This document shows positions 1 to 64,000 of a stretch of DNA of 64,000 nucleotides, one piece after another (position 1 is the stretch's first letter; each line of letters opens with the position of its first letter). The translations under genes and the position numbers were made by a program. The stretch is from positions 992,001 to 1,056,000 of the forward strand of contig NZ_CP027786.1 of NCBI RefSeq assembly GCF_003795145.1. The letters are read 5' to 3'. This stretch comes from Tetragenococcus koreensis (GTDB taxonomy: Bacteria; Bacillota; Bacilli; Lactobacillales; Enterococcaceae). The notes beneath the pieces are model-generated. The model made no database searches. It saw nothing but the letters and a program-made list of their open reading frames with translations, and was not told the origin of the DNA.

Positions 1-350
1 TTATCCGCCGACATATGATGAGAGTAGATGTAATTTTTTTCTGGATTGGTCAAATGATAACCTCTCGGAAATGTTAAGTGATAAACAAAGGGAGAGTAAG
101 TACTTAAAGAATGAAGCATTACTGCAGTTTCATGAGAATATACGCCTTTAGAAAACCGTAACTGGGTTGTATATAGTTCATCAGAGTAAGAATTATCTAA
201 GAGGTAAATGCCACCCTCAAGTTTGATGAGATCGCCACGTAAATGGGCCTTTCTTATCGATTCCTTCGTTAACCCATTTTCTACTGCCTGATCTAAAGTA
301 AGAATCCCATTATGTTCTATAAAGATATTTTTTACTCTTTTTGTTAACAC
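1..350 (-). CDS. AbiEi-type antitoxin / transcriptional regulator, partial (3' end outside window)
   Basis: The reading frame opens at a GTG (350-348) about 8 bases after a GAGGTG ribosome site and stays open for 116 codons to the window edge. The first ~50 residues look like a winged-helix domain (ILTLDQAVENGLTKESIRKAHLRGDLIKLEGGIYLL). The next stretch, KGVYSHETAVMLHSLSTYSPFVYHLTFPRGYH, is typical of AbiEi family type IV antitoxins. In AbiE systems this protein represses its own operon and counteracts the nucleotidyltransferase-like AbiEii. The abiEii partner would lie immediately to the left, outside the window. The palindrome just upstream (400-434) fits autoregulation. The family call is firm; toxin activity cannot be judged here. 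Confidence 0.75.
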   Translation of the reverse strand, partial: MLTKRVKNIFIEHNGILTLDQAVENGLTKESIRKAHLRGDLIKLEGGIYLLDNSYSDELYTTQLRFSKGVYSHETAVMLHSLSTYSPFVYHLTFPRGYHLTNPEKNYIYSHHMSAD

Positions 351-399
351 TACGCTTCACCTCTTTCAACATACTTACTTAACCTTATCAAAAAATAGC

Positions 400-434
400 G
401 TAGTATAAAATGCAATTGTTGCATACTATACTAC
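400..434. promoter_or_regulatory. Imperfect palindrome upstream of the AbiEi-type gene, probable operator
   Basis: Two 16-base arms (400-415 and 419-434) match at 14 of 16 positions around a 3-base centre. The outer parts read GTAGTAT and ATACTAC. The site lies 50-85 bases upstream of the GTG start and overlaps AT-rich promoter-like sequence. AbiEi proteins are known to bind inverted repeats in their own promoter, so this is the natural candidate; the assignment is inference. Confidence 0.5.
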
Positions 435-606
435 AAAAAATTCTGGTTGTTTATTAGTAGACTATTTAATCATACTGTACTTATGATGCACAATAATAAA
501 AAATTACCTTTTTTCACTCCTGTTTATACTTTTTGATATCATCAGAATATTTTTTTATTAATGTCGGACTATAAGATTTAGTTCCTTTTTCCTGCCTTAC
601 TTTTCT

Positions 607-1161
607 TCAAATAATAGAAGCGACTTTCATTTTATTTGTATATTCATTAGAACTAGGGTCATCACAAAAATCTCTAACAAAATTATTCCATTGATAAGTT
701 CTCTCTTCTTCATTATCAATGACGTTTTCCTTATTTTGTGATTCTAAATAAGCATTAATTATACCCTTAATAGTTGCGTCATAGTCCTTCGTTCTTTCCA
801 CCTCTCTTAGCTTAATTGCCATTGCTTTTTTGAAAGAAAAATTTTTTACTTGAAAATAATTCGAAAAGAACTTCCGAGCTTCATTATTGAACGAAAAACC
901 ATTCTCAAGTAGTTTAGTATCTTCTTTCATGTCTTCAGCCTTTATTTTTTGTTTGGATCTTTCTCTTCTTCTCCTTGGCTTAAGAGACTCTGCCGGCTCT
1001 CCTTCAAGAAGACTTACAATATACTTCGTTAACTCTGCTTTCGTTCCATACGTTGGCAAACAATTTTTTCTGCAAATATCTACCAATTCTTCTTTATACC
1101 AGTAATAATCAAGAAAAGTTTTGCTGCTCATTTTAGCCGTAAATTCTGGTCTAACTGTCAT
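607..1161 (-). CDS. SAP domain protein with DUF6434-like C-terminus
   Basis: 184 residues. Residues ~20-50 (ELVDICRKNCLPTYGTKAELTKYI) form a SAP motif, a helix-bend-helix that binds nucleic acid. A basic linker (KPRRRRERSKQKIK, ~61-74) follows. The C-terminal part (~90-150; NEARKFFSNYFQVKNFSFKKAMAIKLREVE) matches the domain usually annotated DUF6434 in streptococcal and enterococcal SAP proteins. The start at MTVRPEF is preceded by a GGAG-containing ribosome site. The protein probably binds DNA or RNA, but no specific function is known. It stands alone between the AbiEi-like gene and an empty 350-base stretch. Confidence 0.75.
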   Translation of the reverse strand: MTVRPEFTAKMSSKTFLDYYWYKEELVDICRKNCLPTYGTKAELTKYIVSLLEGEPAESLKPRRRRERSKQKIKAEDMKEDTKLLENGFSFNNEARKFFSNYFQVKNFSFKKAMAIKLREVERTKDYDATIKGIINAYLESQNKENVIDNEEERTYQWNNFVRDFCDDPSSNEYTNKMKVASII

Positions 1162-1512
1162 CCCTACTCACTCCACGTTTATTTAATAGCTAAGCGTAAA
1201 TTGTACTAGGTCTTCCTGGTCGACAAATAAATGCAAGTAACGGAGTAAAGCTCACCATTCTTTTATTCGAAAACGGAATCATGAAGAATAGTTTAGAAAA
1301 AGCTTATCCAAGAATCCAATTATGGAGAAAGAATTTGAAAAGTTTTGTCTGAAATGCAAGAGCATAATTTTCAATTTATCAGATCAAGAGTCGATCAACC
1401 TCTTATCCTTTGTCTTTGCTCAGTAACCTTGCATTATCTATCAAAGATAGCGTTCATTTCAATTATTTTATCATTTCTGCTATACTTTGTATAACGCTTA
1501 CAAAAAGGGAGT
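1162..1512. other. Intergenic stretch without a recognised gene
   Basis: About 350 AT-rich bases. I see no complete open frame, RNA gene or hairpin-plus-T-run terminator. A TATACT box near 1482 could be the -10 element of the CPBP protease gene that follows. A weak resemblance of 1186-1240 to an ISLre2 end was noted but not accepted. Confidence 0.4.
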
Positions 1513-2130
1513 GTGGTCAACTTGTTTATTCAGTCAGTCATAGATGCATTGGTTCAACTAGTCATTTTCGCTGTTATCCCTTTCTTGTACTGGGCATTAA
1601 AATTCAAAAACCAAGAAAATTTTTTCCAATGGATCGGGTTAAAAAAACCAGTATTCCACAATAAGTCTAAGTCCATTATTTTTTCAGCGCTGACTTTTGC
1701 AATACTACTTCTTCCTGGAATGCTCTTACTCTTTGTTATTGATGACAAAACAATGATTGCCAATGCTCAGTTTGCTACTAAGGGATGGCAAAGTATTGGG
1801 GGTATTTTGATTTATAGTATAATCCAGACAGGCTTATCTGAAGAATTATTATTTCGTGGCTTCTTCTTGAAAATCTTTTCCAATCTGTGGGGGCTAGGCA
1901 TAGGTAGCTTTGTTCAAGCTTTGCTATTTGGACTATTACATGGCGTGATTTTGTTTGCCTCACTAAATTTCTTTTTGGTCATTACCATCATTGTATTTTC
2001 TACTTTAGCTGGTTGGCTTATGAGTTATGTAAATAATACCCTTGGAAACGGCTCGATCTTGCCAAGCTGGTTTATTCATAGTTCCATGAACATTATTTCT
2101 TCCTTGCTTCTGGCTTTTAACTTCCTATGA
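1513..2130 (+). CDS. CPBP family intramembrane glutamic endopeptidase (Abi/CAAX-protease type)
   Basis: 205 residues with about six hydrophobic segments. It carries the three family motifs: E110-E111xxxR115 (SEELLFRG), FxxxH143 (FGLLHG) and H189xxxN193 (FIHSSMN). These form the glutamate-based active site of CPBP proteases inside the membrane. Bacterial members act in peptide or bacteriocin maturation, bacteriocin immunity or sigma-factor signalling; no bacteriocin gene is adjacent, so its role is open. The GTG at 1513 lies only two bases from AAGGGAG, so the TTG at 1522, about 10 bases away, may be the real start. It is followed directly by a convergent acetyltransferase gene. Confidence 0.85.
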   Translation: MVNLFIQSVIDALVQLVIFAVIPFLYWALKFKNQENFFQWIGLKKPVFHNKSKSIIFSALTFAILLLPGMLLLFVIDDKTMIANAQFATKGWQSIGGILIYSIIQTGLSEELLFRGFFLKIFSNLWGLGIGSFVQALLFGLLHGVILFASLNFFLVITIIVFSTLAGWLMSYVNNTLGNGSILPSWFIHSSMNIISSLLLAFNFL

Positions 2131-2144
2131 TAAAAGTCCAACTT

Positions 2145-2621
2145 TTATTTTACATTATTCATTACAATAAAGTTATGTTCTCCCCCGTTCGTTTTTTGCA
2201 GTTTTTCAGTTACGTAGTTAAAACCAACTTGTTCGTAAACTTTTAATGCCCGTTGGTTAAAGTCAGCAACAGAGAGCCAGACCACTTGGCCGGAATAATT
2301 TCCCTTTAAATATTCAATGATTACTTTGACAAACCTTTCTCCCAGTCCTTTTCCAGTCAATTCCGGTTTCATGCCAAGACCTAATTCAATTTCATTTGTC
2401 GTGGGTTCTTTTGGGAATACACAGAAAAAACCAATAAGTTCTTGGTCTTTTGTTATTGAAAAAAATTTATCTCCACGTGCTAATGGGTCAATCATTTCAT
2501 CATAATCTTCTTTATCAGCAGTCATATCATAAAAATCGTAAGGCGCTGGATATTTCCAATAGTCCGCAATTTCGTCCGCTTCTTTTTGACTCCTCTTTTT
2601 TATTTGTAGGTTATCAAACAT
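2145..2621 (-). CDS. GNAT family N-acetyltransferase
   Basis: A single-domain acetyltransferase of 158 residues from the chosen ATG at 2621, which sits 8 bases after AAAGGGGA. An in-frame extension to 2657 lacks a ribosome site. The acetyl-CoA-binding motif A is visible as ELGLGMKPELTGKGLGERFV, where TGKGLG replaces the common R/QxxGxG/A, followed by motif B (ADFNQRALKVYEQVGFNYV). The substrate is not predictable. It converges on the CPBP protease gene with only 14 bases between stops. Confidence 0.85.
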   Translation of the reverse strand: MFDNLQIKKRSQKEADEIADYWKYPAPYDFYDMTADKEDYDEMIDPLARGDKFFSITKDQELIGFFCVFPKEPTTNEIELGLGMKPELTGKGLGERFVKVIIEYLKGNYSGQVVWLSVADFNQRALKVYEQVGFNYVTEKLQKTNGGEHNFIVMNNVK

Positions 2622-2857
2622 TAAGTTTTCCCCTTTAATTTTTTCAAAATTGTACAAGCTCTCACTCGACTCATATTATTATATGAATTAACTTCTGTTT
2701 TATTTATATCATAATAATTAGCTTTCCTCTACTTACTGCGGGAAAATGTTCCGGTTTGTTCGTTTATCCTAAAAGCTAATATATAATCGTCGCCTTTCAA
2801 CGATACTATTAAAATAACGTCTTTACTAAAAGTTCTCTCTGAAAGAAGGTAAACATA

Positions 2858-3544
2858 ATGAATACAAATGCAATTGCCATCGAATTACCGCTACGTGGGG
2901 AATGGTTCACAGAAGTTAGTCCAGGTGATCGTCTACCAAGTCATGGAACAAATCGTTTTGGACTACGGTACGCCTTTGATTTTATTCAAGTAGACTGGGA
3001 AAAACCAAAGCATCCCACTCACGATGAAAACAACTTTGGATATTTCACAAAAGGCATTCCGTTAGAAAGTTATTATTGTTTTGGTAAACCTGTCTACTCT
3101 CCTTTTTCAGGAGAAGTCGTTACTGTTGAAAATAACATGCTAGATGGAGAGAAAGCTTCTTGGGTTCAAGACCAGACTTCAGCAATCCGCAATTCACTCT
3201 TCTTTGATCCTAAAAGAGATGGGTTTGAAACTGTCGCTGGTAACTATGTAGTTATAAAAAAAGAAGACAAGATCTACGCAGTATTCTGTCATCTTCAATC
3301 TGACTCTATCGTAATTAAAGTAGGAGAAAAAGTTCAAAAAGGACAACGAATAGGAAATGTTGGACATACTGGAAATTCTACAGAGCCTCATCTACATTTT
3401 CATTTAGCAGATGCTGCCAACCCGGAAAATGCTCGTGGACTTCCTTTTGTTTTTGGACAATACGAAAAATACGAAAACTCAAAATGGCAAAAAGTAACAA
3501 ATGAAATTCCTGCTGCAAAAGATCATATACGGTTTGTAGGTTGA
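2858..3544 (+). CDS. M23 family metallopeptidase (LytM-like), no signal peptide
   Basis: 228 residues with an AAGAAGG ribosome site. The LytM fold is recognisable: RYAFDF with the zinc-ligand candidate D41, YSPFSGEVVTVENN, FCHLQ with H145, GQRIGNVGHTGNSTEPHLHFH with H178-H180-H182. M23 enzymes cut peptidoglycan cross-bridges. The canonical first HxxxD is changed to RYAFD, although a His lies upstream at position 29. There is no signal peptide or wall-binding domain, so the protein is either cytoplasmic or exported in an unusual way. It shares no operon with the acetyltransferase; a DUF4260 gene follows 56 bases downstream on the same strand. Confidence 0.8.
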   Translation: MNTNAIAIELPLRGEWFTEVSPGDRLPSHGTNRFGLRYAFDFIQVDWEKPKHPTHDENNFGYFTKGIPLESYYCFGKPVYSPFSGEVVTVENNMLDGEKASWVQDQTSAIRNSLFFDPKRDGFETVAGNYVVIKKEDKIYAVFCHLQSDSIVIKVGEKVQKGQRIGNVGHTGNSTEPHLHFHLADAANPENARGLPFVFGQYEKYENSKWQKVTNEIPAAKDHIRFVG

Positions 3545-3600
3545 TTTTGTGTCATGATATTATAAAAGAGTGCCATAAACAAAAGGAACGGAGCAACTTC

Positions 3601-3948
3601 ATGAATAAAAAAATCATCTACCTAGAAAATCTATTACTTTTGCTTTTTTGTATAATTTTTTACTTTAAGTCAGATCATTCTATTTTATTATTCGTTATTT
3701 TGTTCTTTTTACCAGACATATCGATTCTTTTTTATCTTGTAAATGAACAAATAGGAAGAATTGGTTATAATTTTTTTCACTCTTATAGCGTTCCACTATT
3801 GCTATTGAGCATAAATTTTATCTGGTTCTCTTCTTCCTTAATTACAGCAATCTTAGTGATTTGGGTCGCACATATTTCGTTAGATCGAGGCTTAGGTATG
3901 GGTTTAAAAGAAGAAACGTTCAAAAAAACGCACCTACAAAAATTATAA
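3601..3948 (+). CDS. DUF4260 family small membrane protein
   Basis: 115 residues from the ATG at 3601, which follows GGAACGGAG by 7 bases; the longer frame from 3541 overlaps the previous stop and lacks a ribosome site. There are four predicted hydrophobic stretches, and the conserved pattern GYNFFHSYSVPLLLL ... W-AHISLDRGLGMGLK is that of DUF4260. The function of the family is unknown. It may be cotranscribed with the M23 peptidase gene upstream. Confidence 0.8.
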   Translation: MNKKIIYLENLLLLLFCIIFYFKSDHSILLFVILFFLPDISILFYLVNEQIGRIGYNFFHSYSVPLLLLSINFIWFSSSLITAILVIWVAHISLDRGLGMGLKEETFKKTHLQKL

Positions 3949-4076
3949 ATTTACTAGGATAATTTTGGCTTATTGGATAAATATATCATTTGAAACAACT
4001 GTTGAAAATTGGAGAGTTTGCCATTCGAACAAAGCTTTTTGTATTAGCTTGTCAACATCATTACTGTAGTATAAAA

Positions 4077-4120
4077 ACAATCAAGATAAACCACTCTCTG
4101 AGTGAGTTATCTTGATTGTT
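4077..4120. terminator. Bidirectional hairpin terminator (module copy A)
   Basis: Arms AACAATCAAGATAA and TTATCTTGATTGTT pair over 14 bases around a GAG-rich loop. The hairpin is a diverged copy of the one at 5297-5343 and sits in the same position relative to the M24-type gene end. Confidence 0.7.
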
Positions 4121-4163
4121 TATTTATCATAATTTATTTTACGAACAAGTGGAACTCTGCTAA

Positions 4164-4198
4164 TTAACCAAGAATTAAATCTTTTAATTCAGTTGGGG
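4164..4198 (-). pseudogene. 3' remnant of a second M24 peptidase-like gene
   Basis: Read on the minus strand, the last codons encode PTELKDLILG followed by TAA, almost identical to the end of the M24-like protein at 5391 (GPTELEDLILG). The matching downstream sequence and terminator are also duplicated. The frame is cut at 4198, where sequence typical of an IS605-family right end begins (GGAAGCCCCAACT on the minus strand). Only about 11 codons survive. This marks copy A of a tandemly duplicated module. Confidence 0.75.
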
Positions 4199-4735
4199 CT
4201 TCCGGTGAACTACTCGCCACTTAGCTAAACCCAACGGTTCTTGACGCTTGAAGTAGGAGCTTCTTTGGAATAGAGCGTACTTACAAGTGTACATCTTTAC
4301 TCTCAGCGGTTTCTTCCTGTCTTGATGTCCACAGTCTGAACAGATTTGACTAGACGGAAACCATTTATCAACCTTGATTATTTCTCGTCCATACTAGCCA
4401 ACATTATACTGTAATAAAGGAATTTTTATACGCTTTATCTAAATTGAGTTGTGCGTTTGCTAAAGCAAGATTATCTACCTCTTTCGGAAATGGAAACTCC
4501 TTTTTATGTTTAGCGGACGTTGTAAAAATCATTTCTTTGAAGTTTCACTTTTAGTTTCTTCGTATGAATTCATTCGGTCGCCAAGCATTAGATTATAAAA
4601 CTTACGAACACAATCAAAAGACTTGGCAAAGAAAATTTCTTGCTCTTCTGTTGAATATAGTCTGAATTTATATGCTGTAATGCCGAACGAATCCCTCAGG
4701 GTTGAAATCGCATTCATTTTAGTGGGCTTTTTAAA
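4199..4735 (-). mobile_element. Degenerate IS200/IS605-family element with tnpB remnant
   Basis: An N-terminal TnpB segment is encoded at 4717-4529 (ITAYKFRLYSTEEQEIFFAKSFDCVRKFYNLML). A second piece follows at ~4520-4420 (FPKEVDNLALANAQLNLDKAYKN), then a zinc-ribbon piece at ~4400-4290 (VDKWFPSSQICSDCGHQDRKKPLRVKMYTCK). The central RuvC-like catalytic part is missing and the pieces are in different frames, so no active nuclease remains. The far end has the conserved right-end sequence GGCGAGTAGTTCACCGGAAG, from which TnpB guide RNAs derive. The element sits in the 3' end of the copy A M24-like gene. Confidence 0.75.
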
Positions 4736-4779
4736 AACTTTATCCTATAAACTATTCCAGACAATTTGTATCTAATAAA

Positions 4780-4998
4780 TCAATGCTTCTCGTTTAAAGC
4801 AATGATATTTTCAACATGTGTTTTTGATAAAGCTACAAATGCTGCAACTAGCCCGTGTAAAGCGTTAATATCTTGCATTGAAACATCTTTCCCCGGAAGA
4901 TGATCAAAGACAAACATATCTAAACATTTTACCAACTGATCCAGTGATAAACCACTTTGATAAATTTCAAAAAATAATTCTTTTTCTTCTTCTGACAT
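4780..4998 (-). CDS. Small acidic helical protein, copy A (unknown family)
   Basis: 72 residues from the ATG at 4998 (MSEEEKELFFEIYQSG), which follows GGAGG by 8 bases. An in-frame extension to 5031 would include the ribosome site. It is acidic and probably all-helical, with the conserved core DINALHGLVAAFVALSKTH. It is about 55% identical by eye to the protein at 7115-7339, and both genes have the same surroundings. I do not recognise the family. Its position next to an XRE regulator and an M24-like gene in two copies suggests these genes work together, but that is inference. Confidence 0.7.
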   Translation of the reverse strand: MSEEEKELFFEIYQSGLSLDQLVKCLDMFVFDHLPGKDVSMQDINALHGLVAAFVALSKTHVENIIALNEKH

Positions 4999-5083
4999 CA
5001 CAATCTCCTCCATTCTAAGTTTCGTTATCATAAACTAAACGAAAACATATTTACCTTATCGCAACTTATGTCTTTACCATACA

Positions 5084-5161
5084 TTTCTTTTTCAGAAACG
5101 TCAATAGAATATTATCGTAAAACGAAACTTTTTATTTCTTTTTCAGCTGTTTCGCTATAAT
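5084..5161 (+). promoter_or_regulatory. Copy A control region: two operator-like motifs and a promoter whose regulator gene is lost
   Basis: Two related 16-base motifs begin at 5084 (TTTCTTTTTCAGAAAC) and 5135 (TTTCTTTTTCAGCTGT), 51 bases apart. A TATAAT box follows at 5156. The same two motifs, with the same 51-base spacing and a TATAAT at the same distance, precede the XRE gene at 7928. In copy A no XRE frame follows; the sequence runs into the M24-like gene's terminator. The region therefore looks like the surviving promoter of a deleted regulator gene and the upstream region of the small protein gene. Confidence 0.6.
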
Positions 5162-5296
5162 AGTTGCTTAATCAGAAACAAAAGAAATCTCAAATAGGCC
5201 TGTTGTGATTTTAACTCTCTCGCATTACCAATTTAAGAGAGACAACGCTGAAGTCAGGCATTAGCACAACTTACACAGGAAATAACATTTCAGAAA

Positions 5297-5343
5297 AAAC
5301 AAGCAAGATAATTCACTCAAAGAGTAGATTATCTTGCTTGTTT
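5297..5343. terminator. Hairpin terminator downstream of the M24-like gene
   Basis: AAACAAGCAAGATAAT pairs with ATTATCTTGCTTGTTT around a short loop. It terminates the minus-strand M24-like gene and is the paralogous copy of 4077-4120. Confidence 0.75.
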
Positions 5344-5390
5344 AATTTATTTATTACAACTTATTTTACTAACAAGTGAGATCCTGCTAA

Positions 5391-6440
5391 TTAGCCAAGA
5401 ATTAAATCCTCTAATTCAGTTGGCCCTTCTGTTAGAATACGATACCCGTCTGAAGTGATTAAAACTGAATCTGAGTGACGGAAACCGCCCAATCCTTTCA
5501 CATAAAGACCTGGTTCTACTGAAATGACCATATTTTCAGTTAACAAATTATCATTTCCGCGAGAGATTGTAGGGTCTTCATGGTTATTTAAGCCTAAACC
5601 GTGTCCTGGACGGTGAAGAACCTTATCTGCTACACCGCGACTTTCCAAATAATCCATAACTTTCTCTTCAATGGAGCTAGCTTTAACGCCTGGACGTAAC
5701 ATATCTAGCATTATTTTTCTAGCTTCCATCATTATGTTGAAATATTCTTTTGCTTCTTCACTAGGTTCTTCAGTAAAGAAGGTACGTTCGCATTCAGCTG
5801 CATAACCATCTAATTTGAAGATAGCAATGTCAACGTTCGCTCCTTTTCCAATTACAGAATCTGCCTTGACGACACTGTGTGGCATATAACTGTAGTCAGC
5901 TGGCCAAACCGCGTTTTGTGTCCGATCGTGTGACTCCTTGAATTTATCCAAATCTTCTTGATGGTATTTGAAAGGAACTTGGAAAGTTTCACCGACCGTC
6001 GTTCCTGTTTTAACCATATCTAAAGTTGATCTTACAACAGAACTAGTTAGCTTAGCTACTGCTTCAATTTTTGCGACTTCATAATCACTTTTGATTGTAC
6101 GCAATTCTTTAACATAATCTGCGACGACCCAATGAGCATCTACTGAATTCGTTACAAATAGAGGTGAATTTTGTTCAATACCAATCTTATCTAATGGTTT
6201 CAGGTAGTCCTGCAAAACATCATACCAATTGTCGCCAGGTTTTGAAGTCACATCAAAATAAGTAGCTAAGTCATAATCTAGATAAGAAACATCTACGTGA
6301 GATTCTTCCAGTTTAGGAACAATGAATAGCGGTTTTTTATCTGGAAAAGCGATAAAAAAGAACGGCCTTTGTTCTGGACTGTATGCAATATTAGAAAAGT
6401 ACCAGATATCTTCAGGATCCGTTATCACATAGGCATCCAA
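5391..6440 (-). CDS. M24 family peptidase-like ('pita-bread') protein with altered metal site and probable 5' frameshift
   Basis: The open frame encodes 349 residues with an N-terminal creatinase-like domain and a C-terminal pita-bread domain. H280 (GHGLG) and E309 (SVEPGLY) are kept. The two aspartates and the last glutamate of metallo-prolidases align with I205 (D204 adjacent), E216 (AECERT) and S323 (FRHSDS), so the dimetal site looks incomplete, as in creatinase. The in-frame start here is a TTG at 6440 after AAAGGA. A good ATG with ribosome site lies at 6508, but the 24 codons between (METFETEL...KNLQALLKENS) are out of frame by one base, suggesting a single-base loss in an A-run. Either the gene is a pseudogene or translation restarts at the TTG. 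Confidence 0.7.
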   Translation of the reverse strand: MDAYVITDPEDIWYFSNIAYSPEQRPFFFIAFPDKKPLFIVPKLEESHVDVSYLDYDLATYFDVTSKPGDNWYDVLQDYLKPLDKIGIEQNSPLFVTNSVDAHWVVADYVKELRTIKSDYEVAKIEAVAKLTSSVVRSTLDMVKTGTTVGETFQVPFKYHQEDLDKFKESHDRTQNAVWPADYSYMPHSVVKADSVIGKGANVDIAIFKLDGYAAECERTFFTEEPSEEAKEYFNIMMEARKIMLDMLRPGVKASSIEEKVMDYLESRGVADKVLHRPGHGLGLNNHEDPTISRGNDNLLTENMVISVEPGLYVKGLGGFRHSDSVLITSDGYRILTEGPTELEDLILG

Positions 6441-6508
6441 GCTGTTTTCCTTTAGTAATGCTTGTAAGTTTTTATTTCGATTTTTAGTTCAGTTTCAAAA
6501 GTTTCCAT

Positions 6509-7114
6509 TTAAAACATCCTCTCTATTGTTTCGTGTGTTTTCATTCTTAAATATCTAACCAGTAGAGCTAAATCCTTATTATATTTTAGCAAAACTGTCC
6601 GTTTTAATACAAATTCAGTATAAAATGTATGCTACCTTTCAATCAACACCTTCTTTATATCAGACATGATTTCTCGTTTTTCTTAGAGAATAGCCTGTCT
6701 ACAAAAGAAAACTATTCAATTTTCCACAAAAAACTTATTATAAAGTTGTCTAGATAGCACTTTTGCTATTCTTAATTTGAAAAAGTTTCAATCACAGCTA
6801 TTAATTGACCATTATCAAGTAATCATGCTGCAACTAAGACTTTAGAAAATTTTTCCTACCCTTTTTTCTTATCATTTTTATCGAACAAACAAAAATGTTG
6901 AGGTTTATAAATGAAACCATTATTTTGTTAAATAAAATTATCTATGAATGCATTTATAGAAATTACGCTATGTGCCTATAAGTTGCCAATATTTAAAGAC
7001 TTAATACTGTCAGTTTTGCTAAAGTATTAAGTCTTTTCTTCTTGAGTTATTTAAAATTTTTTGTCTTGTCTTTCATAAGATTTTTGTCCAATACCTTTTC
7101 ACTATTAATGCTTA
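6509..7114. other. Intergenic stretch with one strong hairpin
   Basis: Six hundred AT-rich bases with no coding frame that I can support. The only clear structure is the hairpin at 6995-7037. Part of this region must hold the promoter of the M24-like gene, which would lie just upstream of 6508. Confidence 0.4.
6995..7037 (+). terminator. Hairpin terminator
   Basis: AAAGACTTAATACT (6995-7008) pairs with AGTATTAAGTCTTT (7023-7036), followed by T-rich sequence. It is 80 bases beyond the stop of the small protein gene at 7115, so it may end that transcript on the minus strand as well. Confidence 0.6.
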
Positions 7115-7339
7115 TCAGTCTAACAAATCATTAAAAGTAGTAATATCTTTAATATGACTTTTTGATAAAGCTATGAATGCTGACGTTAATCCATGCAGAG
7201 CATTAATATCTTCCATCGTAACATCTAGTCCAGAAAGTTGTTCAAGGACGAAAAGGTCTAAATACTGAATCAATTGGTCTAATTCAAAACCACTTTGGTA
7301 AACTGCACTAAATAATTGTCTTCTTTCTTCTTCAGTCAT
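7115..7339 (-). CDS. Small acidic helical protein, copy B (unknown family)
   Basis: 74 residues from the ATG at 7339, which follows GGAGGAG by 6 bases. It shares YQSG-x2-LDQL, the spacing to DINALHGL and FIALSKSHI with the copy A protein at 4780-4998. It is acidic and predicted helical with no signal peptide or membrane segment. The family is unknown to me. The divergent XRE gene at 7928 and the M24-like gene downstream form the full version of the module. Possible roles include an XRE co-factor or a toxin/antitoxin partner, but the sequence does not decide this. Confidence 0.7.
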   Translation of the reverse strand: MTEEERRQLFSAVYQSGFELDQLIQYLDLFVLEQLSGLDVTMEDINALHGLTSAFIALSKSHIKDITTFNDLLD

Positions 7340-7696
7340 CATTATCTCCTCCATTCTATTACTTTATTTCTCTCAATTGTTCTGAGTAACGATTGGCACA
7401 ACCATAGTGTTGCTCAGCTAATAAAATCACCGCAAAAACAGATCCTCAAATTGATTTGATTTGATCCAAGGTATATCACAAAAAGTGCATAGCCCATAAA
7501 TTGCGTCTTTTAACACAGTTACATCAACTTTGTGATCATCAATGTTTACAGTTTTTTATCCATTCCTCTCTTCCATCTGTTTATATTTTCTTGAGTTTTC
7601 CTTTCAATTAACTTGTTTACTTAGCGCTTTTCACAATTTTAATATAAACATGCTTTAAGAAAATAAGGTTATTTAAGTCTTTTATTTTCTCGTAAA

Positions 7697-7897
7697 TTTC
7701 TTTTTAAGAAACTTTATTTTTAGATTAAAATACTGATTTAAAGCCAAATTTAATATTTATAGTGGTTGATAGATTGTTTCTGTTTCTATTATTGCAACTA
7801 TTAACTCAAGGATATATTTCCCTTTTAGAAACGTCAATAGTTTTTTATTAAATATCGCAACTTATTATTTCTTTTTGAGCTACCGTGTTATTATAAT
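7697..7897 (+). promoter_or_regulatory. Copy B control region: three operator-like motifs and the XRE promoter
   Basis: Three 16-base motifs are visible: 7697-7712 (TTTCTTTTTAAGAAAC, a near-perfect palindrome), 7817-7832 (TTTCCCTTTTAGAAAC) and 7868-7883 (TTTCTTTTTGAGCTAC). The last two are 51 bases apart, as in copy A, and TATAAT follows at 7892. The motifs flank the XRE promoter and face the divergent small-protein gene, so autorepression by the XRE protein is the simplest reading. This is inferred from repeat structure only. Confidence 0.55.
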
Positions 7898-7927
7898 TGC
7901 GTAATTAGCAACGAAAGGAGCATAAAT

Positions 7928-8266
7928 ATGCCCGATAACGTTTTAATATCAAGAATTATCAATTTAAGAGAAGCAAATAATTGGACCCAAGTTGAACTAG
8001 GAAGAAAACTTAATCTAGATAAATCAACGATGAATAAGATTGAAAATGGCACAAGGAAAGTATCTACTAACGAGCTGGAAAAGATCGCTGATGTTTTTGG
8101 TGTTTCTACTGATTATCTGCTAGGAAGAGAGCATAAAGAATACGAGCTTCCTGAAAGTAAAAGCCAGACAGTAGCAAATCATATGGGAGATAATGTCTCA
8201 GAAGATGAAATGGAAAACATCCTTAGCTATATTGAGTTTATTAAACAGAGAAATAAAAAGAAGTAA
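7928..8266 (+). CDS. XRE family transcriptional regulator
   Basis: 112 residues with a GAAAGGAG ribosome site 7 bases before the ATG. Residues ~7-65 form a Cro/CI-type helix-turn-helix (INLREANNWTQVELGRKLNLDKSTMNKIENGTRKVSTNELEKIADVFGVSTDYLLGR). The C-terminal ~45 residues are acidic and then basic (NILSYIEFIKQRNKKK) and may mediate dimerisation. It lacks the ImmA-type protease domain or partner of ICE repressors. The duplicated 16-base motifs in its promoter are candidate operators. It is the regulator of the intact module copy. Confidence 0.85.
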   Translation: MPDNVLISRIINLREANNWTQVELGRKLNLDKSTMNKIENGTRKVSTNELEKIADVFGVSTDYLLGREHKEYELPESKSQTVANHMGDNVSEDEMENILSYIEFIKQRNKKK

Positions 8267-9053
8267 ACGAATATAATAAAAAGGTTGAAATGGTTATCTT
8301 TTCGTTTTAAAAACTCTATGCAAATTTCAAGTACAAGTTAGTCAGTCTTGTAAATCAACTTGTTACTGCATTCAAAATATTCCTTAGTACTGATTATACA
8401 ATGGCTTATCCGCTTGTTCCGTCGGTGGGAGCTTTTTGAACATTGTAGTTTTAAGTATTTTCCCTTGCGTGGTTTTGTGCTATGTTCAAATTTCGTCATT
8501 GTAAATTTATCCTTTATTGATAGTGTGGAGTCTTCAATAATACATGAAATTTCCCAATGACGGTTTTTAATGCTCAGAAGCGGCTAAGTTTATTATAAAA
8601 TTCGCGTTAATAGCTATTGAAAATATTTTGCTAATTATATCAAAGAAAACGCCTTGCCTATCATCCAGGTAAATTTTAAACGATTATTTCAAGACAAATA
8701 CGCTTTAAGTAACTTTTATCAATTATCCTTATTAAATATTAAATTTTTGGTGGATTAAATACCAATTTTGTACCTTTTTCAGCAAAATCAGATGCTAAAT
8801 TTTGTTTCTGTCCCCTAAAGCTTCCCCTTTTATCAGGGTTAATTACTACTTTAATAGACATTGGAAATATGCTTACTATGACCTTACTGTTAGCTACTCC
8901 AATAAGCAATTCAAACAAACCTTCCAACTTAGTCATTAGCTTAACAGGAATCAGTTTTTGTTAAATAATTTATACCTTTCTTACAACATTGTTTCTGTAA
9001 CCACACCCTAAATGGGAAATATAAAGAGAAAGACTGTACTACAAAACTTGAGT
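8267..9053. other. Intergenic stretch beyond the CRISPR trailer end
   Basis: About 790 AT-rich bases. No tRNA, terminator or convincing gene is visible. Two short minus-strand frames exist: 8338-8499, listed separately with low confidence, and 8739-8936, rejected. The stretch may be decayed DNA left after loss of older CRISPR repeats. Confidence 0.35.
8338..8499 (-). CDS. Possible 53-residue basic, cysteine-containing ORF
   Basis: An ATG at 8499 opens a frame of 53 codons (MTKFEHSTKPRKGKYLKLQC ...). It is rich in Lys/Arg and has three cysteines. AAAGGA lies 10 bases upstream, which is a weak ribosome site. I do not recognise it and it could be a chance frame or part of a decayed gene; adjacent sequence upstream also reads as coding-like (WEISCIIEDSTLSIKDKF) in another frame. 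Confidence 0.2.
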   Translation of the reverse strand: MTKFEHSTKPRKGKYLKLQCSKSSHRRNKRISHCIISTKEYFECSNKLIYKTD

Positions 9054-9142
9054 AAGTTACCCCCGCATGTGCGGGAAAGACCAAACAGCTTACGCTGAGG
9101 GCACACAAAGTACAGGATCACCCCCGCATGTGCGGGAAAGAC
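9054..9142 (-). CRISPR. Minimal type I-E CRISPR array: two repeats, one spacer
   Basis: The 28-base repeats lie at 9054-9081 and 9115-9142, exactly 61 bases apart, with a 33-base spacer between, the classic I-E geometry. Both contain the 22-base core with the palindrome CCCGCATGTGCGGG. Read on the minus strand, the repeat nearest cas2 is GTCTTTCCC...GGTGATCC. The far one degenerates at its 3' end (four of the last five bases differ), so it is the trailer-end repeat and the array runs away from cas2. Only 29 bases separate the first repeat from the cas2 stop, so the leader is very short or lies inside cas2. Confidence 0.9.
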
Positions 9143-9171
9143 AGTAAAAGATTCCTATAAAAGCGCCGTTT

Positions 9172-10071
9172 TTAGTTCATCATTTTCAAAAATTTATTCA
9201 CTTTTGTCGATAAATGGTAAATTATTCTAGCATCCTCTAAAGCTCGATGAGACACATGATTATTAAATCCATAACTTGGCAAGACAGTTTTTAATTTATA
9301 ATCTTTGAGAAGCATTTTTTCTCTTTTAATATAACGGATTAAATCATAAGATTTATTTGTTATCTTTCTTATTTCGCATTCTTCTAAGTAATTGTTTAGA
9401 AAACGAAGATCAAAACCAATACCGTAACCAACAATATCAAAATCTTCTATAAAGTCTACAAATTCCATTAAAGAATCTTTCAAAGGTTGCCCACTATCCC
9501 TTAATAATTCTTGAGTTATTCCAGTTAATTCAGTAATTTCTGTTGGTAAATTTCCCACATAATTAATCAATCTGTGGAAGTTCATTAGCTCTCCCTTCTT
9601 AACCTTAACTGCTCCAATTTCAATAATTTGATTCTTTTCGTAATTCAAACCATCTGTCTCAATGTCAACTACTACATAATTATGATTTGGTTCATTGGGA
9701 CGGGATTGCTGACTAGAATATTTTTTGGCTTTTCGAAATTTTGCCGCATCACTATACCCCTTGATATAATTAGCTCCACTAGATTCATCTTTGACTTCTG
9801 GCAACATCACAAGCGGAACCCCATCATAATCAACTACTTGACGTTGAGTATTTAACGTTTCAAATTGATATCCAATTTCATTTTGATAAACGTAACTCAT
9901 TGTTGCTTCTCCAGTTGAGGCACTTTGGGTTACTCTCTCCCACAGCTGTTCTCGTATTTTGGTATTAAAGTTTCCCACATAAACGCCCGTCGCTATTTCT
10001 TGCATCCACTTGGTTAAATCTCCTCGAAGCGAGTTAGGAACTTTTTTTAATGTAATAATAGTAAATGGCAT
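9172..10071 (-). CDS. cas2: Cas2e fused to a DEDDh exonuclease domain
   Basis: 299 residues. Residues 1-~95 are type I-E Cas2 (MPFTIITLKKVPNSLRGDLTKWMQEIATGVYVG...REQLWERV). After a ~35-residue linker comes a DnaQ-like 3'-5' exonuclease at ~131-299 with all five catalytic residues: D136 and E138 (VVVDIETDG), D221 (GFDLRFL), H275 and D280 (SHRALEDAR). Such fusions are known in some I-E systems, for example S. thermophilus CRISPR4, where the exonuclease trims prespacers during adaptation with Cas1. The gene starts right after the cas1 stop. It is intact although cas1 and cas6e beside it are broken. Confidence 0.9.
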   Translation of the reverse strand: MPFTIITLKKVPNSLRGDLTKWMQEIATGVYVGNFNTKIREQLWERVTQSASTGEATMSYVYQNEIGYQFETLNTQRQVVDYDGVPLVMLPEVKDESSGANYIKGYSDAAKFRKAKKYSSQQSRPNEPNHNYVVVDIETDGLNYEKNQIIEIGAVKVKKGELMNFHRLINYVGNLPTEITELTGITQELLRDSGQPLKDSLMEFVDFIEDFDIVGYGIGFDLRFLNNYLEECEIRKITNKSYDLIRYIKREKMLLKDYKLKTVLPSYGFNNHVSHRALEDARIIYHLSTKVNKFLKMMN

Positions 10072-10073
10072 CG

Positions 10074-11017
<944 letters not shown>

Positions 11018-11541
11018 CTAAACTCCTGGAATAACTGTCATCATGCCAAAGCCATATGCTTTTTTCTTACCAAAGCCTGCCGTCAATGTCTTTCTAAAAA
11101 TGGTAGCATCTTTAATTGTCAATACACCTTCATAGGTAACTTTACTCAATCGAAGGTTCTTTTGCCGGTTTTTTTTTAAAACCTCAAAGCTGCGTTCTGT
11201 AATAAAAAAATCTTCTGTATTTAATAAAAATCCATTTTTTTCTGAGCGTTCTAGCAAAAAAGTAAGTTGATCTTCCTCTGACAAGTATGGCACTACTCTT
11301 CCCCGTTGTTTCCCATCTTGTTTCTTAGAAATAACTGGGTTTAAAACAATTTTAAACCGCACTCGCATATCATCGGTCAGCGAATGCAGAAAGCTATCAT
11401 AGTCCTTACTACGAGCGCTCCCCGCTACACCATACTTTTCAAATAAATGTAAATCTGGTTTGTCAGGACTAACCACTAACAAATACTGTTTTCCTTTCAA
11501 TTGGTCAACTCGCCACAACTTTCTTGATCTTTCCTTTAAAA
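11018..11541 (-). pseudogene. cas6e: cas6e 3' part, fused in frame to an ISLre2 transposase fragment
   Basis: The last ~174 codons of a 449-codon open frame encode Cas6e, the CRISPR RNA endonuclease of I-E Cascade, from KERSRKLWRVDQLKGKQYLLVVSPDKPDLHLFEKYG to the end. The C-terminal glycine-rich loop (GFGKKKAYGFGMMTV), which contacts the repeat RNA, is present. The first ~35-45 residues are missing; the codons before (…FAPQLQPKMQEV) belong to an ISLre2 transposase read in the same frame. The catalytic His of Cas6e lies in the lost N-terminal part, so processing activity is not expected. The stop is three bases before the cas1 ATG. Confidence 0.85.
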
Positions 11542-12556
11542 GGACTTCCTGCATTTTCGGTTGAAGTTGCGGGGCGAAATACAAACGCTCTTTGATTTTT
11601 CGCTGCACGTGATAGCGATCGCGGAAGTGCTCATGTCGTAAACAACCGAGCGCCAATTCGTCAAAGACCGCTTTTTCATAACCTGAACCCCCATCACTGT
11701 TGGAAACCACAACCGTATCTGTCAAATCGTAATTCGCCTGGAGATAATGCATCATTTCTCGTTGGGCTTTTTGTCGATTCAGATCACTGATAAAATACGG
11801 GTGGATCAACGTCGAGCGTTGGCCATCTTTTTGCTTTCCTTCACACACTTGAAAACGATGAATTTCGAGGGATTGTTTTTTCTGTCCATGAATTTGCACA
11901 CCGTCCCCTTCCAGATAAAGAAATGGCACTTTTTTCTTCTCTACAACCCCGTCATAACGTTCTTCACGCGTGCTTCTTGCTTGAATAAGTGTTCCGGTTT
12001 GAACAACTAACTGCTGGACATTTTGATGGCTCATACTCCACGACGTTAAACAATCAATGGCTTTGGCGACATGGCGATAGACCATCATCGAACCTAACTC
12101 AGCGACGTTTCGCAGCACCAATGAACTATAACGGCTTCCTTTACGAATCCCTAAAAACTTATCGAGCGGGTAATAAATATCGCCTGCCGCGTTTTTCATT
12201 CGTCTTCGATGGAAGGTCACGGTGCCAAAAAGAAAGGTCACCGTCCGGGAGCTTTTTCGATCACTTTGATAGCCTTGCGCTTTGGCTTCGATAAAAAGCT
12301 CATCATCTAACTGGCGAAAGGCCTCTTGTGCTAAGAAAATGATCAGTTGGGAAAAGAAGTGCATCATCGCCTTTTCTCGTCTTAAAAAGGAGGTTTCCTT
12401 TGAATTTACCCATTTTACGTAAAGGACCGTGCGAACCCTGTTATTTTATTGGTTTTTTCTTTTTAGTGAGATTTAGGTGCTACTTTTACGAAAATAAGAC
12501 ACACAAATAGCACGCACAAAATAATGTGCGTTTTTTAAAAATATTCAATTATCGCT

Positions 12557-13813
12557 TCACACAGCGAGCGCGAGTTGATGAGCCCTGGGCCGTTTTTTCA
12601 CCCTTTTATAGGCTTGAATCCCCGTCGAATCAAATCGAAGGATCTCGGCCAGCCCTCGAATGAAGCGGTACAGCTTCAAGCGGATCTTTTGGTCCGAGAA
12701 CGTGGCTTTGGCACGATGAAGCACTTGTTTGACATAGCACGTTTCTTTTTCTAATAATAGGCTATGATGCCCGATCAAATAACTCACGAAACAATGGATC
12801 AAGCGTAAGCTATTGAGGTGGAGCGTACGTACTTTCTCTAAGTGGTATTCTTGTTTTTGGACCCGAAAATTTTCTTCAATCCGCCAACGCGTTATATAAG
12901 CTTTGACGATCGTTAGGACGTCTTCTTTGTTCTTAATGGGGTGATTGGTCAATAATTTCATGGGTTTTTGACCGTAGCCGTAGACGACCACCATATTTAA
13001 GGGAACTTTCGGTAAACAGGGAAGTTCTACGGGAATATGAGAGACTTTCAACGCATAGTTTTTGCCTTTAATGGTCGAAGAAAACGCGATTTTCCCTTTT
13101 CTTCTTAACGCTAAGTTAGGCACCTTGATCCGTTTATTCTGATACTTTAGGTAGCGCTTATCTTGGAGCCGAACGATAAAGGAAGCGTCTTGCTTGTGCA
13201 TAAATGTGAACATATCGTTACTATCGTACCCACGATCCATAACGAGCGTATAGGGTTTTTCTTGAAATAAATGCTTCACCAGGTTTAATCCTTTATAGGT
13301 TTCCACATTCGTACTGTCAAAATATTCTTCCGCAGCCGAAAACAAATGGGAATAAATCGGGATTGGATGTTTCGTCCTGGGGGAGGCAATGGCGATATTG
13401 GCTGACATATACCCTTTTTCTATGCCATCACGCGATCCATCATGAACACGAGCGAGCGCTTCAAATTGTTCGCCGAAAGGCTTCGTGATATCGGAGTTAT
13501 CGACGATGACCAGCATATCTTCCTGCAAATGAGATTGAATGGATTGTAAATAATTCTGGTGAAGCCCCTGAAAATCGTCAAAATCTGCCCCGCGATTGGA
13601 CAAACGTTTCACGGTATAAAGAAGGCGCGTATCCTCTTCTAAAGCGCGTGCGATATCAGATAGGAGCGGGGACCGGCTTTTGACTATGCCAAAAACCATA
13701 TCGAATATAAATTTTTGATCCGGTTTGGCCAATCCTTGCGCGAGTTTCTGGGAAAATTGAAAAAAATCTCGTTTTACTTGATAAATATCGGTCGGATTCA
13801 TGGTATAATACAC
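12557..13813 (-). CDS. IS4-family transposase
   Basis: 418 residues with the DDE catalytic triad: D in VIVDNSDITKPF (~109), D in LVMDRGYDSND (~198) and E in YITRWRIEENFRVQKQEYHLEK, which is the Y-(2)-R-(3)-E-(6)-K signature of the IS4 family. It spans most of the 1601-bp element and looks intact. The frame opens MYYTMNPTDIYQVKRDF; either the first or the second methionine may be the start. It belongs to the element that interrupts the ISLre2 copy next to the CRISPR locus. Confidence 0.9.
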   Translation of the reverse strand: MYYTMNPTDIYQVKRDFFQFSQKLAQGLAKPDQKFIFDMVFGIVKSRSPLLSDIARALEEDTRLLYTVKRLSNRGADFDDFQGLHQNYLQSIQSHLQEDMLVIVDNSDITKPFGEQFEALARVHDGSRDGIEKGYMSANIAIASPRTKHPIPIYSHLFSAAEEYFDSTNVETYKGLNLVKHLFQEKPYTLVMDRGYDSNDMFTFMHKQDASFIVRLQDKRYLKYQNKRIKVPNLALRRKGKIAFSSTIKGKNYALKVSHIPVELPCLPKVPLNMVVVYGYGQKPMKLLTNHPIKNKEDVLTIVKAYITRWRIEENFRVQKQEYHLEKVRTLHLNSLRLIHCFVSYLIGHHSLLLEKETCYVKQVLHRAKATFSDQKIRLKLYRFIRGLAEILRFDSTGIQAYKRVKKRPRAHQLALAV

Positions 13814-13907
13814 CTAGCCTTTCGTTGTTTATGGTTTGTTTTGGTGCAACTTAATAATACCATAGCGGAAGGCTTTTTGTGTCCACAGATTGGCCTTGTG
13901 GATAAAG

Positions 13908-13958
13908 AAAAACCGCACCGTTGCCCAGTTTTCCACTGGGGATAACGGTGCGGTTTTT
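13908..13958. terminator. Hairpin inside the IS4-type element
   Basis: AAACCGCACCGTT pairs with AACGGTGCGGTTT around a second inner stem (CCCAGT/ACTGGG), with T-runs on both sides. Many ISs carry such hairpins before the transposase gene to block transcription from flanking DNA. Confidence 0.7.
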
Positions 13959-14151
13959 CTTTTATTGGATAGGCCCTTCAGATTTTGGGTAAATTCAAAG
14001 GTTTCCTCCTTCATTACTTTAACTAAATCTGTTATAATAGACTCCATAAGAAACCGCCTCTGTTATTAGTGCCTGTCACAGCCCAATAACTAGAGTAACG
14101 GTTTCTTTTTTATTCGTCTAGGGTTGACCTCAATAAATTTTACACTTAGAC

Positions 14152-14286
14152 ATTGGAATGTTGATTTTAGTGATTGTATCTTTAGTGTTAGTTATATTAG
14201 ATAAACAGCCTAAATGGTTAGATATCATAGTATTATTAGGAATGCTGATTCTGCTATTAACAGACAAGAAAGGTTGGTTTAAATGA
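14152..14286 (+). pseudogene. 3' part of a small membrane protein gene cut by the ISLre2 end
   Basis: Directly after the IS end an open plus-strand frame reads IGMLILVIVSLVLVILDKQPKWLDIIVLLGMLILLLTDKKGWFK and stops with TGA. It has two hydrophobic segments separated by a short charged loop. A methionine at 14158 could act as a start, but there is no ribosome site because IS sequence lies immediately upstream. Its TGA overlaps the ATG of the next gene (ATGA), which indicates translational coupling in the original operon. Confidence 0.55.
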
Positions 14287-14492
14287 CAGAAAATAAAACT
14301 TCTGAAGCGCAGTTGCGTGCAAATCGTGAGTATCGCAAAAGGATAAATGAGGATGAAGAGAAGAAAAAACATCGTAACTACATGACTTCTAAAAGAACAG
14401 CTAAGTCCTTTATTAATAGCAAGGCTACACTAGAAGACATTGAAGAACTAGAACAATTAATAGAAGAACGAAAAAAAGCCCTGTCGGAGTGA
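14283..14492 (+). CDS. Small charged protein, unknown function
   Basis: 69 residues, highly charged and probably helical or coiled-coil (ANREYRKRINEDEEKKKHRNYMTSKRTAKSFINSKATLEDIEELEQLIEERKKAL). It overlaps the stop of the truncated membrane protein gene by ATGA and is followed by a strong terminator, so it is the last gene of a small operon cut by the IS. Similar short proteins are seen on plasmids and genomic islands of lactic acid bacteria. No function can be assigned. Confidence 0.65.
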   Translation: MTENKTSEAQLRANREYRKRINEDEEKKKHRNYMTSKRTAKSFINSKATLEDIEELEQLIEERKKALSE

Positions 14493-14501
14493 CGGGGCTT
14501 T
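14475..14501 (+). terminator. Terminator of the small operon
   Basis: AAAGCCCTGTC pairs with GACGGGGCTTT across a five-base loop (GGAGT). It overlaps the last codons of both convergent genes, since the Fic gene stop is at 14500. Confidence 0.8.
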
Positions 14502-15630
14502 ACAGCAATCTTAGTAAATCATAGTTAACATACAACTTATTTTTTTTCTTTGACTTATCTACGTCAATTAAATCTAAATCTACTAATTGGTTAAGTGCCT
14601 TTCTTGATGTTGAAACTGATACGTCTAAATGGTCAGAAATTTCTTTAACCGTAACGAATGGTTTTCTAAATGTAGTAAGCCAGACATGATTGATTATTGA
14701 AGAATCCTTGCTTATCTTTTGAAGACCTAGGGAAGCTAAACTAGTTATCCCATCCAACTTATCCAACATACTTTTAGCCATTCTGTTGCAAGCATCTAGA
14801 AAAAAATTGATCCAAGAAAACCAGTCTGGTGAACTCCCTCTAATCCCATTCAAAAGATTATAATATCGTATTCTTTCTTTCTCAAGTTCGTCACTTACAA
14901 AAAAAACTGGTTTATTAATCAAACCATCTTGCATAGTATTCAAAACAATAAGTATCCTACCCATACGCCCATTACCATCTAAAAAAGGATGGATAGATTC
15001 AAATTGAGCATGCATGATTGCAGTTTTAATCAAAATATCAGAATTTTCATCTAATAAAACTGAGTCAGAATTTGGATTCTTCTGAAATGACGGATGCGCC
15101 ATAGAATTAATAAAGTATTCTAAGTTTGTCATATATGAACTAATTTCATTTGCCCCTATTGGTATATAACTAGCGTCCTCTATTCTATTAGTAGGACCTA
15201 TAAAATTTTGAATTTTCCTATATTCTCCTGCATTAGCGATTGTACCTCTAGTGTTTTTTCCCATCAAAATTTTATGCAAATTTTGAATCAACCTTGTAGA
15301 AATTGGGTTACCCCCATGGATTAATTCAATTCCCTCTGATAGAGCATTCATATAATTCTCTACTTCAGTAACTTCGTCGCTCTTATTCTTTTTTGTAGCT
15401 TCTTCAATCATGTCAGCAAAGGTAACTTGAGTTCCTTCTATTCTAGTTGATTGTACAGATTCACTCAAAGTTAACATCTGTATTAACTGCGAGTTTACTA
15501 CAGAATGTTCCAATTCTGCATTTAACTTCCCAATCAAAGATTTTATTTCAGCTACTTTCTGATATAATTGTAAAGCCTCATTGGTAGTAACGATTGGAGG
15601 TAAAAAATTTATACCTTTAACTGCTGACAT
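14500..15630 (-). CDS. Fic family protein (AMP/NMP-transferase) with built-in inhibitory helix
   Basis: 376 residues from the ATG at 15630, which follows GGAGAGAG; the longer frame lacks a ribosome site. The active-site loop is H214-PFLDGNGRMGR, a full HxFx(D/E)GNGRxxR motif. The N-terminal part carries S61-xxx-E65-G66 (STRIEGT), the (S/T)xxxE(G/N) inhibitory motif, so the protein is a class II, self-inhibited Fic. Residues ~335-376 look like a winged helix (FVTVKEISDHLDVSVSTSRKALNQLVDLDLI), a common arrangement. Fic proteins transfer AMP or related groups to target proteins; the target is unknown. It lies in the island between IS remnants. Confidence 0.9.
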   Translation of the reverse strand: MSAVKGINFLPPIVTTNEALQLYQKVAEIKSLIGKLNAELEHSVVNSQLIQMLTLSESVQSTRIEGTQVTFADMIEEATKKNKSDEVTEVENYMNALSEGIELIHGGNPISTRLIQNLHKILMGKNTRGTIANAGEYRKIQNFIGPTNRIEDASYIPIGANEISSYMTNLEYFINSMAHPSFQKNPNSDSVLLDENSDILIKTAIMHAQFESIHPFLDGNGRMGRILIVLNTMQDGLINKPVFFVSDELEKERIRYYNLLNGIRGSSPDWFSWINFFLDACNRMAKSMLDKLDGITSLASLGLQKISKDSSIINHVWLTTFRKPFVTVKEISDHLDVSVSTSRKALNQLVDLDLIDVDKSKKKNKLYVNYDLLRLL

Positions 15631-15765
15631 TTTACTCTCTCCTATTCCCTTTTTAATGAACATATTATTACATTTTATTTGATAAAAATCAACAAAAATA
15701 ATCAAATAGATTTCAAAAAAGCCTAATCATAAAAAAACTGCTCACTTAAGAACAGGACTAGTTTA

Positions 15766-16569
15766 TTAAAGATCGTCCGGATTAATTTCATCAGTTTCGA
15801 CAATTGGCACATCGGAAGATTCCAATTCCTTAAATCGCTCATCATTATTAACGTTATAAACTTGATAAACTATCTCAGTTTCGTTTAATTTATTGAGCAT
15901 TGATTCGGTAGCGATGTCGTCTGTAATAGATAGTAGCGCACACTCATAATCTTTAACTTGTTGTATCTCTTCATCAATACTATCTTTAGGGTCATATAGC
16001 CAAGACACAGTAGCATCGGGGTAACTTTCTACAAATTCGTCACGAATATTTTTATCACTTAATACAAAAAAAGAACGTTCGTAAACGTCATACTTCTTCA
16101 ATGTATCCACGATAGATTCAATAAATTTATTATCTTCCCAATCTCCTTTTGAGCCATCAACATTTACAATTAAATTTTCTTGACTTATTTGTTTTACAGC
16201 TTCTTTAAAGGTAGGAATTTTTAATTCTTTATTCTTATACTTTGGATATTCAGACGTATTTATTTTTAAATTTTTAAGGTATTTGTTCGTGTGGTTCTCT
16301 AACTTTCCTTTTCCATTAGTTGTTTTATCTAACTTTTTATTGTGCATTAAAAAGTTCGTTCCGTCCTTACTTTCTCGTACATCAATCTCCACACCATCAT
16401 AACCTAAATTTGCCGCCTGTGATATCGATTCGATAGTATTCTCTGGTGCACCGATATGGGCTCCTCGATGAGCAATTAAATATGTATCTTCATTATCAAA
16501 CCAATCCTTTGAAGTACATCCTGAAAAAATAAATAATAATAGGATCATTAATCCAGCAAACCGTTTCAT
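15766..16569 (-). CDS. Glycerophosphodiester phosphodiesterase family lipoprotein
   Basis: 267 residues with a lipoprotein signal peptide (MKRFAGLMILLLFIFSGC, lipid-modified Cys at 18). The GDPD fold is shown by AHRGAHIGAPENTIES, GYDGVEIDVRESKDG and FLMHNKKLDKTTNGKG, giving the catalytic His pair and the metal-binding Glu/Asp. It is expected on the outer face of the membrane, hydrolysing glycerophosphodiesters or lipoteichoic-acid-derived units. It stands alone between Fic and the integrase remnant. Confidence 0.9.
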   Translation of the reverse strand: MKRFAGLMILLLFIFSGCTSKDWFDNEDTYLIAHRGAHIGAPENTIESISQAANLGYDGVEIDVRESKDGTNFLMHNKKLDKTTNGKGKLENHTNKYLKNLKINTSEYPKYKNKELKIPTFKEAVKQISQENLIVNVDGSKGDWEDNKFIESIVDTLKKYDVYERSFFVLSDKNIRDEFVESYPDATVSWLYDPKDSIDEEIQQVKDYECALLSITDDIATESMLNKLNETEIVYQVYNVNNDERFKELESSDVPIVETDEINPDDL

Positions 16570-16660
16570 TTCTTCACCTCATAGTAATACTAACAAAACG
16601 TCACAAAAAAATACATATGTAAAAAAGCCGCCGCGATTAAGCGAAGGCTTTAGTAGTTAG

Positions 16661-17049
16661 TTAACAGATGAATTAATTTTAGATGACGTAACCCTCGAAA
16701 TTATGAAAGTTTTTAAAAAAAGACAGGAAGCCTTATTTAGAAAGCTAAACGTAAAAAATTCAAAACAATTTTTTTACAATGCAGGAGACGGGCTTATCTC
16801 TCATAACGCCGCTTTAAAAAAATTAAAAAGTTACAAAACCAATTGGATATTACTCCAGAGATAACATTGCATGGTCTAAGACACACCCATGCTAGCGTCA
16901 TGATTTATAAAGGTACAGACATTTTAGCAGTATCCAAACATTTAGGTCACAAATCTTTAAACGTGACAATGTCGACTTACTCGCATGCAATTAAAGAATT
17001 AAAAGAACGTGAGGATGAAAAAATTAAATCAATTATGGATGATAATTGA
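16661..17049 (+). pseudogene. Tyrosine recombinase (integrase) C-terminal remnant, frameshifted
   Basis: An open frame from 16661 reads DELILDDVTLEIMKVFKKRQEALFRKLNVKNSKQFFYNAGDGLISHNAALKKL. It then shifts by one base in an A-run near 16828 to KLQNQLDITPEITLHGLRHTHASVMIYKGTDILAVSKHLGHKSLNVTMSTYSHAIKEL up to 17049. The catalytic Arg (HGLRHTHAS), His (LGHKS) and Tyr (STYSH) are there, but the N-terminal arm- and core-binding domains are lost. It lies on the island side of tRNA-Arg(CCT), a common attachment site, which supports an ancient integration event. Confidence 0.85.
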
Positions 17050-17256
17050 ATCAATTTCATAATTGCTCTTTTTAAAAATACACAGATCTGCAAAATTCTT
17101 AAAACTCTATTTTCTGAAAATTCATGTGAAAAACAACTTGTAAAAGCAACACCAAACTAGACCCTTTATTTTCGTTTTTTTAAAAGGGCTTCAAGGTAAT
17201 GTTGATTAAATACGACCAATAGTTGGTTCTTCAATACGATCAGATCCAGTTTCCAC

Positions 17257-18612
17257 CTAAGCAGCTTGTTGCTGACTTAACAGTAAACGAATACGATCAC
17301 TTGCTAATTTTGATGCATTATAAATAAGGGTTACGATGTCAAAGTGAACTTTTGCGCGTTTTCCCGTTCGATAACGTACATTGTTGAGCTGAAAATATTC
17401 TTTTAAATAAGCATTAACGCGTTCTACTGCTGAGCGACGTTTGGATATGTTTTTCCATGCCTTTGATCCACGAGCGGGTGCTGTATATCTCCTGAGGTCT
17501 GTAGTAATTTTTACTTTATAAACCTTTTGGCAGATCCCTTCGTTAGCTAAAGGACAATCATTACATTCTTTTGGACGGGTGTATTTCAACGTTTCGTATT
17601 TGGCATCGAAACTATCATAACGATAAGAATGCTCCCTGAAACAGGTGGGGGCAAAGTGTTTATCGAAGCCAATAGGCTCCCCTTCATTTTTCTGATTGTA
17701 AGCAATGACAGATTGGTTCCTTATTCGATGAACTTGTTCGTAAATTGGGTCATAGTCATAACCAGCGTCCATTGTTTGGTAGTTCAATGAAGGTAAGAAT
17801 AGGCGTTCATCCATGCCTTTTAATAATGGGATTGCCGCTTTTCCGTCATTCAGATTACCAGATGAAAAAAGAGACTGTAAAATATACTGGCTGGATGTAC
17901 CAACGGCTAGGTGTCCTTTGTAGCCATACCAATAGACATTTTTGCCTTCACTGTTCTTTTTTACACCCCATTTTGGGTCCTGAGGAACTTCAGCCCGGAG
18001 TTTACTTAAAGGCATATCTAACTGTGCTTCTATTTTCTTTTCGAAAATTGGAAGATTCGCTTCTTTCTCTGCCTGTTCGATAAGCCATTGTTCACGCTCT
18101 TCCTTAGGTTTACGCCCACGTTTTTTCGGCTCGGCTTTTGGTTTTTCTTCTTTTGGTGGGGCTTGATCACGTGCTTCAAAATGGGTTGCGTCAATTGCGG
18201 CGGTATCATCCATGATAAAGCCTTCCGCAATCGCTTGAAGAACTACTTTTTCCCGCTCATTCTCTAAAACGTTAGATTCACTCAGTTTTGTCACGAGTCG
18301 AGAATAGGCAGCTTCAGACGGGGTGTTATCAGACACAAGAAACCCACAATTCAATTTAAAAACAAAGTCATCATTCAGGCGCTTAACGAGGTCTTTAATC
18401 GTTGGGATACGCTCAACAATTCGTACGAAGAAAGAAATAATCATCGCTGAATAATTCAAATCTACTGGTGCACCAAGTCGTGACTTTTTGTTTATTTCAT
18501 GGTAGATCGCATCCAAATCTATCGCTGTAATCATCGATTCATAACGTTGGGTAGGTGCCATCTCGTATAATTCTTGGATGCCAAATAAGCTTTGTTGTCG
18601 TATAATGGTCAT
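17257..18612 (-). CDS. IS1182-family transposase
   Basis: The chosen ATG at 18612 (MTIIRQQSLFGIQELYEM) gives 451 residues; a longer frame reaches 18744 but its extra residues do not look like the family. A GGAGG lies 10 bases upstream. The N-terminal DUF772-like segment, the catalytic D in AAIDATHFEARD, D in YQTMDAGYDYD and E in KRRSAVERVNAYLKEYF, and a cysteine cluster (CNDCPLANEGIC) are all typical of IS1182. I could not define the inverted repeats. The element separates the integrase remnant from the tRNA. Confidence 0.85.
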   Translation of the reverse strand: MTIIRQQSLFGIQELYEMAPTQRYESMITAIDLDAIYHEINKKSRLGAPVDLNYSAMIISFFVRIVERIPTIKDLVKRLNDDFVFKLNCGFLVSDNTPSEAAYSRLVTKLSESNVLENEREKVVLQAIAEGFIMDDTAAIDATHFEARDQAPPKEEKPKAEPKKRGRKPKEEREQWLIEQAEKEANLPIFEKKIEAQLDMPLSKLRAEVPQDPKWGVKKNSEGKNVYWYGYKGHLAVGTSSQYILQSLFSSGNLNDGKAAIPLLKGMDERLFLPSLNYQTMDAGYDYDPIYEQVHRIRNQSVIAYNQKNEGEPIGFDKHFAPTCFREHSYRYDSFDAKYETLKYTRPKECNDCPLANEGICQKVYKVKITTDLRRYTAPARGSKAWKNISKRRSAVERVNAYLKEYFQLNNVRYRTGKRAKVHFDIVTLIYNASKLASDRIRLLLSQQQAA

Positions 18613-18763
18613 AGGGAGTACGCCTCCAGTCTTTTTTTGGTTGTTATTGTCAACTACCATTATACAGGATTGGGGGAGGTACTGCCTTTTTTGTGTGTCA
18701 AATCCCTTGAGGCACAAGAGCTCGGAATTATGAAATTCACTCAATTATAAAAAATAAAAAGCA

Positions 18764-18783
18764 TTTGGCACATTTTTGGCACA
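18764..18783. repeat. Direct repeat TTTGGCACA x2, possible integrase arm sites
   Basis: TTTGGCACA occurs at 18764-18772 and 18775-18783, 11 bases apart. Such repeats often lie next to int/att sites of phages and integrative elements of lactic acid bacteria and bind the integrase N-terminal domain. Here they sit between the integrase remnant and the tRNA-Arg. The role is inferred from position. Confidence 0.4.
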
Positions 18784-18828
18784 AGTCAGGCGAGAAACGC
18801 CTTTAAATAAACGTTTCTCGCCTGACTT
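18783..18828 (-). terminator. 17-bp perfect hairpin downstream of tRNA-Arg
   Basis: AAGTCAGGCGAGAAACG and its exact complement flank a 12-base loop four bases beyond the tRNA 3' end. It is the expected terminator of the tRNA transcript on the minus strand. The first arm base overlaps the second TTTGGCACA repeat. Confidence 0.7.
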
Positions 18829-18831
18829 AAA

Positions 18832-18905
18832 CGTCCCTGAGAGGATTCGAACCTCCGACCTACTGCTTAGGAGGCAGTTGCTCTATCCTACTGAGCTACA
18901 GGGAC
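18832..18905 (-). tRNA. tRNA-Arg (anticodon CCT)
   Basis: The minus strand folds as a standard cloverleaf. The acceptor stem is GTCCCTG/CAGGGAC, the D-loop region is TAGCTCAGTAGGATAGAGCA, the anticodon arm is CTGCCTCCTAAGCAG with anticodon CCT, and the T-arm is GGAGGTTCGAATCCTC. CCA is not encoded. This tRNA is a frequent attachment site for mobile elements in Firmicutes and marks the boundary between the island and the chromosomal region. Confidence 0.95.
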
Positions 18906-18983
18906 AATAAAAAAGCTACACTCTATTCTATCGCTTAGTCTGCAAAAGAGCAAGACAATTTCAGCGATAAAATAGCGTGCGAA

Positions 18984-20159
18984 TTAAAAATAATCTTCTA
19001 ATATAGGAACTTGTTGTGGTGTTAGTTGCTTAATAGTGTCCACAATTTTTTCATCAACTTGCACTAACTCATGGAAAACCAATTCATTTATAGAACAATA
19101 TCCTAAAAATAGTTGTGCAAAACGTTGAACGCTAATTTTTAATTCAGGAAGCTGAGTAGCAGTTACTTTACGAATTTCTGGCTGCTCAGCCTCAGCTTTA
19201 ATGAGCTCAAAAGTTCCCTCATTCCAAGGCGCATATTTGTCCTTCTCAATGGTAATGGCAAAAGACTCTTTTAAGTTTTTTAAAGAACATTTTCGCAGAA
19301 AAGCTTCTATATCAACAATTCGTGCCATCATTTCAGGGCGAATCGTCGCTTGTGTTATTGGTTTGTCTTGCAAGAAAAATCCTTCGTTTTTGTCATAACC
19401 TTTTTCATAAACAATCCGATCTGTTGAATCTTTATGCGAAGCAATATACCGATTTAGTCCTTTATAAGCAGCTCCGGTCAGATTCAACCAGCGTGTACAG
19501 TTAAATTTTCCGTTCTCAATTTGATAAATCAAATAGCCTTCTGCTTGATCTTGCTCGTTATAATAAATTGCAAAATAATAAGTATGTGAGATAGAAAATT
19601 TATATTCATACCACCAATCTTCACGTAATACACCGCCATGCTTGTGTTGATCCGATCGTTGGTCAATTTGTTTGATAGCATCTTTTGCTTTTTCCCAAGT
19701 CAATCTGCGTACATATCCATCTGATTTTGGACTATCTGGCCATTCTGAACTTTTTACATCATAACAAATTCGTTCGAACGTTAATTCATACCCATATCTT
19801 CGATAAAAAGGATAGGAGAACGGATCAAGATAAGAAAGTAAGATGCCATTTTCATAGCAATCGACTAGCATTTGTTGCATCAATTGATCGATGTTTCCTT
19901 GTCCACGAAACGACGGATCCGAAGAAACAAAGCCAATACCAGCCATATCAAATATTTGATTGAATAATTGAACTTTTAACGGGGTTGCAATAATTTGGCT
20001 TGCTAGTTGCTGGTCAAAAAAAGCCCCATAGACTGTCGAATGTTTAAATAAAGTCCGTAGTCCGTCTTGATGTTGCTGGTCATCCGTAAAACGAAAAGCA
20101 TATTGCGCCAATTGGTAACTTGCTGCAAAATTTTCGTCATATAATTTTTTAATTGTCAC
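18984..20159 (-). CDS. Eis-like GNAT N-acetyltransferase with SCP2-type C-terminus
   Basis: 391 residues, the usual length for Eis-type proteins. An N-terminal GNAT domain (GIGFVSSDPSFRGQGNIDQLMQQM, where RGQGNI binds acetyl-CoA) is followed by a second GNAT-like domain starting near residue 150 and a C-terminal SCP2-like fold. It keeps LSYLDPFSYPFYRRYGYEL, the family hallmark. Eis proteins acetylate amines, including aminoglycosides in mycobacteria; the natural substrate here is unknown. It is a monocistronic gene near the island edge. Confidence 0.85.
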   Translation of the reverse strand: MTIKKLYDENFAASYQLAQYAFRFTDDQQHQDGLRTLFKHSTVYGAFFDQQLASQIIATPLKVQLFNQIFDMAGIGFVSSDPSFRGQGNIDQLMQQMLVDCYENGILLSYLDPFSYPFYRRYGYELTFERICYDVKSSEWPDSPKSDGYVRRLTWEKAKDAIKQIDQRSDQHKHGGVLREDWWYEYKFSISHTYYFAIYYNEQDQAEGYLIYQIENGKFNCTRWLNLTGAAYKGLNRYIASHKDSTDRIVYEKGYDKNEGFFLQDKPITQATIRPEMMARIVDIEAFLRKCSLKNLKESFAITIEKDKYAPWNEGTFELIKAEAEQPEIRKVTATQLPELKISVQRFAQLFLGYCSINELVFHELVQVDEKIVDTIKQLTPQQVPILEDYF

Positions 20160-20237
20160 TGGTTCACCTCATTGTATAATTATTTAAAAAAAGCTAAGAT
20201 AAACGGTAGTATACGCCTATCTTAGTTTATTATGTTA

Positions 20238-21429
20238 TTATTCTGCAACTTTTTTTAATTCTTGATCTACACCAAGTTTAACAAATGGAACGTAAATAAC
20301 AACAGATAAAATTAAGTTTACCGCAGCTAAAACCGCGCCGGCAAAGCTTTGAGTTGCTAGAAATCCTCCGATAACAGGCGGAGTTACCCATGGTGGCATG
20401 AAAGTAGCTACTGGAACTATTCCTAAACTTGTAGAAAAATAAGCCACGCTAACCAAAACCATAGGAACAATAATAAATGGAATAAACATAATGGGGTTTA
20501 ATACAATTGGTAGACCAAACAACATTGGTTCATTGATATTAAAAATACCAGGTCCCACGCTTAGGTTATTAACCACTCTATACGCTTTGTGCTTTCTTCC
20601 TACTAAATAAATCGCAATAATTAGACCTAAAGTCGCTCCTGTTCCTCCTAAGTTAACAAAACTATCAATAAAAGGTTTATTAACGATATAAGGAGCAATG
20701 TCGCCATTAGTAATTGCGTTTGCATTAGCTTCAATAGCTGGTGCGTTGATCGTTTGCATAAATGGATCGATCATATTTGCTCCATGTAAACCAAAGAACC
20801 ACAAAAACGGTGTAATAAAGGCAATTAATAACGCCGACCAGTAGGTACTAGCCATACCCATAAATGGTTGTTGAACGGCTTCGTAAAATGAATTAATAAT
20901 GTCTTCAACGCCAAAAGCAGCAAAAATTGCAGATACTAGACCAAAAAGAGTAATTACAATCATCGCAGGCAATAAAGCTGCAAAAGATTTTGCTACTGCC
21001 GGTGGTACACCATCCGGCATTTTAATGACTAACTTATCATTGCCAATTAGTGGTAGACATCCCAGTTGCCCCACCTATAGTAAAGAATGAAGCTAGTGAA
21101 ACGATCCCAGTAGCAACTGGATCTTTCCCGTAATCTTTAGCTAAGTTACTAGCTACTAAATAAGCAATCATTACGGACAATACAGCAAAGGTGCCTTCCC
21201 AAACTGAATCGCCAACGCCTTTCCAAGATTCATTAGCAAAAATTGAATTCATTAATTCTTGAAATCCAGGAACGGGCAAATTATTAATCATCGTTGCTAA
21301 ACCACCCAGAATCAACAGTGGCATCGTCACCATAAATGAATCACGAATCGCAACCAGATGTCGTTGTGAACCAATTTTTGAAGCAATTGGCACAAACTTT
21401 CCTTCCATAAAACGCACAAATGTATCCAT
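20238..21429 (-). pseudogene. PTS cellobiose/lactose-family EIIC, broken by internal deletion and frameshift
   Basis: The 5' frame (21429-21037) encodes MDTFVRFMEGKFVPIASKIGSQRHLVAIRDSFMVTMPLLILGG and ends just after FFTIGGATGMSTTNWQ. The 3' frame resumes with LIGNDKLVIKMPDGVPPAVAKSFAALLPAM and runs intact to 20238. Compared with the family (~430-440 residues) about 35-45 residues between GMSTT and LIGNDK are missing, and the frames are not aligned. The sugar channel is therefore not functional as written. EIIB and EIIA upstream are intact, so the loss may be recent. Confidence 0.85.
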
Positions 21430-21457
21430 TTCTTCCTCCTGTTACCTAACCTACATT

Positions 21458-21778
21458 TTATTTTTCGTCCAAACGACGATATAGATCAATAATTTCTGTT
21501 GCTAAATCTTTAAAGGCAATAGCGGTCATCAAATGGTCTTGTGAATGCACTGCAAGTAAAGTAATATCCATATGTTTGCCCTGTGCTTCTTCAGTCAGCA
21601 TTCCTGTTTGTGAATGATGGGCTTGGTTTAATGACTCATCAGCATCTTTTAATTTTTGATCGGCTAATTCAAAATCGCCTTTTTTAGCCGCTGCAATAGC
21701 TTCCATCGCATCGCTTTTGGCGTTACCACCATACATAATTAAACCCATCACTGCTTCTAGGTTTTCTTGTTCATCCAT
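21458..21778 (-). CDS. PTS lactose/cellobiose-family EIIA
   Basis: 106 residues, all-helical, matching the LacF/CelC-type EIIA. The phosphorylated His is in LLAVHSQDHLMTA (H78, with H82 and D81 typical of the site). It accepts phosphate from HPr and passes it to EIIB. It follows the EIIB gene by 21 bases and precedes EIIC by 28, so the three form one operon driven by the sigma-54 promoter at 22158-22175. The substrate is likely a beta-glucoside or cellobiose-type sugar. Confidence 0.9.
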   Translation of the reverse strand: MDEQENLEAVMGLIMYGGNAKSDAMEAIAAAKKGDFELADQKLKDADESLNQAHHSQTGMLTEEAQGKHMDITLLAVHSQDHLMTAIAFKDLATEIIDLYRRLDEK

Positions 21779-21799
21779 ACAAATGATTCCTCCTATTTC

Positions 21800-22117
21800 T
21801 TATCCCATCAAGCTTTCCGCTTGTTGCAAGACATTTTCGCCGTTCATCATCCCGTAGTCAGACATGTTAATCACATCTAGCGGAATGCCTTTAGGTGCTA
21901 AACGTTTTTCAAAGTCGCCTTTCATAAAACGTACTTGCGGACCTAATAATAGCACATCTACTGGTTTGGATTCTAAATTTTGATCTGCTTCAGAAGATGA
22001 ACAAGCAAAGATTTCTGCGTCCATTCCCTTATTTTCCGCTGCTTTTTGCATTTTTGTTACTAACAAGCTAGTACTCATACCAGCCGAGCAAACTAACATA
22101 ATTGTTTTTTTCGCCAT
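21800..22117 (-). CDS. PTS cellobiose-family EIIB
   Basis: 105 residues from the ATG at 22117, which lies 8 bases after GAGGAG; the GTG at 22126 overlaps the ribosome site. The phosphocysteine loop is IMLVCSAGMSTSLLV, and the pattern ALLLGPQVRFMK... here VLLLGPQVRFMKGDF is standard for cellobiose EIIB. First gene of the EIIB-EIIA-EIIC operon, with a short ~35-base leader after the sigma-54 promoter. Confidence 0.9.
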   Translation of the reverse strand: MAKKTIMLVCSAGMSTSLLVTKMQKAAENKGMDAEIFACSSSEADQNLESKPVDVLLLGPQVRFMKGDFEKRLAPKGIPLDVINMSDYGMMNGENVLQQAESLMG

Positions 22118-22157
22118 TTTTTCCACTCCTCAATTTTTATACTTACACTTCATTATT

Positions 22158-22175
22158 AAGCAATAAACGTGCCAA
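22158..22175 (-). promoter_or_regulatory. Sigma-54 (-24/-12) promoter of the PTS operon
   Basis: On the minus strand the sequence is TTGGCACGTTTATTGCTT. It matches the sigma-54 consensus TGGCACN5TTGCW completely, with GG and GC at the required 10-base spacing. It is ~40 bases upstream of the EIIB start. The activator encoded at 22257-24968 carries the GAFTGA-type loop needed to work with sigma-54. This is a strong prediction. Confidence 0.9.
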
Positions 22176-22177
22176 CA

Positions 22178-22217
22178 TAAAAAAAGACCAATCCCTAACA
22201 AAATAAGGTTTTGGTCT
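22178..22217 (-). terminator. Terminator of the levR-like activator gene
   Basis: On the minus strand AGACCAAAACC pairs with GGATTGGTCT and is followed by seven T. It separates the activator gene from the sigma-54 promoter immediately downstream. Confidence 0.75.
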
Positions 22218-22230
22218 ATACAATCGGTCA

Positions 22231-22273
22231 TACACACTAAAATTGAACTTTACACACTAATTTTGTGTGTAAA
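22231..22273 (-). promoter_or_regulatory. Palindromic upstream activator site candidate for the LevR-like protein
   Basis: TTTACACAC(N7)GTGTGTAAA forms a perfect 9+9 palindrome at 22249-22273, and a third half-site TACACACT lies at 22231. The centre is ~95 bases upstream of the -12 element, the usual place for enhancer-like sites of sigma-54 activators. It overlaps the last codons of the activator gene itself. Confidence 0.65.
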
Positions 22274-24968
22274 GTTTGAAAGGCGTGTCTATTTGATTTT
22301 TGATAAAAGCTTCGGTTAAATAAGCAATTTCGTCATCTGGAATTTGAATTGCGTAGTTTTTCTCAATCGAGATGAAGGAAGTTTTTAAAATGTCGGTTTC
22401 TAAGCGGTATTTCTTTTGAAAAGCAGTTAAATCAGGAAATTGCCTTTCGAGTCCAGTCGTCCGCAAAGCTTCCACTAAAAAGGCGAGATGGATGACTAAA
22501 CCAGCTTCCACACTAGGTTCTAAGATAATATGCAGCTGTGACTGTACTTGTTGAACAAGCGACTTCAAGGTTTCCACTAAAATTGATAATGATCCGACAT
22601 GCGTAATAGTGCCATCTAATGAATTGACGATGGTTTCAGCGGGTATTTCATCTTTCACAATGCTTTTTAGCACTTTTAGTTTCTGATCATCAAATATATC
22701 ATAGGCGGAAAAGAACGGAATATTTTGATATTCAACCTCTACAGTACCGGCAATCGCTTTAATTTCATATTCTTCCAAAAGACCGTCGATATGTTTTTTA
22801 AAGGTTGCTTTTTCAATAAATTGCATTTGAATAATTTCAACTTTTGATTGATCAACCAACGGGGAGATACGCTCATATAACTTGGCAGCTACACCCTCGC
22901 CGGTAAAACAAGTAACAACGATCGCTTTTTTGTTGTCTTTTACTTCGTGGTCTGCTTGGAATTGTTCTCGGACAATTGTCTCAAAAGAGGTTTGAATGTT
23001 TTGATAGATATCTTCTAAACTACGACCTGCTTCTGACATCCGCAAAGCTTCAATCACAATCATCGTGCTAGTCATCGAGATTGCCTTGGTACGAATCCCA
23101 GTTTCTTCATGAAGCAGTGTTGCAAACGAGTTTAGCGATCCCATATCTGTCAGTAGTAGTAACCCGTTAAGAAACATAGATTGGTTGTCTAAAACGTAAC
23201 TTAACAATTCTTGATACATTTGATTAACTACCATGTCTAACGGCATATCCATCGCTACGCCATTGGATGAACCTAGTAGTTCTTGGGCAGCAGATAAAAT
23301 GCTAGAAGCGGTTGAATTCCCATGCATTAGTACAATAATACCTACTTTATTTTGTGGCAATTGTTCTTCTTGGCCTAATTGAATGGAAAGAAACATACTA
23401 ATAAACCCGATTTCATCAAAAGGAATTTCTACTTGTAATTCTTCTTCAATCAACGTTGACAAATCAAGCGCCACTTGAAATTCAGTTTTCAGTTTCTTTC
23501 TTATGCGGTTCAAATCAGGATGAATGATCTCCGTTCCTTTACGAATTCGATCTAACGTAAGCTGTAAATGCAAGGCAAAAGCAAAGCGTGCCTTTTCATT
23601 ATACATACGGTCTAATCTTTGTTCGGCGATATCATATAAGCGATTAGTCAAATTCCAAATATCCGCAGCAATCATCCCTCTTTGGGTTGAGGTTTGGGTC
23701 AATTCTTCGACATAGCTTGCAAAATAAGCGTCAACATCTTTAGTGATTACTTTTTCTAAATCAGTATTATTCACACCTACTTGATTTAAAGAAGACAATT
23801 TATCTTCGATCTCTTGATAAACTTCCATGTTACTATCTGAGTCTTGTGACCATTCGACTTCTGTACCTTGGGGTTCAAAAATTAAATAATCACCCTTTCC
23901 TTCAAGAAAATGATCAAAACGCTCTGCCATTTCTTTCATTTTAAGCATGCCTTTTTGAACATGGAGTGGACAATCTTTTTTACGAATCAAGAGGCTATTT
24001 TGTTCACGCGTATGATAATGTAAAAAAGACTTGGCACATACCAGCTTTACATCTCGTTTGATTTGACCAATATTGGCTTGGGCATCATATAACATAAAAG
24101 CTAAAATTGCGTCTTTTTCAACTTTAATAGGTTGATTTAAGCGATTAGCTTCTTGTTTGATAAAAAGCTCAATAATTTCATACCGTTCGTCTAAGGAACG
24201 TGTAGCTAAGTTAGGCAAAGTAATCGACATGGGAATTCTACGATTAAATGTGCCTAAAAAAGTATCTGCTGGCTCGGTAGTCGCTCCTATAATCTGAACG
24301 GAGGCTTCATACGCTTGGCTGCTTTCACCTAAAGGACGGTACACACCTTTATCGATAAAACTAAACAGCATTTCTTGTCCCTCAGGTGGTAGACGATGAA
24401 TTTCATCTAAAAATAAAATTCCGCCATCTGCTTCTGCCAAAAGACCCGTTGTACTGGTATCAGCTCCGGTATAAGCGCCTTTTTTCACACCAAAGATATG
24501 CCCGAATAGTAACTGCGGGTTTTGAGCATAGTCCGCACAGTTAAACGAAATAAAGGGCGCATCTTTTGCTAGTGCTTTGGCTTGTATCGCAAATTGATAC
24601 ATACATTCTGCAAACATAGTTTTTCCAGTACCCGTTTCACCAAAAATAATGGTATGTAACCCCATCGGCGGATATAACATAGCCGCTTTAGCTTGTTGGA
24701 TGCTAACCTTTAAGGAAGCATCTGCACCTACTAAGTGATCAAAACTGACTTCTGCTGATGGTGTAAGTTCAGTCGATTCGCCTGAAGCAGGACGATAGAT
24801 TACAGGACGACCTGCTGATTTTTGAATGTTGCCCTTTTTGGCTAATTCATTTAAATAGCGACTGACATTGCTGCGATCAATATGTAGAAAGGCAGCAATT
24901 TGTTTGGCAGTTAAGCCAGCGGAATTTTTCTCCACTAATTGCAAAATTTCTTGTTTTCTAGAATTCAT
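22257..24968 (-). CDS. LevR-family sigma-54-dependent transcriptional activator with PTS regulation domains
   Basis: 903 residues with GGAGG before the ATG. Residues 1-60 form a helix-turn-helix (LTAKQIAAFLHIDRSNVSRYLNELAKKG). An AAA+ sigma-54 activation domain follows at ~75-320 with Walker A GETGTGKT (110-117), GAYTGA (164-169, the sigma-54 contact loop) and Walker B ILFLDEI. Downstream lie PRD1, an EIIA-Man-like domain (VGIIVLMHGNSTASSIL), an EIIB-like segment (IVVTCFTGEGVA) and a C-terminal PRD2. Phosphorylation of the PRDs by the PTS tunes its activity. It controls the EIIB-EIIA-EIIC operon directly downstream. Confidence 0.93.
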   Translation of the reverse strand: MNSRKQEILQLVEKNSAGLTAKQIAAFLHIDRSNVSRYLNELAKKGNIQKSAGRPVIYRPASGESTELTPSAEVSFDHLVGADASLKVSIQQAKAAMLYPPMGLHTIIFGETGTGKTMFAECMYQFAIQAKALAKDAPFISFNCADYAQNPQLLFGHIFGVKKGAYTGADTSTTGLLAEADGGILFLDEIHRLPPEGQEMLFSFIDKGVYRPLGESSQAYEASVQIIGATTEPADTFLGTFNRRIPMSITLPNLATRSLDERYEIIELFIKQEANRLNQPIKVEKDAILAFMLYDAQANIGQIKRDVKLVCAKSFLHYHTREQNSLLIRKKDCPLHVQKGMLKMKEMAERFDHFLEGKGDYLIFEPQGTEVEWSQDSDSNMEVYQEIEDKLSSLNQVGVNNTDLEKVITKDVDAYFASYVEELTQTSTQRGMIAADIWNLTNRLYDIAEQRLDRMYNEKARFAFALHLQLTLDRIRKGTEIIHPDLNRIRKKLKTEFQVALDLSTLIEEELQVEIPFDEIGFISMFLSIQLGQEEQLPQNKVGIIVLMHGNSTASSILSAAQELLGSSNGVAMDMPLDMVVNQMYQELLSYVLDNQSMFLNGLLLLTDMGSLNSFATLLHEETGIRTKAISMTSTMIVIEALRMSEAGRSLEDIYQNIQTSFETIVREQFQADHEVKDNKKAIVVTCFTGEGVAAKLYERISPLVDQSKVEIIQMQFIEKATFKKHIDGLLEEYEIKAIAGTVEVEYQNIPFFSAYDIFDDQKLKVLKSIVKDEIPAETIVNSLDGTITHVGSLSILVETLKSLVQQVQSQLHIILEPSVEAGLVIHLAFLVEALRTTGLERQFPDLTAFQKKYRLETDILKTSFISIEKNYAIQIPDDEIAYLTEAFIKNQIDTPFKLYTQN

Positions 24969-24988
24969 TAAACGCCTCCTGCATAGTC

Positions 24989-26230
24989 CTAACGTTTTTC
25001 GGAAGAAGTCTTGCTCTTGCGGGCGCCTTTATTTTTTTTCTTTTTCTTCGTGTTTTTGGGCTTCTTCGGCTTATTTTTCGTTGTTTGTTTTGTTTTTGTT
25101 GTCTGTATTTCAGGGTTTTCGGTAGTTAAATGGCCTTCATATAGATAGATCTCTTGTAGTGGCAGGTCTAAACTTTTAGTGATTTTTTTTAGCTCCGGCA
25201 AGGTATTTTCCTGCACAATTGTAATTACAGCTCCTGACTTACCCATTCGTCCAATCCGACCAGAGCGGTGTAGATAGCTTTCCTGAGAAGTAGGAACTTC
25301 GGCGTTAATCACATAAAATAAATCCGCAATGTCTAGTCCTCTAGAAGCTACATCGGTAGTCAACAGTTCTACTAGTTTTTTCTGACGAAAGTTCTCTAAC
25401 GCTTGCTTTCGCATCATTTTAGGTTGGTCAGAAGCTAGACTAGCTACGGGCAATTGGTGATACTGCAATTTTTCTGCAGCACTACCTAAATCTTGTACTT
25501 CGTTAAAAAAGACCAATCCTTGAAAGTCTGTAATATTGCCCATTCTTCTTAAAGCTTCTACTGTTCTTCTGGTAGGATAAGCCAAATAATAATGCGCCAC
25601 TTGACGATTACTATCTTCTTCTTTGGTTACATCAATTACCGGCAGTTCGTCTTGGAATAACTGCTTAATTGCCGGTAACGCTTTTGTGCCAGTCGCTGAA
25701 AAGAAAGCATACTGACTGGTTTGCGGTATACTTTTTAATAACGATTGCATAAAACCGAGCGCTCCTTCTTGTAGCAGCTGATCAGCTTCATCCAAAATTA
25801 CAGTTTGTATATGGGCCGCTTTCACTTTTTTTTCTTTGATTAATTCAACCAGACGACCCGGCGTACCCACTAATACTTCTGGTTTTGTTTTTAGTTTTTC
25901 AATTTGTCTTTTCTTATTAGCACCACCGATTAGTGACTGCACTTGTAATCCCAGATCTGATGCCCAGTTTCTCGCAACATTAGCGACTTGCACCCCTAAT
26001 TCTTGCGAAGGTGTCACAATAAGTAATTGATTGCCTTGTTTAGGTTCAACATTTAAAAGGGTAGGCAAAAGATAAGCAAGTGTTTTGCCGGTGCCTGTAG
26101 GAGCGATACCAACTAGATTTTTTTCTTGATACAAAGTAGAAAAGACTTTTTTTTGAATTAAAGTTGCTTGTTCAAAACCTTCTGTTTTTATTCTCTGCTG
26201 CCAAATCTCTGGCAGAAAATGGTTTTCCAT
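24989..26230 (-). CDS. DEAD-box ATP-dependent RNA helicase
   Basis: 413 residues with the standard motif order: Q-motif region, VGIAPTGTGKTLAYLLP (Walker A), TPGRLVE, DEAD (VILDEADQLL), SAT (FFSATGTKAL), TDVASRGLDI and HRSGRIGRMG. The last ~45 residues are lysine-rich (KTKQTTKNKPKKPKNTKKKKKNKGARK), an RNA-binding tail. It probably acts in ribosome assembly or mRNA turnover, like CshA/CshB paralogs. It starts just before the divergent-free boundary with the oxidoreductase, 9 bases from its stop. Confidence 0.9.
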   Translation of the reverse strand: MENHFLPEIWQQRIKTEGFEQATLIQKKVFSTLYQEKNLVGIAPTGTGKTLAYLLPTLLNVEPKQGNQLLIVTPSQELGVQVANVARNWASDLGLQVQSLIGGANKKRQIEKLKTKPEVLVGTPGRLVELIKEKKVKAAHIQTVILDEADQLLQEGALGFMQSLLKSIPQTSQYAFFSATGTKALPAIKQLFQDELPVIDVTKEEDSNRQVAHYYLAYPTRRTVEALRRMGNITDFQGLVFFNEVQDLGSAAEKLQYHQLPVASLASDQPKMMRKQALENFRQKKLVELLTTDVASRGLDIADLFYVINAEVPTSQESYLHRSGRIGRMGKSGAVITIVQENTLPELKKITKSLDLPLQEIYLYEGHLTTENPEIQTTKTKQTTKNKPKKPKNTKKKKKNKGARKSKTSSEKR

Positions 26231-26239
26231 ATTTTTCCT

Positions 26240-27247
26240 CTATTCCTGATCGGCGTCAAAAACCACGCCGGCTTGTTTTCTTAATTCATATATTACATTA
26301 TTTACATTACGCGCTAATTCAACCCATTCTTCATATTTTTCACCATAGGCTTCATCATTAGGATGTTGGATGATTTTAGCAAAATCGCTTGCTTCTTCTA
26401 TCATTGGATTTTCTTTAGCGGAAACTTCAATCTCAAGCGGTCCTTCATCATCGGTATGCTTATACAAGCGAGCTTGATTGATCGAATTGACCGCATCAAG
26501 CCAAAGCGTACCATCATCAAAATAAATTTCTGAGGGTAAGTGCGCTTCCCCAATTTTGCCATGCTGTAAAGTCACATCAAAATTATCATAGCGAAGAATA
26601 ATAATGCCCATGCCGTCAACGCCCGTTTGAATCTTTTGCGCAAAATGATGCACTTCTTTAGGAGTACCAAACCAGCCTAGTGCAGCATAAACAAGATAAA
26701 CACCTAAATCTGCTAGAGAACCAGCCGAAAAGTGCGGTGAAAAGATATTGGGAACTTCACCTTGTAACACTAAATCGTAACGAGAAGAATATTTCATATA
26801 ACTGAAATTAGCGCCAATAATATGATTAGGTGTTGGTAAAAATTCCTTCATCTTTTTGAAGCTTTCTTCATGGATGTTACGTGCTGCTTCAAAAAAGAAA
26901 ACTTGATTTTCATTGGCTTGTTTAATAATTGTTGCCATTTCTTTAGGCGTAGAAAATGCTGGTTTTTCAACAATCACATTTTTCCCGGCTGCAATCGCTT
27001 GTTGCGCTTGTTCAAAGTGCAAACTATTGGGAGAAGCAATATAAACGGTGTCCATTTCTTCTAAGGCAAAAAACTCCGCTAAATCATCTGAATCTTGACG
27101 GCTACCTGCATACTTTTCGCCAAATTCTTGGGCTTTTGCTATTTTTCTGGAATAAACGGCTGACAGTTCGTATTCCTCGGTTGCAAGAGCTGCCTGTACA
27201 AATTGATGGGTAATCCAGTTAGTCCCTATAATGCCTAAATGAATCAT
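26240..27247 (-). CDS. Gfo/Idh/MocA family oxidoreductase
   Basis: 335 residues from the ATG at 27247 (MIHLGIIGTNWITHQFVQA), which lies 6 bases after AAGAAGGA; upstream methionines overlap the ribosome site. The N-terminal Rossmann fold shows GIIGTNWI, the family motif EKPAFST is at ~90, and the C-terminal alpha/beta domain follows. It should be an NAD(P)-dependent dehydrogenase of unknown substrate. Stop and start lie close to the helicase and sfsA genes, so all three may share a transcript. Confidence 0.88.
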   Translation of the reverse strand: MIHLGIIGTNWITHQFVQAALATEEYELSAVYSRKIAKAQEFGEKYAGSRQDSDDLAEFFALEEMDTVYIASPNSLHFEQAQQAIAAGKNVIVEKPAFSTPKEMATIIKQANENQVFFFEAARNIHEESFKKMKEFLPTPNHIIGANFSYMKYSSRYDLVLQGEVPNIFSPHFSAGSLADLGVYLVYAALGWFGTPKEVHHFAQKIQTGVDGMGIIILRYDNFDVTLQHGKIGEAHLPSEIYFDDGTLWLDAVNSINQARLYKHTDDEGPLEIEVSAKENPMIEEASDFAKIIQHPNDEAYGEKYEEWVELARNVNNVIYELRKQAGVVFDADQE

Positions 27248-27269
27248 CGTCATTCCTTCTTTCTTCATT

Positions 27270-28001
27270 TTATTTAAGTGGATCGTTAAACGGAGCATCT
27301 AAATCAAATGGAACTTCTTTTACAATTTCAAGTTGCGTAGCACTTACCTGACAAGCATAACAAAGAAAACGAACGCCACTTTCTATAGCAGTACGAGCAG
27401 TATTTTTTAATTCGGGTTGCATCGCTTCGTGAATGGTTGCCACGTCGATATCAGAAAACTGGGCCACAAAAACCACATAGCAATTCGCGCCCTCTTTTTG
27501 AGCTTGGATTAATTCACGAACATGCTTTAAACCACGTGCAGTCGGCGCATCTGGAAACGCGCCAATTCGCTCATTTTCTAATGTCATCCCTTTTACTTCT
27601 ACGTACCCTTTTTCTGCTTTATCTGTCTCAAAATAAAAATCAATCCGTGATTGCCCATAAACCACTTCTCTTTTAACGAAGGTAATTATTCCATTTAAGC
27701 CTGGCAAGTCGATCGTTTGCTCAAGTAGTGCTTTAAATACGACTTCATTGGGGGCACTGCTATCTATATTATACCAGTGATCTTGTTTTTTTACTGCAAT
27801 TAAATCATAAGCTGTTTTTCGTTTTGCGCTTGGTAAGAAGTTTAAAGCAACTAAGGCTTCAGGCACCAGTACTTCTTTACCACGCCCAGTGTTTTTTACA
27901 TGAACATCGACAATTTCGTTGGTTTCTTTTAAACGACAACTAGCCACAAAACGGTTTTTCCTTTGTAGAAAATAGGCCAGTTGAATATGGTTATATTCCA
28001 T
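27270..28001 (-). CDS. sfsA: DNA/RNA nuclease SfsA
   Basis: 243 residues, full length. Family landmarks are RFVASCRLKETNEIVDVHVKNTGRGKEVLVP (OB-fold DNA-binding part), VYGQSRIDFYFE...GYVEVKGMTLENERIGAFPDAPTARGLKH (PD-(D/E)xK-type nuclease core, D and ExK visible) and NCYVVFVAQFSD. SfsA was first described as a sugar-fermentation stimulator and later as a nuclease; its cellular role is still uncertain. It is upstream of the oxidoreductase gene with 22 bases between. Confidence 0.93.
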   Translation of the reverse strand: MEYNHIQLAYFLQRKNRFVASCRLKETNEIVDVHVKNTGRGKEVLVPEALVALNFLPSAKRKTAYDLIAVKKQDHWYNIDSSAPNEVVFKALLEQTIDLPGLNGIITFVKREVVYGQSRIDFYFETDKAEKGYVEVKGMTLENERIGAFPDAPTARGLKHVRELIQAQKEGANCYVVFVAQFSDIDVATIHEAMQPELKNTARTAIESGVRFLCYACQVSATQLEIVKEVPFDLDAPFNDPLK

Positions 28002-28133
28002 TTTATCACCTGCTAGTAAAATTTTACCATATCTTCACACTTTCTACGTAAAAAAACTCCAATTAAGTCACGTAAAAACAAGCTTAAATTTGTTATACTT
28101 TAATTAGAAACCAATAGAAAGAAGGAAAGCTAT

Positions 28134-28280
28134 ATGTTAGCAACTGTTCTATCTTTATTATCCGTTACCGGTCTTAGTGGAATGTTAGCGGCTTTCATCT
28201 TTTTTAGCTATCAATTATTGCAAACCGAAAGCCTAGAAGAAGTACCAGTAAAACATAATGAAGACGACCCAAGAGCTTAA
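28134..28280 (+). CDS. Small single-span membrane protein (48 aa)
   Basis: The ATG at 28134 follows AGAAGGAAAG by five bases. The 48 residues have one hydrophobic helix (TVLSLLSVTGLSGMLAAFIFFSYQLL) and an acidic, hydrophilic tail (TESLEEVPVKHNEDDPRA). A terminator overlaps the stop. Promoter-like sequence (TTGTTATACTTTAATT) is just upstream. Gene-like features are good, but I do not know the family. Confidence 0.6.
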   Translation: MLATVLSLLSVTGLSGMLAAFIFFSYQLLQTESLEEVPVKHNEDDPRA

Positions 28281-28306
28281 AGTATTTACTTTGAGCTCTT
28301 TTTTTG
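28269..28306 (+). terminator. Terminator of the small membrane protein gene
   Basis: AAGAGCTTAAAGT pairs with ACTTTGAGCTCTT, followed by seven T. Confidence 0.8.
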
Positions 28307-28367
28307 ATTGAATCTTTGTCTAACTTTTGGTAAAATTCACTTTGATTAACTCAAAGGAGATTCATTC

Positions 28368-29660
28368 ATGAATAAAAAACGTTTTATTCCCTTTGTCATG
28401 GGAATTATTTTTTTACTTTTTTCACTATTTTCTACAACGACCGTTTCAGCAGAGGACTTAGATATTAGAGCTGAAGCTGCAATTTCAGTGGATTATGATA
28501 CTGGTAAGGTTTTCTATGAACAAGATAGTGACCAACCCATGGGAATTGCTTCAGTAACCAAACTGATCAGTCTATATCTGATTGAAAAGGAAATTCAAGA
28601 GGGGAACCTTGCTTGGGAGGACGAAGTTCCTATTTCAGAAGATGTGGCAGAGTTGAGCGAAAATCTCGAACTTTCCAATGTTCCTCTTGATCAAAATGAA
28701 AGTTACACAGTACAAGATTTGTTTGAAGCAGCTGTCATTCAATCAGCCAATGCTGCAACTATTGCATTAGCAGAAGAAGTAGCAGGTTCAGAAGAAGCGT
28801 TTGTTAACCAAATGCGTGAACAAGTTGAAGATTGGGGAATTATTGACGCAAAAATTGTCAATAGTACTGGACTTTCCAATGAATATTTAGGCGATAATAT
28901 TTATCCTGGGACAACAAAAGAAGACGAAAATGAACTATCGGCAAAAGACTTAGCCATCGTTGCACGCAATTTGTTGCAAGACTTCCCTGACATTTTGGAA
29001 GTAAGTCGTATGCCTGAAAAAGAATTTGGCGAAGGAACCTCCACTCCTTTTGAGATGGAAAACTTTAATAAAATGCTGCCAGGTTTACTTTCTGAAAAAG
29101 AAGATGTAGATGGCTTGAAAACGGGAACGACTGAATTAGCTGGCGCATGTTTTGTTGGTACAATCGAAAAAGATGGAAACCGGATCATCACTGTTGTCTT
29201 AAACGCCACTGATCATGATGATATTGAAAATGAAGGTGCACGTTTTGATGAAACCAGTAAATTAATGGATTATACATTTGATCATTGGAAGCAAGAAACT
29301 GTATTAGCAAAAAATGACTCAATTCCGGAAATGCCTTCGGTTGCCGTCCCACAAGGAAAGAAACAAACCTTACCGGTAGCTGCTCAAGATGAAATTAGCC
29401 TTTGGTTGCCAAGTGACAAAACCACAGATGATGTTTCTTACCAAACTTCATTAGATAATGACGAAATACAGGCACCTGTTGAATCTCAAACAAATATTGG
29501 TACCGTTCAAGCACAAGTCGAAGATGACGATTTAGGCTATTTAGATAATGAGGATGGTAAAAGCCGTTCAAGCAGCGCCATTATCACAACTCAAGGTACT
29601 GAAAAAGCGAATTTCTTTACCACAACTTGGCGTAACATTAAAGGTTTCTTCAGTAACTAA
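28368..29660 (+). CDS. dacA: Serine-type D-alanyl-D-alanine carboxypeptidase (PBP5-like)
   Basis: 430 residues. A Sec signal peptide (MNKKRFIPFVMGIIFLLFSLFSTTTVSAED) is followed by the peptidase S11 domain with SxxK (ASVTKL), SxN (QSANAAT) and KTG (GLKTGTTE), then a PBP5_C beta-domain (~310-390). The C-terminus ends with a short amphipathic stretch (ANFFTTTWRNIKGFFSN), the usual membrane anchor. The enzyme trims the terminal D-Ala of peptidoglycan side chains outside the cell. Ribosome site AAAGGAG is 8 bases upstream. Confidence 0.93.
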   Translation: MNKKRFIPFVMGIIFLLFSLFSTTTVSAEDLDIRAEAAISVDYDTGKVFYEQDSDQPMGIASVTKLISLYLIEKEIQEGNLAWEDEVPISEDVAELSENLELSNVPLDQNESYTVQDLFEAAVIQSANAATIALAEEVAGSEEAFVNQMREQVEDWGIIDAKIVNSTGLSNEYLGDNIYPGTTKEDENELSAKDLAIVARNLLQDFPDILEVSRMPEKEFGEGTSTPFEMENFNKMLPGLLSEKEDVDGLKTGTTELAGACFVGTIEKDGNRIITVVLNATDHDDIENEGARFDETSKLMDYTFDHWKQETVLAKNDSIPEMPSVAVPQGKKQTLPVAAQDEISLWLPSDKTTDDVSYQTSLDNDEIQAPVESQTNIGTVQAQVEDDDLGYLDNEDGKSRSSSAIITTQGTEKANFFTTTWRNIKGFFSN

Positions 29661-29703
29661 AGCCTGAATCCTGTCACAAAATTAATTTAGCCCAATAAAA
29701 CTA

Positions 29704-29757
29704 GAACTGAACAATTTTACATTTATCGATGATAGATGAGAATTGTTCAGTTTTTTA
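29704..29757 (+). terminator. Terminator after dacA
   Basis: AACTGAACAATT pairs with AATTGTTCAGTT, followed by TTTT and further T-rich sequence. Confidence 0.75.
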
Positions 29758-29877
29758 TTTGAAAATTGTAGTGCTTTATCCAAAGATTTGCTTCAGCCGT
29801 AAAAATAGGACCGAGCTCTTTTACAAAAGCCCTGCCCTATAATTTAAATATCATTTTAGTTCGCTAAACTTACCATT

Positions 29878-30360
29878 TTATAAAATATTTACCGGAAAAT
29901 GCAACTCAACTTCACCTGTCGTAAAATCTGGTAAGTAATGTTCTTGAATGGCGCCAACAAGGTTATATCCTTCACGCGGTAAGATTTCTTCAAACATTTT
30001 TTGTGTCATGGAATCAAGATTTGGAGCATCTGTCTTAACAACTAAATACTCCATCGCTGGCATTTCCCAACGTTGCCAACCTTCAGGTGCTTGAATGTCT
30101 GCAGCTAGCTCGATTCCCGCCAGGTATTTTCCTTGTTCTTGCCACGGCTCAAGCCAATGCTTATCGTCAGACATTAAGCCCCACAAGTCAGCATCTTCCG
30201 TTTCTTGGTCGATAAATTCGTTTAATTCGTCTAAATCTTGATAAACTGCTTTCCACAGTTCAGGAACCCAAGTTGTGGCATCATCTACTGGTCCTTGACC
30301 TTCTTTACCGATAACTACAAATGCAGGTTTGGTTTTTTGGACAACTTCTCCAAGTTCCAA
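29878..30360 (-). CDS. GyrI-like / effector-binding domain protein
   Basis: 160 residues if translation starts at the TTG at 30360 (LELGEVVQKTKPAFVVIGKEG), 7 bases after AAAGGAG; the longer frame has no ribosome site. It has the SHV-fold pattern of GyrI/BmrR-type ligand-binding domains: YLAGIELAADIQAPEGWQRWEMPAMEYLVVKTD ... MTQKMFEEILPREGYNLVGAIQEHYLPDFTTGEVELHFPV. No DNA-binding domain is attached. Such proteins bind small cationic or hydrophobic compounds or enzymes. The ISLre2 copy has landed 75 bases upstream and may have separated it from its promoter. Confidence 0.75.
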   Translation of the reverse strand: MELGEVVQKTKPAFVVIGKEGQGPVDDATTWVPELWKAVYQDLDELNEFIDQETEDADLWGLMSDDKHWLEPWQEQGKYLAGIELAADIQAPEGWQRWEMPAMEYLVVKTDAPNLDSMTQKMFEEILPREGYNLVGAIQEHYLPDFTTGEVELHFPVNIL

Positions 30361-30435
30361 ATAATCATCTCCTTTGATTTTCTCTTCTTCATTGTAACGA
30401 ATTTTTTGTAATTGAGCGAATATAAACAAAGTATT

Positions 30436-32075
30436 GTATGTGTCAAATTTTTTGAGGTCGAATAAAAAATGACCTTTGGGACAGACACTTTTGTATTTTT
30501 TTACCTCACGTTCGTTCGGTTAGACCTCATGATATCTAACAAAAACAAGTTTTTATTAGATATAATTCGGTGTCGTTATTAATTGCTCCAACCCTTTGGC
30601 GAATTGGCCTAAGGGCGCACTTTTGGCTTTTCCTTCGCCGATTTGCCCCTTCAAGGCCCCTTCATGCGTTTGAAAGTTAGGCTTTTTCTGTACCCAACGT
30701 TTCATGGCTTTCCAACGCTTTTCCTGGGCGACTACGTCGTTAGGAAGAGCTTCATATTGGTTCAACCAACCATCAAATTCTTGGTTTCTTAAACTATCAA
30801 TGACACGAATCATGGCCTGCGCGCCCGTTTTTGTCCATAACCGTCCTTGGCGCTTCATCCGGTAGGTCATCTTCCGATGGGTGCTTTCGATTGTACCAAT
30901 ACAAGCTTTGGGATCCACGATTCCTCGGGCTTTCCGAGGTTTTAAATACGGCCAATTCCTTTGAAGATAATGATGGAGTAAGCGTAATTGTTCTAAGGTT
31001 TCAGCTTCCTTTTCTTCGATCAAACTTTCCGAGGTGTCTAAGACAAGTTGGACCTCTGGCCAATTATAATGTTGAATCGCCTGGATCATCCGATTTTGAA
31101 GTTGTGGGACAAAAGACAGACGTTCTTTGATTTTCCGATGGACATGATACCGATCACGAAAGTGTTCATGACGTAAACAACCTAAGGAAAGTTCATCAAA
31201 CACGGCTTTTTCATAGCCTGAACCACCGTCACTATTGGAAACGACAACGGTATTTGTTAGATCATAATGCGCTTGAATATAGTTCATTATTTCTTTTTGC
31301 GCTTGTTGTCGGTTAAGATGACTGACAAAGTGCGGGGCGATCATTTCCGTGCGATTCCCGACTTTCTGGCTCCCTTCACATACTTGAAAACGATGGATTT
31401 CTAGCGACTGCTTCTTCTGACCGCCAATCTTCACTCCGTCGCCTTCTAAATATAAATAGGGCACTTTTTTCTTAGAAATGATCCCGTCGTAGCGACTTTC
31501 ATGAGTACTTCGCGTCTGAATCAGTCCCCCGGTTTTGACCACCAGTTGTTGCACATTTTGGTGGCTCATACGCCAAGAAGTCAAACAATCAATCGCTTGG
31601 GAAACGTGACGATAGACCATGATGGACCCCAATTGAGAAACGTTGCGTAGCACAAGAGAACTATAACGGAAGCTCTTTCGAATCCCTAGAAATTCATCCA
31701 AAGGATAACGAATTTCATTGGCTTGATTTTTCATTCGGCGGCGAACATAGGTCACGCTGCCAAATAAAAAAGTCACCGTTCGTTCACTTTTACGATCCAC
31801 TTGAAAGCCTTCCTTCTTGCATTGGGTCGAAACCTCCGCATCGAGAATTTGAAAAGCAAGTTGTGTTATCGTCGCTAGGAGTTGGGCAAAAAAGACCATC
31901 ATGGCTTTTTCCCTTGCTAAAAAATTCGTTTCCTTCTTCATTACTTCAACTAAATCTGTTACAATAGATTCCATAAGAAACCGCCTTTATTCATTAGTGC
32001 CTGTAAGCCCAATGAATAGAGTAACGGTTTCTTTTTTATTCGTCTAGGGATAACCTCAATAAATTTTACACTTAG
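30436..32075 (-). mobile_element. Complete ISLre2-family insertion sequence, 1640 bp
   Basis: The two ends share GTGTNAAATTTNTTGAGGT as terminal inverted repeats (two mismatches in 19). The 9-base target duplication CAAAGTATT is exact at 30427-30435 and 32076-32084; 9 bp is the known ISLre2 size. It carries one transposase gene. The intact target duplication and frame suggest a recent insertion. It lies between the GyrI-like and YdcF-like genes. Confidence 0.95.
30556..31974 (-). CDS. ISLre2-family transposase (UPF0236)
   Basis: 472 residues, full length and uninterrupted. Conserved blocks include RTVTFLFGSVTYVRRRM, YRHVSQAIDCLTSW, YLYLEGDGVKIGGQKKQSLEIHRF, VVVSNSDGGSGYE and GCLRHEHFRDRYHVHRKI; the Asp residues in LEGDG and SNSDG are probable DDE-type catalytic residues. 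It is the reference copy used here to interpret the broken transposase next to the CRISPR locus. The start is MESIVTDLVEVMKKET; the right end lies 100 bases upstream. Confidence 0.93.
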   Translation of the reverse strand: MESIVTDLVEVMKKETNFLAREKAMMVFFAQLLATITQLAFQILDAEVSTQCKKEGFQVDRKSERTVTFLFGSVTYVRRRMKNQANEIRYPLDEFLGIRKSFRYSSLVLRNVSQLGSIMVYRHVSQAIDCLTSWRMSHQNVQQLVVKTGGLIQTRSTHESRYDGIISKKKVPYLYLEGDGVKIGGQKKQSLEIHRFQVCEGSQKVGNRTEMIAPHFVSHLNRQQAQKEIMNYIQAHYDLTNTVVVSNSDGGSGYEKAVFDELSLGCLRHEHFRDRYHVHRKIKERLSFVPQLQNRMIQAIQHYNWPEVQLVLDTSESLIEEKEAETLEQLRLLHHYLQRNWPYLKPRKARGIVDPKACIGTIESTHRKMTYRMKRQGRLWTKTGAQAMIRVIDSLRNQEFDGWLNQYEALPNDVVAQEKRWKAMKRWVQKKPNFQTHEGALKGQIGEGKAKSAPLGQFAKGLEQLITTPNYI

Positions 32076-32128
32076 CAAAGTATTTATTAAAAAGATTTGC
32101 TATACTGTGTCTACAAGGAGTGAAATTT

Positions 32129-33334
32129 ATGAATTTTTGGCATGTTCCCTGGTTTATATTACCTTATTTATTACTCGTTTTTAGCCTCATAAAATGGCAC
32201 AAAAAAAATAACAAACCTGACCTTTTTTTAAAGTTTATCAACGGTTCCTTTTTATATCTATCCATCTACTTAGGCATCATTGAAGCTCAAACTAAAAGCT
32301 ATTTTTTTATTATTCCCATGTTCTTTTTTGCCCTTTTTTCTTGGATGTACCATCGCGAAAAAGCGCGTATCGTTAATGGTTTTCTTTTCAATCTATTTAT
32401 AGGTACTTTTGGCATTTATTTACTTTATAATTTCTTTATCACTCATGACGCAATTGTTTTTGCTCTAATATTTTTAGTTGGGGTATTCGTTGTAATCGTT
32501 GGTTTATTCGGTTTTGTAGGTCTGATCATTTTATTTTACTGGAATGCACTCGTCGTTATTCGCAAAGAATCTCATTCGTTAGCAAACTTATTAACCTTAA
32601 TTCTAGCGGTTTTAATGACAATCTGGTTGTTTTACGACTCATTTATCGCTAACCTGTTGCCAGATTGGGCGACAATATTGCTATCTATATTACCTGTGAT
32701 GTTTGGTTATTTTGTCGTTGCTTTTTTAAATTTTCTCAGTGCTTCGATTTTATATCAATTTAACCGACCGTCTTACGACCAAGACTTTATTATTGTTTTA
32801 GGCGCAGGGTTGGTTCGTGGAAAAGAGGTCTCACCATTATTAGCTAGTCGTATTCATCGTGCAATTGACTTTTACTACCAACAGCGAAAATATACCCGAC
32901 ATTTAGTGAAATTGATTATGTCAGGTGGTCAAGGTTCGGACGAAAAAGTCGCTGAAGCCGTTGCTATGAAAGAATATGCATTAAACCAAGGAATCCAAGC
33001 AGAAGATATCTTGGTTGAAACCAATTCAACCACCACACTTGAGAATTTGAAATATTCCAAAGAAATTATCGACCGCTCAGGAATCGAAACACCTAATGTC
33101 ATTTTTTCATCCAATAATTATCATATCTTTCGTGCAGGGATATTTGCGAGAATGGCGCATTTAAAAGCGGAAGGCATCGGCGCAAAAACGGCATTTTATT
33201 ACATTCCTAATGCTTTTTTACGTGAGTTCATTGCCGTAATTGCAATGAAAAGAAAGTTTCATTTTACTATCGTAGGTATACTGGGGACGCTGCTATTGCT
33301 TTTATCCATTATTTCGCAAATTTTTTCCTCTTAA
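32129..33334 (+). CDS. YdcF/ElyC/SanA-family membrane protein (DUF218)
   Basis: 401 residues from the ATG at 32129, 8 bases after AAGGAG. The N-terminal half has about seven hydrophobic segments. The C-terminal half (~220-380) is a DUF218 domain: FIIVLGAGLVRGKEVSPLLASRIHRAIDFY, LIMSGGQGSDEKVAEAVAMKEYALNQGI, VETNSTTTLENLKYSKEI and FSSNNYHIFRAGIFAR. Relatives act in cell-envelope homeostasis and vancomycin exclusion in E. coli, but the reaction is unclear. The IS target duplication ends 45 bases upstream of its start, so its original promoter may have been displaced. Confidence 0.85.
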   Translation: MNFWHVPWFILPYLLLVFSLIKWHKKNNKPDLFLKFINGSFLYLSIYLGIIEAQTKSYFFIIPMFFFALFSWMYHREKARIVNGFLFNLFIGTFGIYLLYNFFITHDAIVFALIFLVGVFVVIVGLFGFVGLIILFYWNALVVIRKESHSLANLLTLILAVLMTIWLFYDSFIANLLPDWATILLSILPVMFGYFVVAFLNFLSASILYQFNRPSYDQDFIIVLGAGLVRGKEVSPLLASRIHRAIDFYYQQRKYTRHLVKLIMSGGQGSDEKVAEAVAMKEYALNQGIQAEDILVETNSTTTLENLKYSKEIIDRSGIETPNVIFSSNNYHIFRAGIFARMAHLKAEGIGAKTAFYYIPNAFLREFIAVIAMKRKFHFTIVGILGTLLLLLSIISQIFSS

Positions 33335-33360
33335 TTAAATTACTTACAACTATGTATCGT

Positions 33361-33765
33361 ATGGAGGCTACTTCAGTGAAGTTGCCTCCAATATATTTTA
33401 TATTGGTGCTTACTTCGCTGACTTGCCACCAATATATTTTATATTGGTGGTTTCTTCGTTGACTTGCCTCCAATATGTTTTATATCGGTGGCTTCTTTGC
33501 CAACTTGCCTCCAATATGTTTTATATCGGTGCTTACTTCGTTGACTTGCCTCCAATATATTTTATATTGGTGCTTACTTCGTTGACTTGCCTCCAATATA
33601 TTTTATATTGGTGCTTACTTCGCTAACTTGCCTCCAATATGTTTTATATCGGTGGTTTCTTCGCTGACTTGCCTCCAATATATTTCATATTGGTGCTTTC
33701 TTCGTTGACTTTTGCCTCCAATATATTTTATATTGGTGGTTTCTTCGTTGATTTGCCACTAAAAA
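33361..33765. repeat. Tandem array of nine 41-bp hairpin-forming repeats
   Basis: After a first GC-rich stem (GGAGGC ... GCCTCC, 33363-33389) come nine units of about 41 bases. Each contains TTGACTTGCCTCC, then CCAATATATTTTATATTGG (8-bp stem, 3-base loop), then a GTG(G/C)TT-CTTCG linker. Units 3, 4 and 7 carry a linked pair of changes (ATATG with ATATCGG); unit 9 has a 2-base insertion. A tenth unit fades after ~15 bases. The period is not a multiple of three and the open frame across it is chance. It sits between the YdcF-like gene and the terminator at 33852. Confidence 0.9.
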
Positions 33766-33851
33766 TGTCGCTTGCGGCCTCTTTTTTGATAAGTTAGATG
33801 GAAATAAAATCAAAACTCCCGTATTTATTCACACTATTCCCTTTAAAACGC

Positions 33852-33887
33852 AAAAACCTTGGACTATTTTGAGTCCAAGGTTTTTTT
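33852..33887. terminator. Bidirectional terminator
   Basis: AAACCTTGGACT pairs with AGTCCAAGGTTT around a six-base loop, followed by T7 on the plus strand and preceded by A5. It serves the HD protein gene on the minus strand and the repeat-array side on the plus strand. Confidence 0.8.
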
Positions 33888-34391
33888 CTATGCAGATTGT
33901 TTTTTCTTAAATGTTGTGTTCCAACGGTGTTTAATTCGTTCACTCATTGGAAGACTTGCTTCTTTTACGGCACAATATTTGTCGACCATCGTCACGATAT
34001 AACTTTCTTTATAACGTGGTGGTGCGATGGTTGCGCCAAACATATGTTTGATGATAATATCTTTTTCTAGATCTGATAATTCAGTTAATTTTTCAGCATT
34101 TTTACAAGCGATTCGTGGATGTACATAAGCATGCGTTCCTTCATCAAACTTTGTTGTATGCCAATCATAATAAAACAAGTCATGCAGCAATCCAGCACGT
34201 GCGCAAGCTCTGGCATCGCCGTTGAATCTTTTTGCTAATTTATAACTGTTATATGAAACACTAATCGAATGTTCTAAACGTGTAGAATGCATATGTTGAA
34301 CAAATTCGCCTAACTTTTGAACTTCTTCTGTTTCAAGCAAATCTTCCACATACGACACGTATTCTGGGTCCTCTTGCCAAGTTATTTTCAT
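33888..34391 (-). CDS. HD domain phosphohydrolase
   Basis: 167 residues. The HD metal-binding signature is spread as TRLEHSISVSYNSYKLAKRF (first His), GLLHDLFYYDW (HD pair) and THAYVHPRIACKNAEKL. This is the usual compact HD hydrolase of Firmicutes, likely acting on a nucleotide or phosphorylated small molecule in the cytoplasm. It is a single gene read toward the terminator at 33852. The substrate is unknown. Confidence 0.85.
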   Translation of the reverse strand: MKITWQEDPEYVSYVEDLLETEEVQKLGEFVQHMHSTRLEHSISVSYNSYKLAKRFNGDARACARAGLLHDLFYYDWHTTKFDEGTHAYVHPRIACKNAEKLTELSDLEKDIIIKHMFGATIAPPRYKESYIVTMVDKYCAVKEASLPMSERIKHRWNTTFKKKQSA

Positions 34392-34513
34392 ATAAATTGA
34401 TTGCCACCTTTTTTGGACTTTTATATATTTACACTTACTAAGTATAACACGTTTTAATTCACAGACCAGTCAAGCAATAAAAAAACGCTTAATTTTAAAA
34501 GTTCCTTAACATC

Positions 34514-35272
34514 TCAAACCAAAGCATACATCAAAATTCCTGCTGCAACGCCGACATTAAGCGATTCAGCGGCGCCATATATAGGGATATATAAGTTCTG
34601 ATCGGTCATTTGAAGAATTTCTTCTGCGACCCCTTGGCCTTCATTTCCTAAAATAAGTGCAAATGAAGGACTTGACTCAACTTGTGTGTAAGATAAAGCT
34701 GTTTCATCTACTTTTGTTCCATAAACTTTACTGTGAATTTTTTTGAATTCAGGAATCGTTTCGTTTAAATCCCCGTTGAAAATCGGTAGATGAAATTGGC
34801 TGCCTTGCATACTACGTAAAACTTTGCCACTATACCTATCAGCGGTCCCTATGCCTAGAAAAATGCCATCAAACCCCGCTGCATCTGCCGTACGTACAAT
34901 GGTGCCCACATTGCCAGGGTCTTGTATATTATCTAGTAATAACCATTTCCCCGAAAAATCAACTGGCTGTGCGTCTACTTTTTTAATCAACGCAACGATT
35001 CCTTGAGGCGTAGGCAATTCAGATATAGCTTTCATTGCCTCATCAGAAAGTAAATAATAATCAAGCTGACAACGCTCAACCCATTCTTGCCATAATTGTA
35101 AGCCACGTTCGTCAAGATAGACTTCTTTAATCTCTGCGTTAGCTTTTGCCGCTTCCTCCACCAAATGAAAACCTTCTAACAAATAAACCTCTGATTGGCT
35201 ACGATATTTTCTTTGCTGAAGTTTTTTTAATTCTTTAATTTTGTTATTTTTTGCTGCCCGGATCTCTTTCAC
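34514..35272 (-). CDS. TrmH/SpoU-family RNA 2'-O-methyltransferase
   Basis: 252 residues with an N-terminal substrate-binding domain (RKYRSQSEVYLLEGFHLVEEAAK) and the SPOUT knot: NIQDPGNVGTIVRTADAAGFDGIFLG (motif 1), ALILGNEGQGVAEEI (motif 2) and YIPIYGAAESLNVGVAAGILMY (motif 3). It methylates a ribose in rRNA or tRNA using S-adenosylmethionine. The start is a GTG at 35272 after GAGGTG. It is divergent from the acylphosphatase gene, a gene pair conserved in enterococci. Confidence 0.9.
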   Translation of the reverse strand: MKEIRAAKNNKIKELKKLQQRKYRSQSEVYLLEGFHLVEEAAKANAEIKEVYLDERGLQLWQEWVERCQLDYYLLSDEAMKAISELPTPQGIVALIKKVDAQPVDFSGKWLLLDNIQDPGNVGTIVRTADAAGFDGIFLGIGTADRYSGKVLRSMQGSQFHLPIFNGDLNETIPEFKKIHSKVYGTKVDETALSYTQVESSPSFALILGNEGQGVAEEILQMTDQNLYIPIYGAAESLNVGVAAGILMYALV

Positions 35273-35368
35273 AATTTCACCTCAAGCGTATTATAACACA
35301 AAAAATTGCTTTACTTGTTCATTATTCTAAAAAACGCTATTATAGACTTAACAGAGGAGGAATGCATC

Positions 35369-35641
35369 ATGAGAAAAGTTCGAATTACAGTCGAAGGCCG
35401 TGTGCAAGGCGTAGGTTTTCGTTATTCTACTAAAATGGTTGCTGATGAGTTAGGCATTACCGGTGTAGTAAGAAACGAAATGGATGGTTCGGTATCAATG
35501 GAAGCTTGTGGTGAAGATAATGCGATGGAACGCTTTATCCAAAGAGTCAAAGAATCGCCTTCTCCAGCAGGTAAGGTTTCTAATGTCAAAGTTGAAGATG
35601 ATCCATCCATTAAAGAACGTAAAAAGTTTATCGCAAATTAA
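35369..35641 (+). CDS. acyP: Acylphosphatase
   Basis: 90 residues from the ATG at 35369, 8 bases after GAGGAGG. It matches the whole family: VEGRVQGVGFRYST (the phosphate-binding loop with catalytic Arg) and GVVRNEMDGSVSMEACGE with the catalytic Asn. It hydrolyses acyl phosphates such as acetyl phosphate. Upstream in-frame residues lack a ribosome site. It lies between divergent trmH and yidC. Confidence 0.93.
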   Translation: MRKVRITVEGRVQGVGFRYSTKMVADELGITGVVRNEMDGSVSMEACGEDNAMERFIQRVKESPSPAGKVSNVKVEDDPSIKERKKFIAN

Positions 35642-35748
35642 AATTTTCTTTTCTTTCGTCCTTATTTTGTTATTGTACATTGAAAAAGCGCTCATTTTTT
35701 AGTATAGTTAAGTTTGTGCAAAATTAAGGAAAGAAAAGGAAAAATCAC

Positions 35749-36693
35749 ATGAATAAAATTAAAAAATGGCTAGTTACTTCTGGTCTTTTAGGGATGATGA
35801 TCACACTTAGCGGTTGTGTTAAACGACTGGATGATGGTTCTCCTGATCCTAGCGGTCTCATTTATCGTTTTTTAGTTAACCCATTAGGTAGTTTTTTAAC
35901 GTATATGGCAGATAACTGGGGCTTAGGCTTTGGCTGGGCAATCATAGTTTTGACGATTATTATTCGCTGTATTTTAATGCCGTTAATGATCAATCAGTCA
36001 CGTAAATCAATGTTTCAGTCAGAAAAAATGCAATATCTGAAACCACAAATTGATATTGCTCAAAAAAATATGAAACAAGCAAATACGCAAGAAGAACAAA
36101 TGCAAGCGCAAAAAGAAATGCAAGAGGTATACAAAGAAAACAATGTTAGCATGTTAGGTGGCATTGGTTGCTTACCGTTGTTGATTCAAATGCCGATCTT
36201 TTCTGCTTTGTTTTTTACAACTCGTTATACACCTGGAATTGAGTCATCTACCTTTCTTGGTATGAGTTTAGGAGAACGTAGTTTAACGCTAGTTGTGATT
36301 GCCGGGTTGGCCTATGTCGCTCAATCATTTATTTCAATGATTGGTATGCCCCCTGAGCAAAAGAAACAAATGCGTAGCATGATGATTGTTTCGCCGATGA
36401 TGATCGTATTTGTGTCTCTTTCTTCACCTGCAGGAGTTACGTTGTACTGGGTTGTTGGTGGTTTTATCGGTTGTGTTCAAACATTTATTACCAATGTTTT
36501 AATGAAACCGCGAATCAAGAAGCAAATTGCAAAAGAAATGGAAGAAAATCCACCAAAAACAGTCGTTACTCAGCGAACGGATGTTACACCTTCAACTGAA
36601 AGTGATCAAAAACCGGCTGCAAAACCGAAGTCAGCTAATACAAATAAAAATAGAAACAGAAATGCTGGTAAACAGCAGTATCATAAAAATTAA
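35749..36693 (+). CDS. yidC: Membrane protein insertase YidC/OxaA
   Basis: 314 residues. A lipoprotein signal peptide (LLGMMITLSGC, Cys ~23) is followed by the five-helix insertase core: WGLGFGWAIIVLTIIIRCILMPLMINQSRKS with the conserved intramembrane Arg, GGIGCLPLLIQMPIFSALF and SSPAGVTLYWVVGGFIGCVQT. A basic C-terminal tail (KPKSANTNKNRNRNAGKQQYHKN) contacts ribosomes. It inserts and folds membrane proteins with SecYEG. Length and tail are those of the YidC2-type paralog in lactic acid bacteria. Confidence 0.93.
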   Translation: MNKIKKWLVTSGLLGMMITLSGCVKRLDDGSPDPSGLIYRFLVNPLGSFLTYMADNWGLGFGWAIIVLTIIIRCILMPLMINQSRKSMFQSEKMQYLKPQIDIAQKNMKQANTQEEQMQAQKEMQEVYKENNVSMLGGIGCLPLLIQMPIFSALFFTTRYTPGIESSTFLGMSLGERSLTLVVIAGLAYVAQSFISMIGMPPEQKKQMRSMMIVSPMMIVFVSLSSPAGVTLYWVVGGFIGCVQTFITNVLMKPRIKKQIAKEMEENPPKTVVTQRTDVTPSTESDQKPAAKPKSANTNKNRNRNAGKQQYHKN

Positions 36694-36701
36694 ACGGCGA
36701 T

Positions 36702-36743
36702 AAAGCGAATTAGGAAGTAATTATTCCTTCTTCGCTTTTTTTT
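36702..36743 (+). terminator. Terminator after yidC
   Basis: AAAGCGAA and GGAAGTAA pair with TTATTCC and TTCGCTTT, followed by a T-run. The ribosome site of the AEC transporter gene is ten bases further on. Confidence 0.75.
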
Positions 36744-36759
36744 GAGAGGAGGTCGCCCG

Positions 36760-37707
36760 TTGCTAACAGCCTATTTAAATATTTTAGTCATTTTTTTACT
36801 GATGTTTGTTGGCTACTTTTTATCTTACAAACAATGGTTTTCTAATCGTACGGCAGATGTTTTTTCAAAGCTCGTATTAAACTTAGCTTTGCCTTTTAAT
36901 ATGTTTTTGACCATTACAGATAATTTTTCAAAAGATGAATTTTTATCGCTTTTTCGAGGAATGATTATCCCCATCTTTTCAATGCTTTTAACTCTGCTTT
37001 TAAGTTTGGGTTATCGTCGTCTATTTCATGTCAAAAAATCACGCAAAGGCACTTTTAACACAATCTTTACTTGTTCAAATACCATTTTTATTGGTTTACC
37101 AATCAATTTAGCTATTTTTGGTGAAAAAGCTGTTCCTTATGTATTATTGTATTATATTGTTAATACATCAATTTTTTGGACGTTAGGGATTTATTTTATT
37201 GCGCTTGATGATCCAAATATTAAAGAGGCAACTGTCGCATTTCACCCTTTAGTTGCGCTCAAAAAAGTGTTTTCTCCCGCGTTATTAGGATTTTTAATTG
37301 GTTTGGGTTGGATGTTATTAAACATTAAAGTGCCTGGATTCATTGCTGATTTTGGTCATTATCTAGCGGATTTGACCACTCCTTTATCAATGTTTGTCAT
37401 AGGTATTATCGTCTATTTTCATGGCATTAAAAACCTTAAACTAAATAAAGATATTATCGGAGTATTGCTGGGTCGTTATCTATTTTCACCTTTGATTGTC
37501 TGGTTGTTAGGACAGTGGATTGCCGTTCCTACCTTAATGTTACAAGTATTTATGATTCAAGCTGCAATGCCAGTACAAAATTCCATCCCCATATTAGCGC
37601 GTAACTATCATGCAGATGAAGAATTTGCGGCTTCCAGTTTAGGATATTCAGTTTTACTTTATTTACTCTATATTCCATTTTTACTACAAGTTATTTATAT
37701 GGTCTAA
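36760..37707 (+). CDS. AEC family transporter (auxin efflux carrier type)
   Basis: 315 residues with about ten transmembrane segments. The start is a TTG at 36760, 8 bases after GAGGAGG; the frame begins six codons earlier without a ribosome site. The pattern of two five-helix repeats with SNTIFIGLPI (central crossover) and AAMPVQNSIPILARNY is typical of AEC permeases, which export or import organic acids or auxin-like compounds; malate and related transporters are relatives. Substrate unknown. Placed between terminators, so monocistronic. Confidence 0.87.
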   Translation: MLTAYLNILVIFLLMFVGYFLSYKQWFSNRTADVFSKLVLNLALPFNMFLTITDNFSKDEFLSLFRGMIIPIFSMLLTLLLSLGYRRLFHVKKSRKGTFNTIFTCSNTIFIGLPINLAIFGEKAVPYVLLYYIVNTSIFWTLGIYFIALDDPNIKEATVAFHPLVALKKVFSPALLGFLIGLGWMLLNIKVPGFIADFGHYLADLTTPLSMFVIGIIVYFHGIKNLKLNKDIIGVLLGRYLFSPLIVWLLGQWIAVPTLMLQVFMIQAAMPVQNSIPILARNYHADEEFAASSLGYSVLLYLLYIPFLLQVIYMV

Positions 37708-37710
37708 ACA

Positions 37711-37757
37711 AAAAACCAAGTAAAATCAGTTAAGATACCGATTTTACTTGGTTTTTA
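37711..37757. terminator. Bidirectional terminator between AEC transporter and glyS
   Basis: A 17-base stem starting AAAAACCAAGTAAAATC pairs perfectly with its complement at 37740-37756. T-runs on both strands make it usable by both convergent genes. Confidence 0.85.
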
Positions 37758-37765
37758 TTAACGCT

Positions 37766-39835
37766 TTATTTTGTTACTAAATCCTTCAAACTGGCTACAG
37801 CAAGTGCCATTTTTGAAATCTTTCTTAATTGCGCTAAACGGTTATTGCGAACTGCTTCATCATCAACCATTACCATCGTTTGATCAAAATAATCTTCAAT
37901 CAATGGACGCAGACTCGTCAAAGCTTGGTAGCTTTCTTCAACCGTCTGTGTTGGGAATTTTTCTTCAACTTCTTTGACCGCTTGATATAAGCTTTGTTCT
38001 ACCTCATTTTCAAATAAAGCAGGATTGATTTCAGTTTCGCTGGAGTCTTTTTGACCTAAATTCATTACCCGAGTCAATGCTTCAATCGAAGGTTTGAAAT
38101 CTTCATCATATAAGTGTTTTCCTAATGTATGAGCTGCTTCAAATAACTGATGGATATCTTCTTGTTCTGCATCAATGACTGCATCAATTACATCATGACG
38201 ATATTCTTTAGCCAATAAAAACTGACGTAAACGTCCCTTTAAGAAGTTGCGAACTTCAGCAGCTTGATCTTCCAGATGAATACCATAGCGTCTTTCATTT
38301 TGATTAATCGTTTCTTCGATTTTTTGTTGCAATGCAGCAAAAGGAAATGACCAATTTTTATCAGCCAAAATTCGTACGATCCCATATGTTTGCCGTCTTA
38401 ACGCATAAGGGTCGCTAGAACTTTTTGGTTTCAATCCAGCAGCAAAAAAGGAAAGTACGCTATCCAACTTATCAGCAATTGCTAAGACCGCTCCGATGTT
38501 AGAAGCTGGCAGTTCTCCTTCACTAGAAATGGGCATGTAATGTTCACGAATCGCTTGAGCTACCTCTGGCCTTTCCCCTTTTAATAGAGCATATTTTTCG
38601 CCCATAATTCCTTGGAGTTCAGGAAATTCATCCACCATATTAGTCACTAGATCGAATTTATAAATTTGAGCTGCACGTTGCAAATCAGACAACTCTTCAG
38701 CACTTAATCCTACATGCTCACCGATGATTTGAGCATCGGCTTGTACCCGCTGCATTTTTTCATACATCGAACCAATTTTTTCATGGAAAGTAACATTTTT
38801 TAATTTTTCTACACATTCGTCAATCGTCAGATTTTGGTCTTCCTGATAAAAGAATTCCGCATCCTCTAAACGAGCCACTAAGACTTTTTCATTTCCTTGA
38901 GCGACATTTTCGATTTTCGTTTGATTGCCGTTTCTAACCGAGATGAAATGTGGTAAAAGTTTACCTTCTGACGTTTTCACATCAAAATAACGTTGATGTT
39001 CTTTCATGGAAGTAATCAATACTTCGTCTGGAAGACTTAAATATTTATCCGCAAAATCCCCAACAAATGCAGTCGGATATTCAACCAAGTTGTTCACTTC
39101 AGCTAACAAATCTTCGTCAATATCAATTTGCCAATGATACTCATCTGCAATTTTTTGAATTTGGTCGGTGATTAACGCTTGGCGTTTAAAACGATTGGCA
39201 ATGACAAATTGTTCTTGCAGTTGTTCTTCGTATGCATCTGCATTTGCTAGTTCAACTTGTTTCCCTAAAAAGCGATGGCCATAAGTCATTCGATCTGTTG
39301 TAACATCTAAAATTTTAAATGGCACTACTTGATCACCCAACAATGCAACTAGCCAACGAATAGGACGGACATATTCGAAATCGAATTTATTCCAATGCAT
39401 AGTCACGGGGAATGACAAACTGGTAATCACATCTTTTAAACCCGCGAGTACATCCAGTGCTTTCTTCCCTGTGGTGTGTTTCGTTACATGGACATATTCT
39501 GTGCCTTTTATTTCTTTAAAGTAAATGTCTTCGGTTGTCAATCCTTGTCCACGTACAAAACCTTGTGCAGCTTTACTCCAATCGCCGTTTTCATCCAGTG
39601 CGATTTTTTTAGCAGGACCTTTTACTTCTTCTTGAGTATCTGCTTGCTTTTCTGCTAAATCAACCACCTGAATGGCTAAGCGTCTAGGGGTTGAAAAAGT
39701 GTTTATTTCAGTAAAAGACAAGTGATTTTCTTGTAAAAATTGTTTTGTTTTCTCTTCAAATTGTAAAATACTTGAATCAACCACATAAGCTGGCATTTCT
39801 TCTAATCCAATTTCAACTATTAAATTTTCCGACAT
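37766..39835 (-). CDS. glyS: Glycine-tRNA ligase beta subunit
   Basis: 689 residues, the normal length of the bacterial tetrameric enzyme's beta chain. It starts [19 protein letters not shown], shows [13 protein letters not shown] and the HD-like and anticodon-binding segments ([36 protein letters not shown]). With GlyQ it charges tRNA-Gly. The start codon follows the glyQ stop directly (TAAATG), and both are governed by the T-box upstream. Confidence 0.97.
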
Positions 39836-40750
39836 TTAGTCTTCCTCCTTCAGCAATTTATCTGCTTGCGCACGATCTAATAAAGGGTAACCTAACTTTT
39901 TACGTTCTTCGACAAATAATTTGGCCACTTCTTTTGCCATATTACGAATACGAGCTAAATAGCCGGCTCGTTCAGTCACAGAGACCGCGCCTCTTGCATC
40001 GAGCAAGTTAAAGGTGTGACTACATTTTAAAATATAATCATAAGCTGGATGGACTAAATCTTCAGCGATACAACGCTTGGCTTCTTGTTCAAATTTATCG
40101 AAATTATCTAACAGCATTTCTTGGTTACTTAAATCAAAAGAATAGCGAGAATGCTCATATTCAGGTTGTTTGAAGATCTCACCGTACTTAATACCATTCG
40201 TCCATTCTAAATCATAGACACTGTCAACTTCTTGAATGTAAGAAGCCAATCGTTCTAAACCATAAGTAATTTCTGAAGTAACAGGATGACAAGCTAAGCC
40301 ACCTACTTGTTGGAAATAGGTAAATTGTGTGATTTCCATACCGTCTAACCACACTTCCCAACCAACACCAGCACAGCCCATCGAAGGGTTTTCCCAATTA
40401 TCTTCCACAAAGCGAATATCATGTTCTAAAGGATCAATCCCTAATAAAGTCAAACTTTTTAGGTAAAGTTCTTGAATATTTTCAGGAGAAGGCTTCATTA
40501 CTACTTGTAATTGATGGTGTTGGTACAGACGATTTGGATTTTGCCCGTAACGACCATCAGCAGGTCGTCTAGAAGGCTCAACATAGCAAGCATTCCACGG
40601 CTCCGGTCCAATCGCACGCAAAATAGTGTATGGACTCATGGTTCCTGCCCCTTTTTCTGTATCATAAGCTTGCATGATCATACAACCGTTGTCAGACCAA
40701 TATTTCTGCAAGCGTAAAATCATTTCTTGTAAAGTAATTTTTTTTGCCAT
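39836..40750 (-). CDS. glyQ: Glycine-tRNA ligase alpha subunit
   Basis: 304 residues. The catalytic core of this class II synthetase is seen from [83 protein letters not shown] to [38 protein letters not shown]. It forms the first gene of the glyQS operon, preceded by a T-box leader that senses uncharged tRNA-Gly. Confidence 0.97.
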
Positions 40751-40770
40751 TTTTTTGCTCCTCTCAAATT

Positions 40771-41021
40771 TGCGATAAAAAAGTCCCTATATCTATACAT
40801 CCTTTGCATAGATATAGGGACGAATAATTTCGCGGTTCCACCCTACTTCCGATCCAATTATCGGCAGCTTTTTAATTGTGCTCACAATTGCCTGTGGTCA
40901 AAGTTCTTCTGTCTGGCTCACACTTTCCCAAACTCGCTAAGAGAAGTTGTTCTTTTCCTTTAAATGATCATCGCACGATTTAATTACTACTATCATAGTA
41001 GTAAAAGTAGTCATTTGTCAA
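40771..41021 (-). promoter_or_regulatory. Glycine T-box riboswitch leader with promoter
   Basis: The promoter is TTGACA (41021-41016), 18 bases, TATGAT (40997-40992). The leader contains the T-box antiterminator sequence AGGGTGGAACCGCG (40844-40831) and then a strong terminator: a 17-base stem from GTCCCTATATC with T-run at 40777-40820. A GGC specifier (Gly) is likely in CCACAGGCAATTG. Uncharged tRNA-Gly would stabilise the antiterminator and allow glyQS transcription. Confidence 0.93.
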
Positions 41022-41053
41022 ATAAAAAGTGAAATTTTCTGAAATACTTCAAT

Positions 41054-41821
41054 CTACCTGGGTTTTAAAACGTCTCCCCATTCTTGCATCTGATCAATAA
41101 ACTTTTTACTTTTTAAATTCAAACCTACATGTTCTTCATATAATTGGTCAATTGTTTGCCGGATCGCCTTTTTGGTTTCTTTTTTTACTTTGATGGAATG
41201 AATTTTATCATAAGAAATTTGAGAAAAAAGGCGAATAAAATGAATCGCCCGTGGATCAGCATGATAACGACGTAAATCGTGATCCCAATGTTTTTCACAT
41301 AAAATCCCATTGTATTTTGAAGAATAATCAAACTTTCCTTGAGTTCTTCCACAAATTGCACATTCCTGCCAATTAATAGTAATACCAAAACGTTGTAAAA
41401 TCTGGATTTCAAAAATATTGGTTAAAATTTCGCCATCAATTTCTTGGTCTAACATCTCCAGTGCTTGGTATAAAAAAGTGTATAGATGGGGATCGTAGAC
41501 CTTATCTTCAATCGCAGCGTCTGCTAGGTTCATCATGTAAGTGGCAAAACCCGCAGCGAAAATATCTTCTTGAATATGCGTAAAGGGATGAATAAACTTT
41601 GCACTATTTAAAAAAGAAAGTCCTTCACTGTTGAATTTTCCAATGTAAGTCGCTTGCGTATAAGGTAAGATAGCCGGGGTCAACGGATTATTTTTGCGGT
41701 GAGCCCCTTTGACATAAAACATCAATTTTCCGCTTGATTCAGTGAAAATTTTGACCAACATATCTTTTTCTTTATGGTCTTTACGGAATAAAATAATTCC
41801 TTTTGATTCTGCTTGATTCAT
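41054..41821 (-). CDS. recO: DNA repair protein RecO
   Basis: 255 residues. The N-terminal OB-fold (ESKGIILFRKDHKEKDMLVKIFTESSGKLMFYVKGAHRKNNP) and the zinc-binding Cys cluster (CAICGRTQGKFDYSSKYNGILCEKH) are visible. RecO works with RecR to load RecA at single-stranded gaps. AAAGGAG precedes the ATG. It lies 24 bases behind era on the same strand, the usual Firmicute order. Confidence 0.95.
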   Translation of the reverse strand: MNQAESKGIILFRKDHKEKDMLVKIFTESSGKLMFYVKGAHRKNNPLTPAILPYTQATYIGKFNSEGLSFLNSAKFIHPFTHIQEDIFAAGFATYMMNLADAAIEDKVYDPHLYTFLYQALEMLDQEIDGEILTNIFEIQILQRFGITINWQECAICGRTQGKFDYSSKYNGILCEKHWDHDLRRYHADPRAIHFIRLFSQISYDKIHSIKVKKETKKAIRQTIDQLYEEHVGLNLKSKKFIDQMQEWGDVLKPR

Positions 41822-41845
41822 GCGATATCTCCTTTGAAAAAAAGG

Positions 41846-42745
41846 TTAAAAGGTTTCTTTTTTATAACCGAAATCATTTAAGGATCTTTGTTTATCGCGC
41901 CAATCTTTTTGGACTTTTACCCAGAGTTCTAGGTAAACTTTGTCACCCAGCATTTTTTCCATATCTTGGCGAGCTTTAATGCCAATTTCTTTGAGCATCT
42001 TGCCGCTCTTACCAATAATAATCCCCTTTTGACTATCGCGCTCAACAATAATTGTCGCTTGAATACGGATTTTATCATTCTCATCTCGCTTCATTGAATC
42101 GATCGTTACAGCGACTGAGTGCGGAATTTCATCGTGTGTTAAAAGCAGAACTTTTTCGCGGATTAATTCAGAAACAATAAAGTATTCAGGATGATCGGTA
42201 ATTTGATCTTCAGGGAAATATTGTGGACCTGTTGGCATTTGATCTTCTAATAGTTGCATCAGTGTCTCAAAGTTATTCCCTTGAGTTGCTGAAACAGGAA
42301 CAACTTCAGCAAAAGTCATTTGTTTCGAATAATCTTCGATAACTGCTAATAAATTATCCGGATGAATTTTATCGATTTTGTTAATGACTAAGAAGACCGG
42401 AACTGAGAGTTTCTGCAGCCGTTCAATGATCAGATTATCACCTTTCCCTCGTTTTTCATCGGCACTGATCATAAATAATACAGCTTCAACTTCTTGTAAT
42501 GCACCATAAGCTTCATTCACCATGTAATCGCCTAGACGATGCTTGGGTTTATGAATCCCTGGGGTATCGATAAAAATCATTTGCATGTCTTTGGTAGTAT
42601 AAACACCTTGGATTTTGTTACGTGTGGTTTGCGCTTTGTCACTCATGATCGCAATTTTTTGACCCACAATTCGATTTAATAAAGTAGATTTTCCCACATT
42701 GGGACGGCCAACAATGGCCACAAAGCCAGACTTATGCTCTGTCAT
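41846..42745 (-). CDS. era: GTPase Era
   Basis: 299 residues. The G domain carries [16 protein letters not shown] (G1), DTPGIHKP (G3) and INKIDKI (NKxD, G4). The C-terminal KH domain ([28 protein letters not shown]) binds the 3' end of 16S rRNA. Era checks small-subunit assembly. Part of the ybeY-dgkA-era-recO cluster; it follows dgkA by 18 bases. Confidence 0.97.
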
Positions 42746-42763
42746 TTACTGATTTCCTCTTTT

Positions 42764-43171
42764 CTAATAGATAAGTAATTGATAAATTTTCGGTAAAAAA
42801 ATGAGTGCGCCGACAACCACAGTGAAAATAGCGGTAATTAAAACAGCTCCCGCTGCAGTATCTTTGATTTTCTTACCCAGAGGATGAAAGTGCTTATTAG
42901 TCACCATATCCACGACATTTTCAAAAATCGTATTCAATATCTCCATGACTAGCATTAAAAAAATGCATAAACCGATCCAAAGCCATTCAAAGCGTTCAAG
43001 TTGCAGTATTAGCCCTAAAATAGTAATTAATACTGCACAAACGCTATGAATACGCATATTACGTTCATCTTTATAAACAGTTTTTATGCCAGTAATTGCA
43101 AATTCAATTGAGTTAATCAGATTTTTGTTTTTTCCAACGCTACGCTTTTTATCGTTTGAGTCCATAGGCAT
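42764..43171 (-). CDS. dgkA: Diacylglycerol / undecaprenol kinase
   Basis: 135 residues with three transmembrane helices and the signature EILNTIFENVVDMVTNKHFHPLGKKIKDTAAGAVLI. Gram-positive members phosphorylate undecaprenol, which feeds cell-wall lipid carrier recycling. The start overlaps the ybeY stop by 23 bases; either MPMDS or the second methionine could initiate. Same transcript as ybeY and era. Confidence 0.93.
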   Translation of the reverse strand: MPMDSNDKKRSVGKNKNLINSIEFAITGIKTVYKDERNMRIHSVCAVLITILGLILQLERFEWLWIGLCIFLMLVMEILNTIFENVVDMVTNKHFHPLGKKIKDTAAGAVLITAIFTVVVGALIFLPKIYQLLIY

Positions 43172-43631
43172 TCAAGATTTCCTTTTGTAATCCAAACATC
43201 ACTTTTTCGTCTTCGGGTGTCATATGATCATACCGGTTGATATGCAAAAAGCCATGAAGTGCTAAGAAACCTACTTCGCGTTCGTAACTGTGGCCATACT
43301 CAGCTGCTTGTTCTTGAGCGCGCTCAGTTGAAATCATAATATCACCTAATTCATTAGGTAAATCAACTAGCTCCTCGTCAGCAAAAAAGATCGGCGTCTC
43401 CTCTTCTCCTTCATCTTCAATCGCAAAACTAATTACATCGGTGGGTGCATCTTTTCCACGATAATCACGATTGATCACTTGAATACCCTCATTATCCATA
43501 AAGGTAATCGACATTTCAGTATTTTCCGGAAGTTCCAGATAGTCTGCAGCAAACTGTAGTAAGCTTTCAATGTCTGCCATTTCTTTTTTCGTTACTTGTT
43601 TTGTATCATCAATAAAAGTGATTTCCATCAT
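43149..43631 (-). CDS. ybeY: rRNA maturation RNase YbeY
   Basis: 160 residues. The metal-binding motif HGFLHINRYDH (H-x3-H-x5-H form) is at ~124-134 and the ISTERAQEQAAEYGHSYEREVGFLALHG stretch is family-typical. YbeY is an endoribonuclease-like protein for 16S rRNA 3' maturation and quality control. It overlaps the pgpH stop (ATGA type) upstream and dgkA downstream. Confidence 0.96.
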   Translation of the reverse strand: MMEITFIDDTKQVTKKEMADIESLLQFAADYLELPENTEMSITFMDNEGIQVINRDYRGKDAPTDVISFAIEDEGEEETPIFFADEELVDLPNELGDIMISTERAQEQAAEYGHSYEREVGFLALHGFLHINRYDHMTPEDEKVMFGLQKEILNAYGLKR

Positions 43632-45829
43632 TGACCACTTCTTTCTTGTTCTTCTTTCATTTTTTCGGCTTCAGATTCCATTTTAGGATATTTAATCCGC
43701 GAATGGAAGGTACTGCATAACCCATCAATGAGTGATTTTTTAATTATTTTAAGCTCTTTTAAGGTTAGTTGAGCATCATCTAATTGTCCATCAAGCATCC
43801 GGTCGGTCATTAGATTAGAAACAAATTCTTTAATTTTTTCATTGGTTGGCTCATCCATCGCTCGAACAGCTGCTTCACAACTATCTGCAATGCTGACTAC
43901 ACCAGCTTCTTTGGTCTGCGGAATCGGACCTGGGTAACGAAAGTCTTCTTCAGTAATCTTAGAATTACGTTCTTTTGCTTTGACATAAAAGAATTTCATC
44001 AGGGTAGTTCCATGATGTTGCTGACAAATATCAATCACCATTTGCGGCATCTTCTCTTTTTCCAAAACTGCGACACCATCAGTTACATGTCCAAAAATAA
44101 TTTGCTTACTATCTTCTGGCAGTAAGAAATTATGGGGATTTTCCGCTCCTTGTGGCAAGTTTTCGACAAAGAAATTTGCGTGTTTTAATTTACCAATATC
44201 ATGGTAATAACATGCTACTCGTGTCAATAAAGTTCTCCCGCCAATTTCAGCTACCGCATTCGCGCTTAAATTAGCTACCATCATACTATGGTGATAAGTA
44301 CCAGGCGCTTCTTCTAATAGTTTTTTCAGCATTGGATGATTTGGATTGCTTAATTCATTTAAAACAATATCACTATCATCCGTTACCATTAGTTCAATAA
44401 ATTGATATAAACCAACGCCCATTAACAACGACAAAATACTACCTGCCAAACTACAAGCTAGCGCAATCCAAGTTTGACTGTCAGCAAAATTGACGCCTTG
44501 TAAAACTAATAAAACAATACTTACCAAGAAAGGAAATACAACTATCCACAGCAATGACTGTTGTCCTTGGTGAGAAATACGTTTTCTTGGCAATAAAGTT
44601 CCCAAAAGGCCAGAAAACATATAAGAAATTAGAATAATAGGCAAAACATTAGTGCCTACGGATTCATAAAAAATAAAGCTTGCTAGCACTACCTGAAAAG
44701 CAGCTGCTAAAATTCCGGAACGACGATTAATAAACAAGTTCAAAATTAAAGGTATAAACGCCGCAGGGAAGAATAACGGTATGTAGGCAATTGCTTCTGT
44801 TTGGAAAAGTTGGAAAAACTTCATAAATACAATACTTAAAGTCATCGCTACTACATAAAAAACCAACTGATTTTCTCGCTCATCTTTACTTTTTAACGGA
44901 TGAGTGAAATAAAGTAGAACAATAATTTGTAGTAATGAAACTAAAATAATTGCAACAAATGGGAAAAAGGATTGGTTTTTCTCAGTCATACCTAATACAT
45001 TAAGCTTTTGAATCGCTGATGAATCAATTTGCGAGCCTTCCCGAACAATGATTTCTCCTTGATAAATCATCACCGGTTGTACCGAATCTTCGGCTTCTTG
45101 TTTCAATTCATCAGTTTTTTGCTCATTTAAAAACGTATTGACAATGATTCCTTCATCTACTAGATAAGATACAGCTTCGCTTTGTTCGCTGGATAAATCA
45201 AGTCCTTCAACTTGTTGCTCGGCATCTTGCCGTGCTTCACTTAAATCCTCTTGCTGGATTTGTTCGGTCATTTGCTGATCGATAATTGACAAACTTTCTT
45301 CTTTAACTTGAGCCAAATCATCCTGGCTTAAATCAAAAGCAATCCGGTAAAAGTCATCAGGAATCTTTTGATAAAAATTTAAATCGTCGCCATCCACTTG
45401 CTCCAGTTCTTTTTTCATGGCAGCCATTTTTTCATCTTCGGTCACTTCATTGGCAGAATCACTATCTTCTGCGTCTTCTCTACGTTCTTCATTTTCTTCT
45501 GCGCTATCTTTTCGTACCCCATCAATCATATCAAATAATTGTTCAATCAAGTCATGCTGTTCACTAGAGATCTCTTCTTGATAAGTATACTCTGGGACGA
45601 CAGCTTCAGCTGCTAATTCTTTCTTCTGGTTAGTTACTGGGGTATTTTCAGCTGTTTTATTGGCTCGGATACTTTCTTCTGCGACTTGACCTTCTTGATA
45701 ATTCGTATCATTTTGATGGACACTAGAAAAAAGTATTCCACTAATAATTAAAAAAAAGAGTGTCAACAAAACAGGTACAAAATATTTCCCCATTTTATTT
45801 TTCAATCGTTTTAAAGGTGCAATGATCAT
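43628..45829 (-). CDS. pgpH: PgpH-type 7TM-HD phosphodiesterase (c-di-AMP hydrolase)
   Basis: 733 residues. It has an N-terminal transmembrane helix, a large acidic extracytoplasmic domain (7TMR-HDED), seven membrane helices at ~285-480 and a C-terminal cytoplasmic HD domain with YYHDIGKLKHANFFVENL and QQHHGTTLMKFFY. PgpH proteins of Firmicutes hydrolyse cyclic di-AMP, a signal controlling osmolyte and K+ transport. Placed between phoH and ybeY as in listeria and enterococci. GGAGGGAGG precedes the ATG. Confidence 0.93.
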   Translation of the reverse strand: MIIAPLKRLKNKMGKYFVPVLLTLFFLIISGILFSSVHQNDTNYQEGQVAEESIRANKTAENTPVTNQKKELAAEAVVPEYTYQEEISSEQHDLIEQLFDMIDGVRKDSAEENEERREDAEDSDSANEVTEDEKMAAMKKELEQVDGDDLNFYQKIPDDFYRIAFDLSQDDLAQVKEESLSIIDQQMTEQIQQEDLSEARQDAEQQVEGLDLSSEQSEAVSYLVDEGIIVNTFLNEQKTDELKQEAEDSVQPVMIYQGEIIVREGSQIDSSAIQKLNVLGMTEKNQSFFPFVAIILVSLLQIIVLLYFTHPLKSKDERENQLVFYVVAMTLSIVFMKFFQLFQTEAIAYIPLFFPAAFIPLILNLFINRRSGILAAAFQVVLASFIFYESVGTNVLPIILISYMFSGLLGTLLPRKRISHQGQQSLLWIVVFPFLVSIVLLVLQGVNFADSQTWIALACSLAGSILSLLMGVGLYQFIELMVTDDSDIVLNELSNPNHPMLKKLLEEAPGTYHHSMMVANLSANAVAEIGGRTLLTRVACYYHDIGKLKHANFFVENLPQGAENPHNFLLPEDSKQIIFGHVTDGVAVLEKEKMPQMVIDICQQHHGTTLMKFFYVKAKERNSKITEEDFRYPGPIPQTKEAGVVSIADSCEAAVRAMDEPTNEKIKEFVSNLMTDRMLDGQLDDAQLTLKELKIIKKSLIDGLCSTFHSRIKYPKMESEAEKMKEEQERSGQ

Positions 45830-45903
45830 ACTTTTCCTCCCTCCTCTGTTGTTTATCGTATAAACAAACTGAGGCTTTAGGCTGTTTTTTTAATGAAGCC
45901 TGA

Positions 45904-46860
45904 TTATTTTTTATCATAAGCTTCAATAATTTGGGCTACAACAGGATGTCTTACCACATCGCTTGCGTCAAAATTGACAAAAGCAATGTTTTTGATGTTG
46001 TTTAACGTTTTTTGCGCATCTACTAAGCCACTTGTTGCCCCTTTAGGTAAATCAATTTGACTGATATCACCATTAACAATCATTTTCGAATGAAAGCCAA
46101 GACGCGTCAAAAACATTTTCATTTGCGCAACCGTCGTATTCTGCGCTTCGTCTAAAATAACAAAGGCATCATCTAACGTACGTCCTCGCATGTAAGCTAA
46201 AGGCGCAATCTCAATCACACCACGCTCCATTAAACGGTTCGTATGTTCCACACCAAAAATTTGATAAAGAGCATCATATACCGGACGCAAATAGGGGTCT
46301 ACTTTTTCTTTTAAATCCCCTGGCAAAAAGCCTAAACTTTCTCCTGCTTCAATCGCCGGTCTAGTCAAGATAATACGTTTAACCGTACCTTTTTTTAATG
46401 CAGCAATTGCTAAAACAACAGCTAAAAACGTTTTACCCGTTCCAGCTGGACCAATACCAAATGTAACATCGTGTTTATTTATGGCGTCGATGTATCGTTT
46501 TTGCCCTAAATTTTTAGGACGAATGGGTTTTCCATTGTGGTCTTTAATAATTTCTTTTTCGTACATTTCAATAAAGGAGGACAGCTCCCCTTGATTGGCT
46601 AAATTCAAGGCAGAAACCACGTCAGGTGTAGCGAATTGGATTCCTCGATGGATTAATTCTTGTAAAGATTGAAATACAGAAATAGCCACTTCAACCTGGG
46701 CTTGGCTTCCTTGGATTTGAATGATTTCTCCGCGGGCACGAATTGTCGTTTTTGTTGCATCTTCGATTAGTTTGACATGTTTATCGTGTGTCCCTAAAAG
46801 TAGATCCATATCCTGCGGTTGTGTTACTTTTAATTCAAAAGACGTAAAATCTTCCGTCAA
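45904..46860 (-). CDS. phoH: PhoH family ATPase
   Basis: 318 residues. The start is a TTG at 46860, 8 bases after AAAGGAG. An N-terminal KH-like segment (LIEDATKTTIRARGEIIQIQGSQAQVEVAISVFQSL) precedes the P-loop domain with GPAGTGKTFLAVVLA, RPAIEAGESLGFLPGDLKEKVDPYLRP and FVILDEAQNTT. It is a predicted RNA helicase-like ATPase, always found beside pgpH and ybeY in Firmicutes and thought to work in RNA metabolism. Confidence 0.93.
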   Translation of the reverse strand: MTEDFTSFELKVTQPQDMDLLLGTHDKHVKLIEDATKTTIRARGEIIQIQGSQAQVEVAISVFQSLQELIHRGIQFATPDVVSALNLANQGELSSFIEMYEKEIIKDHNGKPIRPKNLGQKRYIDAINKHDVTFGIGPAGTGKTFLAVVLAIAALKKGTVKRIILTRPAIEAGESLGFLPGDLKEKVDPYLRPVYDALYQIFGVEHTNRLMERGVIEIAPLAYMRGRTLDDAFVILDEAQNTTVAQMKMFLTRLGFHSKMIVNGDISQIDLPKGATSGLVDAQKTLNNIKNIAFVNFDASDVVRHPVVAQIIEAYDKK

Positions 46861-47052
46861 AAAACTCGCTCCTTTTACTACAGCTATCTACAAAAAATTA
46901 GATTTTTCTTTGTGATTTTCTCGCTGCTTTCATCCTTTTAATTTTTTATTTTCATAAACGGCACGTGATTAACCGCAACGATTCTACCATATCATACCAT
47001 AGAAAAGCCAAAAGAAAAATTGCTTTGGTCTATATAATAGAGTAAACAAATA

Positions 47053-47091
47053 AAGCTGTTGCGAGCATTTTTAAAAGACTCGCAACAGCTT
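47053..47091 (-). terminator. Terminator after yqeY
   Basis: On the minus strand AAGCTGTTGCGAG pairs with CTCGCAACAGCTT. The T-run is short, but the stem is GC-rich and sits 7 bases after the yqeY stop. Confidence 0.65.
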
Positions 47092-47097
47092 CTATCA

Positions 47098-47547
47098 TTA
47101 TTTTTGATTTAATAACTCTTTGACGACTGCATTGACTTGATTGCCATCTGCTTTACCTTTTACTTGAGGCATTACCACGCCCATCACTTTCCCAAATTCT
47201 TTGGGCGAGCTAGCGCCTGTTTGTTCAATTGCCTCACTGACAATTTGCCGAATTTCTTCTTCTGTCAATTGAGCAGGCAAATAGTTTTCAACGATTGCAA
47301 TTTCACTTTTCGTTTTTTCAGCTAAATCGTCACGACCAACTTTCTCAAATTCGGCTAAAGAATCACGACGTTGTTTCATCTCACGCGAAATAATCGTTAA
47401 TTCTTCCTCCTCGGTCAAGTCACGTCCTAAGTTAATCTTTTCATTTTGCAACGATGCTTTGAGCATGCGAATGACTTGCAAAGACTCTTTATCCTTGTTC
47501 TTCATAGCAGCTTTCATATCGTCGTTTAACTTCGTAAGCAGTGTCAC
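47098..47547 (-). CDS. yqeY: GatB/YqeY domain protein
   Basis: 149 residues, full length: KLNDDMKAAMKNKDKESLQVIRMLKASLQNEKINLGRDLTEEEELTIISREMKQRRDSLAEFEKVGRDDLAEKTKSEI...YLPAQLTEEEI. The helical fold resembles the tail of GatB that contacts tRNA; the protein's role is not established. The start is a GTG after GGAG. It follows rpsU, the conserved Firmicute pair. Confidence 0.93.
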   Translation of the reverse strand: MTLLTKLNDDMKAAMKNKDKESLQVIRMLKASLQNEKINLGRDLTEEEELTIISREMKQRRDSLAEFEKVGRDDLAEKTKSEIAIVENYLPAQLTEEEIRQIVSEAIEQTGASSPKEFGKVMGVVMPQVKGKADGNQVNAVVKELLNQK

Positions 47548-47577
47548 ACTACCAGCTCCACTTCTTTACAGTTGAAA

Positions 47578-47754
47578 TTAATATTTTTTACGTTTTCTAG
47601 CTGCTTCAGATTTTTTCTTACGTTTCACGCTTGGTTTTTCGTAGAATTCACGTTTCCGAGATTCTTGCAATGTACCTGCTTTTGAAACGGAACGTTTGAA
47701 GCGACGAAGAGCATCATCAAGAGATTCATTTTTATGAACGACTGTTTTTGACAT
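47578..47754 (-). CDS. rpsU: 30S ribosomal protein S21
   Basis: 58 residues from the ATG at 47754 ([58 protein letters not shown]), a standard S21. The longer frame upstream is not coding; GGAGGGAGG precedes this ATG. First gene of the rpsU-yqeY transcript. Confidence 0.97.
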
Positions 47755-48314
47755 ATAATTCCCTCCCTCCGAGCTCAAATAGTAACCGTTCTTGTTATTA
47801 GAATAATAATTACTCCAACAACAATACTGTCCACTAAAAATTATAGCTAAGTCCAGAAAATGTGTCAAGTTATTTTGTTAAAAGGGTTATCTATTTTTAA
47901 ATACAGGCACAGGCAGAATTATTGTTTTAATTCACTATAATAAGGGCGGTAAGTGACAAATTTATTGTGGTTTCCTAACGGATGAATAAAAGAAACTGTG
48001 CTTTTGTAACTAAACTGACAATCACTAATGATAGAGTTGGCTTCTTATGGATTCTATTATAAAAAATTTAGCAGCACTTTACATGTATCAGAACACGGCT
48101 AACTCGTATAATAATATTGTCAGTTTTTGCTGTTGGTATTATTATACGTGGGAATAAAACGCTGACTTTCTCTCTATGTTCGAAAGAATAAAAAGCGCAA
48201 CTCAATTCCCCCCTTTCTGAGAAGCAAAAGATAGAAAAAATATTTATTGGTAAAAATTTATACCACTAGTTGAAGAAAATAGTGGGGTAAAAAGAAAATA
48301 AGCGCATAAGAATA

Positions 48315-48357
48315 GCAAACTAGTGGGATAGCTTACAAATAGTCCCACGAGTTTGGC
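48315..48357. repeat. Imperfect hairpin of the AAACTAGTG family (first member)
   Basis: GCAAACTAGTGGGA (48315-48328) pairs with TCCCACGAGTTTGG (48343-48356) with two mismatches. It shares the lead-in CATA-A-TAGCAAACTAGTG with the perfect hairpin at 48472. Confidence 0.5.
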
Positions 48358-48471
48358 GAAGTTATGTTCTTAGTTTAAGGAAAAGGGATGAAAAAAGAGC
48401 TTTTGGCTAAATTTAGCACATAAGAAAGCAAAAGTGATGGTCTAAAAAAACAGTTATCCCATAGAACTAGC

Positions 48472-48509
48472 AAACTAGTGAGGTAAAACATCATTTACCT
48501 CACTAGTTT
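48472..48509. repeat. Perfect 16-bp hairpin of the AAACTAGTG family (second member)
   Basis: AAACTAGTGAGGTAAA and its exact complement (48494-48509) surround the loop ACATCA. No T-run follows, so it is not an obvious terminator. A third, weaker relative (ACTAGTTG...AGTGGGGTA) lies near 48270-48290. Confidence 0.6.
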
Positions 48510-48639
48510 ATGAAAGTCATGGTATAACTTTAGTAAATCCGACCTTTGTCACAAATTTATTTTTTCATAACGTTAAAGGCAACTAGTGTCTTACCTATTT
48601 TTTTCTACAACGTAAGGGCCCTTTCTTTATGACCGATTC

Positions 48640-48734
48640 TGTAAAGAATTACCTCTGTTTTTAGTGTCTGCTACAGCCTAATGAAAAGAGTACTCTTTTT
48701 TTCCACTATAAAACCTCAATTGATTTTTACACTT
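48640..48734 (-). mobile_element. ISLre2 right-end fossil
   Basis: TTACCTCTGTTTTTAGTGTC-TGCTACAGCC-TAATGA...AGAGTACTCTTTTTTTC and CCTCAATTGATTTTTACACTTAT follow the same order as the right ends at 14050-14149 and 31975-32075, with scattered changes. No transposase codons remain. It records an old insertion upstream of the OpuC-type gene. Confidence 0.7.
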
Positions 48735-48827
48735 ATGACATAAAAGTATCAGTTGTATTTATTTCCTTTTTCCAGCATACTTTAATTTAAGTTATACCAA
48801 AATATTTTAATACAAGGAGGGCGCCTT

Positions 48828-49745
48828 ATGAAAAAGGGGAAAAGTATCTTCTTATTGTTCTGTTGTTTTATGTTTTTGACTGGTTGCTCTTTACCGGGGC
48901 TACCTTCAAATAAAGATTCCGAGGTCATCTCTATTACGGGCGGCGTTACAACCGAATCGCAGATTTTAGCTAGTCTTGCTAGTGGTATGATTGAGCATTA
49001 CACTGATTACCAGACTAGTATTATTAATAATTTGGGCACGGCACAAATTGACCAGCAAGCCTTACTCAATGGAGACGCCGATGTTTCTACAGCTAGATAT
49101 ACCGGTACTGACATCATCACCATTTTGCAAATGGATGCTATTAAAGATCCAGAAAAGGCTTTTGATGTATCCAAAAAAGAAGTCATGTCTCGCTATAATC
49201 AATATCGCTTTCCTTCCTATGGATTTGACAATACCTTTGTCTTTTTAGTACGGCAAGATACAGCTGAAGAATACAATTTAGAAAAAGTTAGCGATTTAGA
49301 GGAAATTTCTGATCAGGTGACTGTTGGAACAGATCGCCCTTGGATCACGCGAGCCGGAGATGGTTATCCAGGTTTTATTCAAGAATATGGCTTTGAATTT
49401 GATGAAATGCTGCCGATGCAAATTGGGCTTGTTTACGATGCAGTAGCCGCTCACCGCGTAGATGTTGTCTTGGGTTATTCGACAGATGGACGGATTGCTA
49501 GCAATAATTTGGTCATGTTGGAAGATGATCAGCAGTTTTTCCCACCATATGATGCGACAATGGTTGCAAATCAAAGCTTTTTAGAACAATATCCTGAAAC
49601 CAAAGGTGTTTTAGATAAATTAGTAGGTACGATCGATACAGAAACCATGCAGGAATTAAATTATGAGTCCGATAATAATTTAGTTGAACCTTCTATCGTT
49701 GCTGAACAATTTTTAACAGAAAACAATTATTTAAAAGATCAATAA
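48828..49745 (+). CDS. Osmoprotectant (OpuC-type) substrate-binding lipoprotein, paralog 1
   Basis: 305 residues with a lipoprotein signal (FMFLTGC, Cys20). The mature part matches OpuCC/ProX-like glycine betaine/carnitine/choline-binding proteins: NLGTAQIDQQALLNGDADVSTARYTGTD, RYNQYRFPSYGFDNTFVFLVRQD, VGTDRPWITRAGDGYPGFIQEYGF, PMQIGLVYDAVAA and VLGYSTDGRIASNNLVMLEDDQQFFPPYDATMVAN. It should deliver a compatible solute to an ABC transporter. No permease or ATPase gene is nearby, so it would have to use one encoded elsewhere. A close paralog lies 1.5 kb downstream. Confidence 0.9.
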   Translation: MKKGKSIFLLFCCFMFLTGCSLPGLPSNKDSEVISITGGVTTESQILASLASGMIEHYTDYQTSIINNLGTAQIDQQALLNGDADVSTARYTGTDIITILQMDAIKDPEKAFDVSKKEVMSRYNQYRFPSYGFDNTFVFLVRQDTAEEYNLEKVSDLEEISDQVTVGTDRPWITRAGDGYPGFIQEYGFEFDEMLPMQIGLVYDAVAAHRVDVVLGYSTDGRIASNNLVMLEDDQQFFPPYDATMVANQSFLEQYPETKGVLDKLVGTIDTETMQELNYESDNNLVEPSIVAEQFLTENNYLKDQ

Positions 49746-49799
49746 AAAGATCCTTTCAAGTAACAGTCATCACTACCGACTTAACTTGAAAGGATCTTT
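49746..49799. terminator. Terminator after OpuC-type paralog 1
   Basis: AAAGATCCTTTCAAGT (49746-49761) and its exact complement ending at 49799 form a 16-bp stem. Confidence 0.8.
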
Positions 49800-49836
49800 C
49801 ATGCTTTTAAATTTTTTACAGTTCTTTCATTATCCG

Positions 49837-51114
49837 TTAGCTATTTTCAGCGGAATCAATTTTTTCGACTAAAACCTCATTTACACGTCGTTTCTGAGCA
49901 TTAGTCACTGTGACATACAAGTTATCAAAAGTAAACGAATCGTTTGTTTCCGGAACTCTTTCTAACTGTTCAATAACAAAACCACTCACAGTATTAGAAA
50001 GCCATTCATAATCGTTATTGATATCAAATAGGTTAAAAAACTTATCCAATGAATAGGTTCCTTTGATTCTATAAGCTTTTCCTTCTTCAATCACTTCTAC
50101 ATCTTTTTGAACAACGTCGGTTTCATCCCAAATTTCTCCAACAAGTTCTTCTAAAGCATCTTCCATAGTAGCAATACCTAGCATTCCTCCGTATTCATCC
50201 ACTACAATAGCCATATGGTTTTTATCACGCTGCATCATTTTCAATAAATCTGCTAACTTGATCGTTGGAGGAACAGACAACACTTCAGAAAGTAAACTTT
50301 CAATAGTAGAAACTTTCGAGCGATTCTCCTCTTTTGCTCGTAAATATCGATGGAAATTTTTTTCATGTAAAACTCCGACCACATTATCTACCGTTTCTTC
50401 GTAGACAATGAGACGAGAATAAGTATTTTGTCCAAAAACATGTTCAATTTTTTCATCAGAATCTTCAATATTGATACCCACAACATCTACTCGTGGTGTT
50501 AAGATAGAAGAAACGTCAACGTCATCAAATTCAATGGCTGCTTTAACTAATCGATGCTCCTCAGTTTCAATACTTCCTTCAACTCTCGCTTCATCTACTA
50601 AAGAAAGCAGTTCTTCTTCACTAATAGATTGAGTAGCCTCAACTGGGACCAGATTTTTAACAAAACGTTGCCACTGACTTAACAACCAAACAAGCGGTTT
50701 AAATAGAAACATCAGAAACCTTAGAGTAGGCGCTGAAAATTTAGCCACTCGTTCTGGCGCTAATTTTGCTAATAATTTAGGCGCAACTTCACTAAATAGT
50801 AATAAAAGTATAGTGGTAGCAATTGTAGAGATTGTTGCTCCATACCTAGGAAAAAGGTTGACAAAAAAGACCGTCGCAATAGCAGAACTAGCAATGTTTA
50901 CTAAGTTGTTCCCAATTAAAACAGTTGATAATAATGGGCCAAACTTCTCCTGTAATTTCATTGCTTCTTCTGCTCTTTTATCACCATCTTTGGCTTCATT
51001 TTTTAAGCGAATAGTACTTAATGAAGTAAAAGCTGTTTCTGAAGATGAAAAATACGCAGAAAAAAGTAAACAAATCAAAAATAAAATGATGCTTGATATT
51101 TGACTAGAATCCAT
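49837..51114 (-). CDS. Hemolysin-like CNNM/CorC transporter (DUF21-CBS-CorC_HlyC)
   Basis: 425 residues. The DUF21 membrane domain comes first (CLLFSAYFSSSETAFTSLSTIRLKNEAKDG, with about four helices). Two CBS domains follow at ~200-320 (ILTPRVDVVGINIEDSDEKI; DKNHMAIVVDEYGGMLGIATMEDALEELVGEIWDE), and the CorC_HlyC domain ends the protein. Relatives export Mg2+ or Co2+; the hemolysin name is historical. It stands between two OpuC-type paralogs on the opposite strand, so the three genes are not one operon. Confidence 0.92.
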   Translation of the reverse strand: MDSSQISSIILFLICLLFSAYFSSSETAFTSLSTIRLKNEAKDGDKRAEEAMKLQEKFGPLLSTVLIGNNLVNIASSAIATVFFVNLFPRYGATISTIATTILLLLFSEVAPKLLAKLAPERVAKFSAPTLRFLMFLFKPLVWLLSQWQRFVKNLVPVEATQSISEEELLSLVDEARVEGSIETEEHRLVKAAIEFDDVDVSSILTPRVDVVGINIEDSDEKIEHVFGQNTYSRLIVYEETVDNVVGVLHEKNFHRYLRAKEENRSKVSTIESLLSEVLSVPPTIKLADLLKMMQRDKNHMAIVVDEYGGMLGIATMEDALEELVGEIWDETDVVQKDVEVIEEGKAYRIKGTYSLDKFFNLFDINNDYEWLSNTVSGFVIEQLERVPETNDSFTFDNLYVTVTNAQKRRVNEVLVEKIDSAENS

Positions 51115-51367
51115 ATAGTGGATTAATTCCCCCTTAAAGATCGCTTATTAGAAATAATTATAACAAAAATCCCCCCTAATAAGAAGCTTTCATTATAAAA
51201 GAAAATTAGAGATGTAACTTACCCGATATTTCAACGCTTTGGGGACTATTTTTTCACTGACAAACACCATCGTTTCGTTTGCCGGATGTATAAGTTGTAA
51301 TTTTTTCCTTTTTCAAGCATACTTTATAAAAGATATCGCAAACTATTTTGATAAAGGAGCGCAACTT

Positions 51368-52285
51368 ATGAAAAAAGGAAAAAGAGCCTTTTTATTGTTG
51401 TTTTGTTTCATATTTTTGTCGGGTTTTTCTTTACCAGGTTTGCCTTCGAATAAAGATTCTGATGTTATTTCAATCGCAGGCAGCATTACAACCGAATCAC
51501 AAATTTTATCTAGCATTGTAAGCGGCATGATCGAACACTACACAGATCAACCAACCAGCGTTATTAACAATTTGGGCACCGCCCAGATTAGTCATCGAGC
51601 TTTAATAAATGGCGATGCTGATATTGCAGCAGCTAGATATACCGGAACTGATGTTACTACGATTTTGCAAATGGATGCCATTAAGGAGCCGGAAAAAACT
51701 TTTGACGTGACCAAAAAAGAATTTAAATCACGCTATGATCAAGTTCGTTTTCCTTCTTATGGTTTTGACAACACTTTTGCTTTTATGGTTCGACAAGATA
51801 CAGCAGATAAGTATGATTTGGAAAAAGTCAGTGATCTAGAAGAAATTTCTGATCAATTAACCGTAGGTACGGACCGCCCCTGGTTAACACGAGAAGGCGA
51901 TGGCTACCCAGGCTTTATTCAAGAGTACGGTTTTGAATTTAACCAAATGTTGCCGATGCAGATCGGTTTAGTTTATGACGCAGTAGCTGCAGGCAGTGTA
52001 GATGTGGTGTTAGGCTACTCTACTGACGGACGTGTTGCTAGTAACAATCTGGTCATGTTAGAAGATGATCGGCAGTTTTTCCCGCCTTATGATGCGACCA
52101 TTATTGCCAATCAAGAATTTCTAGATCAATATCCCGAAGCCGAAGATATCTTGGACAAATTAGTCGGCGCGATCGATACAGAAACTATGCAAGAATTAAA
52201 CTACCAAGCAGATAACAATTTGGTTGAGCCTTCTATTGTTGCTGAGCAATTTTTAGAAGACAATGACTATTTCGAAGATCAATAA
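51368..52285 (+). CDS. Osmoprotectant (OpuC-type) substrate-binding protein, paralog 2, lipobox Cys lost
   Basis: 305 residues from the ATG at 51368 with AAAGGAG; the frame opens 43 codons earlier without a ribosome site. It is roughly 80% identical by eye to paralog 1, with the same ligand-site regions (YTGTDVTTILQM, FPSYGFDNTFAFMVRQD, VLGYSTDGRVASNNL). The signal peptide reads FIFLSGF where paralog 1 has FMFLTGC; the Cys codon TGT is TTT at 51424-51426. It cannot be lipidated at that site, so it would be secreted, held by an uncleaved signal or non-functional. The rest of the frame is intact. Confidence 0.88.
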   Translation: MKKGKRAFLLLFCFIFLSGFSLPGLPSNKDSDVISIAGSITTESQILSSIVSGMIEHYTDQPTSVINNLGTAQISHRALINGDADIAAARYTGTDVTTILQMDAIKEPEKTFDVTKKEFKSRYDQVRFPSYGFDNTFAFMVRQDTADKYDLEKVSDLEEISDQLTVGTDRPWLTREGDGYPGFIQEYGFEFNQMLPMQIGLVYDAVAAGSVDVVLGYSTDGRVASNNLVMLEDDRQFFPPYDATIIANQEFLDQYPEAEDILDKLVGAIDTETMQELNYQADNNLVEPSIVAEQFLEDNDYFEDQ

Positions 52286-52338
52286 AAAAATTCTTTCAAA
52301 CAACGGCTCTCAATCTCCGTCTGTTTGAAAGATTTTTT
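52284..52338. terminator. Terminator after OpuC-type paralog 2
   Basis: TTCTTTCAAACA (52291-52302) pairs with TGTTTGAAAGA and is followed by TTTTTT. Confidence 0.75.
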
Positions 52339-52425
52339 ATTTCATCTACATTTTTGGCACATGGCCTTTTCTTACCTCTATTTAAAAGAAAAAACCACCT
52401 CTTAAACAGATGGCTTTGGTTATTT

Positions 52426-52866
52426 TTAAGCAATTTTTTGACAGTTTTCACAGTGGCCAAAAATTTCAAAGCGATGGTCTTCAATCGTACATCCAGGTAA
52501 TTGATCTTGGAAAAAGTCCATGGGACAAGTCGTTAATTCTTTTGTCTTACCACATACCGTACATATAAAATGGTGATGATGATGTTCGGCTCCTTGGAGT
52601 GAACAGTTAAAGCGAAACTTCATTTCACCATCTAGTTCAGTGTCTTCTAAAATGCCAATGGTCGAAAAATCACGTAGGTTACGGTAAATCGTATCATAAC
52701 TAATACCAGAGTATTTCTGATTTAAAAAATCATGTAATTCTTTTGCCGCAACATAGCGATTGTTTTGTGCCAAATAGGAAATAATCGCTTCTCTTTTTTT
52801 TGTATACTTAAAACCGTAATCCTTCATTTGGTGCACGGCTTCTTTAACCATAGTTTGATTTTCCAT
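52426..52866 (-). CDS. Fur-family transcriptional regulator (Zur/PerR-like)
   Basis: 146 residues from the ATG at 52866, which follows GGAGGAAAATGAG; the TTG at 52881 overlaps the site. Winged helix: YTKKREAIISYLAQNNRYVAAKELHDFLNQKYSGISYDTIYRNLRDFSTIGILEDTE. Metal sites: AEHHHHHFICTVCGKTKEL (sensing His cluster and first CxxC) and FGHCENCQ (second CxxC, structural zinc). The His-rich run favours a zinc sensor (Zur), but Fur or PerR cannot be excluded. It is divergent from the PPDK regulatory gene. Confidence 0.85.
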   Translation of the reverse strand: MENQTMVKEAVHQMKDYGFKYTKKREAIISYLAQNNRYVAAKELHDFLNQKYSGISYDTIYRNLRDFSTIGILEDTELDGEMKFRFNCSLQGAEHHHHHFICTVCGKTKELTTCPMDFFQDQLPGCTIEDHRFEIFGHCENCQKIA

Positions 52867-52957
52867 CTCATTTTCCTCCAAACCAAAACCATTTCGATTC
52901 CATTTCTGAATCTATGTTATAATAATCATAATTAAATTGCAAGCGAGGGATAACAAC

Positions 52958-53821
52958 ATGACAGAAGAAAGCAATAAAACGAACGTAACTATATTTGTAA
53001 TTTCTGATTCTGCCGGAGAAACTGCCTCAAAATTAGCCCAAGCTACTATGGCGCAATATCCTGCAGTCGAGTTCGTCTTAATCAGACGTACGTTCATTAC
53101 CACAGATAAATCATTACTTAAAGCTTTAAATGATGCAAAAAACTATAATGCAATCATCTTGCATACACTAATTAATAAACATTTGGTAGAAATTACTCAC
53201 CAGTTTTGCCAAGAACATCAGCTTTATCAGTTCGATATCTTGACGCCGCCGGTTGAAGAAGTTACTAACAGAACGGGAGTAGAACCTTCAAACGAACCAG
53301 GTGCGATGCATCACTTAGATGAGAATTACTTTAGACGCATTAAAGCGATGGAATTTACCGTTAAGTATGATGATGGAAAAGATCCACGAGGATTTTTAGA
53401 AGCCGATATTGTATTGTTGGGTGTATCACGTACTTCCAAAACACCCTTAAGTTTGTTTTTAGCTAATAAAAACTTAAAAGTTGCCAACTTACCGATTGTT
53501 CCGCAAGCTCATATTCCTAAACAACTTTGGGAAATTAATCCCAATAAAATCGTGGGTTTAACAAACGACCCAGAAGTGCTTAATACCATTCGTAAGGAAC
53601 GGATGATTGCCTATGGACTGAGTCCAGATTCTGCCTATTCAGATATCGATAAGATCAAAGAAGAACTCGCATTTGCTAAAGATCTTTATGATCAGCTGGG
53701 TTGTATTATCATTAATGTCGCTTCATTATCCATTGAAGAAACGGCTTCAATGGTCATGAACGAATTAGGCTTGGAAGATCATGGGTATTACGGCTCAGAA
53801 GGCGAAATTAACGATATTTAA
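52958..53821 (+). CDS. Pyruvate, phosphate dikinase regulatory protein (kinase/pyrophosphorylase, DUF299)
   Basis: 287 residues from the ATG at 52958, 8 bases after GCGAGGG. Family landmarks are IFVISDSAGETASKLAQATMAQYP, LLGVSRTSKTPLSLFLANKNLKVANLPIVPQ with the P-loop-like GVSRTSKT, and SAYSDIDKIKEELAFAKDLYDQLGC. The bifunctional enzyme phosphorylates and dephosphorylates PPDK using ADP and Pi. In B. subtilis its relative YqfL sits near glyQS and dnaG; here it is next to Fur and thrB. Confidence 0.9.
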   Translation: MTEESNKTNVTIFVISDSAGETASKLAQATMAQYPAVEFVLIRRTFITTDKSLLKALNDAKNYNAIILHTLINKHLVEITHQFCQEHQLYQFDILTPPVEEVTNRTGVEPSNEPGAMHHLDENYFRRIKAMEFTVKYDDGKDPRGFLEADIVLLGVSRTSKTPLSLFLANKNLKVANLPIVPQAHIPKQLWEINPNKIVGLTNDPEVLNTIRKERMIAYGLSPDSAYSDIDKIKEELAFAKDLYDQLGCIIINVASLSIEETASMVMNELGLEDHGYYGSEGEINDI

Positions 53822-53978
53822 AAAGGCCGGGACAAAGTCTCCGACAATGATCGTTTTCTGAATAACTAGAAATTTGCTCCTGTAGTTCTGTAGGTCCTTG
53901 TTTCAAAGGACTGAAGACTGGAGTTCTAGTTATTCGTGAATCATTGTTGGAAATAAACGATGTCCCTGCCTTTTTTTT
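53822..53978. repeat. Large composite hairpin between convergent genes
   Basis: Outer arms GGCCGGGACA and TGTCCCTGCC, a middle stem CCGACAATGA with TCATTGTTGG, and an inner stem AATAACTAGAA with TTCTAGTTATT nest over ~150 bases, flanked by A5 and T8. It can end transcription from both convergent genes. The GGGACAAAGTC...GTCCC core resembles intergenic repeats seen in staphylococci and enterococci, so it may be a dispersed element. Confidence 0.65.
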
Positions 53979-54852
53979 AAAATACCTGAACGCCCTCACG
54001 GTCCACCGATAGCTGTTCGATCTGAGCAGATCCTTCCATTTGCTCTAATTCAAATGTAATTAAGTCCGATTTTTCTTCACTAGTTAAAATCAAAACAGTC
54101 GGTCCTGCTCCACTGAGAAATGCAGCATAACCCTCATTTCGTTTGACAATTTCTCGGATCGTGGCTAAATGTGGTACAAATTCTTGACGATAAGCTTCAT
54201 GCCAACGATCTTGCTCCATCATTTTTCCAGCAAGACGCAAATCACCATTTAAAACGGCTGCAATCATCACATTAGCAATCGAACTCGCTTTGACTGCTTC
54301 TTCAAAGGAAAGTGTCTCAGGCAATACGCTGCGGCTTTCTTTTGTTAATACTTGTGAATGAGGAATATAAGCAATAATCTGGCATTCAGGAAAATAGTGC
54401 TTTACATAATGAATGGTCGGTTTATTTTGATTAAAAAAGTAACTGGCAACCACAAAATCTCCACAAATAGCCGGGGCACAATTATCAGGATGCCCTTCAA
54501 TCGAAGTAGCAATTTCAATTTTTTGTCTTTCAGTCAAGTTTAAGTTTTCCAACCGATTTGCTAGTTCAATCCCTGCAACAATTATCGAAGAACTGCTGCC
54601 TAATCCACGCGCAATTGGAATAGAAGACGTCATTTTTAAATGCTGAGGTTTTAGCCCAGGAGCAACTTGTTGAGCTGTTTGTATAAGCAGATTTTGTTCA
54701 TCATGAGGGATTGCATCCCCTAACTCATGGTCCACTGTCCATTTGGTATCTTCTTCTATAATTTCTATTGTTAAATAACTTGATAAGGCAACACCGCAAG
54801 AATCAAAGCCTGGACCTAAGTTAGCGCTTGTAGCTGGCACACAGATTTTCAT
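53977..54852 (-). CDS. thrB: Homoserine kinase
   Basis: 291 residues. The GHMP-kinase motifs are MKICVPATSANLGPGFDSCGVALS (motif 1), IPIARGLGSSSSIIVAGIELANRL (phosphate-binding motif 2) and AFLSGAGPTVLILT (motif 3). It phosphorylates homoserine for threonine synthesis. It follows hom by 3 bases on the same strand; no thrC is present in this window. Confidence 0.95.
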   Translation of the reverse strand: MKICVPATSANLGPGFDSCGVALSSYLTIEIIEEDTKWTVDHELGDAIPHDEQNLLIQTAQQVAPGLKPQHLKMTSSIPIARGLGSSSSIIVAGIELANRLENLNLTERQKIEIATSIEGHPDNCAPAICGDFVVASYFFNQNKPTIHYVKHYFPECQIIAYIPHSQVLTKESRSVLPETLSFEEAVKASSIANVMIAAVLNGDLRLAGKMMEQDRWHEAYRQEFVPHLATIREIVKRNEGYAAFLSGAGPTVLILTSEEKSDLITFELEQMEGSAQIEQLSVDREGVQVF

Positions 54853-54855
54853 TTT

Positions 54856-56112
54856 CTATTTCCCCCAAACACTTAATATTTGTTTGATATGACTCACTTG
54901 TTGCAATTGTTCCAGCAACGAGTTCTTTTGCTCTACTGTTAACTGATTTGTAATGAAAGCGGCCCCTGTGTTTTTTGGTTGTTGTTTAAAAAACACCGGC
55001 GTGATTTGTTGTTTTTCTAAAAATGCCGGTAAATCAACCTTACAATCAGAAAGTAAGAGATAATAGCTAGACGTCATTTCTTCATGGATTTTACAGCTTG
55101 GTAAATCAGACGTACTCATTTGTAGTGCTTGCGAACTATCTATCATGTTTTGGGCAATTTTTAAAATATCGGTCACAACACTTGCAGCAGTCGGCGATGC
55201 TCCAGCGCCAGGCCCATAGAGCATTGAACTTCCGATGGCCTCACTTTCAATAAATACAGCATTCATTTCGTTTTTGACCAACGCTAGCGGATGAGTCTGG
55301 GAAATAAGAACTGGCGATACTGCAGCATAAATTTCTCCAGAGACTTTTTCTGCTTGGGCAAGTAGTTTGATCTGGTATCCAAATTTTTGGGCGTAAAAAA
55401 TATCCGTTTGTGTGATTTCACGTATTCCTTTAATTTGAACATCATTTAATGACAGGTCTTTACTAAATGCTAATCGAACTAAAATCATTAATTTATAAGC
55501 AGCATCCCAACCATCGACGTCATTGGTAGGGTCTGATTCGGCAAAACCTGCAGATTGAGCAGTTTTTAAAACCTCATCATAAGAAATTTCTGCTTCTGTC
55601 ATCTGAGTCAGCATGAAATTAGTTGTGCCATTTAAAATCCCTTGTATTTCGGTAATTTCATCTGCGATAAAACTGCTATTTAATGTTTGTAAAATCGGAA
55701 TGCCACCGGCAACGCTTGCTTCATAAAACAACGAAACATTATTTTCTTCTGCAATAGCCGTTAGTTCATTGCCAAATTGTGCAATTAAATCTTTATTGGC
55801 TGTAACGACATGTTTTTTATGCTGTAGCGCTTGGGCAATCCATTCCTTAGCAGGATGAATACCGCCGATTAATTCCACCACAATAGCAATATCAGAATCC
55901 TCTAGAATTTCATCAAATTCAGTTGTTAATACAAGTTGGTGTTTTTCAGCTTGCTTTTTTTTATTTTCCTTGGAACGTACCAATACTTTTGCAATCGAAA
56001 AGGTTAAACCTGTCTGTTGCTTAATTTTTTCTTTGGCAGCTGTTAAGTTTTCAACAAGACCGTTGGCCACAACACCTAAACCTAAGACAGCGATCTTTAC
56101 TTCTTTATCCAT
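54856..56112 (-). CDS. hom: Homoserine dehydrogenase
   Basis: 418 residues from the ATG at 56112, which follows AAAGGAG; the extension to 56175 lacks a ribosome site. Rossmann fold: VKIAVLGLGVVANGLVENL. Active centre: KHVVTANKDLIA and EASVAGGIPILQTL...GILNGTTNFMLTQM, DVDGWDAAYKLMIL. A C-terminal ACT-like domain (~345-418) suggests threonine feedback. A hairpin (GTCCTAT/ATAGGAC) is present ~80 bases upstream and might be regulatory. Confidence 0.94.
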   Translation of the reverse strand: MDKEVKIAVLGLGVVANGLVENLTAAKEKIKQQTGLTFSIAKVLVRSKENKKKQAEKHQLVLTTEFDEILEDSDIAIVVELIGGIHPAKEWIAQALQHKKHVVTANKDLIAQFGNELTAIAEENNVSLFYEASVAGGIPILQTLNSSFIADEITEIQGILNGTTNFMLTQMTEAEISYDEVLKTAQSAGFAESDPTNDVDGWDAAYKLMILVRLAFSKDLSLNDVQIKGIREITQTDIFYAQKFGYQIKLLAQAEKVSGEIYAAVSPVLISQTHPLALVKNEMNAVFIESEAIGSSMLYGPGAGASPTAASVVTDILKIAQNMIDSSQALQMSTSDLPSCKIHEEMTSSYYLLLSDCKVDLPAFLEKQQITPVFFKQQPKNTGAAFITNQLTVEQKNSLLEQLQQVSHIKQILSVWGK

Positions 56113-56330
56113 ACTTACTCCTTTAAAGATGTTATTAAACCCGAAAATTTTATGCTCTTTTATTATTAAAGACATTTGTTTCCTATTCTTTTGTCCTATA
56201 GCTCAAAATAGGACATTCGTTTTGCAAAATCATGTCCTGAGAAAAAATTAAAGCATTGTGCTTTCACGTTAAAAACATTTTCACGAATTTCTAATTTTCT
56301 TGTCTAAGCATAACAAAATTTCATCAAGAA

Positions 56331-56362
56331 AAAAAGAACTTTCTGCTTGAAAGTCCTTTTTT
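56331..56362 (-). terminator. Terminator of the ArsR-family gene
   Basis: On the minus strand GGACTTTC pairs with GAAAGTTC across AAGCA and is followed by seven T. Confidence 0.8.
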
Positions 56363-56654
56363 AGCGGTGCTGAACGTGCCTAAAGGTTTGTTCTAAAATA
56401 TCTAAAATATGGGCATCATCAACGCTATACAGTATTGCTTTTCCCTGTCTTTTAGTTTTTACTACACGATTATCACGCAATAATTTTAATTGATGAGAAA
56501 CAGCAGATTGTTCCATATCCACTTCCTGAGCAATAGCTGTCACGTTTTTTTCTCCTTCTTTTATTGCCAGTACGATCTTTAAACGCGTCACGTCACTCAG
56601 TACTTTAAAAATTTGGCTGACATGTTCAATATCTTGAATTGGTGTTTTAGCCAT
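56361..56654 (-). CDS. ArsR/SmtB-family metal-sensing repressor (CzrA-type)
   Basis: 97 residues. Winged helix: FKVLSDVTRLKIVLAIKEGEKNVTAIAQEVDMEQSAVSHQLKLLRDNRVVKTKRQGKAILYSVDD. The C-terminal alpha-5 carries DAHILDILEQTFRHVQH, i.e. Asp-x-His-x10-His-x2-His, the zinc/cobalt site of CzrA and SmtB. It should repress a zinc efflux gene, but none is adjacent. Monocistronic between terminators. Confidence 0.9.
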   Translation of the reverse strand: MAKTPIQDIEHVSQIFKVLSDVTRLKIVLAIKEGEKNVTAIAQEVDMEQSAVSHQLKLLRDNRVVKTKRQGKAILYSVDDAHILDILEQTFRHVQHR

Positions 56655-56683
56655 GACGACCTCCTATTACAATTTTTCGAGTG

Positions 56684-56723
56684 AAAAAAGCTAGGACAAA
56701 AATCGTTATAATCCTTGTCCTAG
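56684..56723 (-). terminator. Terminator after phosphoglucomutase gene
   Basis: On the minus strand CTAGGACAA pairs with TTGTCCTAG, followed by CTTTTTTC. Confidence 0.7.
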
Positions 56724-56769
56724 ATAATCTCCGCTTGCTAGTTTAGCAAGAAATGTCTCTATTATACAA

Positions 56770-58497
56770 CTAATTTTCAGTGATTTCATTGATCGCAGCT
56801 TGTAGTAGCTCAATTTTTTGTTCGGCACGTTCATCAGAATCAGCTTTTACACCAATATAAAATTTGATTTTGGGTTCCGTACCGGAAGGACGAATCGCCA
56901 GCCAACTTTCGTCTTCTAATGTATATTTTAAAACATCGGACGGTGGTGACGCAATTTTTTCAGTGTCGCCTGCTGCATTTTTACGGATAAGTTGTTGAAA
57001 ATCTTCCGTCTGAACTACTTTGATACCTGCAAACTCAGTTGGGGTTTGTTCTCTAAAAGATTTCATTAAAGCGGCAATTTGAGCAGAACCTTCTTGTCCA
57101 GCCTTAGTCAATGAAATTGTTTTTTCTGCATAATAACCATACTCAGCAAAAATTTCTTGTAATGCATCATACAGTGTCTTTCCTTGTTTCTTATAAGCAG
57201 CAGCAACTTCTGCTAGTAGAACAAGTGCTTGAATGGCATCTTTATCGCGTACAAAAGGTTGAACTAAGAAACCATAGCTTTCTTCAAAGCCAAAGATAAA
57301 AGTATGACTATTGTCAATTTCAAATTCTTTGATTTTTTCAGCAATAAATTTAAATCCCGTTAGTACATTAGTAACAGGAACACCATAACTTTGGGCAATT
57401 GCTGTAGCCAGTTCACTCGAAACAATTGATTTTAAGATCATTGCATTTTCTGGCAGAGCGTTGGTTTTTTTACGAGCTTCTAAGATATAGCGAATAAACA
57501 AAGCGCCGATTTGGTTACCGGTAAGTACTTTATATTCACCATTTGGCATCCGCACTGCAGCCCCTAAACGATCGGCATCAGGGTCGGTCGCAATTAACAG
57601 ATCCGCATTTTCTTTTTTTCCTAAACGCATCGCATATTCAAATGCTGAAGTTTCCTCTGGGTTGGGCGATTTCACTGTTGAAAAATCAGGATCAGCTACC
57701 GCTTGTTCTGGTTCTAAAATAAATTCTTTAAAACCTGCTTGGCGTAAAGCTTTTTCGCCTAGCATTTTTCCAGTACCATGCAAAGGTGTGTAAACTAATT
57801 TTAATTGATCTCCCATTTGATCGATCACATCTTGATCAATGGTTACCGTACTTAATTCTGCTAAATAAGCCTGGTCGACTTCTTCACCAATCATTGTAAC
57901 AAGGCCTTCATCTTTAGCCGCTGTTTCTGACATCACAGGAATGGTTAAAGGATTGTCCACTTCGCGGATTAAGGCTGTCACAAGATCAGCATCCGCTGGT
58001 GGCATTTGCCCGCCATCTTCACCGTATACTTTATAACCATTATATTCTGGCGGATTGTGAGAAGCTGTAATCATGATACCGGTAAATGTTCCTAAGTAAC
58101 GAACAGCAAAAGATAACTCTGGTGTAGGTCGTAAACTTTCAAAAACATAAGCGGGAATATTATGATAAGCTAATGTTTTAGCTGCTTCTAGCGCAAACTC
58201 TTGAGAAAGATGGCGCGAATCATAAGCAATCGCTACACCTCTTCTTGCGGCATCAAACCCTTGTTTAACCATAAAGTTTGCTAAGCCTTCCGTTGCTTGG
58301 CGAACGGTATAAATATTCATTCGATTAATACCTGGCCCTAAAACGCCACGCATCCCTGCGGTACCAAATTCAAGCGGTGCATAAAAAGCATCTTCTAACT
58401 CTGTTTCTTTTCCCTTTAGCTCGGCTAGCTGTTCTTTTAAATGGTTATCCAGCGAATCATCATTTGCCCATTGTTCATAAATTTCCTTCCAGGACAT
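56770..58497 (-). CDS. pgcA: Phosphoglucomutase / phosphomannomutase (alpha-PGM)
   Basis: 575 residues in four domains: GTAGMRGVLGPGINRMN, the phosphoserine loop TASHNPPEYNGYK, the metal loop DPDADRLG, the sugar loop GFEESYG and the C-terminal phosphate loop RPSGTEPKIKFYIG. It interconverts glucose-1- and glucose-6-phosphate for cell-wall glycolipid and polysaccharide synthesis. Length matches Firmicute PgcA. Single gene. Confidence 0.94.
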   Translation of the reverse strand: MSWKEIYEQWANDDSLDNHLKEQLAELKGKETELEDAFYAPLEFGTAGMRGVLGPGINRMNIYTVRQATEGLANFMVKQGFDAARRGVAIAYDSRHLSQEFALEAAKTLAYHNIPAYVFESLRPTPELSFAVRYLGTFTGIMITASHNPPEYNGYKVYGEDGGQMPPADADLVTALIREVDNPLTIPVMSETAAKDEGLVTMIGEEVDQAYLAELSTVTIDQDVIDQMGDQLKLVYTPLHGTGKMLGEKALRQAGFKEFILEPEQAVADPDFSTVKSPNPEETSAFEYAMRLGKKENADLLIATDPDADRLGAAVRMPNGEYKVLTGNQIGALFIRYILEARKKTNALPENAMILKSIVSSELATAIAQSYGVPVTNVLTGFKFIAEKIKEFEIDNSHTFIFGFEESYGFLVQPFVRDKDAIQALVLLAEVAAAYKKQGKTLYDALQEIFAEYGYYAEKTISLTKAGQEGSAQIAALMKSFREQTPTEFAGIKVVQTEDFQQLIRKNAAGDTEKIASPPSDVLKYTLEDESWLAIRPSGTEPKIKFYIGVKADSDERAEQKIELLQAAINEITEN

Positions 58498-58596
58498 AAC
58501 AAACCACCTCTTTATTTATTTTGTCAATTTAATTATATCACAGTCTATTGATATTCAGACAATATGGCCTAAAAAAGTGTTTTTCTTTTTCACATA

Positions 58597-58650
58597 CTAA
58601 AAACCCCCCGTTAGGACTTTTTGCTTTCAATGTCCTATCAGGGGTTTTTA
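58597..58650. terminator. Bidirectional terminator after the GH1 gene
   Basis: AAAAACCCC-GTTAGGAC pairs with GTCCTATCA-GGGGTTTTT; T-runs on both strands. It ends the GH1 operon on the minus strand. Confidence 0.8.
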
Positions 58651-58683
58651 TGGTTTGCTATTCAGTATTTTTAGCTGAAAATT

Positions 58684-60141
<1,458 letters not shown>

Positions 60142-60978
60142 TTAAATTAATTGAAAATGTTCAAATGCTTTATATAAACCGTCATCTTCTACAGATGCAG
60201 TGATATAGTCAGCAATTTTTTTAATCTCGTTGCCACCATTTCCCATCGCCACGCCAATTTGGCAATGATGCAACATAGGAATATCCACCTTTGCATCCCC
60301 AAAAGCGAGAGAGTTGCTTACATCTTTTGCCAAAAAATTTAACAATTCATCAATCGCTACTGCTTTGTCAATATTTTTTAAAGCAATATCGCCAAACAAA
60401 GCTTTTTCGCCAACACCACCCCATGTTCCAACTTTCAAAGATGGAAACATCTTTTGGGCTGCTAAGAAATCCTCATAGCTGTCTAAAATAAAACTAATTT
60501 TGTTAACGTCCTCGCGATATAAAGTTCCACCATAAATCATATTTGGAAAGACAGTTGCAGGCGTTGCTTGCTGAGCATCTGGTTTTCCTTTATAAGCAAC
60601 GTATTCCTGTATCGTTTTTTGGCCCCGTTGATTAAAGTTATCGCTGCCAAATAACCCATTATTACTTTCTAAATAAAATTCCAATCCACGGCCTTTTAAC
60701 CAATCGACAATTTGCTTTGTATCCTCTCCTGTAAGCGTCTTTTCTTTTACCACTTGGCCTTGTGATTCGATATAACTACCGTTACCGCCTATGTAGCCAT
60801 CAAAGCCAATCGCTAAAAGGGAGTCATACATCTCTGCTTTTGCGCGGCCAGTCACCGTATATACTTGGTGCCCATTTTCTTGTGCCTTATGGATAGCTTC
60901 TACAGCACTTTCTGGTAATTGGTTATGATAATCTACTAAGGTGCCATCCACATCTAAAAATACAATTTTTGCATTCAT
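60142..60978 (-). CDS. Cof-type HAD hydrolase
   Basis: 278 residues. Motif I is VFLDVDGTLVDY (nucleophile Asp), motif II TVTGRAK, and motif IV is LAFGDAKVDIPMLHHCQIGVAMGNGGNEIKKIADYITASVEDDGL, with a C2B-type cap between. It is a phosphatase for sugar phosphates or similar. Stop is 24 bases before the GH1 start and its start 13 bases after the histidine phosphatase stop, so the operon is tight. Confidence 0.9.
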   Translation of the reverse strand: MNAKIVFLDVDGTLVDYHNQLPESAVEAIHKAQENGHQVYTVTGRAKAEMYDSLLAIGFDGYIGGNGSYIESQGQVVKEKTLTGEDTKQIVDWLKGRGLEFYLESNNGLFGSDNFNQRGQKTIQEYVAYKGKPDAQQATPATVFPNMIYGGTLYREDVNKISFILDSYEDFLAAQKMFPSLKVGTWGGVGEKALFGDIALKNIDKAVAIDELLNFLAKDVSNSLAFGDAKVDIPMLHHCQIGVAMGNGGNEIKKIADYITASVEDDGLYKAFEHFQLI

Positions 60979-60991
60979 TTATCGCTTTCCC

Positions 60992-61573
60992 CTATTTCCC
61001 AGGATCAATACTCGTTTGTAAGTAAAATTCACCATTTTGGTATTCGTAAACCAAAATGCAGCAATTCGAAAAAGTGGGACGTTGGTCATTTTCTTGCCGC
61101 CATTTTAAATAAAATGAATAAAGGGCGCCTCCATGACTTACTGCCAGTGCATTTTCTCCAGTTAAATCGTCCATAACTTGTGTTAACGTTTGCGACATAC
61201 GGCTTGCTACCTGATCAACTGATTCGCCATCATAATCTAAAAAGTAATCCCCGTAACTTTCTTCACCGGGTTTATGCGGCGGATTCAAATACTCTGGCGC
61301 ACCTTCATAAAGGCCAAAGTTCCACTCTTTCAACCCCTTTTTACGAATATAGGAGTCACCTGCTTGCACAATTTCCATTGTGTCACAGGCTCTTTCTTGA
61401 GTTGAAGAATAAGCTGCATCAAATTGAATCTGTTCTTGTAAAAAATAGTCTCTTGCTTGTTTGGCCTGATCTTTACCTAGTGTCGTTAAAGGTGAATCAC
61501 AGGCGCCCTGCACTCTTTTTAGCTGATTGAACAGAGTTTGTCCATGACGCATAAGATAAAGTTTCTTCCTCAT
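60992..61573 (-). CDS. Histidine phosphatase (phosphoglycerate mutase-like)
   Basis: 193 residues from the ATG at 61573, after AAGAAGGCG. The catalytic RHG motif is at KLYLMRHGQTLFNQLKRVQGACDSPLTTLG. AAYSSTQERACDTMEIV and ALAVSHGGALYSFYLKW supply the second His and Arg. It is a broad phosphatase rather than a metabolic mutase. First gene of the operon with the HAD phosphatase and GH1 enzyme; a regulator is divergent. Confidence 0.9.
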   Translation of the reverse strand: MRKKLYLMRHGQTLFNQLKRVQGACDSPLTTLGKDQAKQARDYFLQEQIQFDAAYSSTQERACDTMEIVQAGDSYIRKKGLKEWNFGLYEGAPEYLNPPHKPGEESYGDYFLDYDGESVDQVASRMSQTLTQVMDDLTGENALAVSHGGALYSFYLKWRQENDQRPTFSNCCILVYEYQNGEFYLQTSIDPGK

Positions 61574-61694
61574 TTTTCGCCTTCTTTCCAAATTCATTTA
61601 CAGCTATATTATCTACAATATAAAACAAATTCGCAAGACGATCCCGAATTTTCAATTATTATTTACAGATAAATAAAAAGTCTCGACAATATTC

Positions 61695-61709
61695 GTAAAC
61701 GTCATTTAC
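61695..61709. promoter_or_regulatory. Palindromic operator candidate between RpiR gene and GH1 operon
   Basis: GTAAACGTCATTTAC matches its own complement at 12 of 15 bases and lies midway between the divergent genes. A related half GTAAAACTACGTAAATG follows. RpiR regulators bind such inverted repeats; assignment is by position only. Confidence 0.4.
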
Positions 61710-61744
61710 AATATAAAGTAAAACTACGTAAATGAGGGGATTTC

Positions 61745-62662
61745 ATGCTATTAACAGAAAAAATCGAAGAAATTACTTTTTCTCCTGCTGAAACAAACGT
61801 GATCAATTACATTCTTACCGATTATACAAAAATTGAAGACACTACAGTAAAAGCTATTGCCAAAGAAACTTTTGTACACCCTTCTACCTTGATTCGTGTA
61901 GCAAAAAAATTAGGTTTTCATGGTTGGAATGATTTCAAAGCAGCTTTTGTGAAAAAACAACAATATTTACATAATCATTTTGTCCAAACAGATGCCAATC
62001 TACCATTTGTTGAAAATGATAGTATTTTAACGATCGCACAAAAAATCGCTTCTTTAGAACAAGCGACTATTGCAGATACACTTTCCTTACTTGAACATAA
62101 AGAATTACAAAAAGCGACCGAACTATTATATCAATCAAAGCAAATCAAAATTTTTACTTCTAACGCTAATCTTTTGATTTCACAAGATTTTGCTTTAAAA
62201 ATGCGCCGAATAAAAAAACAAACCAGTGCAGCAGAAATCATTGGCGAACAAGTTTATGATGCTCACAGCACGGACGAAAATACTTGTGTTCTGTTGATTT
62301 CTTACACTGGCGAAAATAGCATGCTCAAACGGCTTCTCCCCATTTTGAAGCAACAAGGTGCAACAATTATCGCGCTAACAGGAATTGGCGAGAACACTTT
62401 GACAAAATTTGCCGATTGCCATTTACACTTAGCAACGCGAGAAAAGCTCTATTCAAAAATTAGTAGTTATACAACAAGTACGTCAATTTCTTATTTATTA
62501 GATATCTTGTATAGCACAGTTTTTGCTAAAAATTATCAAAAAAATATGGCTCATTTAGTTGCTATCGGAAAAGAATATGATAATCGAACAAGTACCTCAC
62601 CTGTCATGCATGAAGGCAGCTCAGCCAAACTACAAATAACCGATTCTTTTATTCCTAATTAA
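61745..62662 (+). CDS. MurR/RpiR family transcriptional regulator
   Basis: 305 residues. N-terminal HTH (SPAETNVINYILTDYTKIEDTTVKAIAKETFVHPSTLIRVAKKLGFHGWNDFKAAFV) and C-terminal SIS domain for a sugar phosphate (IKIFTSNANLLISQDFALKMRRI, VLLISYTGENSMLKRLLPILKQQGATIIALTGIGENTL). GAGGGG precedes the ATG. It likely controls the divergent phosphatase/HAD/GH1 operon in response to a phosphorylated beta-glucoside. Confidence 0.9.
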   Translation: MLLTEKIEEITFSPAETNVINYILTDYTKIEDTTVKAIAKETFVHPSTLIRVAKKLGFHGWNDFKAAFVKKQQYLHNHFVQTDANLPFVENDSILTIAQKIASLEQATIADTLSLLEHKELQKATELLYQSKQIKIFTSNANLLISQDFALKMRRIKKQTSAAEIIGEQVYDAHSTDENTCVLLISYTGENSMLKRLLPILKQQGATIIALTGIGENTLTKFADCHLHLATREKLYSKISSYTTSTSISYLLDILYSTVFAKNYQKNMAHLVAIGKEYDNRTSTSPVMHEGSSAKLQITDSFIPN

Positions 62663-62776
62663 ATGACCCTAAAAAATGACCACATTTCTATGATTTTAAA
62701 GAAATTTAGAGGAGGCAGAGTAAATTTGGTCTAGTTTTTGAAAAATAAAGAAAAATTTGTTACTCTTCTTTTCATA

Positions 62777-62810
62777 AAAAAAAGCGAATCTTTAAGATCC
62801 GCTTTTTTCT
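62777..62810 (+). terminator. Terminator between RpiR and YneF genes
   Basis: AAAAAGCGAATCTT pairs with AAGATCCGCTTTTT, T-run on both strands, so it serves both convergent genes. Confidence 0.75.
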
Positions 62811-63025
62811 TATTTTTGATTTTTCATTTGTTGCATCATTTGACGTATTTTCTTTTCAGAAGGTTTTTGCCCCATTGACATCATCATTGTGCGTAACATA
62901 TCTTCATTAATGGGTGGATTTTTTTTCATATAGTCTTCCATGTATTTACGTGCTAAAAAGAAACCGCCAATAGCTCCAATAACTAAAGCGATCACTGCAA
63001 TCAAGATTACATAACCGATTGACAT
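62810..63025 (-). CDS. yneF: YneF family protein (UPF0154)
   Basis: 71 residues with one N-terminal membrane helix ([67 protein letters not shown]), the whole protein matching UPF0154. Function unknown; conserved in Firmicutes. GGAAAGGAG precedes the ATG by 7 bases. Confidence 0.95.
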
Positions 63026-63119
63026 TTTGTATTCTCCTTTCCTCTAGACTGTCCATTAAGTATTTTACTAGAAAAATAACGAAAAGAAAAGGTAGAAATC
63101 ACTCTTTTTAACAATTACC

Positions 63120-63929
63120 TTACAACTGATCTAATTCGTCCATATCCTCTTTTTGTAAAACAAAATCGACTTGAGCATTTTCTAAAATATAGGTTTCATG
63201 CACAGACTTAGGAAGTGGCAATACATCTTTTTGCAACAAGTAACGAATAGCGATTTGTGGAATGGATTTGTCATATTTTTTCGCTATTTTTTGAATCCGT
63301 TCATCATCTAGTATTCCACCAGTCGCTAGCGGTGAATAACCTTCGACTAAGATCGAATGCTTCTGACAAAAATCAATATTACCTGTACTCAAATTGCCAA
63401 TATAACATTTGATTTGGTTAACCATGGGTTTTATTTTCCCATTTTCGATAATATTTTTTAGGTCATCAATATTGAAATTTGACACACCGATTGCTTTTGT
63501 TTTTCCTTCATGGTAAGCATCTTCTAAAGCTTGCCATACTTGATTATTCTTCCGATCATCATTTTCGCGTGGTTCGCCAATTCTACTCCAAGGTCTAGGC
63601 GCGTGGATCAATAACAAATCAACATGATCCAAGCCCAAACGTCGCAAGGACTCATCAATATTTTCCATCGCTTTTGCATAGGTATCTGTTTCTGCTGGGA
63701 CTTTGGTTGTAACAAAAATTTCATCGCGAGCCACAGAGGCATCCTTTATCGCTTGACCCACTTCAGTTTCATTTCCATAAACATACGCAGTGTCTACATG
63801 TTTATAGCCATTATCCAAGGCGTATTTCGTAGCACGATAAGCATCATCTGGAGACATTTGCCAAGTACCAAAACCAATTTTAGGTATCTTTGTATCATTT
63901 GCTAATTGAAAAGTTTCCTCTAAAATCAT
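63120..63929 (-). CDS. Aldo/keto reductase
   Basis: 269 residues in an AKR barrel: FGTWQMSPDDAYRATKYALDNGYKHVDTAYVYGNETEVGQAIKD (catalytic Asp and Tyr), FVTTKVPAE (Lys) and LLLIHAPRPW (His). NADPH-binding C-terminal signature LPLPKSVHETYILENA. Reduces small aldehydes or ketones; 2,5-diketogluconate-reductase type. Single gene near the window end. Confidence 0.93.
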   Translation of the reverse strand: MILEETFQLANDTKIPKIGFGTWQMSPDDAYRATKYALDNGYKHVDTAYVYGNETEVGQAIKDASVARDEIFVTTKVPAETDTYAKAMENIDESLRRLGLDHVDLLLIHAPRPWSRIGEPRENDDRKNNQVWQALEDAYHEGKTKAIGVSNFNIDDLKNIIENGKIKPMVNQIKCYIGNLSTGNIDFCQKHSILVEGYSPLATGGILDDERIQKIAKKYDKSIPQIAIRYLLQKDVLPLPKSVHETYILENAQVDFVLQKEDMDELDQL

Positions 63930-64000
63930 CGTTCATCCCTGCCCTTCTAATTTTTATTATACAGAAAAATGACCAGGTACACAAAAAGCAGAAATGAGTA

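Follow-up and report, generated by a model that had tools for sequence, protein, structure and literature searches.

A small gene divergent from an XRE repressor gene in Tetragenococcus koreensis, with relatives in PICI-type phage satellites

The duplicated locus and its genes

The window, i.e., the whole stretch of 64,000 nucleotides analysed here from the 2.73 Mb genome of Tetragenococcus koreensis (G000:C1:992001-1056000), holds two copies of one gene group, named A and B (Table 1). Copy B consists of an M24-like gene whose frame is broken near its start, a gene for a small protein and a divergent XRE gene. Copy A comprises the 3' end and terminator of an M24-like gene, a shortened tnpB of the IS605 family, a small gene that is still open and the decayed start of an XRE gene. 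A sequence-only reading had described this arrangement as a duplication, and DNA self-comparison bore it out for the M24 3' end with terminator (5295-5429 versus 4073-4202, 79%), the small gene (7128-7358 versus 4790-5017, 73.6%) and the XRE promoter and start (7789-7971 versus 5056-5240, 71%). At 71-79% DNA identity, the likeness of these pieces is far beyond chance, and old; the three genes may have been duplicated together in a single tandem event. The same reading's account of copy A was equally sound. Upon translation, the M24 tail ends in EAPTELKDLILG before the stop codon in copy A and in EGPTELEDLILG in copy B, three in-frame stops fall within the 29 codons read from the XRE start of copy A, and the interrupting element carries a TnpB domain match.

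Table 1. Coordinates of the features of copies A and B (position 1 is the first letter of the window)
Feature	Position	Strand	Evidence
Terminator-like hairpin behind M24 tail A	4075..4121		inverted repeat
M24 3' end, copy A, truncated	4164..4213	-	translation; alignment to 5295-5429 (79% including terminator)
IS605-family tnpB fragment interrupting copy A	4205..4676	-	PF12323 at 2.5e-15 on ORF 4532-4717; partial matches elsewhere in the genome, at G000:C1:965810-967100
Small protein gene, copy A, open	4780..5013	-	95% amino acid identity to G104; dN/dS about 0.08
Box array, copy A	5060..5180		boxes near 5060, 5094, 5123, 5174
Decayed XRE 5' end, copy A	5192..5245	+	homology to 7789-7971; in-frame stops
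Terminator-like hairpin behind M24 copy B	5297..5343		DNA self-comparison (inverted repeat)
M24-like (creatinase/DoeA-like) gene, judged a bystander	5391..6512	-	frame intact downstream of TTG 6440, disrupted before it
Small protein gene, copy B	7115..7354	-	open reading frame; profile searches
Box array, copy B	7707..7915		boxes near 7707, 7827, 7856, 7907
XRE repressor gene (ImmR-like HTH), copy B	7928..8266	+	domain and PDB sequence match

The surrounding island contains broken genes, transposases, AbiE-like and Fic genes and CRISPR-Cas pieces. Inverted arms at 6581-6607 and 7001-7027, between the M24-like gene and small gene B, were considered as a MITE and dropped, as a second copy was not found in the genome. 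Rfam at gathering score returned nothing but one tRNA over positions 1-20000.

Read from the sequence, the small gene probably starts at an inner ATG behind a GGAGG, which predicts a protein of about 72-74 amino acids. The two small proteins share 57% amino acid identity, and that of copy A is far closer to the one of another Tetragenococcus genome, G104 (95%); the A and B forms thus probably predate the split from the G104 relative. NG86 estimates of dN/dS lie well below 1, at about 0.08 for small A against G104 (dS 0.33) and about 0.25 for small A against B (dS 1.0, near saturation), and on this comparison both small genes look real. No significant match appeared in Pfam or PHROGs for any of nine members of the family, in NCBIfam for the queries P0001 and P0002, or in PADLOC (best 0.026, GajB). 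The structural model predicts two long helices with modest confidence (pLDDT 67), and Foldseek returned nothing for it at E<=0.001, the best being generic helical matches (E 0.55). An IMG/VR match to P0002 (L003, 19 residues) was treated as chance, and further viral scans and tblastn of phage records and of plasmids found no relative.

In the predicted structure of XRE B, the HTH (residues 11-60) reaches a pLDDT of about 90, and the C-terminal helical part is uncertain. Its only PDB sequence match at E<=1e-5 is the Xre regulator of ICEBs1 (7t8i, 1.3e-6), over residues 9-67, i.e., the HTH domain only. PADLOC matched XRE B with several HTH models (PDC-M69A at 1.6e-13 as the best, capH at 5.4e-13 and others), which we take as general HTH similarity.

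The plus strand between the XRE gene and the small gene repeatedly carries a box, [A/C]G[A/C]AAC, with four occurrences each in copy A, copy B and G104 and six in T. halophilus (G098), against shuffle means of 0.19-0.35 per intergenic region, a comparison that overstates the evidence, as the motif was read from the very alignment scored and the regions are homologous. The other strand holds three, three, none and two, respectively. The last four boxes of G104 and of T. halophilus lie 29, 22-23 and 29 bp apart, while T. muriaticus (L016) has no such boxes, carrying two TAGAAC repeats instead. The counts against shuffles are no more than suggestive.

The pair and its M24-like neighbour across genomes

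By protein search, the small gene is present in 10 of 105 genomes of the family, 8 of which are among the nine genomes of the genus; its six named relatives all come from Tetragenococcus (T. halophilus, T. muriaticus and one MAG). Seven of the eight genus genomes with the small gene carry a divergent XRE near it. Close relatives of XRE B (82-86%) face the small gene in G097, G098, G099 and G104, a more distant divergent XRE does so in T. muriaticus (G100:C81), across an intervening 147-aa ORF, and in G102 the facing repressor is of another type, related to a satellite repressor (1.1e-17). At G101 and G100:C10, the small gene is shortened and no XRE match lies within 7 kb. Neither an integrase beside the pair nor a match to the xis-like and replication queries was found at the nine genus loci, two of which stand on contigs of about 5 kb.

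The M24-like gene behaves differently, and the earlier proposal that the three genes belong together is upheld for the small protein and XRE, which are paired in the seven genomes above and have boxes between them in four of the regions tested, but not for M24. At all eight other genus loci, no M24-like gene lies within 7 kb or, where the contig stops sooner, on what remains of it, an absence that covers only the contigs of about 5 kb themselves in G104 and G100:C81. Conversely, G103 of the same genus has a decayed M24 copy, and the small gene was not found in that genome. In G104, an N-terminal M24 piece lies at a contig end with other genes before it; its alignment to the window breaks off roughly 20 bp ahead of the M24 start, as expected of a rearrangement junction.

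The subfamily is rare; at E<=1e-70 it turns up in 3 of the 395 Lactobacillales genomes, our own included. In the other two, its neighbours are regulator genes and a gene for a large membrane protein (by eye), and in one of these contexts, G284, the M24-like gene is closely followed by a different kind of XRE-type gene, on the same strand and with a membrane segment (by eye). Further relatives reside on an L. plantarum plasmid near YitT, DegV and TetR genes and in Leisingera among TRAP transporters. A profile search of the loci of close M24 relatives found no small protein beside them, so that the tie of M24 to the present context, which the sequence-only reading had suggested, is not supported.

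As for the protein itself, the copy B gene is indeed M24-like, as had been said, but it is not intact: the 349-aa ORF begins at TTG 6440 with in-frame stops upstream, the frame being broken in the first ~25 codons, a stretch that is open, free of stops, in the G104 relative. The metal site is indeed altered. Compared with the paralog L036 of the same genome, at what we take to be the five metal-ligand positions, all five subfamily rows have Glu for the second Asp and Ser for the last Glu, the first Asp position reads D/D/N/N/G, and the His and one Glu are retained; the subfamily thus departs from the five metal ligands of the metal-dependent Peptidase M24. In NCBIfam, the scores against DoeA and against PepQ (best match) were far under the respective cut-offs, and PADLOC gave no significant match. 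Phage records matching the protein number 25, all below 60% identity, with 20 of the 25 among the matches listed, at 31% or less, and query P0003 matched phrog_24316 at 9.9e-41; we drew no phage link, since at that distance the phage matches are no closer than ordinary prolidases. The DoeA/creatinase branch offers the closest comparison, through an M24 domain with an altered metal site and through plasmid relatives near TRAP, MFS and TetR genes, although the present protein differs in falling below the NCBIfam cut-off and in its broken frame. As DoeA, a creatinase-like M24 protein, is described as an ectoine hydrolase in the available part of PMC3187862, this M24 is more likely to be catabolic than regulatory.

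Relatives of the small protein in satellites

A nine-member profile matched 22 of 395 genomes of the order at E<=0.01, three of them weakly. With those weak matches (G205, G232 and G428, E 0.004-0.008) left out, 15 loci outside the genus (L023, L024 and L092-L104) from 13 genomes were obtained; not all of the 15 are independent, the elements of G118 and G124 being almost identical. Separate profiles were built to reduce circularity, although the candidate loci themselves had been collected with a mixed profile. A six-row profile from Tetragenococcus alone recovered the small proteins of all 15 loci at E 1e-9 to 2.2e-3 in a scan of 2896 ORFs (overlapping loci counted repeatedly), the first decoy, an ORF of L003, following at 0.014. 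In the reverse direction, a profile from satellites alone picked up the members from Tetragenococcus at E<=2.3e-9, and no decoy had an E-value under 1. A seven-row profile placed its first decoy, L087 (0.0038), behind every member. By profiles built separately and run in both directions, the Tetragenococcus and satellite small proteins form one sequence family. Without a significant match in Pfam, NCBIfam, PHROGs or PADLOC, the small protein has relatives in PICI-type satellites that can be reached by profile.

The gene order around these relatives is satellite-like, most of the 15 loci being integrative elements of small size. An integrase lies within 7 kb in 13 of the 15 loci (none within that distance in L024 and L100), and a CI-like HTH gene was matched by repressor queries in 12 of 15, some rows being self-matches. 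Directly behind the small gene come a primase or replisome-organiser gene in five loci and a phrog_2113-like gene in another five. Some queries match themselves in these counts, namely the integrases of L023, L092 and L093, the repressors of L093, L094 and L096, and the replication genes of L092, L094, L096 and L103. L094 and L103 exemplify the domain content (Phage integrase, Prim-Pol, D5/DUF5906, TerS and TerL). The element of L093 spans about 8.5 kb between the host genes rpmA and a pepP-like gene (host genes and ends by eye), and that of G118, of about 14 kb, encodes TerS, TerL and portal- and capsid-like proteins with no visible tail genes (portal, capsid and ends by eye).

M24 was also surveyed here as the expected companion of every small-protein homolog, and that expectation failed: beside the small gene in the 15 loci, as at the eight other genus loci, none was found save an aminopeptidase-like core gene and one weak match. 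Both were discounted; the L093 match (1.3e-33) is, by eye, the aminopeptidase gene adjoining rpmA, and the L098 match (3.6e-4) looks like SufB.

The relatives agree with Gram-positive PICIs in their layout of integrase-repressor / xis-like-...-small gene-pri/rep, following the part of PMC6092414 available. The G118 element, with its terminase, portal- and capsid-like genes and tails unseen, resembles the capsid-forming PICIs of lactobacilli and enterococci described in the accessible portion of PMC10803314. The Tetragenococcus loci differ from PICIs in presenting a repressor and the small gene without an integrase or replication gene, and whereas the satellite small gene stands several genes away from the repressor, that of Tetragenococcus is directly divergent from XRE. 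XRE does face the small gene, and if it represses that gene, the two may correspond to the divergent regulatory genes of PICIs with their master repressor.

Origin and possible function of the pair

With a probability of roughly 0.6, we regard the pair as a two-gene switch that once belonged to the control region of a small prophage or PICI-type phage satellite and has been retained in Tetragenococcus chromosomes, M24 being an unrelated neighbour. Since an integrase and replication gene are absent beside the pair at the nine genus loci, the satellite origin would follow from homology and not from a surviving element. The ImmR-like XRE would bind the box array between the divergent genes and silence the small gene, as suggested by the recurrence of the boxes between the genes and the likeness to the ICEBs1 regulator; upon loss or neutralisation of the repressor, the small protein would be produced. 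XRE B may control both small genes, that of copy A in trans. The product itself would be a short, probably two-helix, early-operon protein that probably works via binding to another protein. As the gene often sits just ahead of satellite replication genes, our guess is that it serves as a replication accessory or interaction partner. A rearrangement would have placed the M24 gene, for an unrelated creatinase-like hydrolase, beside the pair.

The main rival, that the pair is simply a decaying, now functionless relic of an old satellite or prophage, appears unlikely to us. Copy A has indeed lost its XRE, two other loci retain a shortened small gene without a nearby XRE match, and the island is littered with broken genes and transposases; yet dN/dS remains at 0.08-0.26 among the pairs of copies A and B, G104, G098 and G100:C81 for which both values exist, even if dS mostly approaches or exceeds 1, and XRE is 82-86% identical in G104 and T. 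halophilus with the box array retained. The selection on small A may date from before or from after the loss of XRE A. A version of the retained switch that goes further, in which a domesticated satellite repressor and early gene act as a free-standing immunity switch, XRE silencing incoming satellites or phages with matching operators, the released small protein blocking or redirecting their replication and copy A supplying a second small gene under trans control, is quite unlikely.

We consider a role in defence improbable, in which the two genes would form a unit of their own or one of toxin-antitoxin-like type, with a toxic or phage-blocking small protein restrained by XRE. AbiE-like, Fic and CRISPR-Cas pieces lie nearby, the corresponding transcribed arm of PICIs includes interference genes (available part of PMC6092414), and PADLOC HTH models, PDC-M69A and capH among them, match XRE; against this, the small protein has no significant PADLOC match, its satellite relatives are often encoded ahead of replication genes and not among later cargo, and copy A persists without its own XRE. 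It is very improbable that M24, the small protein and XRE form a three-gene module in defence or stress response, as was originally suggested. Parts of all three genes do occur twice in the window, and the G284 M24 gene precedes an XRE-type gene, albeit of another kind (by eye), but M24 is not beside the pair in G097, G098, G099, G104 and G100:C81 (the last two on ~5 kb contigs), its close relatives live elsewhere without the small protein, and homology to G104 stops about 20 bp before the M24 start.

Under the preferred reading of a switch retained from satellites, a small-protein family unmatched in Pfam, NCBIfam, PHROGs and PADLOC gains a context, recurring as it does in PICI-type satellites of lactic acid bacteria, and the reduced Tetragenococcus pair becomes a minimal system for studying repressor, operators and small protein alone. 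Among the literature matches listed, no title dealt with a small protein/XRE pair of this kind. The comparison with ICEBs1, where, according to the available part of PMC6540685, ImmR keeps the excisionase and downstream genes silent until it is removed, rests on XRE B being a short XRE repressor with a sequence match in the HTH; it differs in that no ImmA-like ORF is seen beside XRE B (ORF list, by eye). By eye, an ImmA-like ORF does follow an XRE paralog elsewhere in the genome, at G000:C1:174309-174617.

Neighbours of the pair on either side

To the right of the small protein/XRE pair lies a broken CRISPR adaptation module, in which two CRISPR repeats are accompanied by a Cas2 of the CT1978 type, joined to an RNase_T exonuclease in one protein, and by a cas1 distributed over two ORFs. 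Arrays with similar repeats are present in two other Tetragenococcus genomes (G100 and G101). At the opposite side, the short AbiEii-like ORF matched PF08843 (2e-8), and the AbiEi match fell under the cut-off; by eye, a longer AbiE-like pair adjoins the small/XRE pair in a further genome of the genus, G104.

Features around the pair and in T. muriaticus
Feature	Location	Remarks
AbiE-like pair	L065:11145-12350	left edge of window (window start and DNA left of it)
Inverted arms	window 6581-6607 and 7001-7027	27 nt each, 85% complementary
CRISPR-Cas pieces	window 9059-11014	two CRISPR repeats, Cas2-RNase_T fusion, split cas1
147-aa ORF	L016:3078-3518	T. muriaticus; strand of small gene

Intervals within the gene neighbourhood

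The inverted arms, with 393 nt between them, lie in the interval from the M24-like gene to small B, and we found no further copy of this segment in the own genome. In T. muriaticus, the small gene is separated from XRE by the 147-aa ORF, which has no Pfam match.

Probable prophage and satellite-like settings

An XRE paralog (50% identical) was located elsewhere in the own genome (G000:C1:174309-174617, locus L059). Behind it, by eye, come an ORF resembling ImmA and genes that look like phage lysis genes; on this inspection the region is likely a prophage remnant. Outside the genus, the ~8.5 kb satellite-like element at L093, flanked by rpmA and a pepP-like gene, carries a gene of the RhuM family (PF13310), as well as an ORF of 431 aa for which Pfam gave no match. 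The ~14 kb element of G118 (L103 and L118), which adjoins rplT, resembles a capsid-forming PICI, as judged partly by eye: no tail genes were visible in it, and it encodes an integrase, repressor, primase, TerS, TerL, and portal- and capsid-like genes.
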